This document shows, piece after piece, positions 1-64,000 of a DNA stretch of 64,000 bases (the stretch's first letter is position 1; every line of letters starts with the position of its first letter). Origin of the DNA: Amphiura filiformis (Eukaryota; Echinodermata; Ophiuroidea; Amphilepidida; Amphiuridae). The position numbers and the translations under genes are program-made. Location: NCBI RefSeq assembly GCF_039555335.1, contig NC_092637.1, positions 42,424,990-42,488,989 on the forward strand, written 5' to 3'. The notes under the pieces were generated by a model. That model was given only the letters and a program-made list of their open reading frames with translations, ran no database searches and had not been told where the DNA came from.

Positions 1-649
1 ATTTGTCTCAGCCATAGAATTAGAGAATTTCTAATTCTGTGGTCTCAGCTTAAAGACGTCTCATAGATTCACAACGTGTTGACGTCAGTGCCACATCATT
101 CACAAAGGTATCACATACATTCAGTCATTTTAAATATTGATTTTTAGTTTTGGTTTTGGTTTTAGTCACATGGTTTCCTATTATCCTGCCTAAGCTCTTG
201 AGTGATGTCATTATCCATATCGTTGTTTGTACCCTTTGTTAGAAACTTATAATTTGTTGTAAGCCGTTTCAGTTTTCATTTGAGTTTGTTATACTCTGCG
301 ACCACATGAAATCAGGTTTGAAGTTACATTCATCAAATTATACAAAAGAAGTTGTTAAATTTCGCAGTGCACTATTCACGAGCAGAGAAGTCGAACAAGT
401 CAGTCTACATTTGAAAGCATTGATTTAGTTTTCGAAATAGCCATGGCTTATTTCACTGTGAAAAAATTAATATAGACCATCCTAATATTTCCACCGGCAT
501 TACAAAAGAATACCCTGAGAAGTGATACACTAATATACACTACTCTATTTATGTGCAGGTCGCATGACGGAAAATCAGTATGATAGAAAACTGGTTTGAA
601 TTGGCTTTTATTCAATTTATTTATTAAGTTGGGTATCGCATGAAGGAAT

Positions 650-808
650 GGCTTGTATTATATTTTGTATATCGCGAATTTCAAAAAATCAAATTGTTTG
701 ATAACAGGAGGACATTTCTTGTATTCAGAATTCAATTCGATATGTCTGATGTGCTCTCATGTCCAACAAAAAATACTGTCTAAACGTAAATACCAGAGCC
801 CTTAAGTG
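650..808. repeat. Dispersed repeat, copy 1
   Basis: A stretch containing GCGAATTTCAAAAAATCAAA and CAATTCGATATGTCTGATGT is also present at about 48960-49085 in the same orientation. It is probably the end of a transposable element family; type unknown. Confidence 0.6.
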
Positions 809-879
809 TGTCATTTTGTGCTTGAGGCTACTCAGTCACACCGTGGACTGTATAAGAACAAAAGATACTTCTCGCTCAA

Positions 880-1075
880 ATAGGCGCTTTCACATGACTT
901 TCTTTTAATCACTTTTGGCAGTAGCCTGCCTGGTAAAGCGTTCATACACTGTCAGGTCAGTTACCGATTTAATGGCGGAATCTTTTTGTACCCCTCGATG
1001 AATACCTTGTCGGCAAATCAAATCAGCACAAAGGAACAATGCGTTATGTAATCTATAGCCCCTCCATTCTTATTA
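880..1075. repeat. Dispersed repeat shared with 7440-7650
   Basis: Both stretches carry TTTAATGGCGGAA, GTCGG-AAATCAAATC and a following GGAACAA-GC-TTA block in the same order. They are diverged copies of one unclassified repeat. Confidence 0.55.
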
Positions 1076-1147
1076 AAACCTTCTTGGACACATCAGTGCC
1101 TAGCTTAAGAACCATATTATTGCATATATAAAATCGAAATCGTATTA

Positions 1148-1449
1148 TCACATTGAAGTTAACTCAGTTTCACCAGTTTCTTCATGTTTTTCCTGAATTT
1201 CTTCAGTATTTGTTTCTTTTTGAGCTAGTGTTTTATATACAGGTTTCGCGTGTCGTATTCTCCATTCCAGAAGATAGTAGAGACCCATTCCTAAACACAG
1301 AATCCCAAGATGAGCAATCAACGTATAAGATACGCACATAAATTCTGGTATGCTGAACGCAAAGGCAAGAGAATATGCTATTGCTTGCCAAAAACGGAAA
1401 TTCGCGAAGGCTGGTTCCTGGTCCTTGGGAAATAGGACTCCAACGAAAG
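1148..1449 (-). CDS. UNC93A: UNC93-like transporter, C-terminal exon
   Basis: Starts in phase 1 after TTTGAACAG and reads FVGVLFPKDQEPAFANFRFW, a clear match to the family's 'LFxxxxEAAFANYRLW' motif. Two hydrophobic segments and a charged tail (QKETNTEEIQEKHEETGETE) follow, then a stop at 1148-1150. With the two upstream exons this gives about 460 residues, close to the family's usual length. The intron before it (1450-3209) holds a minisatellite, Penelope debris and large palindromes. Confidence 0.83.
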
Positions 1450-1627
1450 CTGTTCAAATGAATTTAAAATATGCAGTAAATTAATAATGAAGTACAAAAT
1501 TATAATATTAATTAAACTATAGAGCAATCATTACAATCATATTATTTCAGCCACAGATTATGTTTTCTGCTATTTGATGGGCCAATGCGCGCAAAGCGAG
1601 CAAATATTTTGTAATTGTATTACCGGC

Positions 1628-1848
1628 CGAAGCAATACCACCTGAAGTGATGTCATCTGAAGTGATACCACCTTAATTGATACCACCTGAAGTGATGTCA
1701 TCTAAAGTGATACCACCTTAATTGATACCACCTGAAGTGATGTCATCTGAAGTGATACCACCTAAAGTGATACCACCTGAAGTGATGTCATCTGAAGTGA
1801 TACAACCTTAAGTGATACCACCTGAAGTGATGTCATCTGAAGTGATCT
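1628..1848. repeat. 15-bp minisatellite
   Basis: About fourteen copies of a 15-bp unit in three variants: GAAGTGATACCACCT, GAAGTGATGTCATCT and TAATTGATACCACCT. They are arranged in loose 45-bp higher-order sets. It lies in the last intron of the UNC93-like gene. Confidence 0.85.
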
Positions 1849-1943
1849 CAATTTAACTAAATTTTAAACTGCTTTATTTAACGAGTTTTAATGAGCTTTA
1901 CTGTATCACAATTACATTCAGTTGTTCGTGTTCCCTTTCTTCG

Positions 1944-2523
1944 ATGTTGCTACTAATATTTGGGCAATTCCAAGCGCATCATTCTACAACGCGAAGTTTG
2001 CTTATGAAGTTTGCATATGAATTTCTACCGCCAGAAGTTGGGGCAGCGATTGTGGCAAACCTATGCTTGGAATGGCTAGAACAACAAGCTATTGCCACGG
2101 TACCGCTTGATTGTGCACCAAAATACTGGCGCCGTTATGAGGATGGCGTGCTTGAGGTCATCAAAAAGGACACCACAGAGAAACTAACTGAGCATCTAAA
2201 CCAGGTGGACGAAACGGGGAACATGCAAGAAGGAAAGAATCTACCCCCAGAATTCAACAAATCAGCAATTACGTACCATTTCGCTGCCGAAAACCATGTA
2301 ATAGATTGGGAGGGAGCTACAATACTTGACAAGGAAGCAAACTAGTTCCATAGAAAAGTCAGGGAGGCCATATGGATCAGGAGAAACGGCCGCCACCATG
2401 AACCAGGACATAGGCTCATACACTCTAGATCACGTATGTGACTCACTGCTTGCACCATCACACGCTGGGAATGAGGCTACAGCCGGTTTCCGCGGGAGTA
2501 GCAGTGAACAAAGTCACTTTTGA
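1944..2523 (+). mobile_element. Penelope-like element fragment (RT end + GIY-YIG end)
   Basis: The translation shows PKYWRRYEDGVLEVIKKD and EKLTEHLNQVDETGN, the pattern around the RT catalytic region of Penelope-like elements (family usually WxRYVDD). After an internal loss comes AENHVIDWEGATILDKE and EAIWIRRNG, the family's C-terminal GIY-YIG endonuclease region. The element is a short, decayed fragment inside an intron of the UNC93-like gene on the opposite strand. Confidence 0.7.
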
Positions 2524-2670
2524 AAAAGCCATCATCCAAGATGGCGAAAGCTAAAGATGTGAGTAGTTTGCTGGATTTGTTTACCTTTGATAACTAAATT
2601 AATCCTACAGATGAAACTGTTCAATGATAAATGTTGTAAAGAAGAATACTCTTAATACGTATTGGTAGTA

Positions 2671-2823
2671 TATATCGTCGCTGGGCGGGAAAAACCTCCT
2701 ATGTGTCCTTGGCCCCTGAACATGTTTAAAGCAAAACCTCCCATGTAACCTGTTGGCTGTTTTGTTTTAAACATGTTCAGGGGCCACAAGCACATAGAAG
2801 ATTTTTCCTGCTCAATGACGATA
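2671..2823. repeat. Foldback repeat with 'GGCCCCTGAACATGTTTAAA' arms
   Basis: Inverted arms around 2671-2736 and 2757-2823 share the core GGCCCCTGAACATGTTTAAA. The same 'ATGTTCAGGGGCC' core recurs in the element at 13370-13614, so this is a dispersed family. Confidence 0.7.
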
Positions 2824-2828
2824 TGTGA

Positions 2829-3156
2829 AAGTTTAAAGCAAGGCTTCAACACTGAATTTTTTATCCGTATTTGTCGGAGAAATCCTTCTCAGTTATCAGC
2901 GGATGGTTGCTGAATGTTAGCTAGTTGATCCTCTACCCAATCTGGACGTTGGTGGTGTCTTTATGATTTTATGATTCTATGAATCAAGACTTTATGATTC
3001 TCTATTGGAAATACCTAGGGCACCGCCAACGTCCAGATTGGGTAGAGGATGAGTATTGAGTTAGTCAACATTCAGCCGCTGATGACGGAGCCGAAGGCTT
3101 CTCCGGAATATACGGATCAAAAAGGTGAGTGTTGAAGACTTGTTTTAAACTTTCAC
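2829..3156. repeat. Large imperfect palindrome
   Basis: Arms of about 125-140 bp (2829-2953 and 3017-3156) run in opposite directions, for example CTCTACCCAATCTGGACGTT against AACGTCCAGATTGGGTAGAG. They flank a short AT-rich centre. It abuts the foldback at 2671-2823, suggesting a nested or composite DNA element. It starts about 50 bp past the donor of the middle UNC93 exon. Confidence 0.75.
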
Positions 3157-3209
3157 ACAGGTGATGTAAAGGTTAGGATCTGACAACGCACCTGCAAGTT
3201 GGGACTCAC

Positions 3210-3459
3210 GTAAAACACCTCCAAAAGTCAATGCCACCGCCATGAGATATAAATGCCACAATTGTCCATGGTATGGATCCCAGAATAACATCATGGTTAT
3301 AAGAACCATTTGGCTCAGGAAACCAACTGTAAATATTGGTAATCTACCGGTGTATTTGTTGATTATACCGAGGAATAATGCTGAGATACCACCTCCTATA
3401 CCATACGCTGTCATGACAAACCCTATGGTCTGAACACCTTGTGTACACGAGATATAAGC
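3210..3459 (-). CDS. UNC93A: UNC93-like transporter, middle exon
   Basis: Begins in phase 0 after a clean acceptor (TTCACAG|GCT) with AYISCTQGVQTIGFVMTAYG, the family's conserved 'CxxGxxxxGxxM' helix. Three further hydrophobic segments follow, with a short basic loop (INKYTGRLP) of MFS type. It ends in phase 1 at C|GTGAGT after LTFGGVL. The family motif normally next (GDA.WQTQ-like) is not here and was not found before the last exon. Joining this exon directly to 1449-1148 keeps the frame. Confidence 0.85.
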
Positions 3460-4104
3460 CTGTGAACAAACAAATCAATCCTTCGGTTACAAAATGAGAT
3501 ATATTTTAAAATAGAATATCAGGTCTTTACTTTTGTAACACTGACATTAAAATCCACTAGGATTATGACTTTGTATTGCTTCGTGAATGCGTGATGGATA
3601 GTATTATTTACTTTCACGCGGGATTGAAATTCCATTCAACTTGTCAGACGGATGTACAGCTTCCACTCTCAGATACTTTGGTCAAGCGCTCACGGTTGAC
3701 GGGTGATTGGGTATCGTAAACCGACACACATTGACCATGGAGGTAGTAGAGAAGGAGTGATGTCATGATGTGTACACACCAATAGGAGTGCAACTTTTGA
3801 ATCTGTACCTTCTGTCGATTTTCGTTTAATAACTTGGACATTTCTATTGGTATCTCAAATTGAAGAAAACATCCTTGAGATCATTATGGTCACCAAATTG
3901 ACCCTCACGTTGGCTATAAGGTCATGATTCATAACCTGCTACCGGATACATTACTTAAACTGCTGCCGGGTCACAAAATATAGCTCAACATTATAGCGTA
4001 TCTACAATTTAAACGAAATCCGTTGTAAGCTTTCCAAAATGAACTGAATTTAAAAAACGGCATTGAATTATTAAAATAATTTTTTGATCAGTAAATCTAT
4101 ATAC

Positions 4105-4935
4105 CTTTGTGAAATCACCGGAAGCAAATCCCAGTTCCATTCCATTGTAAATGATAAGTGGTATAAGAAGAAACATTCTAGGTGACAGAGCCAATCTAAA
4201 AGTGGCCTTCAACTGTTCCAGTGCACTCCTCTTTGCTGGTAGAACAGGGCAGTACGATGGAAGAGGGTTCATGAAGAATGCTGCCATCGGAATTGACAGG
4301 GTACCCCAGGCTAGAAGTGTTCCGAATAGAATATACAGAGTCGTTTGATCTGGGGTGTTAGAACCACTAGAATTTGCAACAGGGACAGCTCCGCAATCGT
4401 TTGCACCACAGGAACTGAGATCAGTGTCATTGGAAGTCCCACCATTTACCCCGCTGAAAAGAACTAGAGAAGACACCAGGTTTCCTGGAATTTGGCTAGC
4501 TAAATTGAAGAAGAAGAAGACTCCATTAAATCTGCTTATGACGGCTTCATGTGTCTCCGATATAATGTCAGCAAGGTTCATAGCTGAAGTAGTGAGATGG
4601 GTCCCTTGAGAAGACCACAGGGGTCCTGTTCCCATGCCCATTAGAACTGCTGCTGGTATCAAAGTGTAATATGTTGGGTAGAAGTTCATGGCGATATAAA
4701 CACAGTATGTACAACATGCTGCAACAATGACCCATTTTGTCCCTAAAAAACGTATCACAACCGGTGCTACAGGACATGATATGGCATAGAAGCAGTAGAT
4801 GGTGGCAAAAGACGCGAGTCCTAAACCTCCGGTGGCGTACAGGCTACTGGCAAGATTCTGCAACGACATGAATGCCGACAGAATGATAAAAAATGTCAAA
4901 CTCAGAGCCACAAGATTTTTTACGTGTATATGCAT
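4105..4935 (-). CDS. UNC93A: UNC93-like transporter, N-terminal exon
   Basis: Encodes 277 residues of a multi-pass membrane protein of the UNC93/MFS-like family. Family hallmarks seen: an opening helix followed by LQNLASSLYATGGLGLAS, then YTLIPAAVLMGMGTGPLWSSQGTHL, then FNGVFFFFNLASQIPGNLVSSLV. An Asn/Ser-rich loop with a Cys pair (SSCGANDCG) follows, as in the large extracellular loop of UNC93A. An in-frame TGA lies three codons upstream of the chosen ATG, so this Met is the likely start. The exon ends in phase 0 at a good donor (AAG|GTATAT). Vertebrate UNC93A is a poorly characterised membrane protein and UNC93B1 traffics Toll-like receptors; which one this corresponds to is inference. Next exon is at 3459-3210. 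Confidence 0.88.
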
Positions 4936-5486
4936 TTTCTTTCATTAGTTGCTATCACTAGTGTACAAAATACAATATAAATGTATAAAATGGTACATGC
5001 GAGGAGAGTCTGATGAACTCTATTCTAGATCCAGTGTCACATCACTATTTATCTATTTCAAATCTTGTGAGATCTCATGCAGAGTAGAGCGTGTTTAGGG
5101 CAAAACATGGCTCGTTGGTGACATAGGTGATAAACATTTTATATTTGGCATACTAAATAACACTTTAATAAAGATTGACTATATAAATGATATGATATAT
5201 ATATGAACAAAACTATCACTAATATAGAAAGTTAGAAAGTTAGAAAGTTAGACATTTAATTAGGGTCAACAGATTATAATTTCCCTCCATTTTAGTTCAA
5301 ATAAAAACATTGCTATAAGTCACCATTTAATTATGTTTCTTAATTATCGTAGAAAAACGATGTTATGACCCCAAATTGTTTAAAGAGATGTTGGACAATT
5401 GTGACCGGTGCCGATATTTCCAAAATTTAGAAAATGATAATTTATAGAAAATAATACGGGCACTACTTTTAGTGTATAACTCCAAT

Positions 5487-6109
5487 TGAATACATGAATA
5501 CAAAACCCACCCAAGTCCATGGGAAGTGATTTTGAGAGAAAAACCTGTGTATCATTTTAATTCCTTCAGTTATATTTACCTGGTCAATATGGTAAGTTTT
5601 ATGTGCAAATGAGTGGGTTAAATTGTATTAAGTATGACGATTAGCATTTCAGGGACTTCGTGGGGTTCATTTTAAATTTTGGACTTGGGTGGTTTTTTGA
5701 ATCATATACAAAGACAACAATGTTTAAATGAGATTACCACTAGTAAGATAATACAAAATAAAGCACACGGGTATGTATAATGTTGGTAAGCATTCTACTA
5801 TGTAATATAAACCACACACTTTCATTTATTAAACCCATTTTTTTCTTCAAAAGTCACTCTCCAGCAATGAATGTGTTACAAGCGGACTTTTATACATACT
5901 GGATTTCAATCAATGTGCTACAAAACTCAAATCATGGACTTGGGTTATTCTTTCATACATGCTATTTTTCACATGCTCAATAGACACATTGGATGAATTT
6001 GAGTTGTTTTTTCATACATATGACAGGCCTATGCATAGCAACAAATTCCCATGCTTAACTCAATTTGGCCACAGTATGGACTTGGGTGGGTTTTGTATTC
6101 ATATATTCA
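5487..6109. mobile_element. 623-bp inverted-terminal DNA element, copy A
   Basis: Terminal inverted repeats of about 30 bp begin TGAATACATGAATACAAAA and end in the complement. The flanks duplicate AT (5485-5486, 6110-6111). A second copy in opposite orientation sits inside the LINE at 30208-30828. No transposase is visible, so it is non-autonomous. Confidence 0.8.
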
Positions 6110-6428
6110 ATTCCAATTTTGGTGTTAATTATCTTGTATTGAAACCCCAAATTAAAATGTGTCACGGGGAAAAAGGAAAAACACGAGTGTGCTAGTCTTG
6201 TCATGATAATAGCCGAAATCTACGGTACTAAACTTGCCCGTTCTCTGACCTTTGTTAATGTATTAGTTTATGAATGGTCTTTTGATCAGATTAGTGAAGA
6301 TAAATATATAGGCTATTTGGTTGTGTTTGTAACTGAGGGGACATTGAAATACAAAAATACAATACTTGTATTTTCTTCTCCTATATGTAATCACATTGGT
6401 TTATGACAGTTGTTAGAAATATGTTATG

Positions 6429-6802
6429 CAGGCCTTGCCGTCTAGATTTCAAAGGCGAGTGGTCAATCGCTCGCTACCTTGATGCTAGGCGAGTAATCGA
6501 ATCACTCGCTAGTGGTCGAATTACTCGCTAGTGGTCGAATCACTCTCTAGGTCTGAAAGAGCAATCAGTATGACACACTTACACTGCTGATATCCTGTCT
6601 TTCAGAAATCAAGACTAGTTTGTTACGATAAATTGAATACATTGGAAATGCTAAAACTTGAATGTAATTTAGATTCAATTTGGGTGATTCGCAGCGAGCG
6701 ATATTTATTGTCTATGGTGAGTGGAAAATCGCTCGCTAGAAATTGAGTTTGGGCGAGCGGTGGCGAGCGAGAGCGATCGCTCGCCTCAAACGGCAAGGCC
6801 TG
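6429..6802. mobile_element. 374-bp MITE (CAGGCCTTGCCGT ends)
   Basis: Starts CAGGCCTTGCCGT and ends in its complement. TTATG occurs directly on both sides, read as a 5-bp target duplication. The inside is dominated by short repeats of GCGAGTGGTC and ACTCGCTAGTGGTCGAA type. No coding capacity. Confidence 0.75.
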
Positions 6803-7439
6803 TTATGCATATTGAAATAAACTAAATTCTAATTTTAGTAATATCTTAGATAATCACTGAATACAATTGAAACACATATATGATTAACTCTATGTACTCT
6901 CAGATATGACAATATAGTCCTACTATATCTATCATATCACTGTTCTTCAATCATGGCATACGGAACGTGTTATCCAAACTCAAACAGTGAAGTTTAAAAT
7001 ATATATCAAGGTTGGAGGAAATTTGCTAAGTATACCTTAATGTACTTCAATATACTTGGCATATACTTATTAGCCCTATATTTGTCTTTTATTCATTGAT
7101 TGGTGAATGACCATTTTGTTACCTATATATTGCGTTGCGAAGTAGCACAACTTTCTTTATATATGGCCTCGTTCACGCCTGGACAGTTCTAAAAAAAAAA
7201 TCTTTATAGGCCTATAGTTATACTTACATGCAGGCGCCTATACGTATAGCGATTACCATTATAGAGTACTATAGAAATGTGGACATGGCAGCCTTAATAC
7301 ATTCTGATGTGTAATCGATCAGGAAGAACATTCAATTTATTTAAATGAAGCGCCTAAAGTCAGGTGGGTGACAAAGAAGATTACATCGACAGCTAAAGCC
7401 TCCTTTTACCATTTTACACAAGACTGCCCTTACACATGA

Positions 7440-7650
7440 CTGTATTGTGGTCAGTTATTGATACTCGCCTGTTGTGTAAAGCAAAGCGTTAATATGATGC
7501 CGGATCAGTGACCAATTTAATGGCGGAACCCCTTTGTTCGAAACAATGGTACCACTTTTATGAATAGCCTGTCGGAAAATCAAATCGGCATCAATGGAAC
7601 AAAGCATTACGTATGCCTAATCTATTGCCGCTCCTTTCTATCTCTAACCT
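7440..7650. repeat. Dispersed repeat shared with 880-1075
   Basis: Diverged copy of the repeat at 880-1075, same orientation, with the shared block TTTAATGGCGGAA followed by a GTCGG-AAATCAAATC block. Confidence 0.55.
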
Positions 7651-7719
7651 CCTTGCCTTTGGATACATTGAAATAAGTATTAACATTTTACTTGATAAAT
7701 CAATATAAGGGCCGTAGTG

Positions 7720-8079
7720 CTATAGTGCATACATTAAGTCGCTGGTAACCAGTATTTCAAAAAAGGGTGTAGCTTCACGTTTTAAATTACTATACGGCTC
7801 GAGAAGGCATCGAGACAAGCAGCGTGCATGTGACATGTTCCAAAGGTTAACGATCAATAATGAAAAGAACAGATTAACTTTATCATGTTCAAAATGTTCA
7901 GCGGTCAACAAAAAGTAAGTGTGTATAGTAGACCCTAAACGATAAACAATATTTTCTTTCTGCATTGGTCGTATTTTTACGTGTAAGAAACTCAATTGCA
8001 TTATCGTGTTCACTCTAGCGTAAGTTTGGTCCCTCTTGGACTCATTGGAACGTTCTAAACGCCCCCCCGCGACTGTCAA
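7720..8079 (-). pseudogene. Possible P-element/THAP-type transposase relic
   Basis: An open frame of 119 residues. AEHFEHDKVNLFFSLLIV and REATPFFEIL resemble in spacing the 'HFxKMxVxLAxQVLS' and 'EATxxFxxxxD' segments of P-element-like transposases. The match is by eye and weak. No terminal repeats were found. It could also be a chance frame. Confidence 0.22.
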
Positions 8080-8929
8080 GTTAAAATGAATTTATTATAG
8101 TTTTCATGCCCCTCCAGTGATTATTGGCCTAATCCTACCCAGGACAATATGAATGAGCTACGTGTCACTGGAGTTGGAACAGGCAAATGAAATGAAACGT
8201 CTGCCGGTAAAACAATTATAGTACCTTTATAGTGACCTGACATATGACACCTCATTTAAGTTTTCCGGTCATTCCATACACCGTAAGATGTAAATGGAAT
8301 TGCATTCATACAACCAATAGAAATCGACTGGGCGGCGACAGGCCATAAAAACAAAACATTGTGGTTTTTGTAATCAAATTGGACGCAAAACTTTCAATAA
8401 GCCTTTTATGTATGTATTATTGCTATTCGTATACAAATATTAACTGCCTATAAGTGTGATGGTCGAAATATAATCACGAGGTGAAAGATGGATTATTCCA
8501 TTCCACGAGCCGGAACGGCAAAACACCATGTTTTGCCGTTATATACTTCACATTTTGGGGTCCACCCCATAACTAAATCGGTGATTCCAAGAGTCAGCGC
8601 ACGGCTTGGCGCAGGCGCAATACGGCAGAGCACTATGATGGTAAAGACTATCACACGGAGAGGCTGATGGTAAAAATGATAAATGGTAATCAACCAATGA
8701 ACTGTCTAGAATTTATGTATGAGTGATATAATAAGTATTACAAAGACATGTTTGTGCTTTGTTCCCATTGCTGATATATATTTGTAAATTGTATTATGTG
8801 GGGTGCCGCTGGAGGTGACGGTGGATGTGTTTATATGTTGGGGTGTGTGAAGGTGTGGGGTGTGGGAGGTGTGGGTGGGGGTGTGTGTTAAAAGCCTGAA
8901 GATGTACTGGATACTTTTTCTATTTTATT

Positions 8930-9250
8930 TTGTTTATTTTATTTAATATTTAATTTTAATTTTAATTTTAATTTTAATTTTAATTTTAATTTTAATTTTA
9001 ATTTTTTTTTAATTTTTTTATTTTTATTTTTATTTTTATTTTTATTTTTATTTATTTATTTATTTATTTATTTTTTTGTCATTTTTTTTTTATTTATATT
9101 TTTTTTTTTCATTTTCATTTTTCAAATTTTTGACTGTGTAATATGTTTATTGAGACACCTATAAAAGGAATAAACCAAAAAGAATTGAATCATTTATTTT
9201 TATTTTTATTTTTATTTTTATTTTTATTTTTATTTTTATTTTTATTTTTC
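8930..9250. repeat. (TTTTA)n / (TTTTAA)n microsatellites
   Basis: Two runs of T-rich pentamers and hexamers (about 8935-9110 and 9193-9247). Each is followed by a copy of GAGACACCTATAAAAGGAAT. The second copy of that block is the likely gene 1 promoter. Confidence 0.9.
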
Positions 9251-9286
9251 GTATTTTTGACTGTGTAATATGTTTAGTGAGACACC

Positions 9287-9324
9287 TATAAAAGGAATAA
9301 GCCAAAAAAAAATTGAATCAGTTC
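9287..9324 (+). promoter_or_regulatory. Core promoter of mucin gene 1 (TATA + Inr)
   Basis: TATAAAAG begins at 9287 and an initiator-like TCAGTTC has its A at 9320, 33 bp downstream. The signal-peptide ATG follows at 9429. The same pair with 32-bp spacing stands before gene 2 (37933/37965). Confidence 0.6.
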
Positions 9325-9428
9325 ATTGCACATGACAGGTCAGGTTGGCATGCTTTATAGGTAGAATTTTGCTACATCATGCATTCGGCTTTGACGAATG
9401 AACCTTGTTCACACTCAACATATACAAA

Positions 9429-9501
9429 ATGGCAATTACTTGTACAATGAAGTATTTCAGCCTTCTGTGGGTTCTATTTATTTGCATTGTTGGAATATTA
9501 G
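9429..9501 (+). CDS. Mucin/FN3 gene 1, exon 1: signal peptide
   Basis: Codes MAITCTMKYFSLLWVLFICI then VGILG: short N-region, long hydrophobic core, small residues at the end, a typical secretory signal. The exon ends in phase 1 at G|GTGAGA. The paralogous exon at 38074-38146 differs at only a few positions. Downstream exons (13646, 16614, 17505, 17836, 18771, 19081, 21960, 22121) all start and end in phase 1, so they splice in frame. The product is inferred to be a secreted or surface mucin-like glycoprotein; I do not recognise a named orthologue. Confidence 0.8.
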
Positions 9502-9718
9502 GTGAGATTCAACTAATATCAACTCGTTAAAAATGTCTATTTCTGTCATTGGAATTACTTTCAAATTTGAAATACATCAAAATAGTTTGGTAATCCTGGA
9601 TTGGAGATTGACATGCGGCGATTCGGATTAAAATTTGGACATTTCTGGCAAACCAGGTTACCATTCGGGGATTCATATCATGCTATTTATACTGACACCG
9701 TAGATTACTTTAATTCGG

Positions 9719-10390
9719 TAAATCTCGTTTATGCTTATGAAAGAGATTGACTGACCTCGGTAAATCTCGTTTATGCTTATGAAAGAGATTGATTGACCTC
9801 GGTAAATCTCGTTTATGCTTATGAAAGAGATTGATTGACCTCGGTAAATCTCGTTTATGCTTATGAAAGAGATTGATTGACCTCGGTAAATCTCGTTTAT
9901 GCTTATGAAAGAGATTGATTGACCTCGGTAAATCTCGTTTATGCTTATGAAAGAGATTGATTGACCTCGGTAAATCTCGTTTATGCTTATGAAAGAGATT
10001 GATTGACCTCGGTAAATCTCGTTTATGCTTATGAAAGAGATTGATTGACCTCAGTAAATCTCGTTTATGCTTATGAAAGAGATTGATTGACCTCGGTAAA
10101 TCTCGTTTATGCTTATGAAAGAGATTGATTGACCTCGGTAAATGTCGTTTATGCTTATGAAAGAGATTGATTGACCTCGGTAAATCTCGTTTATGCTTGT
10201 GGAAGAGATTGATTGACCTCGGTAAATGTCGTTTATGCTTATGAAAGAGATTGATTGACCTCGGTAAATGTCGTTTATGCTTATGAAAGAGATTGATTGA
10301 CCTCGGTAAATCTCGTTTATGCTTATGGAAGAGATTGATTGACCTCGGTAAATCTCGTTTATGCTTATGGAAGAGAATGATTGACCTTTT
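9719..10390. repeat. 42-bp minisatellite in intron 1 of gene 1 (about 16 units)
   Basis: Near-identical 42-bp units, core GGTAAATCTCGTTTATGCTT then ATGAAAGAGATTGATTGACC. Each holds a small inverted repeat (AATCTC ... GAGATT). Because 42 is divisible by three, the minus strand stays open with a 14-residue repeat. That frame has no other sign of coding and sits in the intron of a plus-strand gene. Confidence 0.95.
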
Positions 10391-10732
10391 GAATTCAGCG
10401 CACTTCTGTTTTGTTATAAATTGACTAACATGATTTGACACACGTACAGTGATTATTTTATGGTAATCTCAAATCGGTAAAGGACTAGTAAGGATTTGAA
10501 AGGATTTGAAAGGACAAGAGAATAGTAACTTAAAGGACTTAGGAAGAACTGTGTTAACTATGTTCAGAAATAGAATTAAATGTTTGGAAACATTGCCTTT
10601 TTAGTTTGAGGATAGGATCCTGGGCTCATAACCGGAAACTGTCCCCTCCTAGGAAATTTTGGTGAGTCTATAATTGGAAGCCTCACCCATATGGGAATTG
10701 AAATCAGGTTGTCTGCAAAAATGTTGACCCTG

Positions 10733-10925
10733 GGTTAAACGGTGAGTGCGCTATTCTCAAAATGTCTGCCAAACTGCCATGGTGGCATTTTAATAGCAAT
10801 TTGAACTTTTGACGTCATTGTTAGATTATTCTATTTTATCTTATTTGCAAATGCGGTGTAATGTAAGGGGGAAATATTTCGGTTGTGATCCCAGGGCCTA
10901 AGACAATAGAGGCGACTTCATATCG
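10733..10925. repeat. Direct repeat left of an inverted block
   Basis: This ~193-bp segment (GGGTTAAACGGTGAGTGCGC to GACTTCATATCG) recurs at 12507-12706, with the single ancestral equivalent at 39421-39616. The two copies bracket an inverted block (10926-12506), so the duplication arose with that rearrangement. Confidence 0.85.
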
Positions 10926-10934
10926 TGCTGTACC

Positions 10935-11535
10935 ACAACACTTTCTCAAATTGAATGACCAGCTTTAACCTTAGACGTCTGTTGCTTCCTGTTGGTAGCT
11001 GACGTAGTAACTGGTCATAGATGTGCGGAAAGATGTAGTTTCCACAATCTCTTGAGAGTACAGATATTAGCCTGCCCCCTCTTTCTTATCCAAATGGATT
11101 CCTTTATGTGCCTTCTTTTTCAATGTCTCTTATTTTGGCTTCGTCCCATCTGATCACGTTATTGTCTTCGGAAACATGATCCGTAAGAGCAGATTTCCTG
11201 GGGGCGCTTTCTACAGATGCTTTTGTTTGTGCCCTGGTGTAGGGTTTTTCCGAAGCTACATCTCATTCAGATTTGTGCTCTTTCATTCTCGAGTCTTGAA
11301 GTTTCACCGATGTAAGATTTTGGGCAACCTAAACATGGAATTTCATAAACACAGTCCGCTGTAGTTTTAACGTCCCATTTATCTTTGGGGCAAACTAGAT
11401 GGTTTCTGAGCCTTTGATGTGGCTTGAAATTTGCTTGGTAACTACTTCCTTCCGCACATCTATGACCAGTTACTAACAGCGCCACCTACGTCAGCTACCA
11501 AGAGGAAGAAACAGACGTCTAAGGTCAAAGCTGGT
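10935..11535 (-). mobile_element. Penelope-like element fragment with GIY-YIG motif
   Basis: On the minus strand CVYEIPCLGCPKSYIGETSR is the GIY-YIG endonuclease signature of Penelope-like elements. Further on, DHVSEDNNVIRWDEAKIRDIE is the family's C-terminal 'NHVIDWDxAKVID' segment. Inverted copies of TGACCAGCTTTGACCTTAGA-type sequence flank the fragment, fitting a Penelope terminal repeat. A homologous fragment lies at 43206-43736 on the plus strand. Decayed. Confidence 0.75.
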
Positions 11536-12306
11536 CATTCAATTTGAGAAAGTACAAAACCACGTTTAGGCATCTATGCGTCTATTCCACGGTATTTGAA
11601 AAGGTCATGATGCAGTAATGTCTACAGTAGAAATCACCACGACCTTTGCGGGACTTAAACACCATTAAAAGCTATTAAACCAAGATAACATTAATTGAAA
11701 ACAGCTCAACTATGTAAAATTAGATCTTCTCTGGTTAAATCCACACTACACATGTTTCTGTTTTACCTGTGCTGGTATTATAGTTTCAGTTGGGTGAACG
11801 ATTATAAAGCAAACGCAAGGTAACAATACTGTGTGGGCCTTTGTTTACGAAATGAGACAATAGTGCATATTGTTAAAAGCATTCTTGAAAATGCGAAAAA
11901 ATAATGGTTGTAGACTTAACACGGTTTGGAAATAATTTGTTCATAATTTTAGGTGTTATCTGTCGTTTACATATCCTTACTAAAACACCAAAGTGCGAAT
12001 ATTTCCAAACAGCTAAATTAGCTAAAAATTTAGGACATGTTACAAAACTATATTTTCTAGAATTTCAGAGAGTACTTTAAATATTGGCCGGTTATTTTCC
12101 ACACAGTGACGTTAACTAGGCAATGCCAATATACTTATAACATACACCGTTTGTAGAGGTCACGCGTCAGTGGTGAGACTGTGTATCATGTATAGGAAAA
12201 TGGACAGTAACTGCAGTATGTACAAAACCGGAGAGATTTGTGGAATGAACTTCACTGGTTTAACCAATTGTAAGGTTTTCCTTACTTTTCCCTCCAAAAT
12301 ACTTAC

Positions 12307-12408
12307 TTATAGGAAAATCTTCAATAAAGTCGGCTAATGTAGGTGGAGATTGTGTCATGTTTGTACAATTACAGGAGTATATCCCAGGATACATATAACC
12401 TGCATAAC
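12307..12408 (-). pseudogene. Inverted orphan copy of the Cys exon
   Basis: Has acceptor GCTTGCAG, 102 nt open in phase 1/1 and donor GTAAGT. Translation YAGYMYPGIYSCNCTN parallels the exons at 16614 and 41718. It lies on the wrong strand inside gene 1's intron, so it is unlikely to be used by that gene. Confidence 0.7.
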
Positions 12409-12506
12409 CTGCAAGCATAAAATATACGGAATTTTGATATCAGTATAACAAATTTGGTTCTGAAGCACTTTTTGAGAGCTTTGGTCTTTCTCCGACAGGA
12501 AGACGG

Positions 12507-12706
12507 ACCCTGGGTTAAACGGTGAGTGCGCTATTCTCAAAATGTCTGCCAAACTGCCATGGTGGCATTTTAATAGCAATTTGAACTTTTGACGTCATTG
12601 TTAGATTATTCTATTTTATCTTATTTGCAAATGCGGTGTAATGTAAGGGGGAAATATTTCGGTTGTGATCCCAGGGCCTAAGACAATAGAGGCGACTTCA
12701 TATCGC
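12507..12706. repeat. Direct repeat right of an inverted block
   Basis: Second copy of the 10733-10925 segment. After it, collinearity with gene 2 intron resumes (CTG.TCTG.TGATAAGCATGG). Confidence 0.85.
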
Positions 12707-12880
12707 TGCTCTGGTGATAAGCATGGTTATGCAAACCGAGGGTAGTCCTTTCATACTGAGTTGGTGTTTGGGTACACGTTTTGCTTCCGCTTAACATTTC
12801 TTTTGTTACACGTTTCGCCATTTGCCATGCATTTACACGTACCTTGTTCTTTTTAGTACTAATGTTTTATGTTTCACCTA

Positions 12881-13074
12881 TTGACCTTTTCGGTAAATCC
12901 CATAAGCCTTTGCGAGTACACCTAAGAACTCGTCATTCTGCGTCACGCCGCTCTGCGCCAATGCGCACATCGTTTATCGAACGTCGTTACTGCGCATTGC
13001 AAGTCGGCGTGACGTAAAATGACGAGTTCTCAGGTGTACTCGCAAAGGCTTATGGGATTTACCGAAAAGGTCAA
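12881..13074. mobile_element. 194-bp palindromic MITE
   Basis: Long arms begin TTGACCTTTTCGGTAAATCC and end in the complement, with almost no unique centre. The gene 2 copy (about 39800) has the uninterrupted site CTATTCA, showing an insertion with an AT duplication if the ends are read as TGACC...GGTCA. Confidence 0.85.
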
Positions 13075-13369
13075 TTCAGTAACACAATATCAAAATAACT
13101 ACCAACATTCTGGGCCAACATTCTCTAAATGTCATGCTCCCCTTGGCTCCCCGGCAACATTAATGCCGAGCATTATGTTTGCCTAGGAAGTCGTAGAAAC
13201 ATGCCATTTTTACTGGTTTGGGGAACAAATGAAAGAAAGTCAAATAACCATTTATTCGAAATACCTACTTCAATATTACTTAAACTTTTTGTGTAAATAA
13301 AAAACTCAATGGGCTTCGCCAAAGCCCTTAACCTCAAAGGTGTAAAATATCCGATGTTGACTTGAAGAG

Positions 13370-13614
13370 CTGAGCGCAAGAAGACCGTATGTCCACTTGG
13401 CCCCTCAACGTGTATACACTAAAGTTTTGTATAGTTTCGTATAGTTTGGTAATGTTTTGTACATGTTCAGGGGCCAAAATAAATCTTTCACAACCTTTCA
13501 TGATGTTTTCACCCTGGAACATGTATTAAACATTATAAATCCTAAGAAACTAAACGTAACGTTAGTGCATACATGTTGAGGGGCCAAGTGGACTTACGGT
13601 CTTCTTGCGCTCAG
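13370..13614. mobile_element. 245-bp foldback MITE beside a splice acceptor
   Basis: Arms of about 50 bp start CTGAGCGCAAGAAGACCGTA and end in the complement, enclosing ATGTTCAGGGGCC. Gene 2 lacks it at the same place (40031-40045). It ends about 30 bp before the acceptor of the mucin exon at 13646. Confidence 0.8.
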
Positions 13615-13645
13615 GTCTTCACTTATATCTTTTTCTCGTTTACAG

Positions 13646-13990
13646 GTGCTCCAACTACCCAACCCGTATTAACAACCGAAGATAATGGAACCCAACCAAC
13701 ATCTACTACTTCACTCAGTCTAACTAATTCAACAACACATCATGAATATGCCACTACTGTCAGTTCTGATGAATCAACTACAGGAGAAGAGACAACACAG
13801 CATGAGTATACCACTACTGTCAGTTCTGATGAATCAACTACAGGAGAAGAGACAACACAGCATGAGTATACCACTACTTTCAGTTCTGATGAATTAACTA
13901 CAGGAGAAGGGACAACCCTGCCTGAATCCACCAGTACTGAATCTACAACTGTGAAAGTGTCATCAACTGTTCCATACACAACCTTAACAT
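13646..13990 (+). CDS. Mucin/FN3 gene 1, exon 2: Thr/Ser-rich repeats
   Basis: 115 codons, phase 1 to phase 1, with acceptor TTTACAG and donor T|GTAAGA. After GAPTTQPVLTTEDNGTQPTS it has imperfect ~20-residue repeats of the form YTTTVSSDESTTGEETTQHE. Almost half of residues are Thr or Ser, as in mucin domains that carry O-glycans. The gene 2 counterpart (40063-40548) has more repeats, so the number varies between paralogues. Confidence 0.82.
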
Positions 13991-14339
13991 GTAAGAAAGT
14001 AATATAATTGATTAGAAGTGTAACCATGGTAACGGTACTGTTTGAATTGAGGCTGAATTACATGTTAAATAACAAGGGTATAAAACATACACATTATGAA
14101 TATATTAATTAGACATTGAGAATAACAATTATTCAGCACTACGGAAGTTACATTTTAATACTTCATTACACGCTAGGTTATATACCACTAATTATGTATT
14201 ACACGGGTTTCAATGGGAAAGTGGCTAATTTCGGGTGGAATTTTCTCATATTCAGAACTCTCACAGTTAAATTGCACTAATATCAGGTGAAACTATATGA
14301 TTTAGATGCCAAATTATTAAAACACTCAACATAGGTTGA

Positions 14340-14600
14340 CCTTCTTTTAACGCACTGAACCGTAAACACCTTAAAATGGCAGTGCGCTCTCGAAGCTGAA
14401 AGTTACAATATGGTAGGGCGAATATTTTACTAAAAACCGAAGCCGTGCGTGTGAATTTTGGTACTATTACAACAAATATGTCATATAATGAGAGAAAATG
14501 TACAATTTTGAAGCATCAAACCCTAAAAAGTACTTTTTTTGACTATATAACTTGAACAATTTCAGCGATTTTAATGCAGTCTTTTTAGATGCCATGCAAA
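14340..14600. repeat. Dispersed repeat (copies at 40860 and inverted at 60800)
   Basis: Contains AAAATGGCAGTGCGC, GAAAGTTACAATATG and TCATATAATGAGAGAAAAT in order. The gene 2 copy is collinear. An inverted, diverged copy lies at about 60835-61020 in the HYR gene. Confidence 0.65.
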
Positions 14601-14679
14601 CAAATAGTTACTCGTCGTATTTCCATGTATCGCCCAGGCCTATTAGTGGTATTAAACCTATAGGGATATTATCGAACAA

Positions 14680-14800
14680 CCAGCCTGCATAGGCACGGGA
14701 AATGATATACGTTATACGCTGTCGGTTTTCACAGCCGGTCCCCGTGTGAGTGGTCGAGTTTTCGTCAGTTGTGTCTCTGACTTCATGAGGACTGCAGAAA
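14680..14800 (-). repeat. Arm with hammerhead-like core motif (left)
   Basis: Reads on the minus strand as a CTCATGA ... CTGACGAAAACTC unit followed by CGACCACTCACACGGGGACC. The oppositely oriented partner is at 15935-16012. Gene 2 has the pair at 41240-41330 and 41395-41505. Together they form the arms of a foldback element split here by the LINE. Confidence 0.6.
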
Positions 14801-14821
14801 GACAAAATAAAATACCTTAAT

Positions 14822-15862
14822 TTTTTTTTTTTTATCTTTTATTTTATTTGCTTCGTTGATTTCATCACATTATATATTTACATAACTCATTTGTTCTCAC
14901 TTAACTAATTTCTGACTTTGCTAATTTCTACAATTTTTACTACATAAGCTTTCTGATTCTTAATTCAGAATGTAATAGACTGATCAAATCGGGATATTTC
15001 CCGTAACGATATTTACTAATTGACAGTTTACTAACACTTATTATTTTATTGATTGTAGTATTACATTTTCCTGCATGATAGTAACCAAAGATAACATCTG
15101 CTTGTGTGGTTTTAATTTTAACATTGTAGTGTTGCAAAATTATTTTGTCCACTTCGCTCCATATCTTTTTATTTTTTTTGCAACAAAAAAAAAAGTGTTC
15201 AATATAATCTACTTCGTTACAAATTTCACATACATTACTTTGTTCTTTTCCTATTTTGTTAAGAAAGACTTTTGTTGCATAAATATTACTGGTTATTTTC
15301 CAATTCAATGTCATTAGCCTAGGTTCTTTTGTTGCCAGAATATTTTTCCAAATTTTGCTCCAATTGAATTTCATATTTTTGAATTTATTTTCCCAAAAGG
15401 TTTGACATATTGGTTTAGTCGAAATCTTTGATAACATAGCTTTCCTATATAATTGTGTGGTGCAATTCATTAATGCAACAAAAGTTTTTCCATCATAAAA
15501 GTATATGTCCTTGTTAATAGCATTCTGCTGTTTATTTTGTATGTCTTTAAAATTGCTTGTTTTAGAGCTAAATATTGTATACAAACACTGGCTGGCTGTG
15601 GAAACCTACTTTTGATTTCGTCTAGTGAATGAAAGACACCGTTTTGATCATACAAGTCTGAAATACATATTATACCTCTTTTAGCCCATTCCTTGTAATA
15701 AAAAGTCTTACCTCTGCTAATTATACAAATATTGTTCCAAATAACTTCATCCCCCCAGTTTTGCACTTGGTTTTTGTCTTGAGTACTTTTTGTTGACAAC
15801 CATACCTTGATTAGATTTCGGTAAAACATGGGCATCTCATTTATTATATATCTTACAACTGC
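14822..15862 (-). mobile_element. 5'-truncated LINE (L1/Tx1-like) with target-site duplication
   Basis: Minus-strand frames give the ORF2 C-terminus, with a Cys-His cluster CEICNEVDYIEHFFFCC typical of L1/Tx1-type elements. A poly-T run (poly-A tail) is at the left end. The flanks carry a perfect 15-bp duplication, ATAAAATACCTTAAT, at 14807-14821 and 15863-15877. Gene 2 has the site unfilled. The element is about 1.04 kb and keeps only the 3' end. Its frame is broken once, where two long overlapping frames meet. Confidence 0.88.
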
Positions 15863-15934
15863 ATAAAATACCTTAATGCTTTTCAACTTTTCTCCGGTCC
15901 TGATGAAGTCAAGACATACCACTTGCGTTTGAGC

Positions 15935-16012
15935 TTTTCTTCAGTTCTGATGAAGTCAGAGACACATGTGACGAAAGCTCGACCACTCACACGGGGACCG
16001 GTTGTACCGGAT
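15935..16012 (+). repeat. Arm with hammerhead-like core motif (right)
   Basis: Reads GAGCTTTTCTTCAGTTCTGA then TGAAGTC, ACACATGTGACGAAAGCTC and CGACCACTCACACGGGGACC. A related half unit is just upstream (15888-15920). See the finding on hammerhead-like cores. Confidence 0.55.
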
Positions 16013-16613
16013 ATCTAAATGGATTCCCTGGAAGGGGAAGAAGATCTTTTGTTCTTATGGTGATGGAAGCCATATAGGAAGCCTAAGAGTCGGCCTAATC
16101 TGTCCACACTACCACTGTTGAAGATTTTGGAAATGTCTTTCACAGGGGGAGTATGAATTTCAAAAGGAATTAGCATATTAACCAACTCAACAAAATTCAA
16201 CCTCCCACTCTGACAGATTTAGATTGAATTCTTGTCAGAAGATGAAACAAATTCAAATAGAGCTGCATATTGTCCATTTTGAAGTTCATTTTCCCCTTTC
16301 CACAGGGGTAGTGGGGAATTCAAATGGAATAGCCCAATGATCCGTCTTCCTGTCGGAGAAAGACCAAAGCTCTCAAAAAGTGCTTCAGAATCAGATGAAG
16401 AAAGTCCTGGCCGGGACAATCTTAAGCCCTTTGAATAATAAATTTTAGGTTTAATTTCAAACTTATCTTGGACATCTGATCACAGCAATATTCTGCTTTT
16501 TTGTTAAATTGATTTTGTGAGTTGATCCACGTATCAGAATATGGGTTTTACAAGTTATGGCTGACCCACTTTGTTATACTGATATCAAAATTCCGTATGT
16601 TTTATGCTTGCAG

Positions 16614-16718
16614 GTTATGCCGGGTATATATATCCTGGGATATACTCCTGTAATTGTGCAAACATGACAAAATCTCCACCTACATTAGTCGACTTCAATA
16701 TTACAGATTTTCCTGACA
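16614..16718 (+). CDS. Mucin/FN3 gene 1, exon 3: short Cys exon
   Basis: 35 codons between TTTATGCTTGCAG and GTAAGT, phase 1/1. Reads YAGYIYPGIYSCNCANMTKS then PPTLVDFNITDFPD. It has two Cys and two N-glycosylation sequons (NMT, NIT). Paralogues are at 41718-41825 and, inverted, at 12408-12307. Domain type not recognised. Confidence 0.72.
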
Positions 16719-17504
16719 GTAAGTATTTTGGAGGGAAAAGTAAAGAAAACCTTACCAATTTGTTAAACCAGTAAAGCTCGTTCCCCAAATCACTTCAATG
16801 TTTTGTACCTAACCAAATACCGTATAATTACAAGCATTGACTCCTCTAAATGGGTTAGGGTTTTTTTTGTGACGAAAGAGACGAAATGCAGACACAAAAA
16901 CATTACAATAGAATGGTCTGACAATAATACATTTTTGTACGACCTTCTCCACATTGGTGTTGTCTATTGTGCTAATTACATTTTAGTTTCATACAGTAAT
17001 ATATATAGTTGCTCACACTCCAAACAATGTTTTTGAGTTTTGAGGAAGGTGTCTGCCTTTCGTCTCTTTTGTCAAAAACTCTAATTTAGAGGCATATTAT
17101 GCTTGTAGATGGTATCATCTTATTCATCTTGCTTTCGTGCACTGCGGGGTCATTATAATTGGAACGCCAGGTATAATTAAAATATCTTGTTATGCTTCAT
17201 GTCAATGTTTGAGTTACTGTTGCTTTTGAGCAATCTCAATCTTAAAAGATTGAGCTTTGATGCTGGCGACTACGTATATTTATTTTCGCTTTTCTGATGA
17301 AGCAACGGATAAGACATGACAAGCGTAAAAAACATTTAAGTAGTGAGTATATCTCGATACTTGCATATCAGGTTGGTTTGTTGTCTATTGTTAATTTGTT
17401 CGCATGTTGCCTGTTTTGTTCTTAATCTAACCTTCAGAATGAAATTATTAATATCGATCAAGTTTCAAATCAATAGTCTACCCTGTATTGGTTTTTATCG
17501 ACAG

Positions 17505-17579
17505 ACAATGGATCAACAACAGAAACTCTGCCCACTATGGCACAGCTTACAACTCTAACCAGTTCTGCTGATTCACCCG
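17505..17579 (+). CDS. Mucin/FN3 gene 1, exon 4: 75-nt linker
   Basis: 25 codons, phase 1/1, reading NGSTTETLPTMAQLTTLTSS then ADSP. Near-copies are at 18771-18845, 43852-43920 and 44511-44579. Each has the acceptor TTATCGACAG and donor GTATGT, showing repeated duplication of a [short exon + long mucin exon] module. Confidence 0.7.
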
Positions 17580-17835
17580 GTATGTAGTATAATTAATGCT
17601 GTTTCTTCAATCATTGTCTTTCACCAGAAATATGCAGGAATTATACATCAGAAAAAAATAGGAATTTTACATCAGAAAAAAATACTTGCATATCTTTAAT
17701 GGCTCTTGTTGTCATACCGCATTTATGTTCTTTCCATAACCTAGAAGATATCATTGTAAGTTCTAAATGTTCAAAATAGCATTGTTTATATGTAATTATC
17801 AACATTCTAAAAGAGTATCTACTTTGTATATACAG

Positions 17836-18438
17836 TCATTGGGTCAACAACAGAAACACTGTATACCACTCTGCCACGACTTACTACTCCTATCACTACT
17901 GTTGAATCAACTACAGCAGAGGATGTAACCCAGCCAAAATCTACCAATTCTGTCAGTACTGCTGAATTAACTACAGGAGGAGAGGTAACCCACCCTGAAT
18001 CTACCACTCCTATTAGTCCTGTAAAAGCGACTACAGGGATAGAGGTAACGCTGCCTGAATTCACTACTCCTCTCAGTCCTCTCAGTCCTGCTGAATCAAC
18101 TACAGGAGAAGATGTAACGCAGCCTGAATCCACCACTCCTCTCAGACCTGATGAATCAACTACAAGAGTAGATATCGATGTAACCCAGCCTGAATCCACC
18201 ACTCCTGTTAGTCCTGCGGAATCAACTACAGGAGAAGGGGTAACGCAGGCAGAATCTTCTACTCCTTCCAGTCCTGTGGAAGCAACTACAGGAGAAGAGG
18301 TACCCCAGCCTGAATCTACCACTCCTCTCAGTCCTGCTGAATCAACCAAGATTCAATCTATCACTGCTGCCAGTGCAACTGCCTCAACTTCACAAGAGGA
18401 AGTGACTAATGACGTAACTTCTACATCAGGAACGCAAG
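17836..18438 (+). CDS. Mucin/FN3 gene 1, exon 5: mucin repeat exon
   Basis: 201 codons, phase 1/1, open throughout, acceptor TATATACAG and donor G|GTATAA. Opens IGSTTETLYTTLPRLTTPIT and runs about eight ~20-residue repeats of form EVTQPESTTPLSPAESTTGE. It closes with an Ala/Thr-rich stretch (ASATASTSQEEVTNDVTSTS). The long open frame on the opposite strand is only a reflection of the repeat. Confidence 0.8.
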
Positions 18439-18770
18439 GTATAAGTAAGACCTTGTTACTCATTATGTCAATTTTTGAGCAACTATTGCTTTAATAAGAC
18501 TGGTAGAGATTTGATGCTGGCGACTTCTGATCGATAATCGCTTTTCTGATCAAACAAAGGATAAGACATGAAAAGCGAATTATGTAGTGAGTATTCATAG
18601 AAACCTGTACTTGCATATCTTGTTGATATTGTCTATTGATACTTTGTTCGCATGTTGCCGTTTTGTTTTTAATCTAACCTTCACAAAATCTTCAGAATTA
18701 TGATCTGAAATAAGTAACATTGATCAAGTTTTAAATCAATAGCATACCTTGTATTGCTGTTTATCGACAG

Positions 18771-18845
18771 CCAGTGGGTCACCAACAGAAACTCTGACCA
18801 CTATGGCACAGCTTACAACTCTTACCAATCCTGCGGTTTCACCTA
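18771..18845 (+). CDS. Mucin/FN3 gene 1, exon 6: 75-nt linker, second copy
   Basis: Duplicate of exon 4, phase 1/1: SGSPTETLTTMAQLTTLTNP then AVSP. The flanking introns are also near-copies of those around exon 4, marking a tandem duplication of about 1.25 kb. Confidence 0.7.
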
Positions 18846-19080
18846 GTATGTAGCACAACTAATGCTGCTGTTTCTTCAGTCATTTTCTTTAACCAGAAAT
18901 ATGTAGGAAGTATACCTTAGAAAAAGTACTTGCATAGCTTGAATGGCTCTTGTTGTCATACCACTTTGATATTATTTCAATAACCTGGAAGAAATCCTTG
19001 TCGTACGTTCTAAAATGTTCAAAATAACATTCTTATGTAATTATCAACATTCAAATATAATATCTACTTTGTATATACAG

Positions 19081-19620
19081 TCATTGGGTCAACAACAGAA
19101 TCACTGACCACTCTGCCACGACTTACTACTCCTATCAGTCCTGTTGCATCAACTACTGGAGAAGAGGTAACCCAGCCAAAATCTACAAATTCTGTCAGTA
19201 CTGCTGAGTCAACTACAGGAGAAGAGAAACCTCAACCTGAATCTACCAGTCATGCCAGTCATACTGAATTAACTAGTCCGGCAGAATCAACTACAGGAGA
19301 AGAGGTGCCCCAGCCTGAATCCACCATTCCTGATAGTCCGGCAGAATCAACTACAGGAGAAGAAGTAACGCAGACTGAATCTACCACTCCTATTAGTCCT
19401 GCTGAATCAACAGGAGAAGAGGTAACACAGCCTGAATCCACCACTCCTATTAGTCCTGCAGAATCTACTACAGGAGAAGAAGTAACGCAGACAGAATTTA
19501 CCACTTCCCCCAGTCCTGCTGAATCAACCAGGCCTGAATATATCACTACTGCCAGTGTAACTGCACCAACTTCACAAGAAGGCACGACTGATGAATTAAC
19601 TTCTGCATCAGCAACGCCAG
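19081..19620 (+). CDS. Mucin/FN3 gene 1, exon 7: mucin repeat exon, second copy
   Basis: 180 codons, phase 1/1, again opening IGSTTES and ending ASATPG at G|GTATAA. It holds seven or so EEVTQPESTTPISPAESTTG-type repeats, then a Thr/Ala tail. Same module as exon 5 and as 45643-47499, with different repeat numbers. Confidence 0.8.
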
Positions 19621-19759
19621 GTATAACTATCAAGACCTGTTATTCTTTATGTCATTTTCTATCTATATTATATGTATCATCTGGAAATGCGACTCCTGTG
19701 ATCAGGGTTTTTACAGTGTGTAGGTATTAGTCATTGGGGTTGGGGCATAGGATGGTGTG

Positions 19760-20581
19760 GGTTGCGTGTGTTTAATATAATTTTTTCGTGATATTTTAAA
19801 ACTTGTCCAATATAACCCGAGGTGTACATTTATGCATTCCAGTAATGTAATCTGAGGGTCTCACCAACATGACCAGTTTCTCTCATTCCTTAATGCCCAT
19901 TGTCGTTTAGCAATCACGGGTGACAGAAAATCACTATTAAAAATAGTGGTCAAATACCTGTAGCGATTGTAAACGCTGGTAGTGTATAGGTGCTGTTAGT
20001 CGTGTCTAGCATTTGTTGCTAAAACTGGTAGCGATTTTCGCTTTCCCGATCAAGCGACGGTGTAGACACAAAAAGCCTCAAAATATATAATAAGCCCAAA
20101 ATACCACAGAAACATGTACATACACAAAGTCATACTGTAACAAGGTCAGTTCTTGGACGTCCGCTCCGTGGGTTGCGTGTGTTTAATATAATTTTTCGTG
20201 ATATTTTAAAACTTGTCCAATATAACCCGAGGTGTACATTTATGCATTCCAGTAATGTAATCTGAGGGTCTCACCAACATGACCAGTTTCTCTCATTCCT
20301 TAATGCCCATTGTCGTTTAGCAATCACGGGTGACAGAAAATCACTATTAAAAATAGTGGTCAAATACCTGTAGCGATTGTAAACGCTGGTAGTGTATAGG
20401 TGCTGTTAGTCGTGTCTAGCATTTGTTGCTAAAAACTGGTAGCGATTTTCGCTTTCCCGATCAAGCGACGGTGTAGACACAAAAAGCCTCAAAATATATA
20501 ATAAGCCCAAAATACCACAGAAACATGTACATACACAAAGTCATACTGTAACAAGGTCAGTTCTTGGACGTCCGCTCCGTG
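19760..20581. repeat. Tandem duplication, 411-bp unit x 2
   Basis: Two nearly identical units (about 19760-20170 and 20171-20581), from GGTTGCGTGTGTTTAATATA to TTCTTGGACGTCCGCTCCGT. They differ by about two indels, so this is a recent duplication in the intron before the FN3 exons. Confidence 0.92.
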
Positions 20582-21470
20582 CTTTGCATCTATTCAGCAC
20601 ACTTCCGAGGTTATGAAAGTTGTTCGTAGTAGAGCTGTGGTAGGTTTCGGCGGGACTCTTACGTTCGGGAAACGAATCCAAAATTGACGCTGCACTTCCA
20701 AAAAGCTTTCTGTTCTTAAGTATACCTCTGCCATAAAAGTACTCCGTTGTGATATGAATTGCGTTATCTTGACACCTTGCAAACCTATTTAGAAATAAGC
20801 CACGCAGTCACAAAATGCACGAAGGCCTAATTAAAATTCAAGAATTACGCCAGATGAAACCGTGTAATTTTATGCTAATTATTGGTCAATGACAGGAGTG
20901 AAGTTCGAGTATACGACAAGTAAATGGGGATTAAACAATCATCACTTTTCAAAGACAAGCCAAACGTGTTTACCAAGTACATGTATGCCTAACGCATATG
21001 TATGCCTTACTCTGAGCAATTGGACACATCCCATTGAATTACGTGTAGACAAAGTCATTTTTGACCCTCGGACGTAAAATTAGCACCATTTTGTTAATTT
21101 AGCTTCTTTTGCTTTCTTTCCTTCATCACATACTTTTAGAAAGATATACATTTAGAAAGTGTTACAATATCACGAATAGCTCTTCTACAATTCGAGCAAC
21201 CACCCTCTGAAATTGGGTAAAGTTGTTTTTGGCCCACACTGTATTTATGAGAACGGTTTTTAACACAAGTAGTATCCACATACATAAATGACAGCCAGTG
21301 ACTTTCGTATCACCGGAGTTTGCCTGCTCGGGTTTGCCTGTTGCTGTTTTGTTTTTAATCAAACACCCAGAAAACCTTCAGAATTATGATTTAAAATTAT
21401 TACCCAAGGTAATAAATTCCTGGGATATGATATGAAATTATGAACTTGAGGAAGTGATAGTGATGGCGGT
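20582..21470. other. Intron/intergenic stretch, nothing recognised
   Basis: Short open frames on both strands without motif or splice support. Ends at a decayed FN3-like relic. Confidence 0.5.
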
Positions 21471-21474
21471 GTCC

Positions 21475-21600
21475 AAAACACTAACATTTAATTTGCTCTT
21501 TTATTTCTTACTCAAGTTCCGAAGTAAATCATACAAAATGTTTTACTGTCTTGGGCTTGGCCTCTTGAATTACCGGTAAATGGCTTTAACACTCAGGGGA
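21475..21600 (+). pseudogene. Decayed FN3 exon relic
   Basis: Retains the intron end TTTGCTCTTTTATTTCTTAC and the exon phrase TGGCCTC-TGAATTACCGGTA of the FN3 exons at 22121 and 52005, then breaks off. Not translatable across its length. Confidence 0.6.
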
Positions 21601-21619
21601 TGAGCATATTAAAAATCTG

Positions 21620-21940
21620 ATAATATAAACAGTGGAGTACCGTGGCTGCCCCTTCCGGGGGGCTGAAGAAAATAAAATTTTGCCGCCCCTTCCTCAACAG
21701 CCCGAAAAGGTTGACCCAATTTTTTTTCGGTGGTTTGAAAAGTGAAGAGCCAAAAAAATAAAGGTTTTTAGGCGCTAGCGCACTAAAAGCAATGTTTTTT
21801 GACAGTTTTACCAATTCATTTTGCCGCCCTTATTTTTGCCGCCCCTTCTTCTTCCGCCGCCCCTTCGTTTTTGCCGCCCCCTACTTTGACCCCGGGGCTG
21901 GCGCCCCCAAAGCCCCCCCAAAAAAAAATACGCGCATGAT
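21620..21940. repeat. CCGCCCC-rich unclassified repeat
   Basis: Contains several TTTGCCGCCCCTTC units and a C-run, clearly different in composition from its surroundings. It ends TACGCGCATGAT, a phrase also found near 28107. Probably part of a transposable element inserted between the FN3 relic and the next FN3 exon. Confidence 0.45.
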
Positions 21941-21959
21941 AAAGGGACGTCAAATTTAG

Positions 21960-22097
21960 AAGTGTCAATTCTGCCCCACCAAGCTTCAGCCGCAAATGCA
22001 ACTGATGTGCAACAATATTTCAGATCAGCAACAGTTTGGGGCCTAATGCCTGTAACAAAATATGAAGTTAGAGTGGTGGCAGCGTCCAAATCTAGAG
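21960..22097 (+). CDS. Gene 1, FN3 C-terminal half exon
   Basis: 46 codons, phase 1/1, with ATVWGLMPVTKYEVRVVAAS at its end. This is the 'L..LxPxTxYxVRVxA' E-F-G strand signature of a fibronectin type III domain. The acceptor (AAATTTAG) is weak. The donor leads into a gap of only 23 nt before the next FN3 exon, too short for an ordinary intron. The equivalent in gene 2 has an in-frame stop. Expression is uncertain. Confidence 0.5.
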
Positions 22098-22120
22098 GTG
22101 ATATTTTATTTCTTACTCAG

Positions 22121-22399
22121 ATCCAAATATTATATATGACGGATGGTTACAAGTGCAGATTAGAAATCTTACAGTGCATTGGAGCTGGCCTCCTGAATTA
22201 CCAGTAGATGGCTTTCAGATTGAATACAGGTTGTCAGGAACTGATACATGGAATGTCATACATGCCGAGGCAAACGAAAGAATGGTATCGTTGCAAGGAG
22301 TAACCATAGGAAAGGGGTATGACGTACGGATATCTAGTATTCCACATGGCACCACTGTGATGCCACCCCCTGGCACTGTCATGCCAACTACAACAACAG
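22121..22399 (+). CDS. Gene 1, FN3 exon
   Basis: 93 codons, phase 1/1, between TTTCTTACTCAG and G|GTTTGT. Reads NLTVHWSWPPELPVDGFQIE, then W-N-V and VRISSIPHGTT. Conserved B-strand Trp, C-strand Tyr and F-strand region mark a fibronectin III domain. It ends in a Pro/Thr linker (PPPGTVMPTTTT). Related exons: 23700, 49708, 52005, 52335. Confidence 0.72.
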
Positions 22400-23699
22400 G
22401 TTTGTGAAATAGTTAAGCAATAGTTTGGGCTCACTGGATTTGTAAGATGTACATCAGAGGATGATTTAAGCACTACCCATCACGCCACTGTGTTGACTTG
22501 CTGTTAGCACAGCTGTGTGAAAAAACATGACACCACTGTTCGCACACTGCATATACGTGCATGGTTAAATTTGAATTTGGACTGATATATTTACAATAAA
22601 AACACATTCAAAATGCTGGTCAATTTCACATTTTATGTTATCTACAGGTATGAATCATCCTTTATGCATACATCACTTTTGTTCTGAAATCGACCAAGTA
22701 ATAATGACACACACACAATCTTAAACAACATCTTTTGCACAGAATTCAATGGGATTTGAAAAGTAAAGTGGCAGTTGAAACTCTTGTGATAACACTTTTG
22801 CAGTGCATGATGGGGCTTCCTTAAATCGTCCTCTGGATGTACATGATGTAACCTAGGAGGCACTTAACACAAATGACCAAAAGTGTATGTTTCCCCCGGA
22901 AAAACGACCCTTTTTGTATTTCGCCGCTCCAAAAGACTTGACTTTGATAATTTAAGATATAAAAGATCCCTAAGTTGCTTATTCCTTACATAGCTGTTTT
23001 TGCAGGCGATTTTTAACAAGAAAGTCAAGAAAGACCCTTGATTTTGACTATTCGCAGCTCCAAAGATCCACTTTTACTTGTTTGCAGCTCCAAAAGACCC
23101 TATTTTAACGGTTTTCCGTCAGCTCCCAAAGACACCTCGAACTTCCGGGGTAACATACCCACCAAAAATTCATGTGTTATTGTTTCCTGAATGCTATTTC
23201 TTCGTAAACAACACCCCCACTTGAATCAAGCTCTGGCACATCAATGACCCTGAACCCTAACTCTATGAGGGTCAATATCTCAGGTTAAACATCCAGCATA
23301 GGGAGCAAGCTAACAAACACACGGAAGCATTAACATTCATAAACCTAACGCCCCATGGGGCTTTTTGGCGACGAGAAGAGAAAGAATGAAGAAAGAATAC
23401 AGATTGAAAATAAAGAAGTTGTTTACTCTGGGTGGGATTCGAATTCCTACCATGCCAAGCACATAGCAAGACACTTAGTATGGGTCTTCCGCTGGCCTGG
23501 CCAACGAAAGCATGCCTTGCTATCACTCAAGGTGATTGCGTCATCACATCACGTGGGATGCACGCACGAACAGTGCATATATCAAGCAGTATTTTGTAGT
23601 ACCTGATGTGCAACAATAATTCAGATTAACAGCAATTTGGGGCATAATACCTACTGCGACGTAACATTTTATTTGCTCTTTTATTTCTTACTCAGATTC

Positions 23700-23978
23700 A
23701 GATATTATATATTACGCAAAGATGATGGTATATGAAAATCCTATAGCGCGTTGGTACTGGCCTTTAGAGTTTCCGGTAAATGGCTTTCAGATTGAAAATA
23801 GATTGTCAGGAACTGATACATGGAATGTCAAATATGCCGAGGCAAATGAAACAATGGTATCGTTGGTAGACATGGTAGAGCTAACAACCATAGGAAAAGA
23901 GTATGAAGTGCGGATAATAATCTACTAATAATCATGACTGTACATGTCATGCCAACCAATGCCATGCCAACTACCAAA
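23700..23978 (+). pseudogene. FN3 exon copy with stop
   Basis: Keeps acceptor TTTCTTACTCAG and most of the FN3 exon (W-Y-W-P-L-E-F-P-V-N-G-F-Q-I-E). It has diverged and hits tandem stops (TACTAATAATC) near 23925. The domain's invariant strands are otherwise recognisable. Confidence 0.7.
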
Positions 23979-23999
23979 GGTTTGTGAAATATTTAAGGG

Positions 24000-25075
24000 T
24001 AGACGAGGTATTGTTGGTCGAAGCAACCTAAAAATCGATTTTCATTATCTAGATCAATATATTATTGAAAATTAACACCTTGATGTTTTGAAAAAGTTCA
24101 TTCTACAATCGTATACTTTGCAAACTTGCTTAATTTATTGCTGTTAATGAGTTATGTTCGTTTTACAAAAGTGTTGTTGTTTCAGCCCTCTTTACAACAT
24201 AACTCAAGAACCGCAACACCTATAAAAGTATATCTGTGATATTTTAATTCTTCTACACGCTCGCTATGAATTGAGCAATGCAGTTTTTGCCAAAGCTCAC
24301 TGCCATTCGTAAGATGCTGTGAACTACCAAATCACAACAGTTTAAAATAATTAATAACCTTAGTTTGGACTCATGGTTACGTCGTATATGGAGAGCCCGG
24401 TTCAGTAGCTCACTCGGGTGGTCCCAGAGTGCTTTCCAGCACTTTTCAGTGCTAGAATAATCTGTAATAATACTATAGTTTCAGAGAAGATGTAAAGAAA
24501 GGAGATAGATCCAGCTATCCTCAAACAAAATATGTGTGTTGCCGCTCATTCAAAAGCAATCACGCTATTTAGGTTTAACAATAAAATACAACAAAAGGGT
24601 TCGAACCCATAACGGGTGTGATACACAAGTTCCTGCTTACTAGTTTTAGGGAAAGGTCAGTGTCTGTATATCATCAATACTATGCATACCATGCATGCAG
24701 ATCCTAACATCCAGTTTATTTCAAATAAAATATGACCGAAGTTCCATGGCAAATAATATTTTGCACGCTTGGTTACGCTTTCAACCTCTACGATTTATGA
24801 TACAGCCTATTTTCAATTGTCAAAATATCTTTATTAGGTTTGCAGGAAATGACAGGAAAATACATAAAACAATAAAATATAGATGATCAAAAATCATCCC
24901 TTTTCTAACAAAATCCTAAAACACTCTCCTAAATAATTAATATATGTTCCAAAATGGGCGGATTTTTTTGGAATCTTTACAAAACTACATTTCTTTCTTA
25001 TAGTATCCACGTGTGGCATTCCTTCAGAGCAACATCAGGTACTTAAACACACGTGTCATACTTTCAAGGGATTCT
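24000..25075. other. Intergenic, no gene seen
   Basis: AT-rich. A tRNA-like B-box phrase (GGGTTCGAACCC) at about 24599-24610 suggests a SINE remnant. Otherwise nothing supported. Confidence 0.4.
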
Positions 25076-25078
25076 CTA

Positions 25079-25383
25079 TACGCTGGCGAAGTTACGTAAT
25101 AATCGGATTAACTACCATAGCAATAGGTGAAAACAATTTTTGAATATACCGCGCTGCACTGATATGTTCAAGCGGTACCTCTGCATTGAACCATATCATA
25201 TTGATCACTTGCCCCTGTAAGATAAGTATCTTTGAAAAGACCAGTATTGTATTCAATCTATGATTGCAGACATACACAGGTGGTGAGTGTAACCTGCTTG
25301 TAGTGCAGCGCGATATGTTCAAAATTGTTTTCACCTATCGCTATGGTAATTAATCCGATTAATTACGTAACTTCGCCAGCGTA
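25079..25383. mobile_element. 305-bp MITE with TA target duplication
   Basis: Long terminal arms (about 65 bp) start TACGCTGGCGAAGTTACGTA and end in the complement, flanked by TA on both sides. The TA duplication points to a Tc1/mariner-type source, by inference. Confidence 0.8.
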
Positions 25384-26128
25384 TAGAAACATTGGATATT
25401 GTTTCAATTCTGGAGTGAAAATTAATCAACCGTAGTCGGCAACACACATCACATCAAAGGCTACTTTCAAGTAGATGTGTAACTACTTGAGAATAAAGGA
25501 CTATGAATAGGTGCGACAGGATTACCTACGGGATTATCTCAAGGATATAATTCCGTTCTCCCTCCTTCTTTTTCAACTTTCCTTTATAGTTTGCAGTTAG
25601 GTAATTAAATGTGGGCATAGACCGTGAAGAGATGGACGGTTGTCTGGACTGTGATTCTATAGAAATTTCACATTATGCTGAAATCATGTACGTCTCGCTC
25701 GCACCTGTTGGATTAGCGTGTTTGAAAGAATCGGCATTCAATCGAAGTACATACTTTGTCTCTGACACAGTTACGACTGCAATGTAAACTCTGTTGTTAC
25801 AAAACAATTATATTTACAAGAAATGCTACGGTAAAAAACGCTTATTTGATGCAGTTTCAAGTTAATTAAATAAATACGTATCTTCGCCGTTTCGATTTAT
25901 CTAACAAAACCTGTTACTCTGGCATTGAATAAATTTCACTTTGCGTTATATAAGCCTTGGTCTCAACGTCATGCTTGCACGGATGCTCAGAGCACAACAT
26001 TCCATTGGTTTGCGACTGATAATACAATTGAGTGGACAAGAGTTGGGTTATTTACCTTTTGTAAGGTAAATCGATTGATGGCAGGTTTGAAGACTATCTG
26101 GTCTTTGTGTTCAGGCGAGACAATCATA

Positions 26129-26278
26129 GAGCGTGTTTATAGTGAGCCAGATTATGCGGTATTTAGCTGGACTGCCACGCAGTCTATATTTGTTTATGTT
26201 TTACTAACCATTGCAAATCTAGACTACGCGGTAGTTTAGCTAAATAACCGCATAATCTGTCTCACTATAAACACGCTC
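26129..26278. mobile_element. 150-bp element with GAGCGTGTTTATAGTG ends
   Basis: A foldback starting GAGCGTGTTTATAGTGAG and ending in the complement, with ATA on both sides. Its inside is nearly palindromic (GATTATGCGGTA-TTTAGC against GCTAAATAACCGCATAATC). Confidence 0.8.
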
Positions 26279-26281
26279 ATA

Positions 26282-26835
26282 GAGCGTGTTTATAGTGAGC
26301 CAGATTATCCGGTATTTAGCGTATAAGTACATCTTATACGGTATTGGTCGCCACTATAAACAGACCAATAGCGCTATTTGCCGCACATATTATACGGAAC
26401 TGATATCCTTCGATATCGATGGATATTGCAGTACATTCATTCCGTATACGGCCACTATAAACAGACAGGGATTAACGATACCGTTATTCAAGGAAGTGGA
26501 GCAGGGTTATATAACTCTCCGAGCTCAAATTTGTCACTGTAATAACACATCACCTACAAAATGGTACGGTACTGTAGCAATTATGTTTAAAAAATAGGCC
26601 GGTATCGTTTCCACGGCAAACTATTTGAAACTGGCATCATATTTGTGTCTCCCACATTGCATTGCGGTGACCTCGAACACGCTGAGTTCAACCACCTCGG
26701 ATTCAGAATAGCGTTATTGAGCTCTATTGATTGCCACTATAAACAGTCGAGATAACGGATAAGTCACATTCCATTCTAATCCCGTATGCGTATAAGAATA
26801 CCGTATAAATACCGTACACCACTATAAACACGCTC
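26282..26835. mobile_element. 554-bp element of the same family, in tandem
   Basis: Same GAGCGTGTTTATAGTG ends, separated from the previous element by one ATA and followed by ATA. The motif CCACTATAAACAG recurs at least three more times inside, oriented like the ends. Confidence 0.8.
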
Positions 26836-26984
26836 ATAGCTTCGAAGGATATGCTGCAGATGACCGTCCATGTCTTCACGGTCTATGATGTGGGTAACAA
26901 TTGTAGATAAGTATAATAATAAAAACTACCCTTTGATAATAAAGACAATTCATATTGAAATAGTGGTTGTGCATGGAATTATAG

Positions 26985-27060
26985 ATTGGCTCCAAACAAA
27001 GGATTTGAACCGGCGTCCTTCACCGTAATTATGGTGCAGTGCAGTCCATTCAATCAAATG
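26985..27060 (-). ncRNA. tRNA-like (SINE head) remnant
   Basis: On the minus strand, GCCGGTTCAAATCC fits a Pol III B box and T-arm, and CACC...GGTG could be an anticodon stem. The D-arm is poor, so this is probably a SINE or tRNA pseudogene. Confidence 0.28.
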
Positions 27061-27616
27061 TTGTCATCAACCTATTTGATCGTCGTGCATTTGTTATGTG
27101 TGCGAGACGAACTGTCGCGATATATTGCACTCATGATTTTGTTGAATGTATTTGAGTAACTCGCCATATTTAGGATACGTCATATGCACAAGCTTTATTC
27201 CAAAGAAGTAGTTTTTACGCTAGAACATGGCTATATTTTATTTACATTCTTTATTAATATTTTGTAAACATTTTAAACTTTACAAAATAATTCAGGCTAT
27301 TTCTTTAACTTATTTCTACAGGGTCAGCCTAAACAGATCAACAAATTGAACTACACTACACAGAGGACTTCAGTCCACCTAGAATTATATTATTTGTCAG
27401 ATGACTTACTATACTATACTATAACTTGTCTTGCATAAAAGTGGCACGAAATGCGTTGTAGGACATTTAAATTAATTTAATAACTCGGCAACGATAACTG
27501 TTACGTAATGGGATATAACAGACAATAAGCTGGAATAAGAGAAAGTTGTACTTTTAGATGCTTTTGTAAACTAAGAGAAAAGAGAATCTGTTTATAATAA
27601 TTATTGTGCATAGACT

Positions 27617-27931
27617 TCCCAGTAAACACAAAACGTACTTAAAACATTTTATGGGTTTGGGTTTTTGGCACATGTAAAAGCGTTTTAATGACATTAAATG
27701 ATGGGTTATATAAAAGGCCGTAAAAACGTTTTAAACCCTTTTGATTGTAAACACACCAAAATATTTTTAAAAGGTTTTCAAAATGTATTTTGTCAATACT
27801 TAAATAAAAATATGTTAGAATATTTGCAGTAATGTTTTTGAATGTTATGAAAACGTTTTATACCCTTTATATAACCCAACATTTAAACGTTTTCTGGCAA
27901 GATTTCGAAAACGTTTCGTGTTTGCTGTGTT
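27617..27931. mobile_element. AAACGTTTT-rich MITE-like repeat
   Basis: Ends AGTAAACACAAAACGT and ACGTTTCGTGTTTGCTGTGT are roughly complementary. AACGTTTTA or its complement recurs several times inside. No coding capacity. Confidence 0.5.
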
Positions 27932-28327
27932 AGCTATATTATAGAGCCTCTGGGAAAGATGGGGAGGATAGCTCAAGAGTGTAGTAGGGGAGAGTCGATA
28001 TCGAGTGTTGGGAAGGCGGAGGAGGAGGGGAAGGGGGGCTAGGTAAGAAGTATGGGTTGTGCTTTCCGGGGAATCAACTAACAAACCGCCCCTCCCCCTC
28101 CTCAATATACGCGCATGATTTCTAGGCATCGTAGAACTCGGGGTGTAATTATATGTTGACATAAAAATATGCCACCTACGACAGAGAGCATCAACTGTCT
28201 CCTGTGTTAACTGATATCCAATAATGATTACGGTAACATAATAGGCCATTATATACTTATAATTATATAATAATAATAACAATAATGATAATTATAATAA
28301 CAACAAAGACTTAATATAGCACATTGA

Positions 28328-29517
28328 GGGGGTACTACACCCATTGATTTTTTTTTTTTTTTTTTTGCATTTTGTGAAGAAATTACAAAAAAAAAATGGA
28401 CAAAGTGGTATGCAAAATGAAGGGGCAAATCTTCTCGTTTTATTGGTGGCATCGGTATCAACGTAGCTTACATGCTTTTAAAAGTAGAAGCCAAAAGGTG
28501 GTACATCACTGATGATTTAAATTCACTTCATTTTGGAAAGCTTACTATCAACGGATTTCGTTAAAATTTTGGATATGTGTTGCTAACACGTTAGGGAAAT
28601 AAAGTTGATATGTAAAATGGGAATAAGTGGTTCCTGATTTCTTTTATGACTTCATGAACTTGGTGCTCCACAACTATCAAAAAGGAACTGGTTAAAATGC
28701 TTCTATTTTCAATGTTGAGCTATATTTTGTATTTTTAACTTGCGACATTATTTCACTGAAACTTAATTAAGCCACAGGTAACAGGTTACCACAACCATAC
28801 TACAGCAATGTTGAAAAAAATTGTATTTCTTGTCACCTATACCACCATATTGGGTAGTTTTCCGTAAGCTTAACGTTTGTGATTTTGGTAACTATTTTAT
28901 ATTTATTTGTGAAATCCATCGCAACTAGGCATTCTAAATTGTACTCACCATTTACATCCCAAGGTATATTAGTATATCCACCTTGCACTTCTCGATATAT
29001 ATCCAGTTAAAGACAGAATATCAAAATTATTCCTCATTATGATATCACAAACTCTCACATGTGTATTCAAAATTGATGCTTAAATTTGACCTGACCCAAT
29101 TGACCTATAACCTGACATACGGTGACCTAATAGCCTTTTCTTCTCCTAACAACACATTATAATATTATTGACTAATGACTATACTTCCATTGTGTAAGTG
29201 TTTATATATTTTGCATGCACCACTAGATTTTCTATAGAGAGTATAACAAAGGATTTAATGTATTCTATTCATGTACCCTACTTGAACATGCTGAATAAAT
29301 CATGGTTTGTTATGAAACACGCATCTGAGTAACTAGGATACAGTAAACAAAATATATATAGGGCTAAAATGACTTACTACAATTGTTTAAAAGCACTTTT
29401 TTTCTTCTTTTTTCATATTTTTTTTTATTTCACATGATCCGTGCATATATCGCCTAGCTATAAATGAAAAAATATTTATTTAGACCAATCAAACCAATAT
29501 ATGGGTGTAGTACGCCC
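28328..29517. mobile_element. 1.2-kb element with TTAA-type target
   Basis: Ends GGGGGTACTACACCCAT and ATGGGTGTAGTACGCCC are inverted. Outside them are TTGA (28324-28327) and TTAA (29518-29521), read as a TTAA duplication with one change. TTAA targets are used by piggyBac and Kolobok transposons; which applies is inference. No transposase is visible. Confidence 0.6.
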
Positions 29518-29521
29518 TTAA

Positions 29522-29880
29522 GCAAAGGCATCTGTGCGCTTTACACGATAAAAACACTGATAGTAATTACAAAAGAAAACTAGCTAAAAGTATTAAAGCA
29601 ATTACAATCTACAGTAAACACAAGAAAGAATATTAAACACAACCACCGAAAAAATAATGTAAGTCGGCGAAAATCGGCAACTGATTGCACGTGAAACATA
29701 TAATGTATAGACCTACCCTATACTGTGTCTTCCAAGCACAATAATGTTATGATTGCAGACGAGATCTGCTCCACTTTTTAATTCCTTGATTTTTGGCTTC
29801 TGAACAAAAGAGAAACCAAAACTTATTCATATCATTCCATTTTGTGTAGGCCTACCCATGTTTACAAATAGGATTCCCAC
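29522..29880. other. Intergenic, nothing recognised
   Basis: AT-rich sequence between the TTAA-type element and the first recognisable LINE codons. It may include the LINE's 5' leader. Confidence 0.4.
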
Positions 29881-30207
29881 ATTTACATGACTAGTGACAT
29901 GAACAAACACTTCTCAATAGCTTCCATGAATTGTCGAGGTTTAGCCAATGTAAAAAAACGTAGAGATGTACTTCACTTTTTAAGGAAGAAAAACCATTCT
30001 TTATATTGTCTACAGGACACTCATTTTGTAAAAGATGTTGAAAATATAATTCGTTCTGAATGGGGATTTGATCGCTATTTTAGTTCATATAAAAGCAACG
30101 CAAGGGGCGTGGCAATATTATTCAATAATAATTTTGAATATAAAGTTAATCAGTTTAAGTGCGATACAAAAGGAAATATGCTTGTAATTGATATTGTAAT
30201 AAATAAT

Positions 30208-30828
30208 TGAATATATGAATACAAAAACCACCTAAGTCCATACTTAAACCAAATTGAGTTAAGCATGGGAAAGTGTTCCTTTACATAGGCCTGTCATATG
30301 TATGAAAGAACAACTCAAATTCATCCTCTGTGTCTATTGAGCATGTGAAAAATAGCATGTATGAAAGAATCACCCAATTCCATGATTTGAGTCTTGTAAC
30401 ACATTGATTAAAATCCAGTATGTATAAAAGTCCACTTGTAACACATTCATTGCTAGAGAGTGACTTTTGAAAAAAAATGGGTTTAATAAAGGAAAGTGTG
30501 TGGTTTATATTACATGGCAGAATGCTTATCAACATTATACATACCTGTGCGCTTTATTTTGTATTATCTTACTAGTGGTAATCTCATTCTAACATTGTTG
30601 TCTTTGTATATGATTCAAACAACCACCTAAGTCCAAAATTTAAAATGAACCCCACGAAGTCCCTGAAATGCTAATCGTCATACCTAATACAGGTTAATCC
30701 ACTCATTTGCACGTAAAACTTACCATATTGACCAGGTAAATCTAACTGAAGGAATTAAAATGATACACAGGTTTTTCTCTCAAAATCACTTCCCATGGAC
30801 TTAGGTGGCTTTTGTATTCATGTATTCA
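30208..30828. mobile_element. 621-bp inverted-terminal DNA element, copy B (inside the LINE)
   Basis: Same family as 5487-6109 in reverse orientation, with ends TGAATATATGAATACAAAA and the complement. AT is duplicated at 30206-30207 and 30829-30830. Removing it with one AT restores the endonuclease phrase VIDIVINN-CNITLINIYGP, so it is younger than the LINE. Confidence 0.9.
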
Positions 30829-33800
30829 ATTGCAATATAACATTGATTAATATATATGGTCCCAATAACGATGAACCAGAGTTCTATGATAATTTATACA
30901 ATGTAATTAATGAGTTTGATAACGAACATATAATTATATGCGGCGATTGGAATTTGGTAATGAATGAGGCACTTGATACTTACAATTATGTTAGAGCTAA
31001 CAATCCAAATGCAAAAAAGAGAGTGGTAGAACTTTGCAATTCATTGAATTTGACGGATGTATGGCGCATAAATAATCCAGATTTACGCAAATATACATGG
31101 CGGCAACATGATACTTTGAAACAAGCCCGTCTTGATTTTTTTTAAATATCGTCAGAATTAAATTCCAAACTATCTAAATGTGATATCAAACCAGGTTATC
31201 GTACGGACCATTCATTAGTCGATATACATCTAGATTTCAATGACATTGAGCGTGGCAAAGGCTACTGGAAGTTTAATAACTCTCTTTTAAAGGATACAGA
31301 ATATGTTAATTTGGTGAAGAAAACTATAAAAGAAGTGGTAGAGAAGTATGCGGCACCTCCATATATTTTGTCAAATTTAAACACAATCCATCCTAGAGAT
31401 ATCCAGTTTATAATCAATGATCAACTGTTTTTTGAAATGATTTTATTAGAAATTCGTGCTAAAACTATTTCTTACTCAGCTTTCAAAAAGAAAGATTTGG
31501 GAAGATTGGAGAGAGAACTTGAATCTGAGATAACAGAATTATTTACAAAGGTCGCCTCGGGTGACCACACTTTAAATGTACAATTGAATATGAAGCAAAA
31601 CGATCTTGAGAATCTGCGTAAAGATAAAATGAAGGGGGTCATGATAAGATCTAAAACTCGCTGGTTTGAGCTTGGTGAAAAACCGTCTAAATATTTTTTG
31701 AACATGGAAAAACGTAATTTAGTTAACAAAACAATAAATAGAATAGTTCGTACAGATGGTTCTGTTTTAACCAACTCAAAGGATATTCTTTCTGAGGCAA
31801 GAAATTTTTATAAAGATTTATATTCGGAATCTGAAACTGATGATAATGCTGATGTTGACTCTGTTTTTGCAAATATAAATACTCCAATCTTGTCAAACGC
31901 CCAGCGCGATAGTCTTGAGGGTCCTATAACATATAAGGAACTTTTAAATGCTCTTAAAAACAGCAAGAATGATAAATCACCTGGATCTGATGGATTTAGT
32001 TCGGAATTTTATAAAGTATTTTTCAATGATCTTGTATGGTATTTGCTTCGTTCGTTAAATTATGCGTATGAAAATGGACAACTTTCTGTAACTCAAAAAT
32101 ATGGTATAATCACTTTATTACCCAAAGGAGATAAACCACGTCAATTTTTGAAGAACTGGCGGCCTATATCCCTCCTAAATGTATCTTATAAACTCGCCTC
32201 GTCGTGCATCGCAACGAGATTAAAATCCTGCTTGTCCGATATTATACACGAACACCAAAAAGGTTTTGTCACGGGTCGATATATTGGAGAAAACATACGT
32301 TTAATGTACGACCTGATGAGTTTGGCAGAGAATAAAAATATTCCTGGCCTTTTTCTCATGATTGATTTCGAAAAGGCCTTCGATTCGGTATCACATACAT
32401 TTATAATGAAAATATTAGATAAATTCAATTTTGGCAATTCGATTAAAAAATGGATTCGTGTTTTTTATAATCAAGCTTCATCATCAGTACTAGTTAATGG
32501 ATTTCTTTCGGAATCTTTTAAGGTGGGTAGAGGATGCAGACAAGGCGACGGACTAAGTCCCTATTTATTCATCCTTTGTGCGGAAGTCCTAGGTATGATG
32601 GTTCGAAAAATCAGAATATTAAAGGTATTAGAATAGGGGATGCAGAATATCGCATATCTCAATATGCTGATGATACTGTTCTTTTTTCTTGATGGCACAG
32701 AGAAGTCAATGAATGAAGCTTTTAAAATCCTCGATTCGTTTGAAAACATGTGTGGTTTACGGGTAAATATAGACAAAACTAATGTTGTGTGGATTGGATC
32801 AAAAAGTGGTAGCAATGAAACAATTTGTGATCATTTGAACGTTAAATGGATTCATAATAATAACTGTTTTAGAGCACTAGGTATTGACTTCACTGTGTCA
32901 CTTGAAAGAATGGTGCAGATTAATTATGTAAAAACAATGGAGTCAATTCATGAATTAATTCACCAATGGTCAAGACGTAATCTTACAGTTCTGGGCCGTG
33001 TAACAATAGTTAAATCACTTATTTTATCTAAGCTTACCTTTCTGATTTTAACTTTGCCTAATCCACAATACGAGTTAATAAAAGATTTAAACCAAATAAT
33101 ATATAAATTTATATGGAAAGGTATTGATAAGGTTACAAGAAATCAAATGATCCAAGATTATGGTCAAGGAGGTGTGAGAATGGTTGATGTCCAGTCATAT
33201 ATACATGCACTAAAAATAACCTGGATTCGTAGAATCATTAAAAATGCGGAGACAGAGTGGGTAAAGCTTTTTCTTCAGACAACAGGTATAAACCGTATCC
33301 AGGACATTGAGGGTGGATCTACTAATATTATGAATTTCATGAATAATAACAATGATAAACCGAATCAATTTTGGAAAGATGTTTTTGGGCATGGTTTAGT
33401 TTTTCTAACTGTCATCAACCAACTACCAGACAGGAGGTACTGAAAAGTTCACTTTGGTACAATGAAAACATTAAAGTGGGTAAACAAAGTTTGTATTACC
33501 AGCATTGGGTTCGTAATGGTGTGATCTTGTAAATGATCTATTAAATGAGAGAGGGGCATTCCTCTTGCTGGAGGATTTTATGCGTATATTTCATGTTCGC
33601 ACAAATTTTGTTGAATACGGTGGTGTAATATTGGCGATCAAAAAGTCGTTTCCAAAATTCTTTGACAAACCTGGTGATACCCTTGTTTATCCCACTATTC
33701 CATTTCACTTTGATGTTCTCTTTAAAGATAAAAAGGGTTCCAGAAGAATATACAATATTCTTGTTTCGAAAAACAATTGTTCGTAAATATGTACAAAAAT

Positions 33801-34349
33801 GGGAAGAAAAGCTTGAAGCTACATTTGATCCTTCAAGATGGAATGTTATTTTTAATACACCCTTCAAATGTACAATAAGTACTAAACTCAGGTGGTTTCA
33901 ATTCAGAATAATTCACAGAATCCTTGGTACAAACGCATTTTTATTTAAAATTGGGATAAAAGATTCCAGTATGTGTACCTTCTGTCTGGAGGAGAGTGAA
34001 ACTTTGATTCATATGTTTTGTGATTGTCATGTGGTTAGGAAATTTTGGGATGATGAAAAGGTGGATCGAAAACAAAGTTAATATAAATCTCTCTTGGAAA
34101 AAAGATAATCTGCTTTTTGGCGTTGGTCCTAGCTATATTGTTTTGGATTTGATTCTAGTTTTATGTAGATTTCATATATATAAAATGAAAATGAAAGAAA
34201 ATAACCCTTCGATCCACATTTTCAAGAAAGAATTGCAAAATCATTATAAATTAGAAAAATATATTTACATATGTAACAATAATATTGGTTTATTTTATAA
34301 AAGATGGGGTATTTTCAATTCACTCTGTAGAGAATAAGATTTAGACCCT

Positions 34350-34454
34350 CATACACGCGGAGAGGTTTTTGCATGGCTATGTGTAGTGGCAGAACCTCGT
34401 AATGTGAGGTTCTGTACTTGCATAGCGTTGTGTGAGAGCTTCTCTGTGTGTATG
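34350..34454 (+). other. Conserved-looking stem-loop in the LINE 3' UTR
   Basis: Outer arms CATACACGCGGAGAGG and CTTCTCTGTGTGTATG pair with few mismatches. An inner hairpin CAGAACCTC/GAGGTTCTG is perfect over 9 bp. 3'-terminal stem-loops in some LINEs are bound by their own reverse transcriptase; that role here is inference. Confidence 0.55.
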
Positions 34455-34689
34455 AAATTATATTTCATCATGTGTATCATGTAATATCATTGTGTATCAT
34501 GTGTATGCTTAATGTTTACCTCTGTTTAAAGTTAAACTTGAATAAATGTTTTTTTCCTCTGAAAAAAAAGGAAAAAAAACAAAAACAAAAACGTATTATT
34601 TGAAATGAGGGAATGTCCGCAGTTAGTGACAAGTTGTTGTCAACGTAGCAACCGAGATTCCGAATCACAGGGTAAATATTGATTTTAGA

Positions 34690-35325
34690 TTCGCCAATTG
34701 ACCTTTTTTCCTCTATCCCACAATGCACTATTACAGGGGGTATGACGTAGTTCATCAACCTCATAGATCGTGTGCATCCGATGGTGTTTGCAATTATTTT
34801 GTCTTAATATGGGCATACTGATTCCATATATGCGGATTATCGTAAAGGCCATCGATGTTACTAATTATGCAATTATTGAATACACGAGTGATGCAGTTAC
34901 GGAGCGATGCAGAACATCTGTGTAAGAGATGTTTGTTTACGTCTTATTTTCATCTCCGAAAAAAAGTGAAACGGACGCCGACAAAATATCACTGCGTGTC
35001 CCGTCATTAGTTTTTCACCATTATGTCTATAAAATGTATACAAAGTTAGGTTTCAATAGCAGGAAACTTTTTTTGGTGACGACACCATGTCCATAAGGCA
35101 TAGAAATGTTGTTTTTTTTTTTTGTTAGGTATTAGTGATCGCGCGCCATTATCGTGATGATCGGGGATTCCTTTTTTGTGATGAAGGCACCAGCCGAAAT
35201 GTCCGTATTCCAGAATGTAATGAACATAACTCTGTACTCCCCCGGGGAGATGATGTATTTTGCGACACTCATACCCCCCCCTGGAATAGTGCATGATGGG
35301 AAAGAGGGAAAAAGGTCTATAGTAA
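34690..35325. mobile_element. Diverged foldback element
   Basis: CCTCTATCCCACAATGCACT then ATTACAGGGGGTATGA (34710-34745) is found inverted at about 35265-35310 with roughly three-quarters identity. The interior is unremarkable. Confidence 0.45.
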
Positions 35326-35384
35326 GCTCACTCTCATAAACATTCAAGTTAAATTTAGCTAACAGATTGTTGTAGAAGAACTGG

Positions 35385-36150
35385 TACACACCGCCTGGTT
35401 AATAATTACATTGTACAGCAGAGGCACTAAAATGAATACACGGGATCGATACACGTGAATGTGCTGTGCACGATTTGATATTCAGACGATAAATCTTTGG
35501 ATACCGGGGTAGAAAATGATGAATACCGTAAAACCCCGTCTACAAGCATATAGAGTACTTCTGATGAAAGCTACATTTATCCAGGCGCCATTATGGAGTT
35601 TGAGCAAATAAATTACGGATCCAAGCATATACAAACAAGCATTATTTTAAGACCAATCTATTGTATTGGTATATTTACGCTTGCTTCGAATTAATTTAGC
35701 TTTCATAAAAAAACACTATATATGCTTGTAGACGGGGTTTTACGGTATAAATAAAAAAATTTATTCTAAAGAAGCAATATTTTTTCCTTGCTCTTGAACA
35801 TATGTGTTGAAATGATATGATAGTCGTTAGCTTGCGTATTGAGAAAGAAGCGTGCGTATTGAGCTCAAAAACTGACAAAATTCTGATTTTATATGTGCCG
35901 AACTATAATAGCGCAGCTTAGTAGGCTAGCTGCACTCACTCGTGGAGGCAGTCTAAAAGCAGATGACCTCATGGCGTATACATGCTCACTCACACACAGA
36001 GAGGTCAGTTACCAGGCTATTATCAGTAGCCTTTTTCGGATGTCCCTCGTCTCATTATGACAAAATGGCCATGCGTGGCTGTGGATTCAACCTACTATGG
36101 CGATTTCTGCCATGAAGATATCGGGGCGATGACACTGTGTTGTATATTAT
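35385..36150. repeat. Dispersed element, copy at 58715-59285
   Basis: Contains CACCGCCTGG-TAATAATTA, AATGAATACACGGGATCGAT, then a TAGTCG-TAG-TGCG block and GTGGCTGTGGATT-AACCTAC in the same order as the other copy. Interrupted by a younger MITE at 35526-35745. Confidence 0.75.
35526..35745. mobile_element. 220-bp MITE with TA duplication
   Basis: Ends CCGTAAAACCCCGTCTACAA and its complement, TA on both sides (35524-35525, 35746-35747). The homologous repeat at 58855 has the site unfilled (GATGAATATCT). Confidence 0.85.
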
Positions 36151-36184
36151 TTGTTTAGCAGTTTTGCGCACTGTTGGTGCCTCT

Positions 36185-36360
36185 GGAAGGGAAAACCCTG
36201 AATTGACTAGGGGGCTGTCATTTTCTTCGGAAGGGGGGGGGTCATGAATATACTGGGGGGTCATGGAATTTTGAGACCAAAAATAGGGGTTATAATTTTT
36301 AACAACCAATATAGGGGATTATAGAATTATTAAGGGCTGGTGACTCAAATTTTTGCGCGC
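36185..36360. repeat. G-run repeat, copy at 43940-44110
   Basis: GGGGGCTGTCATTTTCTTCG, then G-runs, TCATGAATATAC, and finally GGGCTGGTGACTCAA with a GCGCG block, shared with 43940-44110 in the same orientation. Type unknown. Confidence 0.6.
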
Positions 36361-37132
36361 TCGCGCATTATTTAGCTTAAAAACCAAAGTGTGCGGACAG
36401 CGAAAGGCCATAAAAACAAAACATTGTAGTTTTTGTAATCAAATTGGACGCAATAACTTTCAATAAGCCTTTTATGTATGGATTATTGCTATTAGTAAGT
36501 ATTACAAAGACATGTTTGTGCTTTGTTCCCATTGCTGATATATATTTGTAAATTGTATTATATTTACCTGTATTCCAAGTGTATACTCAGTTTGGAATAT
36601 TTATTATAGTCCCATCACATTAAATAGTTATTATTTTGGTCATGTTGAAAAGTAGAACACGCATAACACATCTTATTTTTGGTTGGCCTTTTGAATCTCC
36701 ACTTTTAAGTATGTTAATCCACATAAGCAACTTCTTTGAAGCCCTGTGGCTTGTTCCGCAGCAATACAAAATACTTCACGTTCAAAGTTTAATTAAATTA
36801 CTCACATTGTTTAAGAAAGAAGCTCAATGCTTTTTTCAGAAGCTATCCACATTCCCCAATATCTGAGTGGTCTTAGTTATTTTCAGTTTTGTACGTTTAC
36901 TCTTCAGATCCACTGCAATGCATGCAGGGATAGCACTTATTGCAATATGCAAGAGGTGTCAAGCTAATATGCAGGAAGTGTCAAGCTAATATAAATATAT
37001 ATCGCGGTACAATGTTCACATGCCGATAGTGGGTTTTAATGGGTGCCGCTGGAAGTGACGGTGGATGTGGGTTTATGTTGGGGTGTGTGAAGGCTTTTCT
37101 GAATATGATTGTCTATTATTCTAAATTTCATT

Positions 37133-37180
37133 TCATTTCATTTCATTTCATTTCATTTCATTTCATTTCATTTCATTTCA
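37133..37180. repeat. (TTTCA)n microsatellite
   Basis: About ten uninterrupted TTTCA units directly before the palindrome at 37195. Confidence 0.95.
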
Positions 37181-37194
37181 TTTAGAGAATAAAT

Positions 37195-37356
37195 GATAGG
37201 ATTTTGTCTTTTGCCTATCCAATATCGTGTCATAATGGATGGGCTGGCCAATATTTTGAGTAGTGGATGCCGGCGCAGCCGGTACACTACGATAAAAATA
37301 TTGGCCAGCCTATCCATTATGACACGATATTGATAGGCAAAAGACAAAATCCTATC
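37195..37356. mobile_element. 162-bp near-perfect palindromic element
   Basis: Arms of about 65 bp start GATAGGATTTTGTCTTTTGC and end in the complement, separated by a short GC-rich centre (GCCGGCGCAGCCGG). Absent at the corresponding place in copy 1. Confidence 0.8.
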
Positions 37357-37704
37357 TTTATTCTCATTCTTATTCAGTTTTAATGTAATTTTTGCGAGAA
37401 AAACTGCCCTTTTTCAGAAAAAAATAAAGTTACTTTTGTGAGGACATCCCCGTTGTTTTAAATGAACGAAACCATCACGAACATCTATGCCGCCGAATCG
37501 CGTTCTTAGTTCTCGCACGTGTATTACGCGAACTCATTATCGCGCGATCATTGAGGAGCAACAAGCGTGCCGCCGTTGCGTGGCGGCGCACGTCCTGACT
37601 AATATCACTATCAACTATTGTGAGATATTATACACCAGAAAACCAATCAAATTACGTGAATTCTTTACAAGACGCACTCATTGAATAAGAATCTGTTATA
37701 TTTT

Positions 37705-37779
37705 GTTTATTTTATTTTACATTTAATTTTTATTTTTATTTTATATTTCATTTTTATTTTTATTTTTATTTTATTTTTA

Positions 37780-37810
<31 letters not shown>

Positions 37811-37890
37811 TATTTATTTTTATTATTTATTTATTTTTGTCATTTTTTTATTTTTTTATTTCTATTTTTATTTTTATTTTCATTTTCATT
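37705..37890. repeat. (TTTTTA)n-type microsatellite upstream of gene 2
   Basis: T-rich tracts equivalent to 8930-9250, ending shortly before the gene 2 promoter. The open frame across it is low-complexity and not a gene. Confidence 0.9.
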
Positions 37891-37932
37891 TTTCGAATTT
37901 TTGCTGTGTAATATGTTTATTGAGGTACTACC

Positions 37933-37969
37933 TATAAAAGGAATAAGCCAAAAAGAATTGAATCAGTTC
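37933..37969 (+). promoter_or_regulatory. Core promoter of mucin gene 2 (TATA + Inr)
   Basis: TATAAAAG at 37933 and TCAGTTC with its A at 37965, 32 bp apart, matching gene 1. The ATG is at 38074. Confidence 0.6.
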
Positions 37970-38073
37970 ATTGCACATGACAGGTCAGTTGGGCATGCTT
38001 TATAGGTAGAGTTTTGCTACATCATGCATTCGGCTTTGACTAATGAACCTTGTTCACACTCAACATATACAAA

Positions 38074-38146
38074 ATGGCAATTACTTGTACAATGAAGTAT
38101 TTCAGCCTTATGTGGGTTCTATTGATTTGCATTGTTGCAATATCAG
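38074..38146 (+). CDS. Mucin/FN3 gene 2, exon 1: signal peptide
   Basis: Codes MAITCTMKYFSLMWVLLICI then VAISG, phase 1 at G|GTGAGA. Nearly identical to gene 1's exon and likewise a secretory signal. Downstream exons 40063, 41718, 43852, 44511 and 45643 are all phase 1/1 and join in frame. Confidence 0.8.
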
Positions 38147-38353
38147 GTGAGATTCAGCTAATATCAACTCGTTTCTGTGTATTTCTGTCATTGGAATTAC
38201 TTTCAAATTTGAAATACATCAAAATAGTTTGGTAATCCTGGATTAGAGATTGACATGCGGCGATTCGGATTAAAATTTGGACATTTCTGGCAGAACAGGT
38301 TACCATTCGGTGATTCATATCATGATATTTATACTGACACCGTAGATTACTTT

Positions 38354-39077
38354 AATTCGGTAAATCTCGTTTATGCTTATGAAAGAGATTGATTGACCTC
38401 GGTAAATCTCGTTTATGCTTATGAAAGAGATTGATTGACCTCGGTAAATCTCGTTTATGCTTATGAAAGAGATTGATTGACCTCGGTAAATCTCGTTTAT
38501 GCTTATGAAAGAGATTGATTGACCTCGGTAAATCTCGTTTATGCTTATGAAAGAGATTGGTTGACCTCGGTAAATCTCGTTTATGCATATGAAAAAGATT
38601 TATTGACCTCGGTAAATCTCGTTTATGCTTATGAAAGAGATTGATTGACCTCGGTAAATCTCGTTTATGCTTATGAAAGAGATTGATTGACTTCGGTAAA
38701 TCTCGTTTATGCTTATGAAAGAGATTGATTGACCTCGGTAAATCTCATTTATGCTTATGAAAGAGATTGATTGACCTCGGTAAATCTCGTTTATGCTTAT
38801 GAAAGAGATTGATTGACCTCGGTAAATCTCGTTTATGCTTATGAAAGAGATTGATTGACCTCGGTAAATCTCGTTTATGCTTATGAAAGAGATTGATTGA
38901 CCTCGGTAAATCTCGTTTATGCTTATGAAAGAGATTGATTGACCTCGGTAAATGTCGTTTATGCTTATGAAAGAGATTGATTGACCTCGGTAAATCTCGT
39001 TTATGCTTATGGAAGAGATTGATTGACCTCGGTAAATCTTTTTTCGTTTATGCTTATGGAAGAGAATGATTGACCTT
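38354..39077. repeat. 42-bp minisatellite in intron 1 of gene 2 (about 17 units)
   Basis: Same 42-bp unit as 9719-10390, with one irregular unit near 39038. It stays open on the minus strand for the same arithmetic reason. Confidence 0.95.
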
Positions 39078-40062
39078 TTGAATTCAGCGCACTTCTGTTT
39101 TGTTATAAATTGACTAACATGATTTGACACACGTACAGTGATTATTTTATGGTAATCTTAAATCGGTAAAGGACAAGTAAGGATTTGAAAGGATTTGAAA
39201 GGACAAGAGAATAGTAACTTAAAGGACTTAGGAAGAACTGTGTTAACTATGTTCAGAAATAGAATTAAATGTTTGGAAACATTGCCTTTTTTAGTTTGAG
39301 GATAGGATCCTGGGCTCATAACCGGAAACTGTCCCCTCCTAGAAAATTTTGGTTAGTCTATAATTGGAAGCCTCACCCATATGGGAATTGAAATCAGGTT
39401 GTCTGCAAAAATGTTGACCCTGGGTTAAACGGTGAGTGCGCTATTCTCAAAATGTCTGCCAAACTGCCATAATTGCATTTTAATAGCAATTTGAACTTTT
39501 GACGTCATTGTTAGATTATTCTATTTTATCTTATTTGCAAATGTGGTGTAATTTAAGGGGAAATATTTCGGTTGTGATCCCAGGGCCTAAGACAATAGAG
39601 GCGACTTCATATCGCTGGTCTGATGATAAGCATGGTTATGCAAACCGAGGGTAGTCCTTGTCATACTGAGTTGGTGTTTGGTTGTTATTTGGGTACACGC
39701 TTTGCTTCCGCTTTATATTTCTTTTGTTACACGCTCTGCCAATCCGTTTATACGTACCTTGTTCTTTTTAGTACTAATGACTAGCTAGGTCATGTTTCAT
39801 CTATTCAATAACACAATATCAAAATAATTACCAACATTCCGGGCCAACATTCTCCCTATGACAGCATTATGACATGCTCCACTCGGCTCCCTGGCAACAT
39901 TAATGCCGGGCATTATGTTTGCCTAGAAAGTCGTACAAACATGCGATTTTTATTGGTTTGGGGAACAAATGAAAGAAAGTCAAATTACCATTAATTCGAA
40001 AAGCCCTTAACCTCAAAGTGTAAAATATCAGATGTTCACTTTTATCTTTTTCTCGTTTACAG

Positions 40063-40548
40063 GTGCTCCAACTACCCAACCCGTATTAACAACTGAAGAT
40101 AATGGAACCCAACCAACGTCTACTACTTCACTCAGTCTAACTAATTCCACAACACATCATGAATATGCCACTACTGTCAGTTTTGATGAATTAACTACAG
40201 GAGAAGAGACTACACAGCATGAATCTACCACTACTGTCAGTTCTTATGAATTAACTACAGGAGAAGAGACTACACAGCATGAATCTACCACTACTACCAC
40301 TACTGTCAGTTCTGATGAATCAACTACAGGAGAAGAGACAACACAGCATGAATCTACCACTACTGTCAGTTCTGATGAATCAACAACAGGAGAAGAGACA
40401 ACACAGCATGAGTATACCACTACTTTCAGTTCTGATGAATTAACTACAGGACAAGGGACAACCCAGCCTGAATCCACCAGTACTGACAGTCCTGATGAAT
40501 CTACAACTGTGGAAGTGTCATCAACTGTTCCATACACAACCTTAACAT
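40063..40548 (+). CDS. Mucin/FN3 gene 2, exon 2: Thr/Ser-rich repeats
   Basis: 162 codons, phase 1/1. Same start (GAPTTQPVLTTEDNGTQPTS) and end as the gene 1 exon but with about two to three more ~20-residue repeats (STTTVSSDESTTGEETTQHE), one bearing an extra TTT insertion. Mucin-type. Confidence 0.82.
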
Positions 40549-41239
40549 GTAAGAAAGTAATATAATTGATTAGAATGGTAACGGTACTGTTTGAATTGAG
40601 GCTGAATTACATGTTAAATAACAAGGGTAAAAACATACACATTATGAATATATTAATTAGACATTGAGAATAACAATTATTCAGCACCACTAATTATGTA
40701 TGTATTACTCGGGTTTCAATGGGAAAATGCCTAATTTCGGGTGGAATTTTCTCATATTCAGAACTCTCACAGTGTAGTTCCACTAATATCAGGTGAAACT
40801 ATATGATTTAGATGCCAAATGATCAAAAACTCAACATAGGTTGACCTGAGACTTTTCTTGTTTTAACGCACTGAACCGTAAACACCTTAAAATGGCAGTG
40901 CGCCCTCGAAGCTGAAAGTTACAATATGGTAGGGCGAATATTTTACTAAAAACCGAAGCCGTGCGTGTGAATTTTGGTACTATTACAACAAAAATGTCAT
41001 ATAATGAGAGAAAATATACAATTTTGAAGCATCAAACCCTAAAAAGTACTTTTTTGACTATATAACTTGATCAATTTCAGCGATTTTAATGCAGTCTTTT
41101 TAGATGCCATGCAAACAAACAGTTACTCGTCCTATTTCCATGTATCGCCCAGACCTATTAAACCTATAGGGATATTATCGAACAACCAGCCTGCATAGGC
41201 AGGGGAAATAATATACGTTATAGTATTTCTAAGAGTACG

Positions 41240-41505
41240 TTGTCGGTTATCACAGCACCGGTGCAGCCGGTCCCTGTTTGAGTGGTCAAGCTTTCGTCAG
41301 ATGTGTCCCTGTCATCATCAGGATTGAATAAAAGTTGAAAAACAAAAGCTAATACCTTATTGCTTTTCAACTTTTCTCCGGTTCTGATGAAGTCGAGACA
41401 TACCATTTGCTTTTGAGCTTTTCTTCAGTTCTGATGAAGTCAGAGACACATGTGACGAAAGCTCGACCACTCACACGGGGACCGGCTGCACCGGAGATCT
41501 AAATG
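41240..41505. repeat. Foldback with two hammerhead-like cores (intact in gene 2)
   Basis: Left arm (minus): CCTGATGATGACAGG, CTGACGAAAGCTTGACCACT. Right arm (plus): TTCTGATGAAGTC, GTGACGAAAGCTCGACCACT. GGGGACCGGCTGCACCGG-like tips end each arm. This is the state before the LINE split the gene 1 copy. Confidence 0.6.
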
Positions 41506-41717
41506 GATTCTAAACGGGAAGAAGATCTTTTGTTCTTATGGTGATGTAAATTTTAGGTTTTCAAACTTATCTTGGACATCTGATCACAGCAATATTGTGC
41601 TTTTTTGTTAAATTGATTTTGTGAGTTGATCCACGTATCAGAATATGGGTTTTACAAGTTATGGCTGACCCACTTTGTTATACTGATATCAAAATTCCGT
41701 ATGTTTTATGCTTGCAG

Positions 41718-41825
41718 GTTATACCGGGTATATATATCCTGGGACATACTCCTGTAATTGTGCAAACACCGGGACAGAATCTCCACCTACATTAGCCGAA
41801 TTCAATATTACAGATTTTCCTAAAA
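41718..41825 (+). CDS. Mucin/FN3 gene 2, exon 3: short Cys exon
   Basis: 36 codons, phase 1/1: YTGYIYPGTYSCNCANTGTE then SPPTLAEFNITDFPK, two Cys and one sequon (NIT). Orthologous to the 16614 exon. Confidence 0.72.
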
Positions 41826-41919
41826 GTAAGTATTTTGAGGAAAAGTAAGGAAAACCTTACAATTGGTTAAACCAGTTAAGTTCATTCCACAAATCTCTCC
41901 GGTTTTGTACATACTGCAG

Positions 41920-42185
41920 CTACTGTCCATTTTCCTATACATGATACACAGTACTCTCACCATTGACGCGTGACCTCTACAAACAGTGTATGTTATAGGT
42001 ATATGGGCATTACCTAGTTAACGTCACTGTGTGAAAAATAACCGGCTAATATTTAAAGTACTCTCTGAAATTCTAGAAAATATAGTTTTGTAATATGTCC
42101 TAAATTTTTAGCTAATTTAGGTGTTTGGAAATATTCGCACTTTGATGTTTTAGTGTATGTTATAGGTATATTGGCATTGCCTAGT
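41920..42185. repeat. ~250-bp repeat; also at 48592 and inverted near 11990-12210
   Basis: Shares TACTGTCC-TTTTCCTATA, ATTGACGCGT-ACCTCTACAAA, AAAATTCTAGAAAATA-type and GGAAATATTCGCACTTTG blocks with the other two copies. Confidence 0.75.
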
Positions 42186-42189
42186 TAAA

Positions 42190-42655
42190 GCCATATTATA
42201 ACATTTTCATACAAAATAGATTAGCATTTCTTTGCCATAAAATGGTAGTTTTTACTGTCAGATATATCCCCTTTTATTTTTGAGCCGAACAACTACGGCA
42301 GAGCAAAGAAAATTGGAATTTACTACCAGCGCATATGTCGCCAATACGTACCACTCCTTCGGTCATGTTATGGTACGGCCCTTTTTGTTGTGTAGATCAA
42401 CGTCGCGCACGCCGTGTACGTACTGTGTGTTATGTACATCGTGTATGCGTTCGACTAATAATTCCATCGTAATAATAAAACGCTGATTCCGGCGTTTTAT
42501 TCAAAATCTCGGATTTTGACAAAACTACAGCAGCTAGAGTCTTGATTTTTTCAGGCTATATTGGTTTAATAAAGTACAATATAATCGTGTAAAACATTAA
42601 TTTTAAAAAATCAGTGAGGGCGTCCTCCTCAGCAAATGTTATACTATGGCTTTCC
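42190..42655. mobile_element. ~466-bp inverted-terminal element
   Basis: Ends AAAGCCATATTATAACATTT and AAATGTTATACTATGGCTTT are inverted. A ~160-bp direct duplication of host sequence flanks it (42030-42170 and 42655-42770). The inverted block in gene 1 lacks it. Confidence 0.65.
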
Positions 42656-43205
42656 GGCCAATATTTAAAGTTCTCTCTGAAATTCTAGAAAATATAGTTT
42701 TGTAACATGTCCTAAATTTTAGCTAATTTAGCTGTTTGGAAATATTCGCACTTTGGTGTTTTAGGAAGGATATGTAAACGACAGATAACACCAAAAATTA
42801 TGAAGAAATTATTTCCAAACCGTGTTAAGTCTACAACCATTATTTTTCGCATTTTCAAGAATGCTTTTAACAATATGCACTATTGTCTCATTTCGTAAAC
42901 AAAGGTTAACACAGTATTGTTACCTTTCGTTTGCTTTATAATCGTTCACCCAACTGAAATTATAATACCAGCTCATTGCAAATCGCACAGGTAAAACAGA
43001 AACATGTGTAGTGTGGATTTAACCAGAGGAGATCTGATTTAACAACATAGTTGAGCTGTTTCCAATGAGTGTCATCTTGGTTTAATAGCTTTTAATGGGG
43101 TTTAAGTCCCGCGAAGGTCGTGGTGAATTCTACTGTAGACATGACTGCATCATGACCGTTTCAAATACCGTGGAATAGACGCATAGATGCCTAAACGTGG
43201 TTTTG

Positions 43206-43736
43206 TACTTTCTCAAATTGAATGACCAGCTTTGACCTTAGACGTCTGTTGCTTCCTCTTGGTAGCTGACGTAGGTGGCGCTGTCAGTAACTGGTCATAG
43301 ATGTGCGGAAGGAAGTAGTTACCAAGCAAATTTCAAGCCACATCAAAGGCTCAGAATCCATCTAGTTTACCCAAAAATATAAATGGGTCGTTAAAACTAC
43401 TGTGCGGACTGTGTTTATGAAATTCCATGTTTAGGTTGCCCAAAAGCATCTGTAGAAAGCGCCCCCAGGAAATCTGCTCTTACGGATCATGTTTCCGAAG
43501 ACAATCACGTGATCAGATGGGACGAAGCCAAAATAAGAGACATTGAAACCAACGAAAAAGAAGGCATATAAAGGAATACATTTGGATAAGAAAGAGGGGG
43601 CAGGCTAATACTCTCAACAGAGATTGTGGAAACTACTTCTTTCCGCAATCTATGACCAGTTACTACGTCAGCTACCAACAGGAAGCAACAGACGTCTAAG
43701 GTCAAAGCTGGTCATTCAATTTGAGAAAGTGCTGTG
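43206..43736 (+). mobile_element. Penelope-like element fragment (gene 2 intron)
   Basis: Plus-strand counterpart of 10935-11535, with CVYEIPCLGCPK and DHVSEDNHVIRWDEAKIRDI and flanking inverted TGACCAGCTTTGACCTTAGA. Decayed. Confidence 0.75.
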
Positions 43737-43851
43737 GTACAGCACAAAACGTCATTGAGGTATGTCAACATCACCTATTTTATATTGGAGATGTTTTAGA
43801 ACTTTGTAAATAGCTTTATACAAGCTACCTTGTATTGGTTTTTATCGACAG

Positions 43852-43920
43852 AAAATGAATCAACAACAGAAACTCCGATCACTATGACAGAGTTTACAAC
43901 TCTTGCCAATCCCTCACCCG
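43852..43920 (+). CDS. Mucin/FN3 gene 2, exon 4: 69-nt linker
   Basis: 23 codons, phase 1/1: NESTTETPITMTEFTTLANP then SP. Copy of the gene 1 linker exons, acceptor TTATCGACAG and donor GTATGT. Confidence 0.68.
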
Positions 43921-43939
43921 GTATGTAGCACAATAGTAC

Positions 43940-44110
43940 TAAGGGGGCTGTCATTTTCTTCGGAATGGGGGGGGTCATGAATATACCGGGGTCATAGAAT
44001 TTTTAGAACAAATATAGGGGGAGTTATAATTTTTTAACACCCAAAATAGGGGGTTATAGAATTATTTAGGGCTGGTGACTCAATATTTCCGCGCGTTGCT
44101 CGCGCATTCT
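43940..44110. repeat. G-run repeat, copy of 36185-36360
   Basis: See 36185-36360. It sits between two linker exons. Confidence 0.6.
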
Positions 44111-44510
44111 TTTAATTTAACAATCAAAATGTGCGTACAATCTTTCGTTATATAATGCAAAATTTTTGCGCGCGTGCTTCTTTACACACACGATCAAAAT
44201 ATAACGCACTCCGCACACTTTCTGCGCTCTAAAATGTTTGTGCGCTCCTCGCCTACGGTTCCGGCAATGAATAATAATGCTTGTGTCTGTGTATGCGGAA
44301 GGGGGATAAAGAGTATTATAAACTTGGATTGTAGCGCTTTTATGTTCTTTCAATAACCTGGAAAAAATCAAATCCATGTTATATCTTCTGAATATTCAAA
44401 ATAAAAACTTTCGGCACTTACTACATGGATTTTGATTTCTTCTAGGTTTAAGATTAACATTCACCAAGTTCCAAATGAATAGTCTTCCTTGTATTGGTTA
44501 TTATCGACAG

Positions 44511-44579
44511 AAAATGAATCAACAACAGAAACTCCGATCACTATGACAGAGTTTACAACTCTTGCCAATCCTTCTCCCG
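44511..44579 (+). CDS. Mucin/FN3 gene 2, exon 5: 69-nt linker, second copy
   Basis: Amino-acid sequence identical to exon 4 (NESTTETPITMTEFTTLANP then SP), phase 1/1. Two linkers now precede a single mucin exon, so one mucin module was lost or never copied. Confidence 0.68.
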
Positions 44580-44797
44580 GTATGTAGCACAATTTCAATC
44601 ATTTTCTTTAACCAAAAATATGCAGGAAGTATATATATCAGAAAAAGCCTTTGATGGCTCTACTTGCCATACCGCTTTTATGTTCTTTCAATAAACTAAA
44701 CAGAATTCTTGTCGTACATGTCATACGTTCTAAAAAGTTCAAAATGGCATTCTTATGTAATTATTAACTTTCAAAAAGAGTATCTACTTTGTATATA

Positions 44798-45638
44798 ATT
44801 ATTTGTGTATCATATCGTCGGGTGCATCACATACTGGTCTATCTTGATTTTTTGACTTTTTTGATAAAATTGGTATATAGTTCTTTTTTACGAAGCTCTT
44901 CCAATACAACAAATTACAGACCTCAATTTTTCCTAGATAATTAGTAATAAAATGTTAAATTTAAACTATCTCTGATTTTTTCAAAATACGTTTTTCACAT
45001 ACTGATCTATCTCGAAAAAACACGCATTTATAGAAAATCTCAATTGAAAATCTTCGTATTAAGTTTACCTTTCTATAATTTAATTAGACTATGGATTTTC
45101 ATGAAAGTGGTTTTAAATTAAAGCATATACTTAACAGATTTATTTAAGTGGAATCTTTTTTTATATTTACGTATGTAATATTACTTAAAACTATACTAAA
45201 GTTGTAGTTCTGTATGTGAAATCGTTAATTTCCCGATATCGTATTGAAAGTGCATTACATACTGGTCTATCTCGAGATAGACCAGTATGTGATGCGTCAA
45301 AAATCACGTCATTGTTCGCGAAATCGAGCCCCCAAGATAGACCAGTATGAAATGCACTTTAAATACGATATCAGGAAATTAACTATTTCACATACAGAAC
45401 TACAACTTTAGTGTAGTTTTAAGCAATATTGAAAAGGTAAATATAATTCAAGATTCCACTTAAATAAATCTGTTAAGTATATACTTTAATTTAAAACCAC
45501 TTTCATTAAAGTCCATAGTCTAAATAAATTATGGAAAGGTTAACTTAATACGAAGATTTTCAATTGTGATTTTCTCGAAATGCGTGTTTTTCGAGATAGA
45601 CCAGTATGTGATGCGTCCGACGATATTTATTTTTCATG
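44798..45638. mobile_element. ~840-bp foldback at the acceptor of the big mucin exon
   Basis: Arms of about 275 bp (44985-45270 and 45345-45612) surround a perfect 34-bp palindrome at 45257-45290. CATACTGGTCTATCTCGA or its complement occurs six times. In the gene 1 modules TTTGTATATACAG|TCATTGGG is continuous; here the element lies between TATATA and the CAG. Confidence 0.85.
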
Positions 45639-45642
45639 ACAG

Positions 45643-47499
45643 TCATTGGGTCAACAACAGAAACACTGACCACTTTGCCACATCTTACTACCCTTGTTAG
45701 TCCTGTAGAATCAACTACTGGAGAAGAGGTAACCCAGTTTAAATATACCACTTCTGTTAGTACTGCTGAATTCACTACAGGAGGAAAGACACCAGCGCCT
45801 GAATCTACCACTTCTGTCAGTCCTGCTGAATTAACCACAGGACAAAACACAGCACAGCCTGAATCTACGACTCCTGTTAGTCATGCTGATTTAACTACAG
45901 GAGGAGAGACAGCACAGCCTGAATCTACCATTACTGACAGTCATTCTGAATTAACTACAGTAGAAGTGACAACACAGCCTGAATCTACCAATCCTGTTAG
46001 TAATACTAAATTAACTACAGGAGAAAAGACAACACCACCTGAATCTACCACTCCGGTTAGTTCTGCTGATTTAACTACGGGAGGAAAGACACCACAGCCT
46101 GAATCTACCATTACTGACAGACATTCTGAATTAACTACAGTAGGAGTGACAACACAGCCTGAATCTACCACTTCTGCCAGTCCTGCTGAATTAACCACAG
46201 GACAAAACACAGCACAGCCTGAATCTACCACTTCTGTCAGTCCTGTTGAAATAACCACAGGAGGAGAGACAACACAGCCTGAATCTACCACTCCTGTTAC
46301 TGTTAGTACTGCTGAATTAACTACAGGAGGAGAGACAGCACAACCTGAATCTACCACTTCTGCCAGTCCTGTTGAAATAACCACAGGAGGAGAGACAACA
46401 CAGCCTGAATCTACCACTCCTGTTACTGTTAGTACTGCTGAATTAACTACAGGAGGAGAGACAGCAACGCCTGAATCTACCACTTCTGCCAGTCCTGCTG
46501 AATTAACCACAGGAGGAGAGACAACACAGCCTGAATCTACCACTTCTGTCAGTCCTGTTGAAATAACCACAGGAGGAGAGACAACACAGCCTGAATCTAC
46601 CACTCCTGTTACTGTTAGTACTGCTGAATTAACTACAGGAGGAGAGACAGCACAACCTGAATCTACCACTTTTGTCAGTCCTGTTGAATTAACCACAGGA
46701 GGAGAGACAACACAGCCTGAATCTACCACTTCTGTCAGTCCTGTTGAAATAACCACAGGAGGAGAGACAACACAGCCTGAATCTACCACTCCTGTTACTG
46801 TTAGTACTGCTGAATTAACTACAGGAGGAGAGACAGCACAACCTGAATCTACCACTTCTGTCAGTCCTGTTGAATTAACCACAGGAGGAGAGACAACACA
46901 GCCTGAATCTACCACTTCTGTCAGTCCTGTTGAAATAACCACAGGAGGAGAGACAACACAGCCTGAATCTACCACTCCTGTTACTGTTAGTCCTGCTGAA
47001 TTAACCACAGGACAAAACACAGCACAGCCTGAATCTACCACTTCTGTCAGTCCTGCTGAATTAACCACAGGACAAAACACATCACAGCCTGAATCTATGA
47101 CTCCTGTTGGTCCTGCTGATTTAACTACAGGAGGTAAGACACCACAGCCTGAATCTACCATTACTGACAGTCATTCTGAATTAACTACAGTAGGAGTGAC
47201 AACACCGCCTGAATCTACCAATCCTGTTAGTCCTGATGAATCAACTACAGGAGAAGAATCCACAACTCCTGTTAGTCCTGCTGAATCAACTGCAGGAGAA
47301 GAGGTAACCCAGCCTGTATCCGCCACTCCAGTTAGTCCTGCTAGACCAACTAAAGGAGAAGAGGTAACACAGCCTGAATCTACCACACTTCTCAGTCCTG
47401 CTGAATCAACCCAGCCTGAATCTGTCACGGCTACCAGTGCAGCTGCACCAACTACACGAGAAGTGACTGACGGCTTGACTTCTGCATTAACAACGCCAG
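45643..47499 (+). CDS. Mucin/FN3 gene 2, exon 6: expanded mucin repeat exon
   Basis: 619 codons, phase 1/1, open throughout. Starts IGSTTETLTTLPHLTTLVSP like exons 17836 and 19081 and ends at G|GTATAA. It has about 28 repeats of a 20-residue unit (ELTTGGETTQPESTTSVSPV), partly arranged in a 62-residue higher-order unit that includes TPVTVSTAELTTGG. Rich in Thr, Ser and Pro and free of Cys, as expected of a heavily O-glycosylated extended mucin domain. Over three times the length of the gene 1 exons. The opposite-strand frame of 406 codons is a reflection of the repeat. Confidence 0.85.
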
Positions 47500-48039
47500 G
47501 TATAATTATTAAGACTTTGCTATTTTTCATGTTATTTTCTGGTCAAGGATATAGGATGATCTAAGAAGACACCTTTGTATTATGTGTATCTTCTGCATTA
47601 GCAAATTATTAGAAGTAATAAATCGAACAGAACGGGCTGTGATGTCTCCCTATCATCTCAGCTTATTACGTAGCACATGCTGTATTTTCAATCATTTTCT
47701 TTCACCAAAATATGCAGAAAGTAAAACAATTAAAGTATAGTTTTAAAGTATACCTACGAAACTAGTACTAGCATATCTTTGACGGCTCTTATGATCAGGG
47801 TTTTTACAGGAGTTTACAGGATTTAAAGGGATGTGTGTGGGGGATGGAGTGGGATGTGTGTGTTTAACATAATTTTTCGATAATCGCTTTTCCGATGAAG
47901 CAATGGATAAGAAAGTAAAAAGAGACACGAAAAGCAAAAAAGACACGAAAAGCGTCTAAAGGGTGTGTGTGGAGGGATGGGTGGGATGGGATGTGTGTGT
48001 GTTAAATATAATATTTGGATAATCGCTTTTCTGATCCAG

Positions 48040-48250
48040 TTGTGCAATGGTTTTTGGGCCTGTCGTGACTACATGACTTGGTTTGGGGTTATTAGGGCGT
48101 ACAGGTGCGCCTGGCTACAGAGCACATAGCTCTGTAGCCATGGCGCCTATGTTCAAGGGTATTAGGTTTGGTAGGCAGCAAATCGAACCGGGTACCTCAC
48201 GCATGAAATCATAGCGCGCTAACCAATTGCGCCACGTAGCTAGCTTCGTC
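48040..48250 (-). ncRNA. tRNA-derived SINE-like element
   Basis: On the minus strand GTGGCGCAATTGGTTAGCGC fits a Pol III A box and D-arm, and CCCGGTTCGATTTG a B box. The acceptor stem is imperfect. Probably a SINE head or tRNA pseudogene. Confidence 0.45.
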
Positions 48251-48591
48251 CATTTTGGTATTTTTAGACCTTTATACTACCACCGTAAAGCTGGAGTCTC
48301 GTTGTTATTCGCCGAAAACGGACGATATACAAAGTCAGAAGGACTTGTGGTGTATGATATCAAAATCATATTCGAGGCGAGCATTTGAGCACGCTCTGGG
48401 TCGGAATCTGTAAAAAATTTGGGAATGTTAAATGAAGGTCCATTTATGACCCTAGGCCTAAATGGTGATGAGCGTTGAGTTCCAAAAACAGAGCATTAAT
48501 GTCAAAACAGTGGAACATTTACCCCTTATTTCCAAAACGACGTTGGATGGCGGAAATCCGATCCTTTTTCCACGGGGGATGCGCAGCATAC

Positions 48592-48850
48592 TGCAGTTAC
48601 TGTCCGTTTTCCTATAGACAATACACAGTGCTCTTACCATTGACGCGTAACCTCTACAAATAGTGTATGTTAGAAGTATGGGTAATTGCCTAGTTAACGT
48701 CGCTGTGTGAAAAATAACCGGCCAATATTAAAAGTACTCTTCTAAAATTCTAGAAAATAATAGTTTTGTAACATGTCCTAAATTTTTAGCTAATTTAGAT
48801 GTTTGGAAATATTCGCACTTTGGTGTTTTAGTGTATGTTATAGGCTTTTC
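48592..48850. repeat. Third copy of the ~250-bp repeat
   Basis: Collinear with 41920-42185 (TACTGTCCGTTTTCCTATAG ... GGAAATATTCGCACTTTGGT). Confidence 0.75.
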
Positions 48851-48944
48851 ATCCCACCTACATACACTTTAAGCATAAATCTTCAGATTTATAAAGTTTA
48901 CTTCGAGTACTATTAAATATCAAAAATATCAATTTTTAATCATT

Positions 48945-49100
48945 TGCCATAAAATGTGTATTACATTGCGAATTTCAAAAAATCAAAATTATTTGATATC
49001 AAAAGGACATTCTTCGTATTCAGAATGCAATTCGATATGTCTGATGTGCTCTAATATCCCACAATAAATACTGTCCAAATGTCCATACCCCATCCCTTAA
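48945..49100. repeat. Dispersed repeat, copy 2 (see 650-808)
   Basis: Same orientation and block order as 650-808. It directly follows the repeat at 48592, suggesting a composite element. Confidence 0.6.
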
Positions 49101-49559
49101 CAAACACATGAATAGACCTGGCCTACTGTATTGTTTGAGAGCTGACTCCTATGGATTCAGATGCAACTTTTAACACTGTTTAAAACGGTCTCTTTTTTTA
49201 CATAATGAACCATTGTGACGCAAATCAGATATCACGTTCCCGAACAAGGTACAGATGCAAACGGGTTGTTACGTAATTAAAACCTTTGAAATCACCTTAC
49301 ATTTATTATTTCTTGGGGCTGATACAACAAAATCCCGTCAGATATTTCCCTATGGCAACCGGAAATGAAGCCGTCAACATGGTCAATATCTCGGGTTTTA
49401 ACATCCGGCATAGGGAACAAGGGTCGGATGGTTGGACAACTAACACAACGTAGCTAATTCAGGGGATGAGCACATTCAGGGGATGAGCATATTAAAAATC
49501 TGATTATTTGGGAACGTCAAATTGAGATAGGGCAAGTCAACCCCCCACCACGCATTAGC

Positions 49560-49672
49560 CGCCAATGCAACTTACGTGCAACAATAATTCAGATCAACAA
49601 CAGTTTTTGGCCTAATGCCTTTAAGTTTAACAAAATATGACGTTAGTGTGGTGGCAGCGTCCAAATCTCGAG
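49560..49672 (+). pseudogene. Gene 2, FN3 C-terminal half exon with stop
   Basis: Equivalent of 21960-22097, reading STTVFGLMPLSLTKYDVSVV then AASKSRG. CAACAATAATTC gives an in-frame stop where gene 1 has CAACAATATTTC. The donor CGAG|GTGACA is intact. Confidence 0.6.
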
Positions 49673-49707
49673 GTGACATTTTATTTGCTCTTTTATTTCT
49701 TACTCAG

Positions 49708-49992
49708 ATCCAAATATAATATATGACGAATGGTTAGAAGCGTACAATACAATCCTGCCAGTGCAATGGATCTGGCCTCCTGATTTTCCAGTAGATAGCT
49801 TTCAAATTAAATATAAAATATCAGAATCTGATACATGGAGTGTCATATATGCCGCGGCAAATGAAAGAGTGGCATTGTTGGAAGGACTAACCAGTGGACA
49901 ACTTTATAACGTACGGGTATCTATTACTCCCTATGTTACCACAATCGAGCCATCCACTGCTGTGCCAACTACTGAGGTCGCGACAACAACAG
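49708..49992 (+). CDS. Gene 2, FN3 exon
   Basis: 95 codons, phase 1/1, acceptor TTTCTTACTCAG. Reads LPVQWIWPPDFPVDSFQIKY, then W-S-V-I-Y, LLEGLTSGQLYNVRVSITPY and a Thr linker. A complete fibronectin III domain by motif. Preceded by a 35-nt putative intron. Whether gene 2 still uses it is unclear because the exon before it carries a stop. Confidence 0.65.
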
Positions 49993-50637
49993 GTTTTTGA
50001 AATATGTACACTATATGTTGGGCTCACTAGATTTGTTAGGTGCTTTATGCAGCGGGCTTGCACTGTTATTTGCCCAGGTTCAGTAAGGTGGTCTCTTGCG
50101 TTTTCCAGCACGTTTCTCTGTTAAGGGTATTCATAACAATGCAATTATCTACAGTTAGATAAAAAAAATTATACACAACAATTAGTAGATCAGTTAAAGG
50201 TAAGTGGTCAAGTTTTCATATTGTCTTTTGTACGTCGCATTAAAGCCTGTACCAAAATAATCCTATCGCCAAATTGTGAGGTAAATACAAGCGGCTTTGA
50301 TATTAGAAGAAAAAACATGTTTCACAATGCCCCATAGAACGGTATGTGTGGTATACCACATTTGGGGATGAGGCTATCACATTTTCGTTCATAACATCTA
50401 AACAGAATATATATCAGGCCTGGGATTATGAGAAAATATGAGCTTTCTTCTGATGCCAAAATCTGTATTTTGATATTAAAAAGTGGGGAGATGAGGCTGT
50501 TGTCGTTCAGGTCAACCATCTTTAATACTTTTGATAATATAATCAATTTTCAGTGTCAAATAGAGAAAAAATCATCTTTTCTGCAGGTCTATAACCAAAT
50601 AGTTATTCTTTTTGTGGAATAGATGGATATATTATTT

Positions 50638-51036
50638 GTGACGTGTCATGTCAAAAGGAGATACTTTTGGGCAGGTTATCAATTTTGAGGTTTTTTCATA
50701 TCTTAAATATAGAGATATTTTGCTCAACAAACGCCGTTTTCACCAATGTAATCGGACATTCCAAAGCGAAGATATTGAATTCGTAAGTTATAGTATTGTA
50801 AAATTTGAAATTGCGATATCGGCCTTTAAAAATATTATTGACAATGTTGAGAGTAGGAATTACCTTGAAAAATGTCTCAAAAACACAAGATGCCAGTTAT
50901 ATTCCGACAATATCAGACAATATTTTTAACATTAATAACATCACCAATGTGAAAAAAATCCCCCCGGGCATATTTTTGGCTATTTCTCCATTTAGGATCC
51001 TGCCCAAAAGTGTCTCCTTTTGACATGACACGTCAC
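50638..51036. mobile_element. 399-bp MITE with ATTT duplication
   Basis: Ends GTGACGTGTCATGTCAAAAG and its complement over about 38 bp, flanked by ATTT on both sides (50634-50637, 51037-51040). No coding capacity. Confidence 0.85.
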
Positions 51037-52004
51037 ATTTGTTTCTAGACCTAAATGTCATGAGGGTTCCATTCCCAACTCCGCCACAAATTGATTTGTT
51101 TTCTTTTTCAGGAGTAAAATATTCGGGTGGGTGATTTGGCGCGTGATCTGAGTTGATTTTTCCTGAATGCTATTTCTTCATAAACAACGCCCCTCTGGAA
51201 TCAAGCTCTGGCCCATCGCTATGAGAGGGGTTTGATCAAAGGTGTTGGCCGCCGATCTGTTATAAATAATCGCAGGTTACGGTCTGATGATTTATTTGGC
51301 CCACAATATGAGGTCATATTTTCCAGAATGCTATTTCGTTATAAACATCTTTTGGTCAGATCCTGTCACCCACATCGTAAAATGGTCCACTTAGTTGCCC
51401 CAGTGCTGTTGTTTTTTCCAATCCTTTGTACGACTTTGATCTAGGCAATGTGTGGGCCATGCTGGTGACTGGAAATTGCTCTCCCGAAAAAGGGAAAGGT
51501 GCAAACCCGGGGTGCAAACGTGTTGCACTGAGTTGTAGAGGAGCTATATAAACCTGTTACGTAATTATATAAACCTTTGAATCCCCCTTGACTATTTCTT
51601 ACGACAGACTCACAAACACAACACAACCCCGTCCTGATGTTGCCCTGGTCATGGCCACTGCAACCGAACATCAACTTGCTCAGCAACAGCTCAGGTTTTA
51701 ACATCCAGCATTATGGTGCAAGGGTCTGATTGGTCAAGATTGACACAACGGACGTATTAACATTCAGGAGATGGCATATTTACTAGTATTAAAATTTGAT
51801 TATTACGGAACGACGAAATTAGAGTGACATTGTCAATTCCGCCTCACCTCACTTCAGCCGCCAATTCAATGATGTACAGTAATAGTGCAGATCAGATTCA
51901 GTTTGGGGCATAATATTTAAGTAACCCGATATGAAGTAGTGCTGAGTCCAAATATCAAGGTGACACTTTATTTGCTTTTTAATTTCTTACTCAGGTTCAA
52001 CTAT

Positions 52005-52280
52005 AAATATTATATATGACTCAAGTTTAGTGCCATACAGAACAAGTCTTACAGTGCATTGGTACTGGCCGTCAGAGTTACCGGTAGATGGCTTTCAGAT
52101 TGAATATAGATTGTCAGAAAATGATGCATGGAGTGTCATATATGCCGAGGCAAATGAAAGAATGGTATTGTTGGAAGGGCTAACCAGAGGAACAATGTAC
52201 AACGTACGGATTTCTACTATTCCACATGCATGACATGTCACCACTGTCATGCCAACCAATGGCATGCCAATTACGAAAGG
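52005..52280 (+). pseudogene. FN3 exon copy, one stop in the linker
   Basis: Acceptor TTTCTTACTCAG, then SLTVHWYWPSELPVDGFQIE and LLEGLTRGTMYNVRISTIPH, all FN3 strands intact. A TGA follows just after the domain (PHA*), before the GTTTTT donor. It could still encode a terminal FN3 domain if the stop is used. Confidence 0.6.
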
Positions 52281-52334
52281 TTTTTAAAATATTTAAGACT
52301 AAGTTTGGACTCACTAGCTTTGTTACTTCTGGTT

Positions 52335-52545
52335 CGTCCAGTGTTTTTGGGCTTGGCCTCCTGAACTACCGGTAGAAGGCTTTCATATTGAATATAGATT
52401 GTTAGGAACTGAAACTTGGAGTGTCAAATATGCCGAGGCAAAGAAGAGTATAGTTGGAATTACAACGTACGGATACCTACTATTCCACATGCATGAAATG
52501 TTACTACTGACATGCCAACCAATGTCATGTCAACTACGAAAGGTT
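52335..52545 (+). pseudogene. Degraded FN3 exon copy
   Basis: FWAWPPELPVEGFHIEYRLL-like sequence remains, but the acceptor and N-terminal strand are gone and the second half has lost frame. Last member of the FN3 exon array. Confidence 0.6.
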
Positions 52546-53078
52546 TGTGAAATATAGGCCTATATATAAGACTTAGTTTGAACTCACTGGCTTTGTTACA
52601 GAGTTAATACGGAGATGCCGGTTCGGTTAGTTGCCAAGGTTCACTGGGGTGGAGTGGGGTCACGTGTGTTTTCCAGTACTTTCTGAGTTATGATAATTTG
52701 TAACAATGCAATAATTTGCAGCTACGTAACAGATTGTGCGTAATTATTCTAGATGAGTGTGTTATTAATTGATAATAAAGTCAATCCATATTCAGTTCCA
52801 AGGAAATGCAGAAAAGTCCATCTTTTCATGCAGGTTGTCTCTTTTTTGCCCAATTATTAATTCTGTCTGTAGAATATATGGATATAATCCAGTCTTTGTT
52901 TCGTAAACATTCTAAACTCTTGAAAATAATTTCCAATATTTGATTTAAGGTTTGTGAAATATTTGAGACTTAGTTTGGGCCCACTGGCTTTGTTACAGAG
53001 TTATATATAGAGACCGGTTCAGAAGTTATGGTGGTCCCCGTGTGTTTTCCAGCACTTTTCTGTTTAATAATAATGTTT

Positions 53079-53655
53079 ATTAAATAAAAGGCACTAAATT
53101 TAATGCCCACGTGACCCATGGGCGCCGCCATACCAAGACCACCAAGTGATCAGTAGATGTGCTACAATGCTAAGAGATACCACCCATAGTGGGTAGGAGA
53201 ACATGAAAACTAATATGAGATACTGTATTAGGATCACATATTAAGTATCATGTGAGAGTATACTCTTGTACTCCAGAAGACAGGATCACATATTAAATAT
53301 TTGACACCATAGAATATAAAAACTAGTAATTTGATAAGTTAAAATAAGATTTTTAACGGAATAAATCTAAATAATATGATTATGCAGTTTATTCCGTTAA
53401 ATATTTACCCCATAATTTCCCTCATTCTTCAGGCCCTGCCCTCTATCGGGTGCTAATTTAAAGTTTAAGCTTGATTGCTATTGTTTTTTTGTAAGCCTGC
53501 GGCGCAACCTTGAACAATATTGTCTCTTTGTAAGCCTGCGGCGCAACCTTGAACAATATTGTCCTTGAGATAACAGGTCACTTTTCCAGACATCCTGTCT
53601 AGACGCTGTAATGTCAGCGCCCATCTGGTCACGTGGGCATTAAATTAAGTGCCTT
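53079..53655. mobile_element. ~577-bp inverted-terminal element
   Basis: Ends AAATAAAAGGCACTAAATTT then AATGCCCACGTGACC and the complement, about 38 bp. Inside, a 38-bp unit (TTTGTAAGCCTGCGGCGCAA ...) is tandemly doubled at about 53490-53564. No transposase seen. Confidence 0.75.
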
Positions 53656-55120
53656 TATTTAAATGCCCTAAGACGACTGTATAACAAATTGTAGATCAGT
53701 ATGTTTTTAACAACTACCCTTTGATAATAAAGACAATAATGCAGCAGGATGGCTCTTTTTTACCCAAATGTTTTATTCTTTCTGTAGCATTATATGGCTA
53801 TATTTTACATTATTTATTTTGTTAACAGTCTAATCTCATAGCTCTTGTCATTCAGAATATTTGTTTTGCTTGTTTTTACAGGCCCCTGGCAGACTAATCA
53901 AAACTAGAAATCAAATGACACTGACTTGAATCCGCCTAGAAGTACATTACTTTTAACATAACTTACTACGCTTGGTGGTTTTGTTTTGTTTTGTGTATAT
54001 AAAAGTGGCAGAAATTGTGTTGTTGATCATCAAGTTGATTTAATATCTTGACAACGACAGCTGTTACGTAGTGGCAAGTAACTGAGAAGCTAGAATATGA
54101 CAAAGTTGTACTTTTCTGATGCTTTTGTAAAGACTATGATCTTGTTGTAATACACATCATGCAGTTATTGTTAACTACATGTATGCACACAACACAGGGG
54201 CACTCACAATAGGCAATTGAACCCTACTGGTAGCGCTGTGTTGTAGCTATACGGGTTGAACTAAATTAGTTAGTATCATATATCAAAAAGCTATGATTTT
54301 AGTGCTTTCTCTATGTTTCAATTACTTATTCTTTTCCAAATATCTGAATCTTCAACCCGGTACAAGCTTTAATAACGGGGAACATACATTTTATTAAAAG
54401 AAATCCTACCATCTATCCAAACTCGCCGTGTTATTCCAATGCACATTTTACTTCACCGGGCAGCCATTTTTTAATCGTATTTTGAAGATTGGTGTCATAA
54501 AACCGTCATAGGTACAAATTTAGTACTTTCTGTCAATCAATTATGGCTTATTCTCTACATGTCAATCTTTAAATAATTGGCATAGTCCTTATAATAACGG
54601 TCGTCCGCCTTGATGAGTAAATGACAGCAAACAGCTGCAAACCAGTGAAAAATATCCCAAAACTCGGTCAGTAGAGCTCTGCTCGTACATGTCAATAGAG
54701 TCATTATCGATTGGATTAGTCGTCCGTAGCGGACAATTCGGTCGCTCATTGGATCAATATTATCAGGTGGTAATAAATTTGCATTGGACAATAGATTACT
54801 ATATAATGGTTAAGTACTGCATATATCGGTTTAATCTTCAATAAGCGGGTTTATGGCTGGGAAGGCCACGGTGAATTCGCCGTGGACGTTAGTGCACTAT
54901 GAGTGGCACATAACAAGCACAACTCTCTCCACGCGGGTGCCGACAGCAGACGACAAGTTTAATAAAATTCAAATTCAAAATTTTTAGAATCGTAAATGTT
55001 CATGACCATATTTGGAATCAGCATGTATTAAAAACGCATTAAAATGAGTACAAACAAGCCTAGTATCTGTTCAGTGGTTCTTAAGATAGCTCTTGAAGTT
55101 GGGAAAATATCTTTATTTCT
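53656..55120. other. Intergenic, no gene seen
   Basis: AT-rich with scattered short frames. Nothing with motif or splice support. Confidence 0.5.
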
Positions 55121-55217
55121 CGCATTTACGGCCCTAGCTACTATGGGCTATTTGCGGGGAGGAGATAAGTTTAAGTGACCGCTTATGGGTTCGAATTTCA
55201 ACCAGCCTAATCATGAA

Positions 55218-55291
55218 GCTCCCGTGGCCAAGTGGTTAAGGCGTAGGTCTCGTAAACCTGAGGTCCTGGGTTCGATTCCCAGGCGGGATCA
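55218..55291 (+). tRNA. tRNA-Thr(CGT)-like, copy 1
   Basis: GCTCCCG acceptor strand, D-arm GCC-AAGTGGTTAA-GGC, anticodon loop CTCGTAA (CGT), T-arm CCTGGG-TTCGATT-CCCAGG, then CGGGATC. One acceptor mismatch (2:71) and a 6-bp T-stem make it atypical. TTTTT follows 3 nt downstream as a Pol III terminator. May be a functional gene or a pseudogene. Confidence 0.5.
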
Positions 55292-55525
55292 CTTTTTCTC
55301 CTTGTCTCCTTTATTATTTGCGACGGCGAACCTGATGAAAAATAATGTTTATTTATATAATTCCCGTCGATCATGCCACTGTTTTTCCGTGTTATATTTC
55401 CTCACAGGGAGGATGGCAATTTATATCTCGCATTTACGGCCCTAGCTACTATGGGCTATTTGCGGGGAGGAGATAAGTTTAAGTGACCGCTTATGGGTTC
55501 GAATTTCAACCAGCCTAATCATGAA

Positions 55526-55599
55526 GCTCCCATGGCCAAGTGGTTAAGGCGTAGGTCTCGTAAACCTGAGGTCCTGGGTTCGATTCCCAGGCGGGATCA
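55526..55599 (+). tRNA. tRNA-Thr(CGT)-like, copy 2 (likely pseudogene)
   Basis: As copy 1 but with GCTCCCA, which breaks pair 7:66. The downstream T-run is interrupted (TTTGTC), so the terminator is lost. Probably not functional. Confidence 0.4.
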
Positions 55600-55739
55600 C
55601 TTTGTCTCCTTGTCTCCTTTATTATTTGCGACGGCGAACCTGATGAAAAATAATGTTTATTTATATAATTCCCGTCGATCATGCCACTGTTTTTCCGTGT
55701 AATATCTTAAAACTTGAATAATATGTTGAAGCCAATGGC

Positions 55740-56330
55740 CAGCACGCAGCCCATTAAGGGATGGGTTTATATGTGTGTAAATGGAGGAGAAATGGGAGGA
55801 TTTTGGCATGTTTGCTGTGATTGTTTGCCTAGCAATATTGATCACAAGTACACAATTGATGGTGCATATCAAGGACCAAACTCTATAGTTTTATATTTGA
55901 GCACGATCACTTCTGTAAGGTCATGGGAAATTATGTATATCGGCTTTTATATTTGATGTTGCATATCGGCTCACGCACTTTATTTTTGTACCCAGTATTT
56001 CACAAAGTCCCTGTACTCTGATGACCCTATGACTTTTTGCTGGTATGTTGAGCACTTTAAACAATTAATTATAGTACTTACCTCCTACTTTAGGAACATG
56101 CGTATGTCTTAATGTATGTCGACCATGTCAACAACCCAGTGTAGTTTTACATGGTTGGAAAAGTCTATTTCCTTTCGCTATTTTGCCAATCATAATTCAT
56201 AAATTGTCCAACTTTTTGACAAAAAGAGTTTTACAACTATTCCGCCAGCAAGGAAACACAAATTTATGTGTATCCAGTGCGTCCTTTACGTTTAAATAGT
56301 TCAGTTTATTGTCAAGTTGTGCCTCTATAC
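55740..56330. other. Intergenic, unassigned open frame
   Basis: A plus-strand frame at 55714-55956 (KGWVYMCVNGGEMGGFWHVC) has no recognisable family and no clear splice sites. Nothing else seen. Confidence 0.3.
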
Positions 56331-56400
56331 GCCATATTTACGGAATTGATGATACGAGCTGATACGGAATTTTTGAACCCAAATTTCTTGAAATATACAT

Positions 56401-56547
56401 TACCTTTTTAACTTCTCGCCACGAAATTGGATTCATAAGAAGGTCAAATACAAGCCTTCCATTATGGCTGGTATCATCATCTCGATTGGTGTCTTGTGTT
56501 AGTATTATTCCATATTTTGCTGGTAGAAGTTCAATGAAACCCTCCAT
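56401..56547 (-). CDS. Possible coding exon, unknown protein
   Basis: Minus-strand MEGFIELLPAKYGIILTQDT then NRDDDTSHNGRLVFDLLMNP and ISWREVKK, ending at a good donor AAG|GTAATG near 56401. Composition looks protein-like and non-repetitive, but I recognise no family and found no convincing partner exon. Confidence 0.35.
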
Positions 56548-56849
56548 AATTCACGACTACTGTCACTTGTGTTATAAACTCGATGTGTTTACTATATTGT
56601 CGCTCGGGTCCGCGACTAATCGCAGGGACCAGTCTATCATTAGCTATTCTATACACTTTTCAATAGCCTTATTGTGATGTGTGGGAGTTTTAAAAGCCGA
56701 GCCATGAACAAAATATAATGCGAGCACAATGAACAATGAGATAGTGGCTTTTCTGATATCACTTTGAGGAACTGTTGAAGTATAAATCAGCCAACGAGTA
56801 GGTGTGTCCAAATTGCACATCTTGAATTGAGACCAAGACATGCTGTTAT

Positions 56850-57900
56850 TTCAATTGTTATATCGTTCCGGTTGGTTTATTACCTACCATTGCCTACGAG
56901 ATGCAGTTCTAAGGTGACAGAGGGACAGGTCTGCAATTCGATTCCACAACCATTCATACCTTTCATCTGTTTTATTGTATTATCGTGCGAATTGCTCCGT
57001 GGTACCTTACGGGTACCTGAATTTTATTTGAATGAAGATGACTCTGTCATGCTCGACGTCATATTGCATAATTTCTATACAGTATATGCAATAAACCAAC
57101 CAGAACAGTATAACAATTGAAATAATAGGCAGTTCTAAGATAGGTTAAGAAGAATATAACGTCATTCTGTATTATTATTCAAGGTTGTAACGTGTGTCTA
57201 TGCTGTCATGTAGGCCTACCTGGCAACAGACACGCCCCGGTACAAACAGATGAAATTTGTAGAAAAGCGTGATTATGACAAAAACATTAAAAAATGATAC
57301 TTTGAGGTATTGTTTTTTTAATTTTTGTATGGCAGATCATACATACACATGTGCTGAGGTCAAAAAGGTAAAAATTTTGTTTTTGACCCCTGACTCACCT
57401 GTCATTCCAAACAACCTCTTAACGTGACACAAGCGCCGCCAGATCGTTGCCATGGAACCAGAACTATACTTGGCACAAACAGTACCTACTCAGTATTTTA
57501 AGTCGCCGCTGCTCATAATAATTAAACAAAAATCGGAATTATATGTTTTGTTACAAATAATTTCCTCTTTGATTTAACATCTCATTTGTAAAAAAAATGA
57601 ACAAAAGACGACGCAGATATCTGCTGGACAGAAAGTCCGTTATCATCCAAGTGATATTACGGCACGAAATATTATTGCATGCACACTCTCTGTGTTCATG
57701 GTGTTATACGATGCCTTGCTCATTTTGGGGCCTATGTATTTACTTGAGTTGGTAAATAAAACATTTTAATCAGTGTTTGGAAATAGGCTAATAGTAATTC
57801 GTAGTTGGACATTTACTGCCAAATGCTAGTATAAAGATATTATACTACTACTACTATTAAAATTATCAAAGTGAAATACATTTTTCCTGACAGTTGCTAC
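56850..57900. other. Intergenic, no gene seen
   Basis: AT-rich. Short frames only. Confidence 0.5.
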
Positions 57901-57918
57901 ATAAATGCTAATCATATC

Positions 57919-57968
57919 ATTTTCATGTTAATCATCACTTTTTTTAAAGTGATGATTAACATGAAAAT
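57919..57968. repeat. Perfect 23-bp-stem hairpin
   Basis: ATTTTCATGTTAATCATCAC-TTT, four T, then the exact complement. No mismatch in 23 bp. Confidence 0.95.
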
Positions 57969-58140
57969 AAAAATATGGCTAAAACTAATTCATTCAGGCG
58001 CATTACTTCATTTCGTGAATCATATCCATATACTTCCAAACTCTAATTATTCTTAAGACCGATGAGAAACTGCAAGTTTGGGAAAATCACAAAATATCTA
58101 TTTCATTTAGGTATATATTTTAACACTGTGTAAAATAGTG

Positions 58141-58412
58141 CACGTCCGAGACGGGCTACTGAGTCATCGGACGGGCTATTTTCCTAACCAGCCAATCCAA
58201 TGAGTCTGTCCGCACGTCCGAGACGGGCTACTGAGTTATCGGGCGGGCTATTTTCCTAACCAGCCAATCCAATGAGTCTGTCCGCACGTCCGAGACGGGC
58301 TACTGTGTCATCGGACGGGCTATTTTCCTAACCAGCCAATCCAATAAGTCTGTCCGCACGTCCGAGACGGGCTACTGAGTCATCGGGCGGGCTATTTTCC
58401 TAACCAGCTGAC
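58141..58412. repeat. 72-bp minisatellite (about 3.8 units) downstream of the HYR gene stop
   Basis: Units begin CACGTCCGAGACGGGCTACT at about 58141, 58213, 58285 and 58357, with one to three differences each. It ends about 25 bp from the stop codon at 58437 on the minus strand, so it would lie in the 3' UTR. Confidence 0.95.
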
Positions 58413-58436
58413 CATAATACATTGCCGACGGAACGT

Positions 58437-58632
58437 TTAAAAATCCTCGTAGCAGTTCGGAATCGCGGTGTCGACTTCCGTGTTTTCATAACCCCTGTTA
58501 TCTAGATTATCAAGAGCTACGTCATATCCTGTAACCTTTTGTTGTTGGTGTGGTGCATCGTTTAAATCTTGCGCAGATTTAGGCGGAAACTCAATTGAAT
58601 GAATGGAGAATGTTCGTTCTGACTTCATTTTC
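58437..58632 (-). CDS. HYR receptor-like gene, terminal exon: cytoplasmic tail
   Basis: Acceptor GCTTTGCAG; the exon enters in phase 2 and codes 64 residues, starting KMKSERTFSIHSIEFPPKSA and ending GYENTEVDTAIPNCYEDF before a stop. The first residues are basic, continuing the CCKR stop-transfer of the membrane exon. Three Tyr (GYDVALDN, GYENTEV, CYEDF) lie in acidic settings typical of phosphotyrosine sites. Phase matches the donor at 60093 (AAAAG|GTATGG). The tail function is inference. Confidence 0.75.
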
Positions 58633-58714
58633 CTGCAAAGCACATCACAATTAATACTATTAGTTACCTCTTGTTTGTTCACGAAATACAGGGAAATATC
58701 TATGATTTGGCGTC

Positions 58715-59285
58715 GCACACCGACACCGCCTGGCTAATAATTATTTGGTGCAGAAGGGACACTAAAATGAATACACGGGATCGATACACGTGAATTGCTA
58801 TGCACGATTTTGATATCAGACGAAAATCTTCTGATACCGGGTTAGAAAATGATGAATATCTCCCGTCATGATTTTTTCTCAAGAAACCAGATTTGGTCTC
58901 ATAAACTTGGAAATACGTGTTGAACAGATATGATAGTCGCTAGAATGCGCTTTGAAAATTGGCCGTGCGCTTTGAACTCAAAATTTGACCATTTTATATT
59001 GCGTTGGTCCTGTTATGGACTACAGCGTGCAGCGTGTAGTACAGCTGCACTCACTGTAGGCAGTATAAAAGTCGATGACCATTGACCTCAATGGGGTATA
59101 CAAGCTTAATCACGCACAACCAAGATCGATTACCCGGCTATTGTGAGTAGCCTTAGTTATGTCCCTCGACTAATTATTAGTTTAAAAGAGCTTTAAAGGT
59201 TTGAACCAAATGGCTAATCGTGGCTGTGGATTTAACCTACCATGGCGATTCCTGCCATGAAGATATAGGGTCGAAGACACTGTGC
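58715..59285. repeat. Dispersed element, copy of 35385-36150
   Basis: Collinear with 35385-36150 but without the MITE inserted there. Lies in the last intron of the HYR gene. Confidence 0.75.
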
Positions 59286-59652
59286 GTCGTATTCCATGAA
59301 GCCGAAGCCTGAATGGAATACGGCACCAGACCGGAAATAATTTCCCGTATTTTGTGATCTCGAACAAACAGGAGTAATGATTTTATCTTTTAGTAGGCAT
59401 ACCACCTCAAAAAATAAGCGCAGCAGAAACACGTTATTTAATGTTTCTACATGAATAAGCTTTATAAGCATCAAAAATCAAAAAACCGAATTGAAATGCA
59501 TTGTGATGTAGTGTCAATTTTAAGATGCTCGTAAATCAAATAAAACCTGCCACAAATGGCTATAGTGACAAAATTGGCACATTTCGAGATTTTGAAGGTT
59601 TATTTGGACCCATTGTGGTAGTGACGGATAGAACAATCTATAAGCATAGTAT

Positions 59653-60058
59653 AATTCTCGCTATTCGCAATAGGGGCGCCGCCAGCGGTTTGCGATGTAA
59701 TCGTGATGTATCATGGGGAAAAGGTCGACATCCAAGTCCGCGCAATACGAATATTACCATGCTATTACATAGGAACACGTGACAATATTTTTTAGTTCGT
59801 CAATATAACGGTAATACACGCAAATCGATAGAGAAAAAAATAATTGTGCACATTTCAAATCACATTATTAAGTATTATTGAGTATCGATTCGCGTGTAAC
59901 ACCTTTATTTTGATAAACTAAAAAATATTGTCACGTGTTCCTATGTAATAGCATGGTAATATTCGTATTGCGCGGACTTGGATGTCGACCTTTTCCCATG
60001 ATACATCACGATTACATCGCAAACCGCTGGCGGCGCCCCTATTGCGAATAGCGAGAAT
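59653..60058. mobile_element. ~406-bp foldback in the last HYR intron
   Basis: Arms of about 140 bp start AATTCTCGCTATTCGCAATA and end in the complement, with an AT-rich centre of ~120 bp. Ends about 35 bp from the membrane-exon donor (60093). Confidence 0.88.
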
Positions 60059-60092
60059 TGGATCAGGTACCCAAAAATCAAAAGTTCCATAC

Positions 60093-60448
60093 CTTTTGCA
60101 ACACATGATAGCTACTGCTGCAATGATAATGGCAATACTTCAGGGGCTATTTTAACGTGCCTCACTGTCACGATCGTGCAATGAGATAAAAGTGTTGATG
60201 AAGTAGAGTGCGTTTCAAAAATAAAAAAATTGACATTTTTACCTGAATGTGACCGTAAGAAAGGTTCTACCATTGTCTACTGTCTACTATTAAAGCATAT
60301 CTACACGGATGGTTAATTGTCACTGTACGAATATTTTATCTCGACACGTACGTGACAGTGAGGCACGTTAAAATAGCCCCTGCAATACTTCCACCTCCAA
60401 CAGCTGCAGCGATGATGATGATGGTGGTAGTACTGATTGGTGAGCTTT
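60093..60448 (-). CDS. HYR receptor-like gene, transmembrane exon interrupted by a MITE
   Basis: Acceptor CAATTTTTCAG, then SSPISTTTIIIIAAAVGGGS up to the insertion. Beyond the MITE the other side reads IIIAAVAIMCCKR to donor AG|GTATGG. Excluding the MITE (242 bp) and one TSD copy (8 bp), the exon is 106 nt with phases 1 and 2, fitting its neighbours. The result is one continuous hydrophobic helix followed by a basic anchor. As the sequence stands, translation enters the MITE (AGAILTCLTVTYVSR) and stops. Host gene exon; the break is the element only. Confidence 0.8.
60141..60382. mobile_element. 242-bp hAT-like MITE inside a coding exon
   Basis: Ends CAGGGGCTATTTTAACGTGC and the complement (about 31 bp). 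A perfect 8-bp duplication CAATACTT lies at 60133-60140 and 60383-60390. CAGGG-type ends with 8-bp duplications are the hAT hallmark. No coding capacity. Confidence 0.92.
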
Positions 60449-60839
60449 CTGAAAAATTGACAAAATAAACCAATCTGTACTGTACATAGGCTACTACTCC
60501 ATATCAATGTGATACTCCCGAAATATTTTTTTTTTCATATTTTCGCACGAGCTTTTGTTACCTGTTGCCTTACAGCTACATCTATTAAATGCATTAAAAT
60601 GCAGATATGTCACTAGAAAGTTGCATTGGTATCAACTGGGCTCGATTTGACGCTGGAGCATGCGATCGAATAAGGGTGATTTAGACTCAAAAAAGTTATT
60701 CAATACAATTACGTTTATTGCAACTGCTATACGGCCATTACGCTATTTGTTATATATACCACTATGCATGGAAATACGACGAGGAAATATTTGTTTGTGT
60801 GGCATCTAAAAAGCTGAAATTGACCAAGTTAATATATAT

Positions 60840-61020
60840 ATCCCTATTTAGATGCCTAGAAATGGTATATTTTCTCTCATTATATGAACAAACTTCATCC
60901 GATATTTTCTCTCATTATATGAACAAACTTCATCCGCACTGCATGGGTTTTAACAAATATTCACCCTGCATAATTGTAACTTTCAGTTTCGAGGGCGCAC
61001 TGCCATTTTAAGGTTTTACG
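60840..61020. repeat. Inverted, diverged copy of the 14340 repeat
   Basis: GAGGGCGCACTGCCATTTTA and TTTTCTCTCATTATATGA are complements of phrases at 14385 and 14490. A ~35-bp stretch (ATATTTTCTCTCATTATATG ...) is doubled at 60868-60937. Confidence 0.55.
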
Positions 61021-61275
61021 GTTTGTGACACTCTCAGAGTGTACTACCCAGTCGGGAGATGGGACCCAATTTCACACTGAATTGGATTTTGAATTTGCAA
61101 ACTAATCCGGAATTAATTCATTTTGTGCCTACGAGTACCTATGAGGTCAAAAAAAGTATTTTTTATCTAAAGTTTAAATTTAAATCACATGTACTAGGTA
61201 TTGGTGCATATGTTACAAAATACCAGCTGCCACATCAATATAAATTATTATACACGTTTGTATTTAAACACTTAC

Positions 61276-61521
61276 CTATCAATATTACAATAACATTGAA
61301 GTTACAGACAGCTATATTATTAGAAGGATCCCAAGCGGAGTACGTCACTGTGGTGTTACCTACGAAGAACACGTCATTTGGACTATGGGTTGAGTTTATT
61401 CTTAACACATCTTCAGAATTGTCAGTCGGCACGGGCGGTATCCATTCTACTGGAATATGTGCTGTACTTTCTGCGTTACTTGTGATGTCTTGAGGACATT
61501 CCAAAACTGGTGCTTCGATAT
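61276..61521 (-). CDS. HYR receptor-like gene, HYR domain exon 2
   Basis: 82 codons, phase 1/1, acceptor AATATGTAG and donor ATAG|GTAAGT. Reads LECPQDITSNAESTAHIPVE, W-I-P-P-V-P-T-D, FFVGNTTVTYSAWDPSNNIA then VCNFNVIVI. CP near the start, the W..P core, G-T-x-V-T-Y, D-x-x-N-x-A-x-C-x-F-x-V are the HYR (hyalin repeat) signature, an Ig-like extracellular fold. Joins the membrane exon in frame. Confidence 0.88.
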
Positions 61522-61879
61522 CTACATATTATTTTTTTAAGCAACAAGATGTAAAGAAATAAACTTAATACAATCATTAGTGGGGTTAATATAACTATTA
61601 TTATTTCTATTATCTTCATTCATAAATTATGACATAATGGTAAAGTCTGGTGATCAGTATCTGGTTCAGTTTTGGACTTAAATGAAAAAGCAAGGGATTT
61701 ATTTAGAGTTAGGAAACGGGTTTTAGCAAAGGGTTCAAAATTAAATACAGCACAGTGCCCTTTCTGTTTCTCTCCATTCAAAAGACGACAAATCGGATAA
61801 GTTTAAGGGAACTCGATCTTTTGTGCGTAATTATAGAGGGCCAGGGGATTCACTCTATCATTAAAAAAAATATTTGAAG

Positions 61880-62430
61880 AAGTTAAAGAGCCCTAGGAAT
61901 AAAAACTGTAGTGTAATTCACGCCAGATACAATTTCTTTATACGACAAAAATTCATTTTGTAATCGATCAAAAAACAAACGTTTTATATCAATTTTAAAT
62001 ATAGCCTGAATCCGTAAATATGGTACCTCTCGCCCTTTTTTTAGGTCAAGGCTATTTTTACCATTATGCAGCAAACCATTGTTAAAGCTATTTCACATAC
62101 ATGTACAAAACATTCTAGAGAAAGAATGAGAGCATATAGTGTTGAAATATCATTTGTTGATTTCGAATGATAATGTCATGAAGTCGTAAATTTTAAGGTC
62201 AAATTCCTAAAACCAAAACAAAACATTGCGACGCAGATAATTCCCGACTTACGCAATTTCATCATCACATCAGTGTCTTTATTATTTGTTTGAAACCTTT
62301 CCCAAACGTTCGTGCTATTTATGCATAAAACGGCTAATTTATCTTTACAAAACGCGTCTTTTTTTAGTAAACAAAAGGCTAAAGATGGCATTATAAGATT
62401 TATCTTTTATCATTACACTCATCCGCGCAA
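61880..62430. other. Intron stretch, nothing recognised
   Basis: AT-rich intron between HYR exons with short frames only, before a tRNA-like unit. Confidence 0.4.
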
Positions 62431-62432
62431 CT

Positions 62433-62519
62433 GCCACGGTGGCCGAGCGGTAAAGCACTAGACGCGTAATCGAAGGAAGTTTAGAATCGTTGGTTCGAGT
62501 CCCAACGAAGCCTGTGGAA
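62433..62519 (+). ncRNA. tRNA-like (class II) sequence, SINE head or pseudogene
   Basis: TGGCCGAGCGGTAAAGC fits a D-arm and A box; GTTGGTTCGAGTCCCAAC is a perfect T-arm and B box. CTAGAC/GTTTAG pair as an anticodon stem but enclose 15 nt instead of 7. An oligo-T run follows (62521). Probably not a working tRNA. Confidence 0.45.
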
Positions 62520-62632
62520 ACTTTTTTTCTTCAAAATTCATGATCGCATTCCGAAATGAGTCACTTGTCGGTAAATCATGTATCGTATCCTTAAATTCAA
62601 TATGTGTGGTAAGAAACCGTAATATGTGACAT

Positions 62633-63279
62633 GATCTGGTCCATGGAGGCCAAAGGCGGCAAATTTGAAATGGAGATAAAGGCATAAATATAAAGAAAAA
62701 ACAATAAAATACATAAGAAACCTTTAAAACCAAGTATGCTACCGGTATAATGAAAGACAAAGATAAAAAGACCAGTTTGCGTCTGACGTCATCTGTCAAT
62801 CAAACTTCGAGCACGGTGTTTGTTTACAAGTGTCGTGATGATGACTTGCTGAACGCGGATTTATAACCGGGCGCCTTATTGTTAATTTTGCACCTTTCGA
62901 CATGCAAACCATCTCAAAAGTTAGGTCTTTATAGTAGGAAACTTTCTTAACCGAAGGTACCAAATGCCTAGAAAAGCTGCTTTTCGCCTTGTAAAAGTAC
63001 GTAATTTTCGCCATCCTCGCCATTCACTGCTATTCCTTTTCTCCGATCGGCACCAGCCAGACGAATTGACCTTCCTTATACACGCTATTAGCCAATCAAG
63101 GATCGTAGAGAATTTGATTGACAGTGACGTCAGACGCAAACTAGTCTTTTTATCTTTGTCTTTCATTATATACCTTTGATGCTTCCAGTTTTATGATAGC
63201 CTTATGTTTGTTTTGTAGAAGGTAATTATAGTAACTCAATTTTCACAAAAAGTCTCCTTTGGCCTCCACGGACCAGATC
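62633..63279. mobile_element. 647-bp inverted-repeat element in the HYR intron
   Basis: Ends GATCTGGTCCATGGAGGCCA and the complement. A second inverted block (about 62750-62805 against 63110-63175, GACAAAGATAAAAAGAC-AGT, TTGCGTCTGACGTCA) lies inside. An internal frame (MPRKAAFRLVKVRNFRHPRH) has no recognised family. Confidence 0.75.
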
Positions 63280-63449
63280 GTGCTATCGGGTATCATGTTC
63301 TATGCGTCATAATATGAAATCGGCTGCAACAATACCAGAACAGAATCTCCATAGCTCTGTCACAAATACCGGCAATAAATCACATAATGAAATTTCCCGT
63401 CTTTATCCTATAATATTTTTTAGAGAAGTATCATAATTATTTTCCTTAC

Positions 63450-63683
63450 CAATGACATTAACCTCAAAGTAGCAACTTGCTCGTATGCTCTCATCTTCAT
63501 CCTCGACCCAACATGTTACGTTCGTGGTCCCAAATGGGAAGGCATCGCCTGACATATAATTACATGTCACGTTCAAAATTCCTGTTGTATCATTGGCTAT
63601 TATATCGGGCCACGTGACTTCAGCAGTAGGCATTCCAGGATCAGTCGGATGGTCAAGATAGTTATCTGGACAGAGCATGTCAA
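63450..63683 (-). CDS. HYR receptor-like gene, HYR domain exon 1
   Basis: 78 codons, phase 1/1, acceptor CCTCATACAG and donor TTG|GTAAGG. Reads DMLCPDNYLDHPTDPGMPTA, EVTWPDIIANDTTGILNVTC, then FPFGTTNVTCWVEDEDES and ASCYFEVNV. Shows the HYR pattern with the usual Cys set. Several N-x-T sequons suit an extracellular domain. Further upstream exons (signal peptide, other domains) must lie beyond the right edge. Confidence 0.88.
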
Positions 63684-63739
63684 CTGTATGAGGAAAATAA
63701 TTTGAATAGGCTTTTACGACGGGAATTCATAACAATTCG

Positions 63740-63830
63740 TGGGTTTTTATCGGGTTCGCCGTCGGACAAGTTAAGAACTGTCAAGCTTTTGTCAGGAGTA
63801 GCTCTGACTTCTTCAGGACAAAGTACCTAA
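63740..63830 (-). repeat. Diverged copy of the hammerhead-like arm
   Basis: Minus strand reads CCTGAAGAAGTCAGAGCTAC, CCTGACAAAAGCTTGACAG, related to the arms at 14680, 15935 and 41240-41505 but with a changed core. Confidence 0.45.
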
Positions 63831-64000
63831 GAATGAGACATGTAGGCAGGCCCATGCGTACTGATGGCTCTGAAAGAACCGTTACTGAAGACTGTCCCTT
63901 GTCAACAGAGAACAAGCAGATCTCGCCCATCTGCTAAATTAAAGGTTTGGTGGTTCTGAAAAGAGCCGTTCACTGAAGACTGCCTCTTGTCTACAAAAAA

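What the first reader, a model, noticed from the sequence alone, without database searches (positions are those of the whole stretch)
60093..60448. hAT-like MITE inserted into the transmembrane exon of a HYR receptor gene
A 242-bp element with CAGGGG ends and a perfect 8-bp duplication (CAATACTT) splits a membrane-helix exon. Removing it with one TSD copy gives exactly 106 nt with phases 1 and 2. That matches the upstream HYR exon and the downstream tail exon, and the helix IIIIAAAVGGGSIAIIIAAV then reads through. With it in place the protein ends TVTYVSR* within the MITE, dropping the Tyr-containing tail. The perfect TSD suggests a young, possibly polymorphic insertion that turns a receptor into a tail-less form.
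Basis: partly seen in the sequence, partly recalled or inferred. Interest (0 to 1): 0.85.

Follow-up and report, generated by a model that had tools for sequence, protein, structure and literature searches.

The report
Jumping gene splits receptor's membrane exon
A short mobile DNA element of the hAT kind sits inside the exon for the membrane-spanning part of an animal receptor-like gene and, read straight through, cuts off the receptor's inner tail; the insertion is real, but whether the animal makes a tail-less receptor, no receptor, or splices around it cannot be told from this sequence.

Summary
A 242-bp element (60141-60382) with perfect 32-bp inverted repeats sits between perfect copies of CAATACTT, inside an exon at 60448-60093. 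Without the element and one copy the exon is 106 nt, phase 1 to 2. It then joins an HYR exon (Pfam E 4.1e-15) to a tail exon at 58632 and encodes a membrane helix and a three-tyrosine tail. With it, the frame stops at 60338. 'Tail-less receptor' is only partly supported. The inverted repeat does keep the frame hydrophobic, so a short-tailed membrane form is possible. But the stop lies about 245 or 95 nt before the likely junctions, which suggests decay of the mRNA. Two predicted splice paths would keep the tail (a donor inside the repeat, or removal as an intron); their sites are weak to middling, and the first is no better placed than chance. 'Young, possibly polymorphic' is plausible but untested: no source genome, relatives or RNA were available. 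It is an ordinary kind of event, a MITE in a coding exon, in an interesting place.

The parts
60141..60382 (.). hAT-like MITE, 242 bp, perfect 32-bp terminal inverted repeats (60141-60172 and 60351-60382)
   Evidence: strong hairpin as RNA, -95.7 kcal/mol, z -10.8
60133..60140 (.). target-site duplication, copy 1 (CAATACTT)
60383..60390 (.). target-site duplication, copy 2 (CAATACTT)
60093..60448 (-). transmembrane exon with the insert (356 nt; 106 nt without); phase 1 in, phase 2 out
   Evidence: splice sites; frame
61276..61521 (-). upstream HYR exon, 246 nt, phase 1 to 1; acceptor 61521 scores poorly (92% of AG sites score as well or better) and is kept because its phase fits
   Evidence: Pfam PF02494 E 4.1e-15
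58437..58632 (-). tail exon, coding part to the stop; basic juxtamembrane stretch and three tyrosines
60336..60338 (-). in-frame TAA inside the element that ends the straight-through reading
60351..60352 (-). possible donor CAC|GTACGT at the end of the inverted repeat; 97-nt exon in phase with the tail exon
   Evidence: matrix top 4.2%, U1 pairing only top 28.7%
60242..60243 (-). best-scoring donor in the element, CAG|GTAAAA; gives a premature stop
   Evidence: matrix top 1.7%, U1 pairing top 1.0%
60118..60394 (-). possible in-frame intron that removes the element with 27 nt of exon (60395^60117); 79-nt exon, helix nine residues shorter
   Evidence: 12 of 204 GT-AG pairs reach the native tail; this scores best of the 12, fourth of the 204
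63450..63726 (-). further upstream HYR exon of the same gene; donor at 63450, 5' border not defined
   Evidence: Pfam PF02494 E 4.9e-11; donor

Best explanation
A non-autonomous hAT element inserted into the transmembrane exon of a type I membrane protein gene with HYR ectodomains and a tyrosine-bearing tail. Shown from sequence: element, duplication, exon, phases, and the stop inside the element. Inferred: the insertion is recent; on this haplotype most mature transcripts that include the exon carry that stop and lose the cytoplasmic tail; the allele is therefore null or strongly reduced through nonsense-mediated decay; and any protein that is made is anchored by a helix whose second half is encoded by the inverted repeat and which ends almost at once (YVSR), a signalling-dead or decoy-like form.
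For: Perfect 32-bp inverted repeats and 8-bp duplication. Empty-site exon of 106 nt with phases matching both neighbours, helix and tail reading through. Good native splice sites on this exon. Stop at 60338, with the element's best donor (60243, U1 pairing -8.3 kcal/mol against -6.2 for the native donor) and the native donor both downstream of it. The straight reading stays hydrophobic: best 19-residue Kyte-Doolittle mean 2.15 with the insert, 2.58 without.
Against: No RNA, second allele or relative was available; own genome not held. On a recalled biological hydrophobicity scale the inserted form is weak as a membrane helix: best windows of 17, 19 and 21 residues sum to +0.44, +0.41 and -0.27, against -1.61, -1.39 and -1.59 without the insert. 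The intron-removal product scores better than the straight-through one (-2.17, -1.13, -0.89), so its shortened helix is no bar to that rival. Two in-frame splice paths would keep the tail. Nonsense-mediated decay in this organism is assumed.
Confidence: 0.55

Rival explanations
1. The element is tolerated because splicing goes round its stop codon. Either a donor at the end of the inverted repeat (60352) joins the tail exon, so that the repeat codes for the second half of the helix, or the element leaves as a new intron (60395^60117) with a helix nine residues shorter. Either way a tail-bearing receptor is still made.
For: Donor 60352 gives a 97-nt exon in the right phase, with the native tail and the helix IIIIAAAVGGGSIAGAILTCLTVT before KMKSER. 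Pair 60395^60117 gives a 79-nt exon that reaches the native tail; donor 60395 pairs with U1 as well as the native donor (both -6.2), and the shortened helix is still hydrophobic (19-residue Kyte-Doolittle mean 2.33). Introners that recruit both splice sites from the insertion site or neighbouring exon are described (PMC9860276, passages).
Against: Donor 60352 pairs poorly with U1 (-3.4, top 28.7%) and lies at the end of a 32-bp stem. With the element placed at 99 positions of the exon, 33 of 99 in this orientation had an in-phase donor of matrix score 1.5 or more inside the element before the stop (0 of 99 flipped), so the placement is not special. Acceptor 60117 is only top 6.7%. Excision through the GT and AG of the two duplication copies (60389^60137) would leave 105 nt, out of frame (arithmetic on the coordinates).
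Confidence: 0.2
2. The exon or the gene was already out of use, or the exon is optional, so that the insertion has little effect.
For: Nothing in hand shows that the gene is expressed, and its 5' part lies outside the window. The HYR exon acceptor 61521 scores poorly. Other inverted-repeat elements lie close by (59653-60059, 33 bases from the exon; 62630-63282). An AATAAA at 60719, in the intron before the exon, could end transcripts earlier (no control made).
Against: Splice sites and frame are intact on both sides of the insert and in the tail exon; 284 of 5801 sampled 65-codon stretches of this strand (4.9%) are open by chance. Skipping the exon gives an immediate stop (GK*), so it is not a neutral cassette.
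Confidence: 0.17
3. The new hydrophobic C-terminus acts as a lipid-anchor (GPI) signal and turns a transmembrane receptor into a GPI-anchored one.
For: The straight-through product ends in a small-residue region (ESSPISTTT) followed by about 25 mostly hydrophobic residues and SR.
Against: The hydrophobic stretch is long for such a signal and ends in SR; the pattern is recalled and no predictor was run. It also needs the mRNA to escape decay.
Confidence: 0.03

Closest known systems
hAT superfamily MITEs, Buster group (Mar of Drosophila, PMC3517528; Buster2 MITEs, PMC4298943)
   Same: 8-bp duplication; CAGGGG ends (Buster2 CAGGGGTGGCCAACCT); one listed Buster2 MITE is 246 bp; CAATACTT fits the Buster duplication nnnTAnnn
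   Different: The inverted repeats beyond CAGGGG do not match; 32-bp perfect repeats exceed the 5-27 bp quoted for hAT in PMC3517528; no transposase or second copy seen; TA at the centre occurs in 8.5% of window 8-mers; Tip100 also begins CAGGGG
IL18R1-Short, a transposon-derived tail-less decoy receptor of mammals (PMC13232192, a preprint; abstract and passages)
   Same: A mobile element ends the reading of a type I receptor so that the intracellular part is lost
   Different: There an intronic LINE2 gives a polyadenylation signal, both isoforms coexist and function was tested; here the element is inside the coding exon and no product is tested
Introners, mobile elements that become introns (PMC9860276, passages)
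   Same: Inverted repeats, duplication and insertion in a coding exon; in-frame removal is conceivable
   Different: No family of intronic copies could be looked for; the best in-frame path uses exon sites of modest score and deletes nine residues

Membership tests
hAT superfamily MITE | 8-bp target-site duplication | tested here: met
   CAATACTT at 60133-60140 and 60383-60390
hAT superfamily MITE | terminal inverted repeats with hAT-type ends (general CAG-G form recalled) | tested here: met
   CAGGGG ends, 32 bp perfect; the same six bases in Tip100 and Buster2
hAT superfamily MITE | many non-coding copies mobilised by a related transposase | tested here: inconclusive
   One copy in 64 kb; own genome not held; 32- and 20-base end patterns absent from genome contigs, 24-base absent from viral contigs; these collections are not expected to hold the animal
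Buster group of hAT | duplication nnnTAnnn | tested here: met
   CAA-TA-CTT; 8.5% of window 8-mers fit by chance; one site only
Buster group of hAT | Buster-type transposase | not testable with these tools
   no autonomous partner can be looked for without the genome
HYR-domain type I membrane protein | HYR domains | tested here: met
   two exons, PF02494 E 4.1e-15 and 4.9e-11
HYR-domain type I membrane protein | helix followed by basic residues and cytoplasmic tail | tested here: met
   in the empty-site reading only
Introner | spliced out as an intron; family of intronic copies | not testable with these tools
   no RNA, no genome; in-frame path predicted only
TE-derived decoy receptor | stable tail-less protein that dampens signalling | not testable with these tools
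   reading frame only

The most novel reading that the evidence does not exclude
The inverted repeat of a MITE has been taken into a receptor as protein: it codes for the inner half of the membrane helix and brings a donor site in the right phase (60352), so that a full receptor with its tail is made from a part-transposon helix, next to a tail-less form from the same allele when the later donors are used. The element would then be a splicing switch between signalling and decoy forms.
Probability: 0.08. Interest if true: 0.7.

Novelty: new member of a known kind. Interest (0 to 1): 0.36.

Why it matters
If carriers and non-carriers coexist, this is a natural knock-out (or tail-less allele) of an HYR receptor-like gene with a precisely known ancestral state, so tail function could be read from genotype. 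If the element is spliced round, it would be a recent case of a transposon end becoming membrane helix, or of intron birth. As it stands it is a well-defined but ordinary kind of insertion.

Tried and rejected
Other copies of the element in the window: none beyond its own repeats; the remaining BLAST matches are short (11-19 bases), largely A/T-rich, best E 0.042. Bacterial and archaeal genome contigs with the 32-base and the 20-base end: 0 each. Viral contigs with 24 bases: 0; with 17 bases: 2 stretches, neither of which continues as the inverted repeat or has a reversed 10-base partner in the stored stretch, so both were dropped as chance. Viral contigs with the helix-plus-tail protein: 53 stretches matched a short pattern, none was confirmed. 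None of these collections is expected to hold the source animal, which was not identified.

Another helix exon between the HYR and tail exons: 17 open AG..GT stretches of the right phase passed a hydropathy cut. Twelve are this same exon, from its own or upstream AG sites, ending in the element's repeat; five start at 59446 or 60092, score 1.61-1.69 and hold charged or proline breaks.

Exact removal through the GT and AG of the duplication copies was rejected because it leaves 105 nt. AATAAA at 60719 (upstream intron), 59909 and 59604 and ATTAAA at 59442 (downstream intron) make early polyadenylation possible; no control was made.

Paper searches, listings only: HYR receptors in echinoderms (20 of 745 listed, 6 of 6), MITE insertions in coding exons (8 of 8), MITE exonization in receptors (12 of 19 listed), introners (20 of 36), Buster duplication (12 of 12), transposon decoy receptors (11 of 12), CAGGGG ends (2 of 2). 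No listed title or 33 describes this case; that is not proof that none is in print.

Full report
What is there. On the minus strand the window holds the 3' end of a gene with HYR domains. Two readings match Pfam HYR: the exon 61521-61276 (E 4.1e-15) and 63726-63403 (E 4.9e-11; donor at 63450). The exon 61521-61276 runs phase 1 to phase 1. It is followed by an exon at 60448-60093 and a tail exon from 58632 to a stop at 58437. Splice sites were scored with an approximate matrix recalled from general knowledge and ranked against the strand's 3755 GT and 3431 AG sites. Donors 61276 (top 0.2%) and 60093 (top 0.5%) are good, acceptors 60448 (2.6%) and 58632 (2.9%) fair. Acceptor 61521 is poor (92% of AG sites score as well or better) and is kept because its phase fits.

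The insertion. Bases 60141-60382 form a 242-bp element with perfect 32-bp terminal inverted repeats, CAGGGG...CCCCTG, between perfect copies of CAATACTT. It is the only place in the window with perfect arms of at least 14 bp bordered by a perfect 8-bp repeat; ten simulated windows gave none even with 10-bp arms. No further copy lies in the window. As RNA it folds as a hairpin, -95.7 kcal/mol against a mean of -46.6 for 200 shuffles, z -10.8.

The two readings. Without the element and one duplication copy the exon is 106 nt. The protein runs from the HYR domain through ESSPISTTTIIIIAAAVGGGSIAIIIAAVAIMCCKRKMKSER into a tail with three tyrosines that ends NCYEDF. With the element the frame goes ...IIIIAAAVGGGSIAGAILTCLTVTYVSR and stops at 60338. 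One thing it did not say: the inverted repeat keeps the frame hydrophobic, with a best 19-residue Kyte-Doolittle mean of 2.15 against 2.58. On a recalled biological hydrophobicity scale the inserted form is borderline: +0.44, +0.41 and -0.27 for 17, 19 and 21 residues, where the empty form has -1.61, -1.39 and -1.59. In the placement control 53 of 99 positions in this orientation and 55 of 99 flipped have a stretch of mean 1.6 or more before the stop (for late positions the exon's own helix counts), so this is not a special fit.

What it does. If the native donor is used, the stop begins 245 nt before the junction; with the element's own donor at 60243 (CAG|GTAAAA, U1 pairing -8.3 kcal/mol against -6.2 for the native) it begins 95 nt before it. 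By the matrix, however, the native donor scores higher (4.66 against 3.09). Under the usual 50-55 nt rule (established knowledge, not tested for this organism) both would be targets of nonsense-mediated decay. Skipping the exon also stops at once (GK*). Hence the most likely effect is a null or low allele with, at best, some tail-less membrane protein.

Ways round. Of 204 GT-AG pairs at least 60 nt apart within the exon with its insert, 12 reach the native tail. The best of them, 60395^60117, ranks fourth of the 204 by summed score; it removes the element with 27 nt of exon, and its product's helix scores better than the straight-through one (19-residue Kyte-Doolittle mean 2.33). Separately, donor 60352 at the end of the inverted repeat (CAC|GTACGT) gives a 97-nt exon in the right phase, and joined to the tail exon reads IIIIAAAVGGGSIAGAILTCLTVTKMKSER. 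Its matrix score is in the top 4.2% but its U1 pairing only in the top 28.7%. In the control 33 of 99 positions in this orientation (0 of 99 flipped) have an in-phase element donor of score 1.5 or more before the stop, and 24 of 99 have it together with a hydrophobic stretch. Among 45-nt stretches sampled along the strand 334 of 9115 (3.7%) have an in-phase donor of at least 1.55. So the element brings a donor that is uncommon, but its phase here is a one-in-three chance. It is a possibility, not evidence of adaptation.

Age and polymorphism. The perfect duplication, perfect repeats and open frame on both sides fit a recent insertion. By chance 284 of 5801 sampled 65-codon stretches are open, so the tail exon is probably real and not long decayed. 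None of this dates the event. The source genome is not held, and the searches of public collections found no relative. Polymorphism is a guess.

Family. hAT membership rests on the 8-bp duplication and the CAGGGG ends. The same six bases begin Buster2 MITEs (PMC4298943, passages) and Tip100 (PMC12511174, passages). The duplication fits the Buster consensus nnnTAnnn (PMC3517528, passages), which 8.5% of window 8-mers fit by chance. Buster group is likely, not shown. Works-like parallels are IL18R1-Short (PMC13232192, preprint, abstract and passages) for loss of the tail through a transposon, and introners (PMC9860276, passages) for removal as an intron.

Tail. The three tyrosines lie in GYDVAL, GYENTE and CYEDF. 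YENT resembles an SH2 (Grb2-type) site and YEDF a tyrosine sorting motif; both are recalled resemblances, untested.

Noticed in passing
59653-60059: A 407-bp foldback element (arm stretches 94% and 99% complementary) ends 33 bases from the donor of the transmembrane exon; its transcript would form a very long hairpin beside that splice site. No clear target-site duplication (AATT at best, a palindrome).
   Followed up: partly
62630-63282 and 62746-63170: Nested inverted repeats in the intron between two HYR exons, perhaps one or two more non-autonomous transposons; no clear duplication.
   Followed up: partly
58140-58408: Tandem array of a 72-bp unit, 3.7 copies, just past the stop of the tail exon.
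   Followed up: no
13546-14007, 17811-18494, 19041-19730, 40011-40565, 45612-47564 (+ strand): Several Ser/Thr/Pro-rich repeat readings of related sequence, mostly 60-bp units; the longest has no Pfam match above cut-off. Fibronectin type III readings lie at 22102 and 51964 (above cut-off) and 49677 (just below). May be a cluster of duplicated mucin-like genes.
   Followed up: partly
29872-34337 (+ strand): LINE-like retrotransposon pieces; reverse transcriptase domain PF00078 E 7.5e-25 at 31146-32633.
   Followed up: partly
4009-4941 (- strand): UNC-93 family membrane protein exon (PF05978 E 2e-23).
   Followed up: partly
9007-10925 and 37696-39614: A 1.9-kb segment present twice at 91% identity, each with an array of 42-bp units, 16 and 17 copies.
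   Followed up: no
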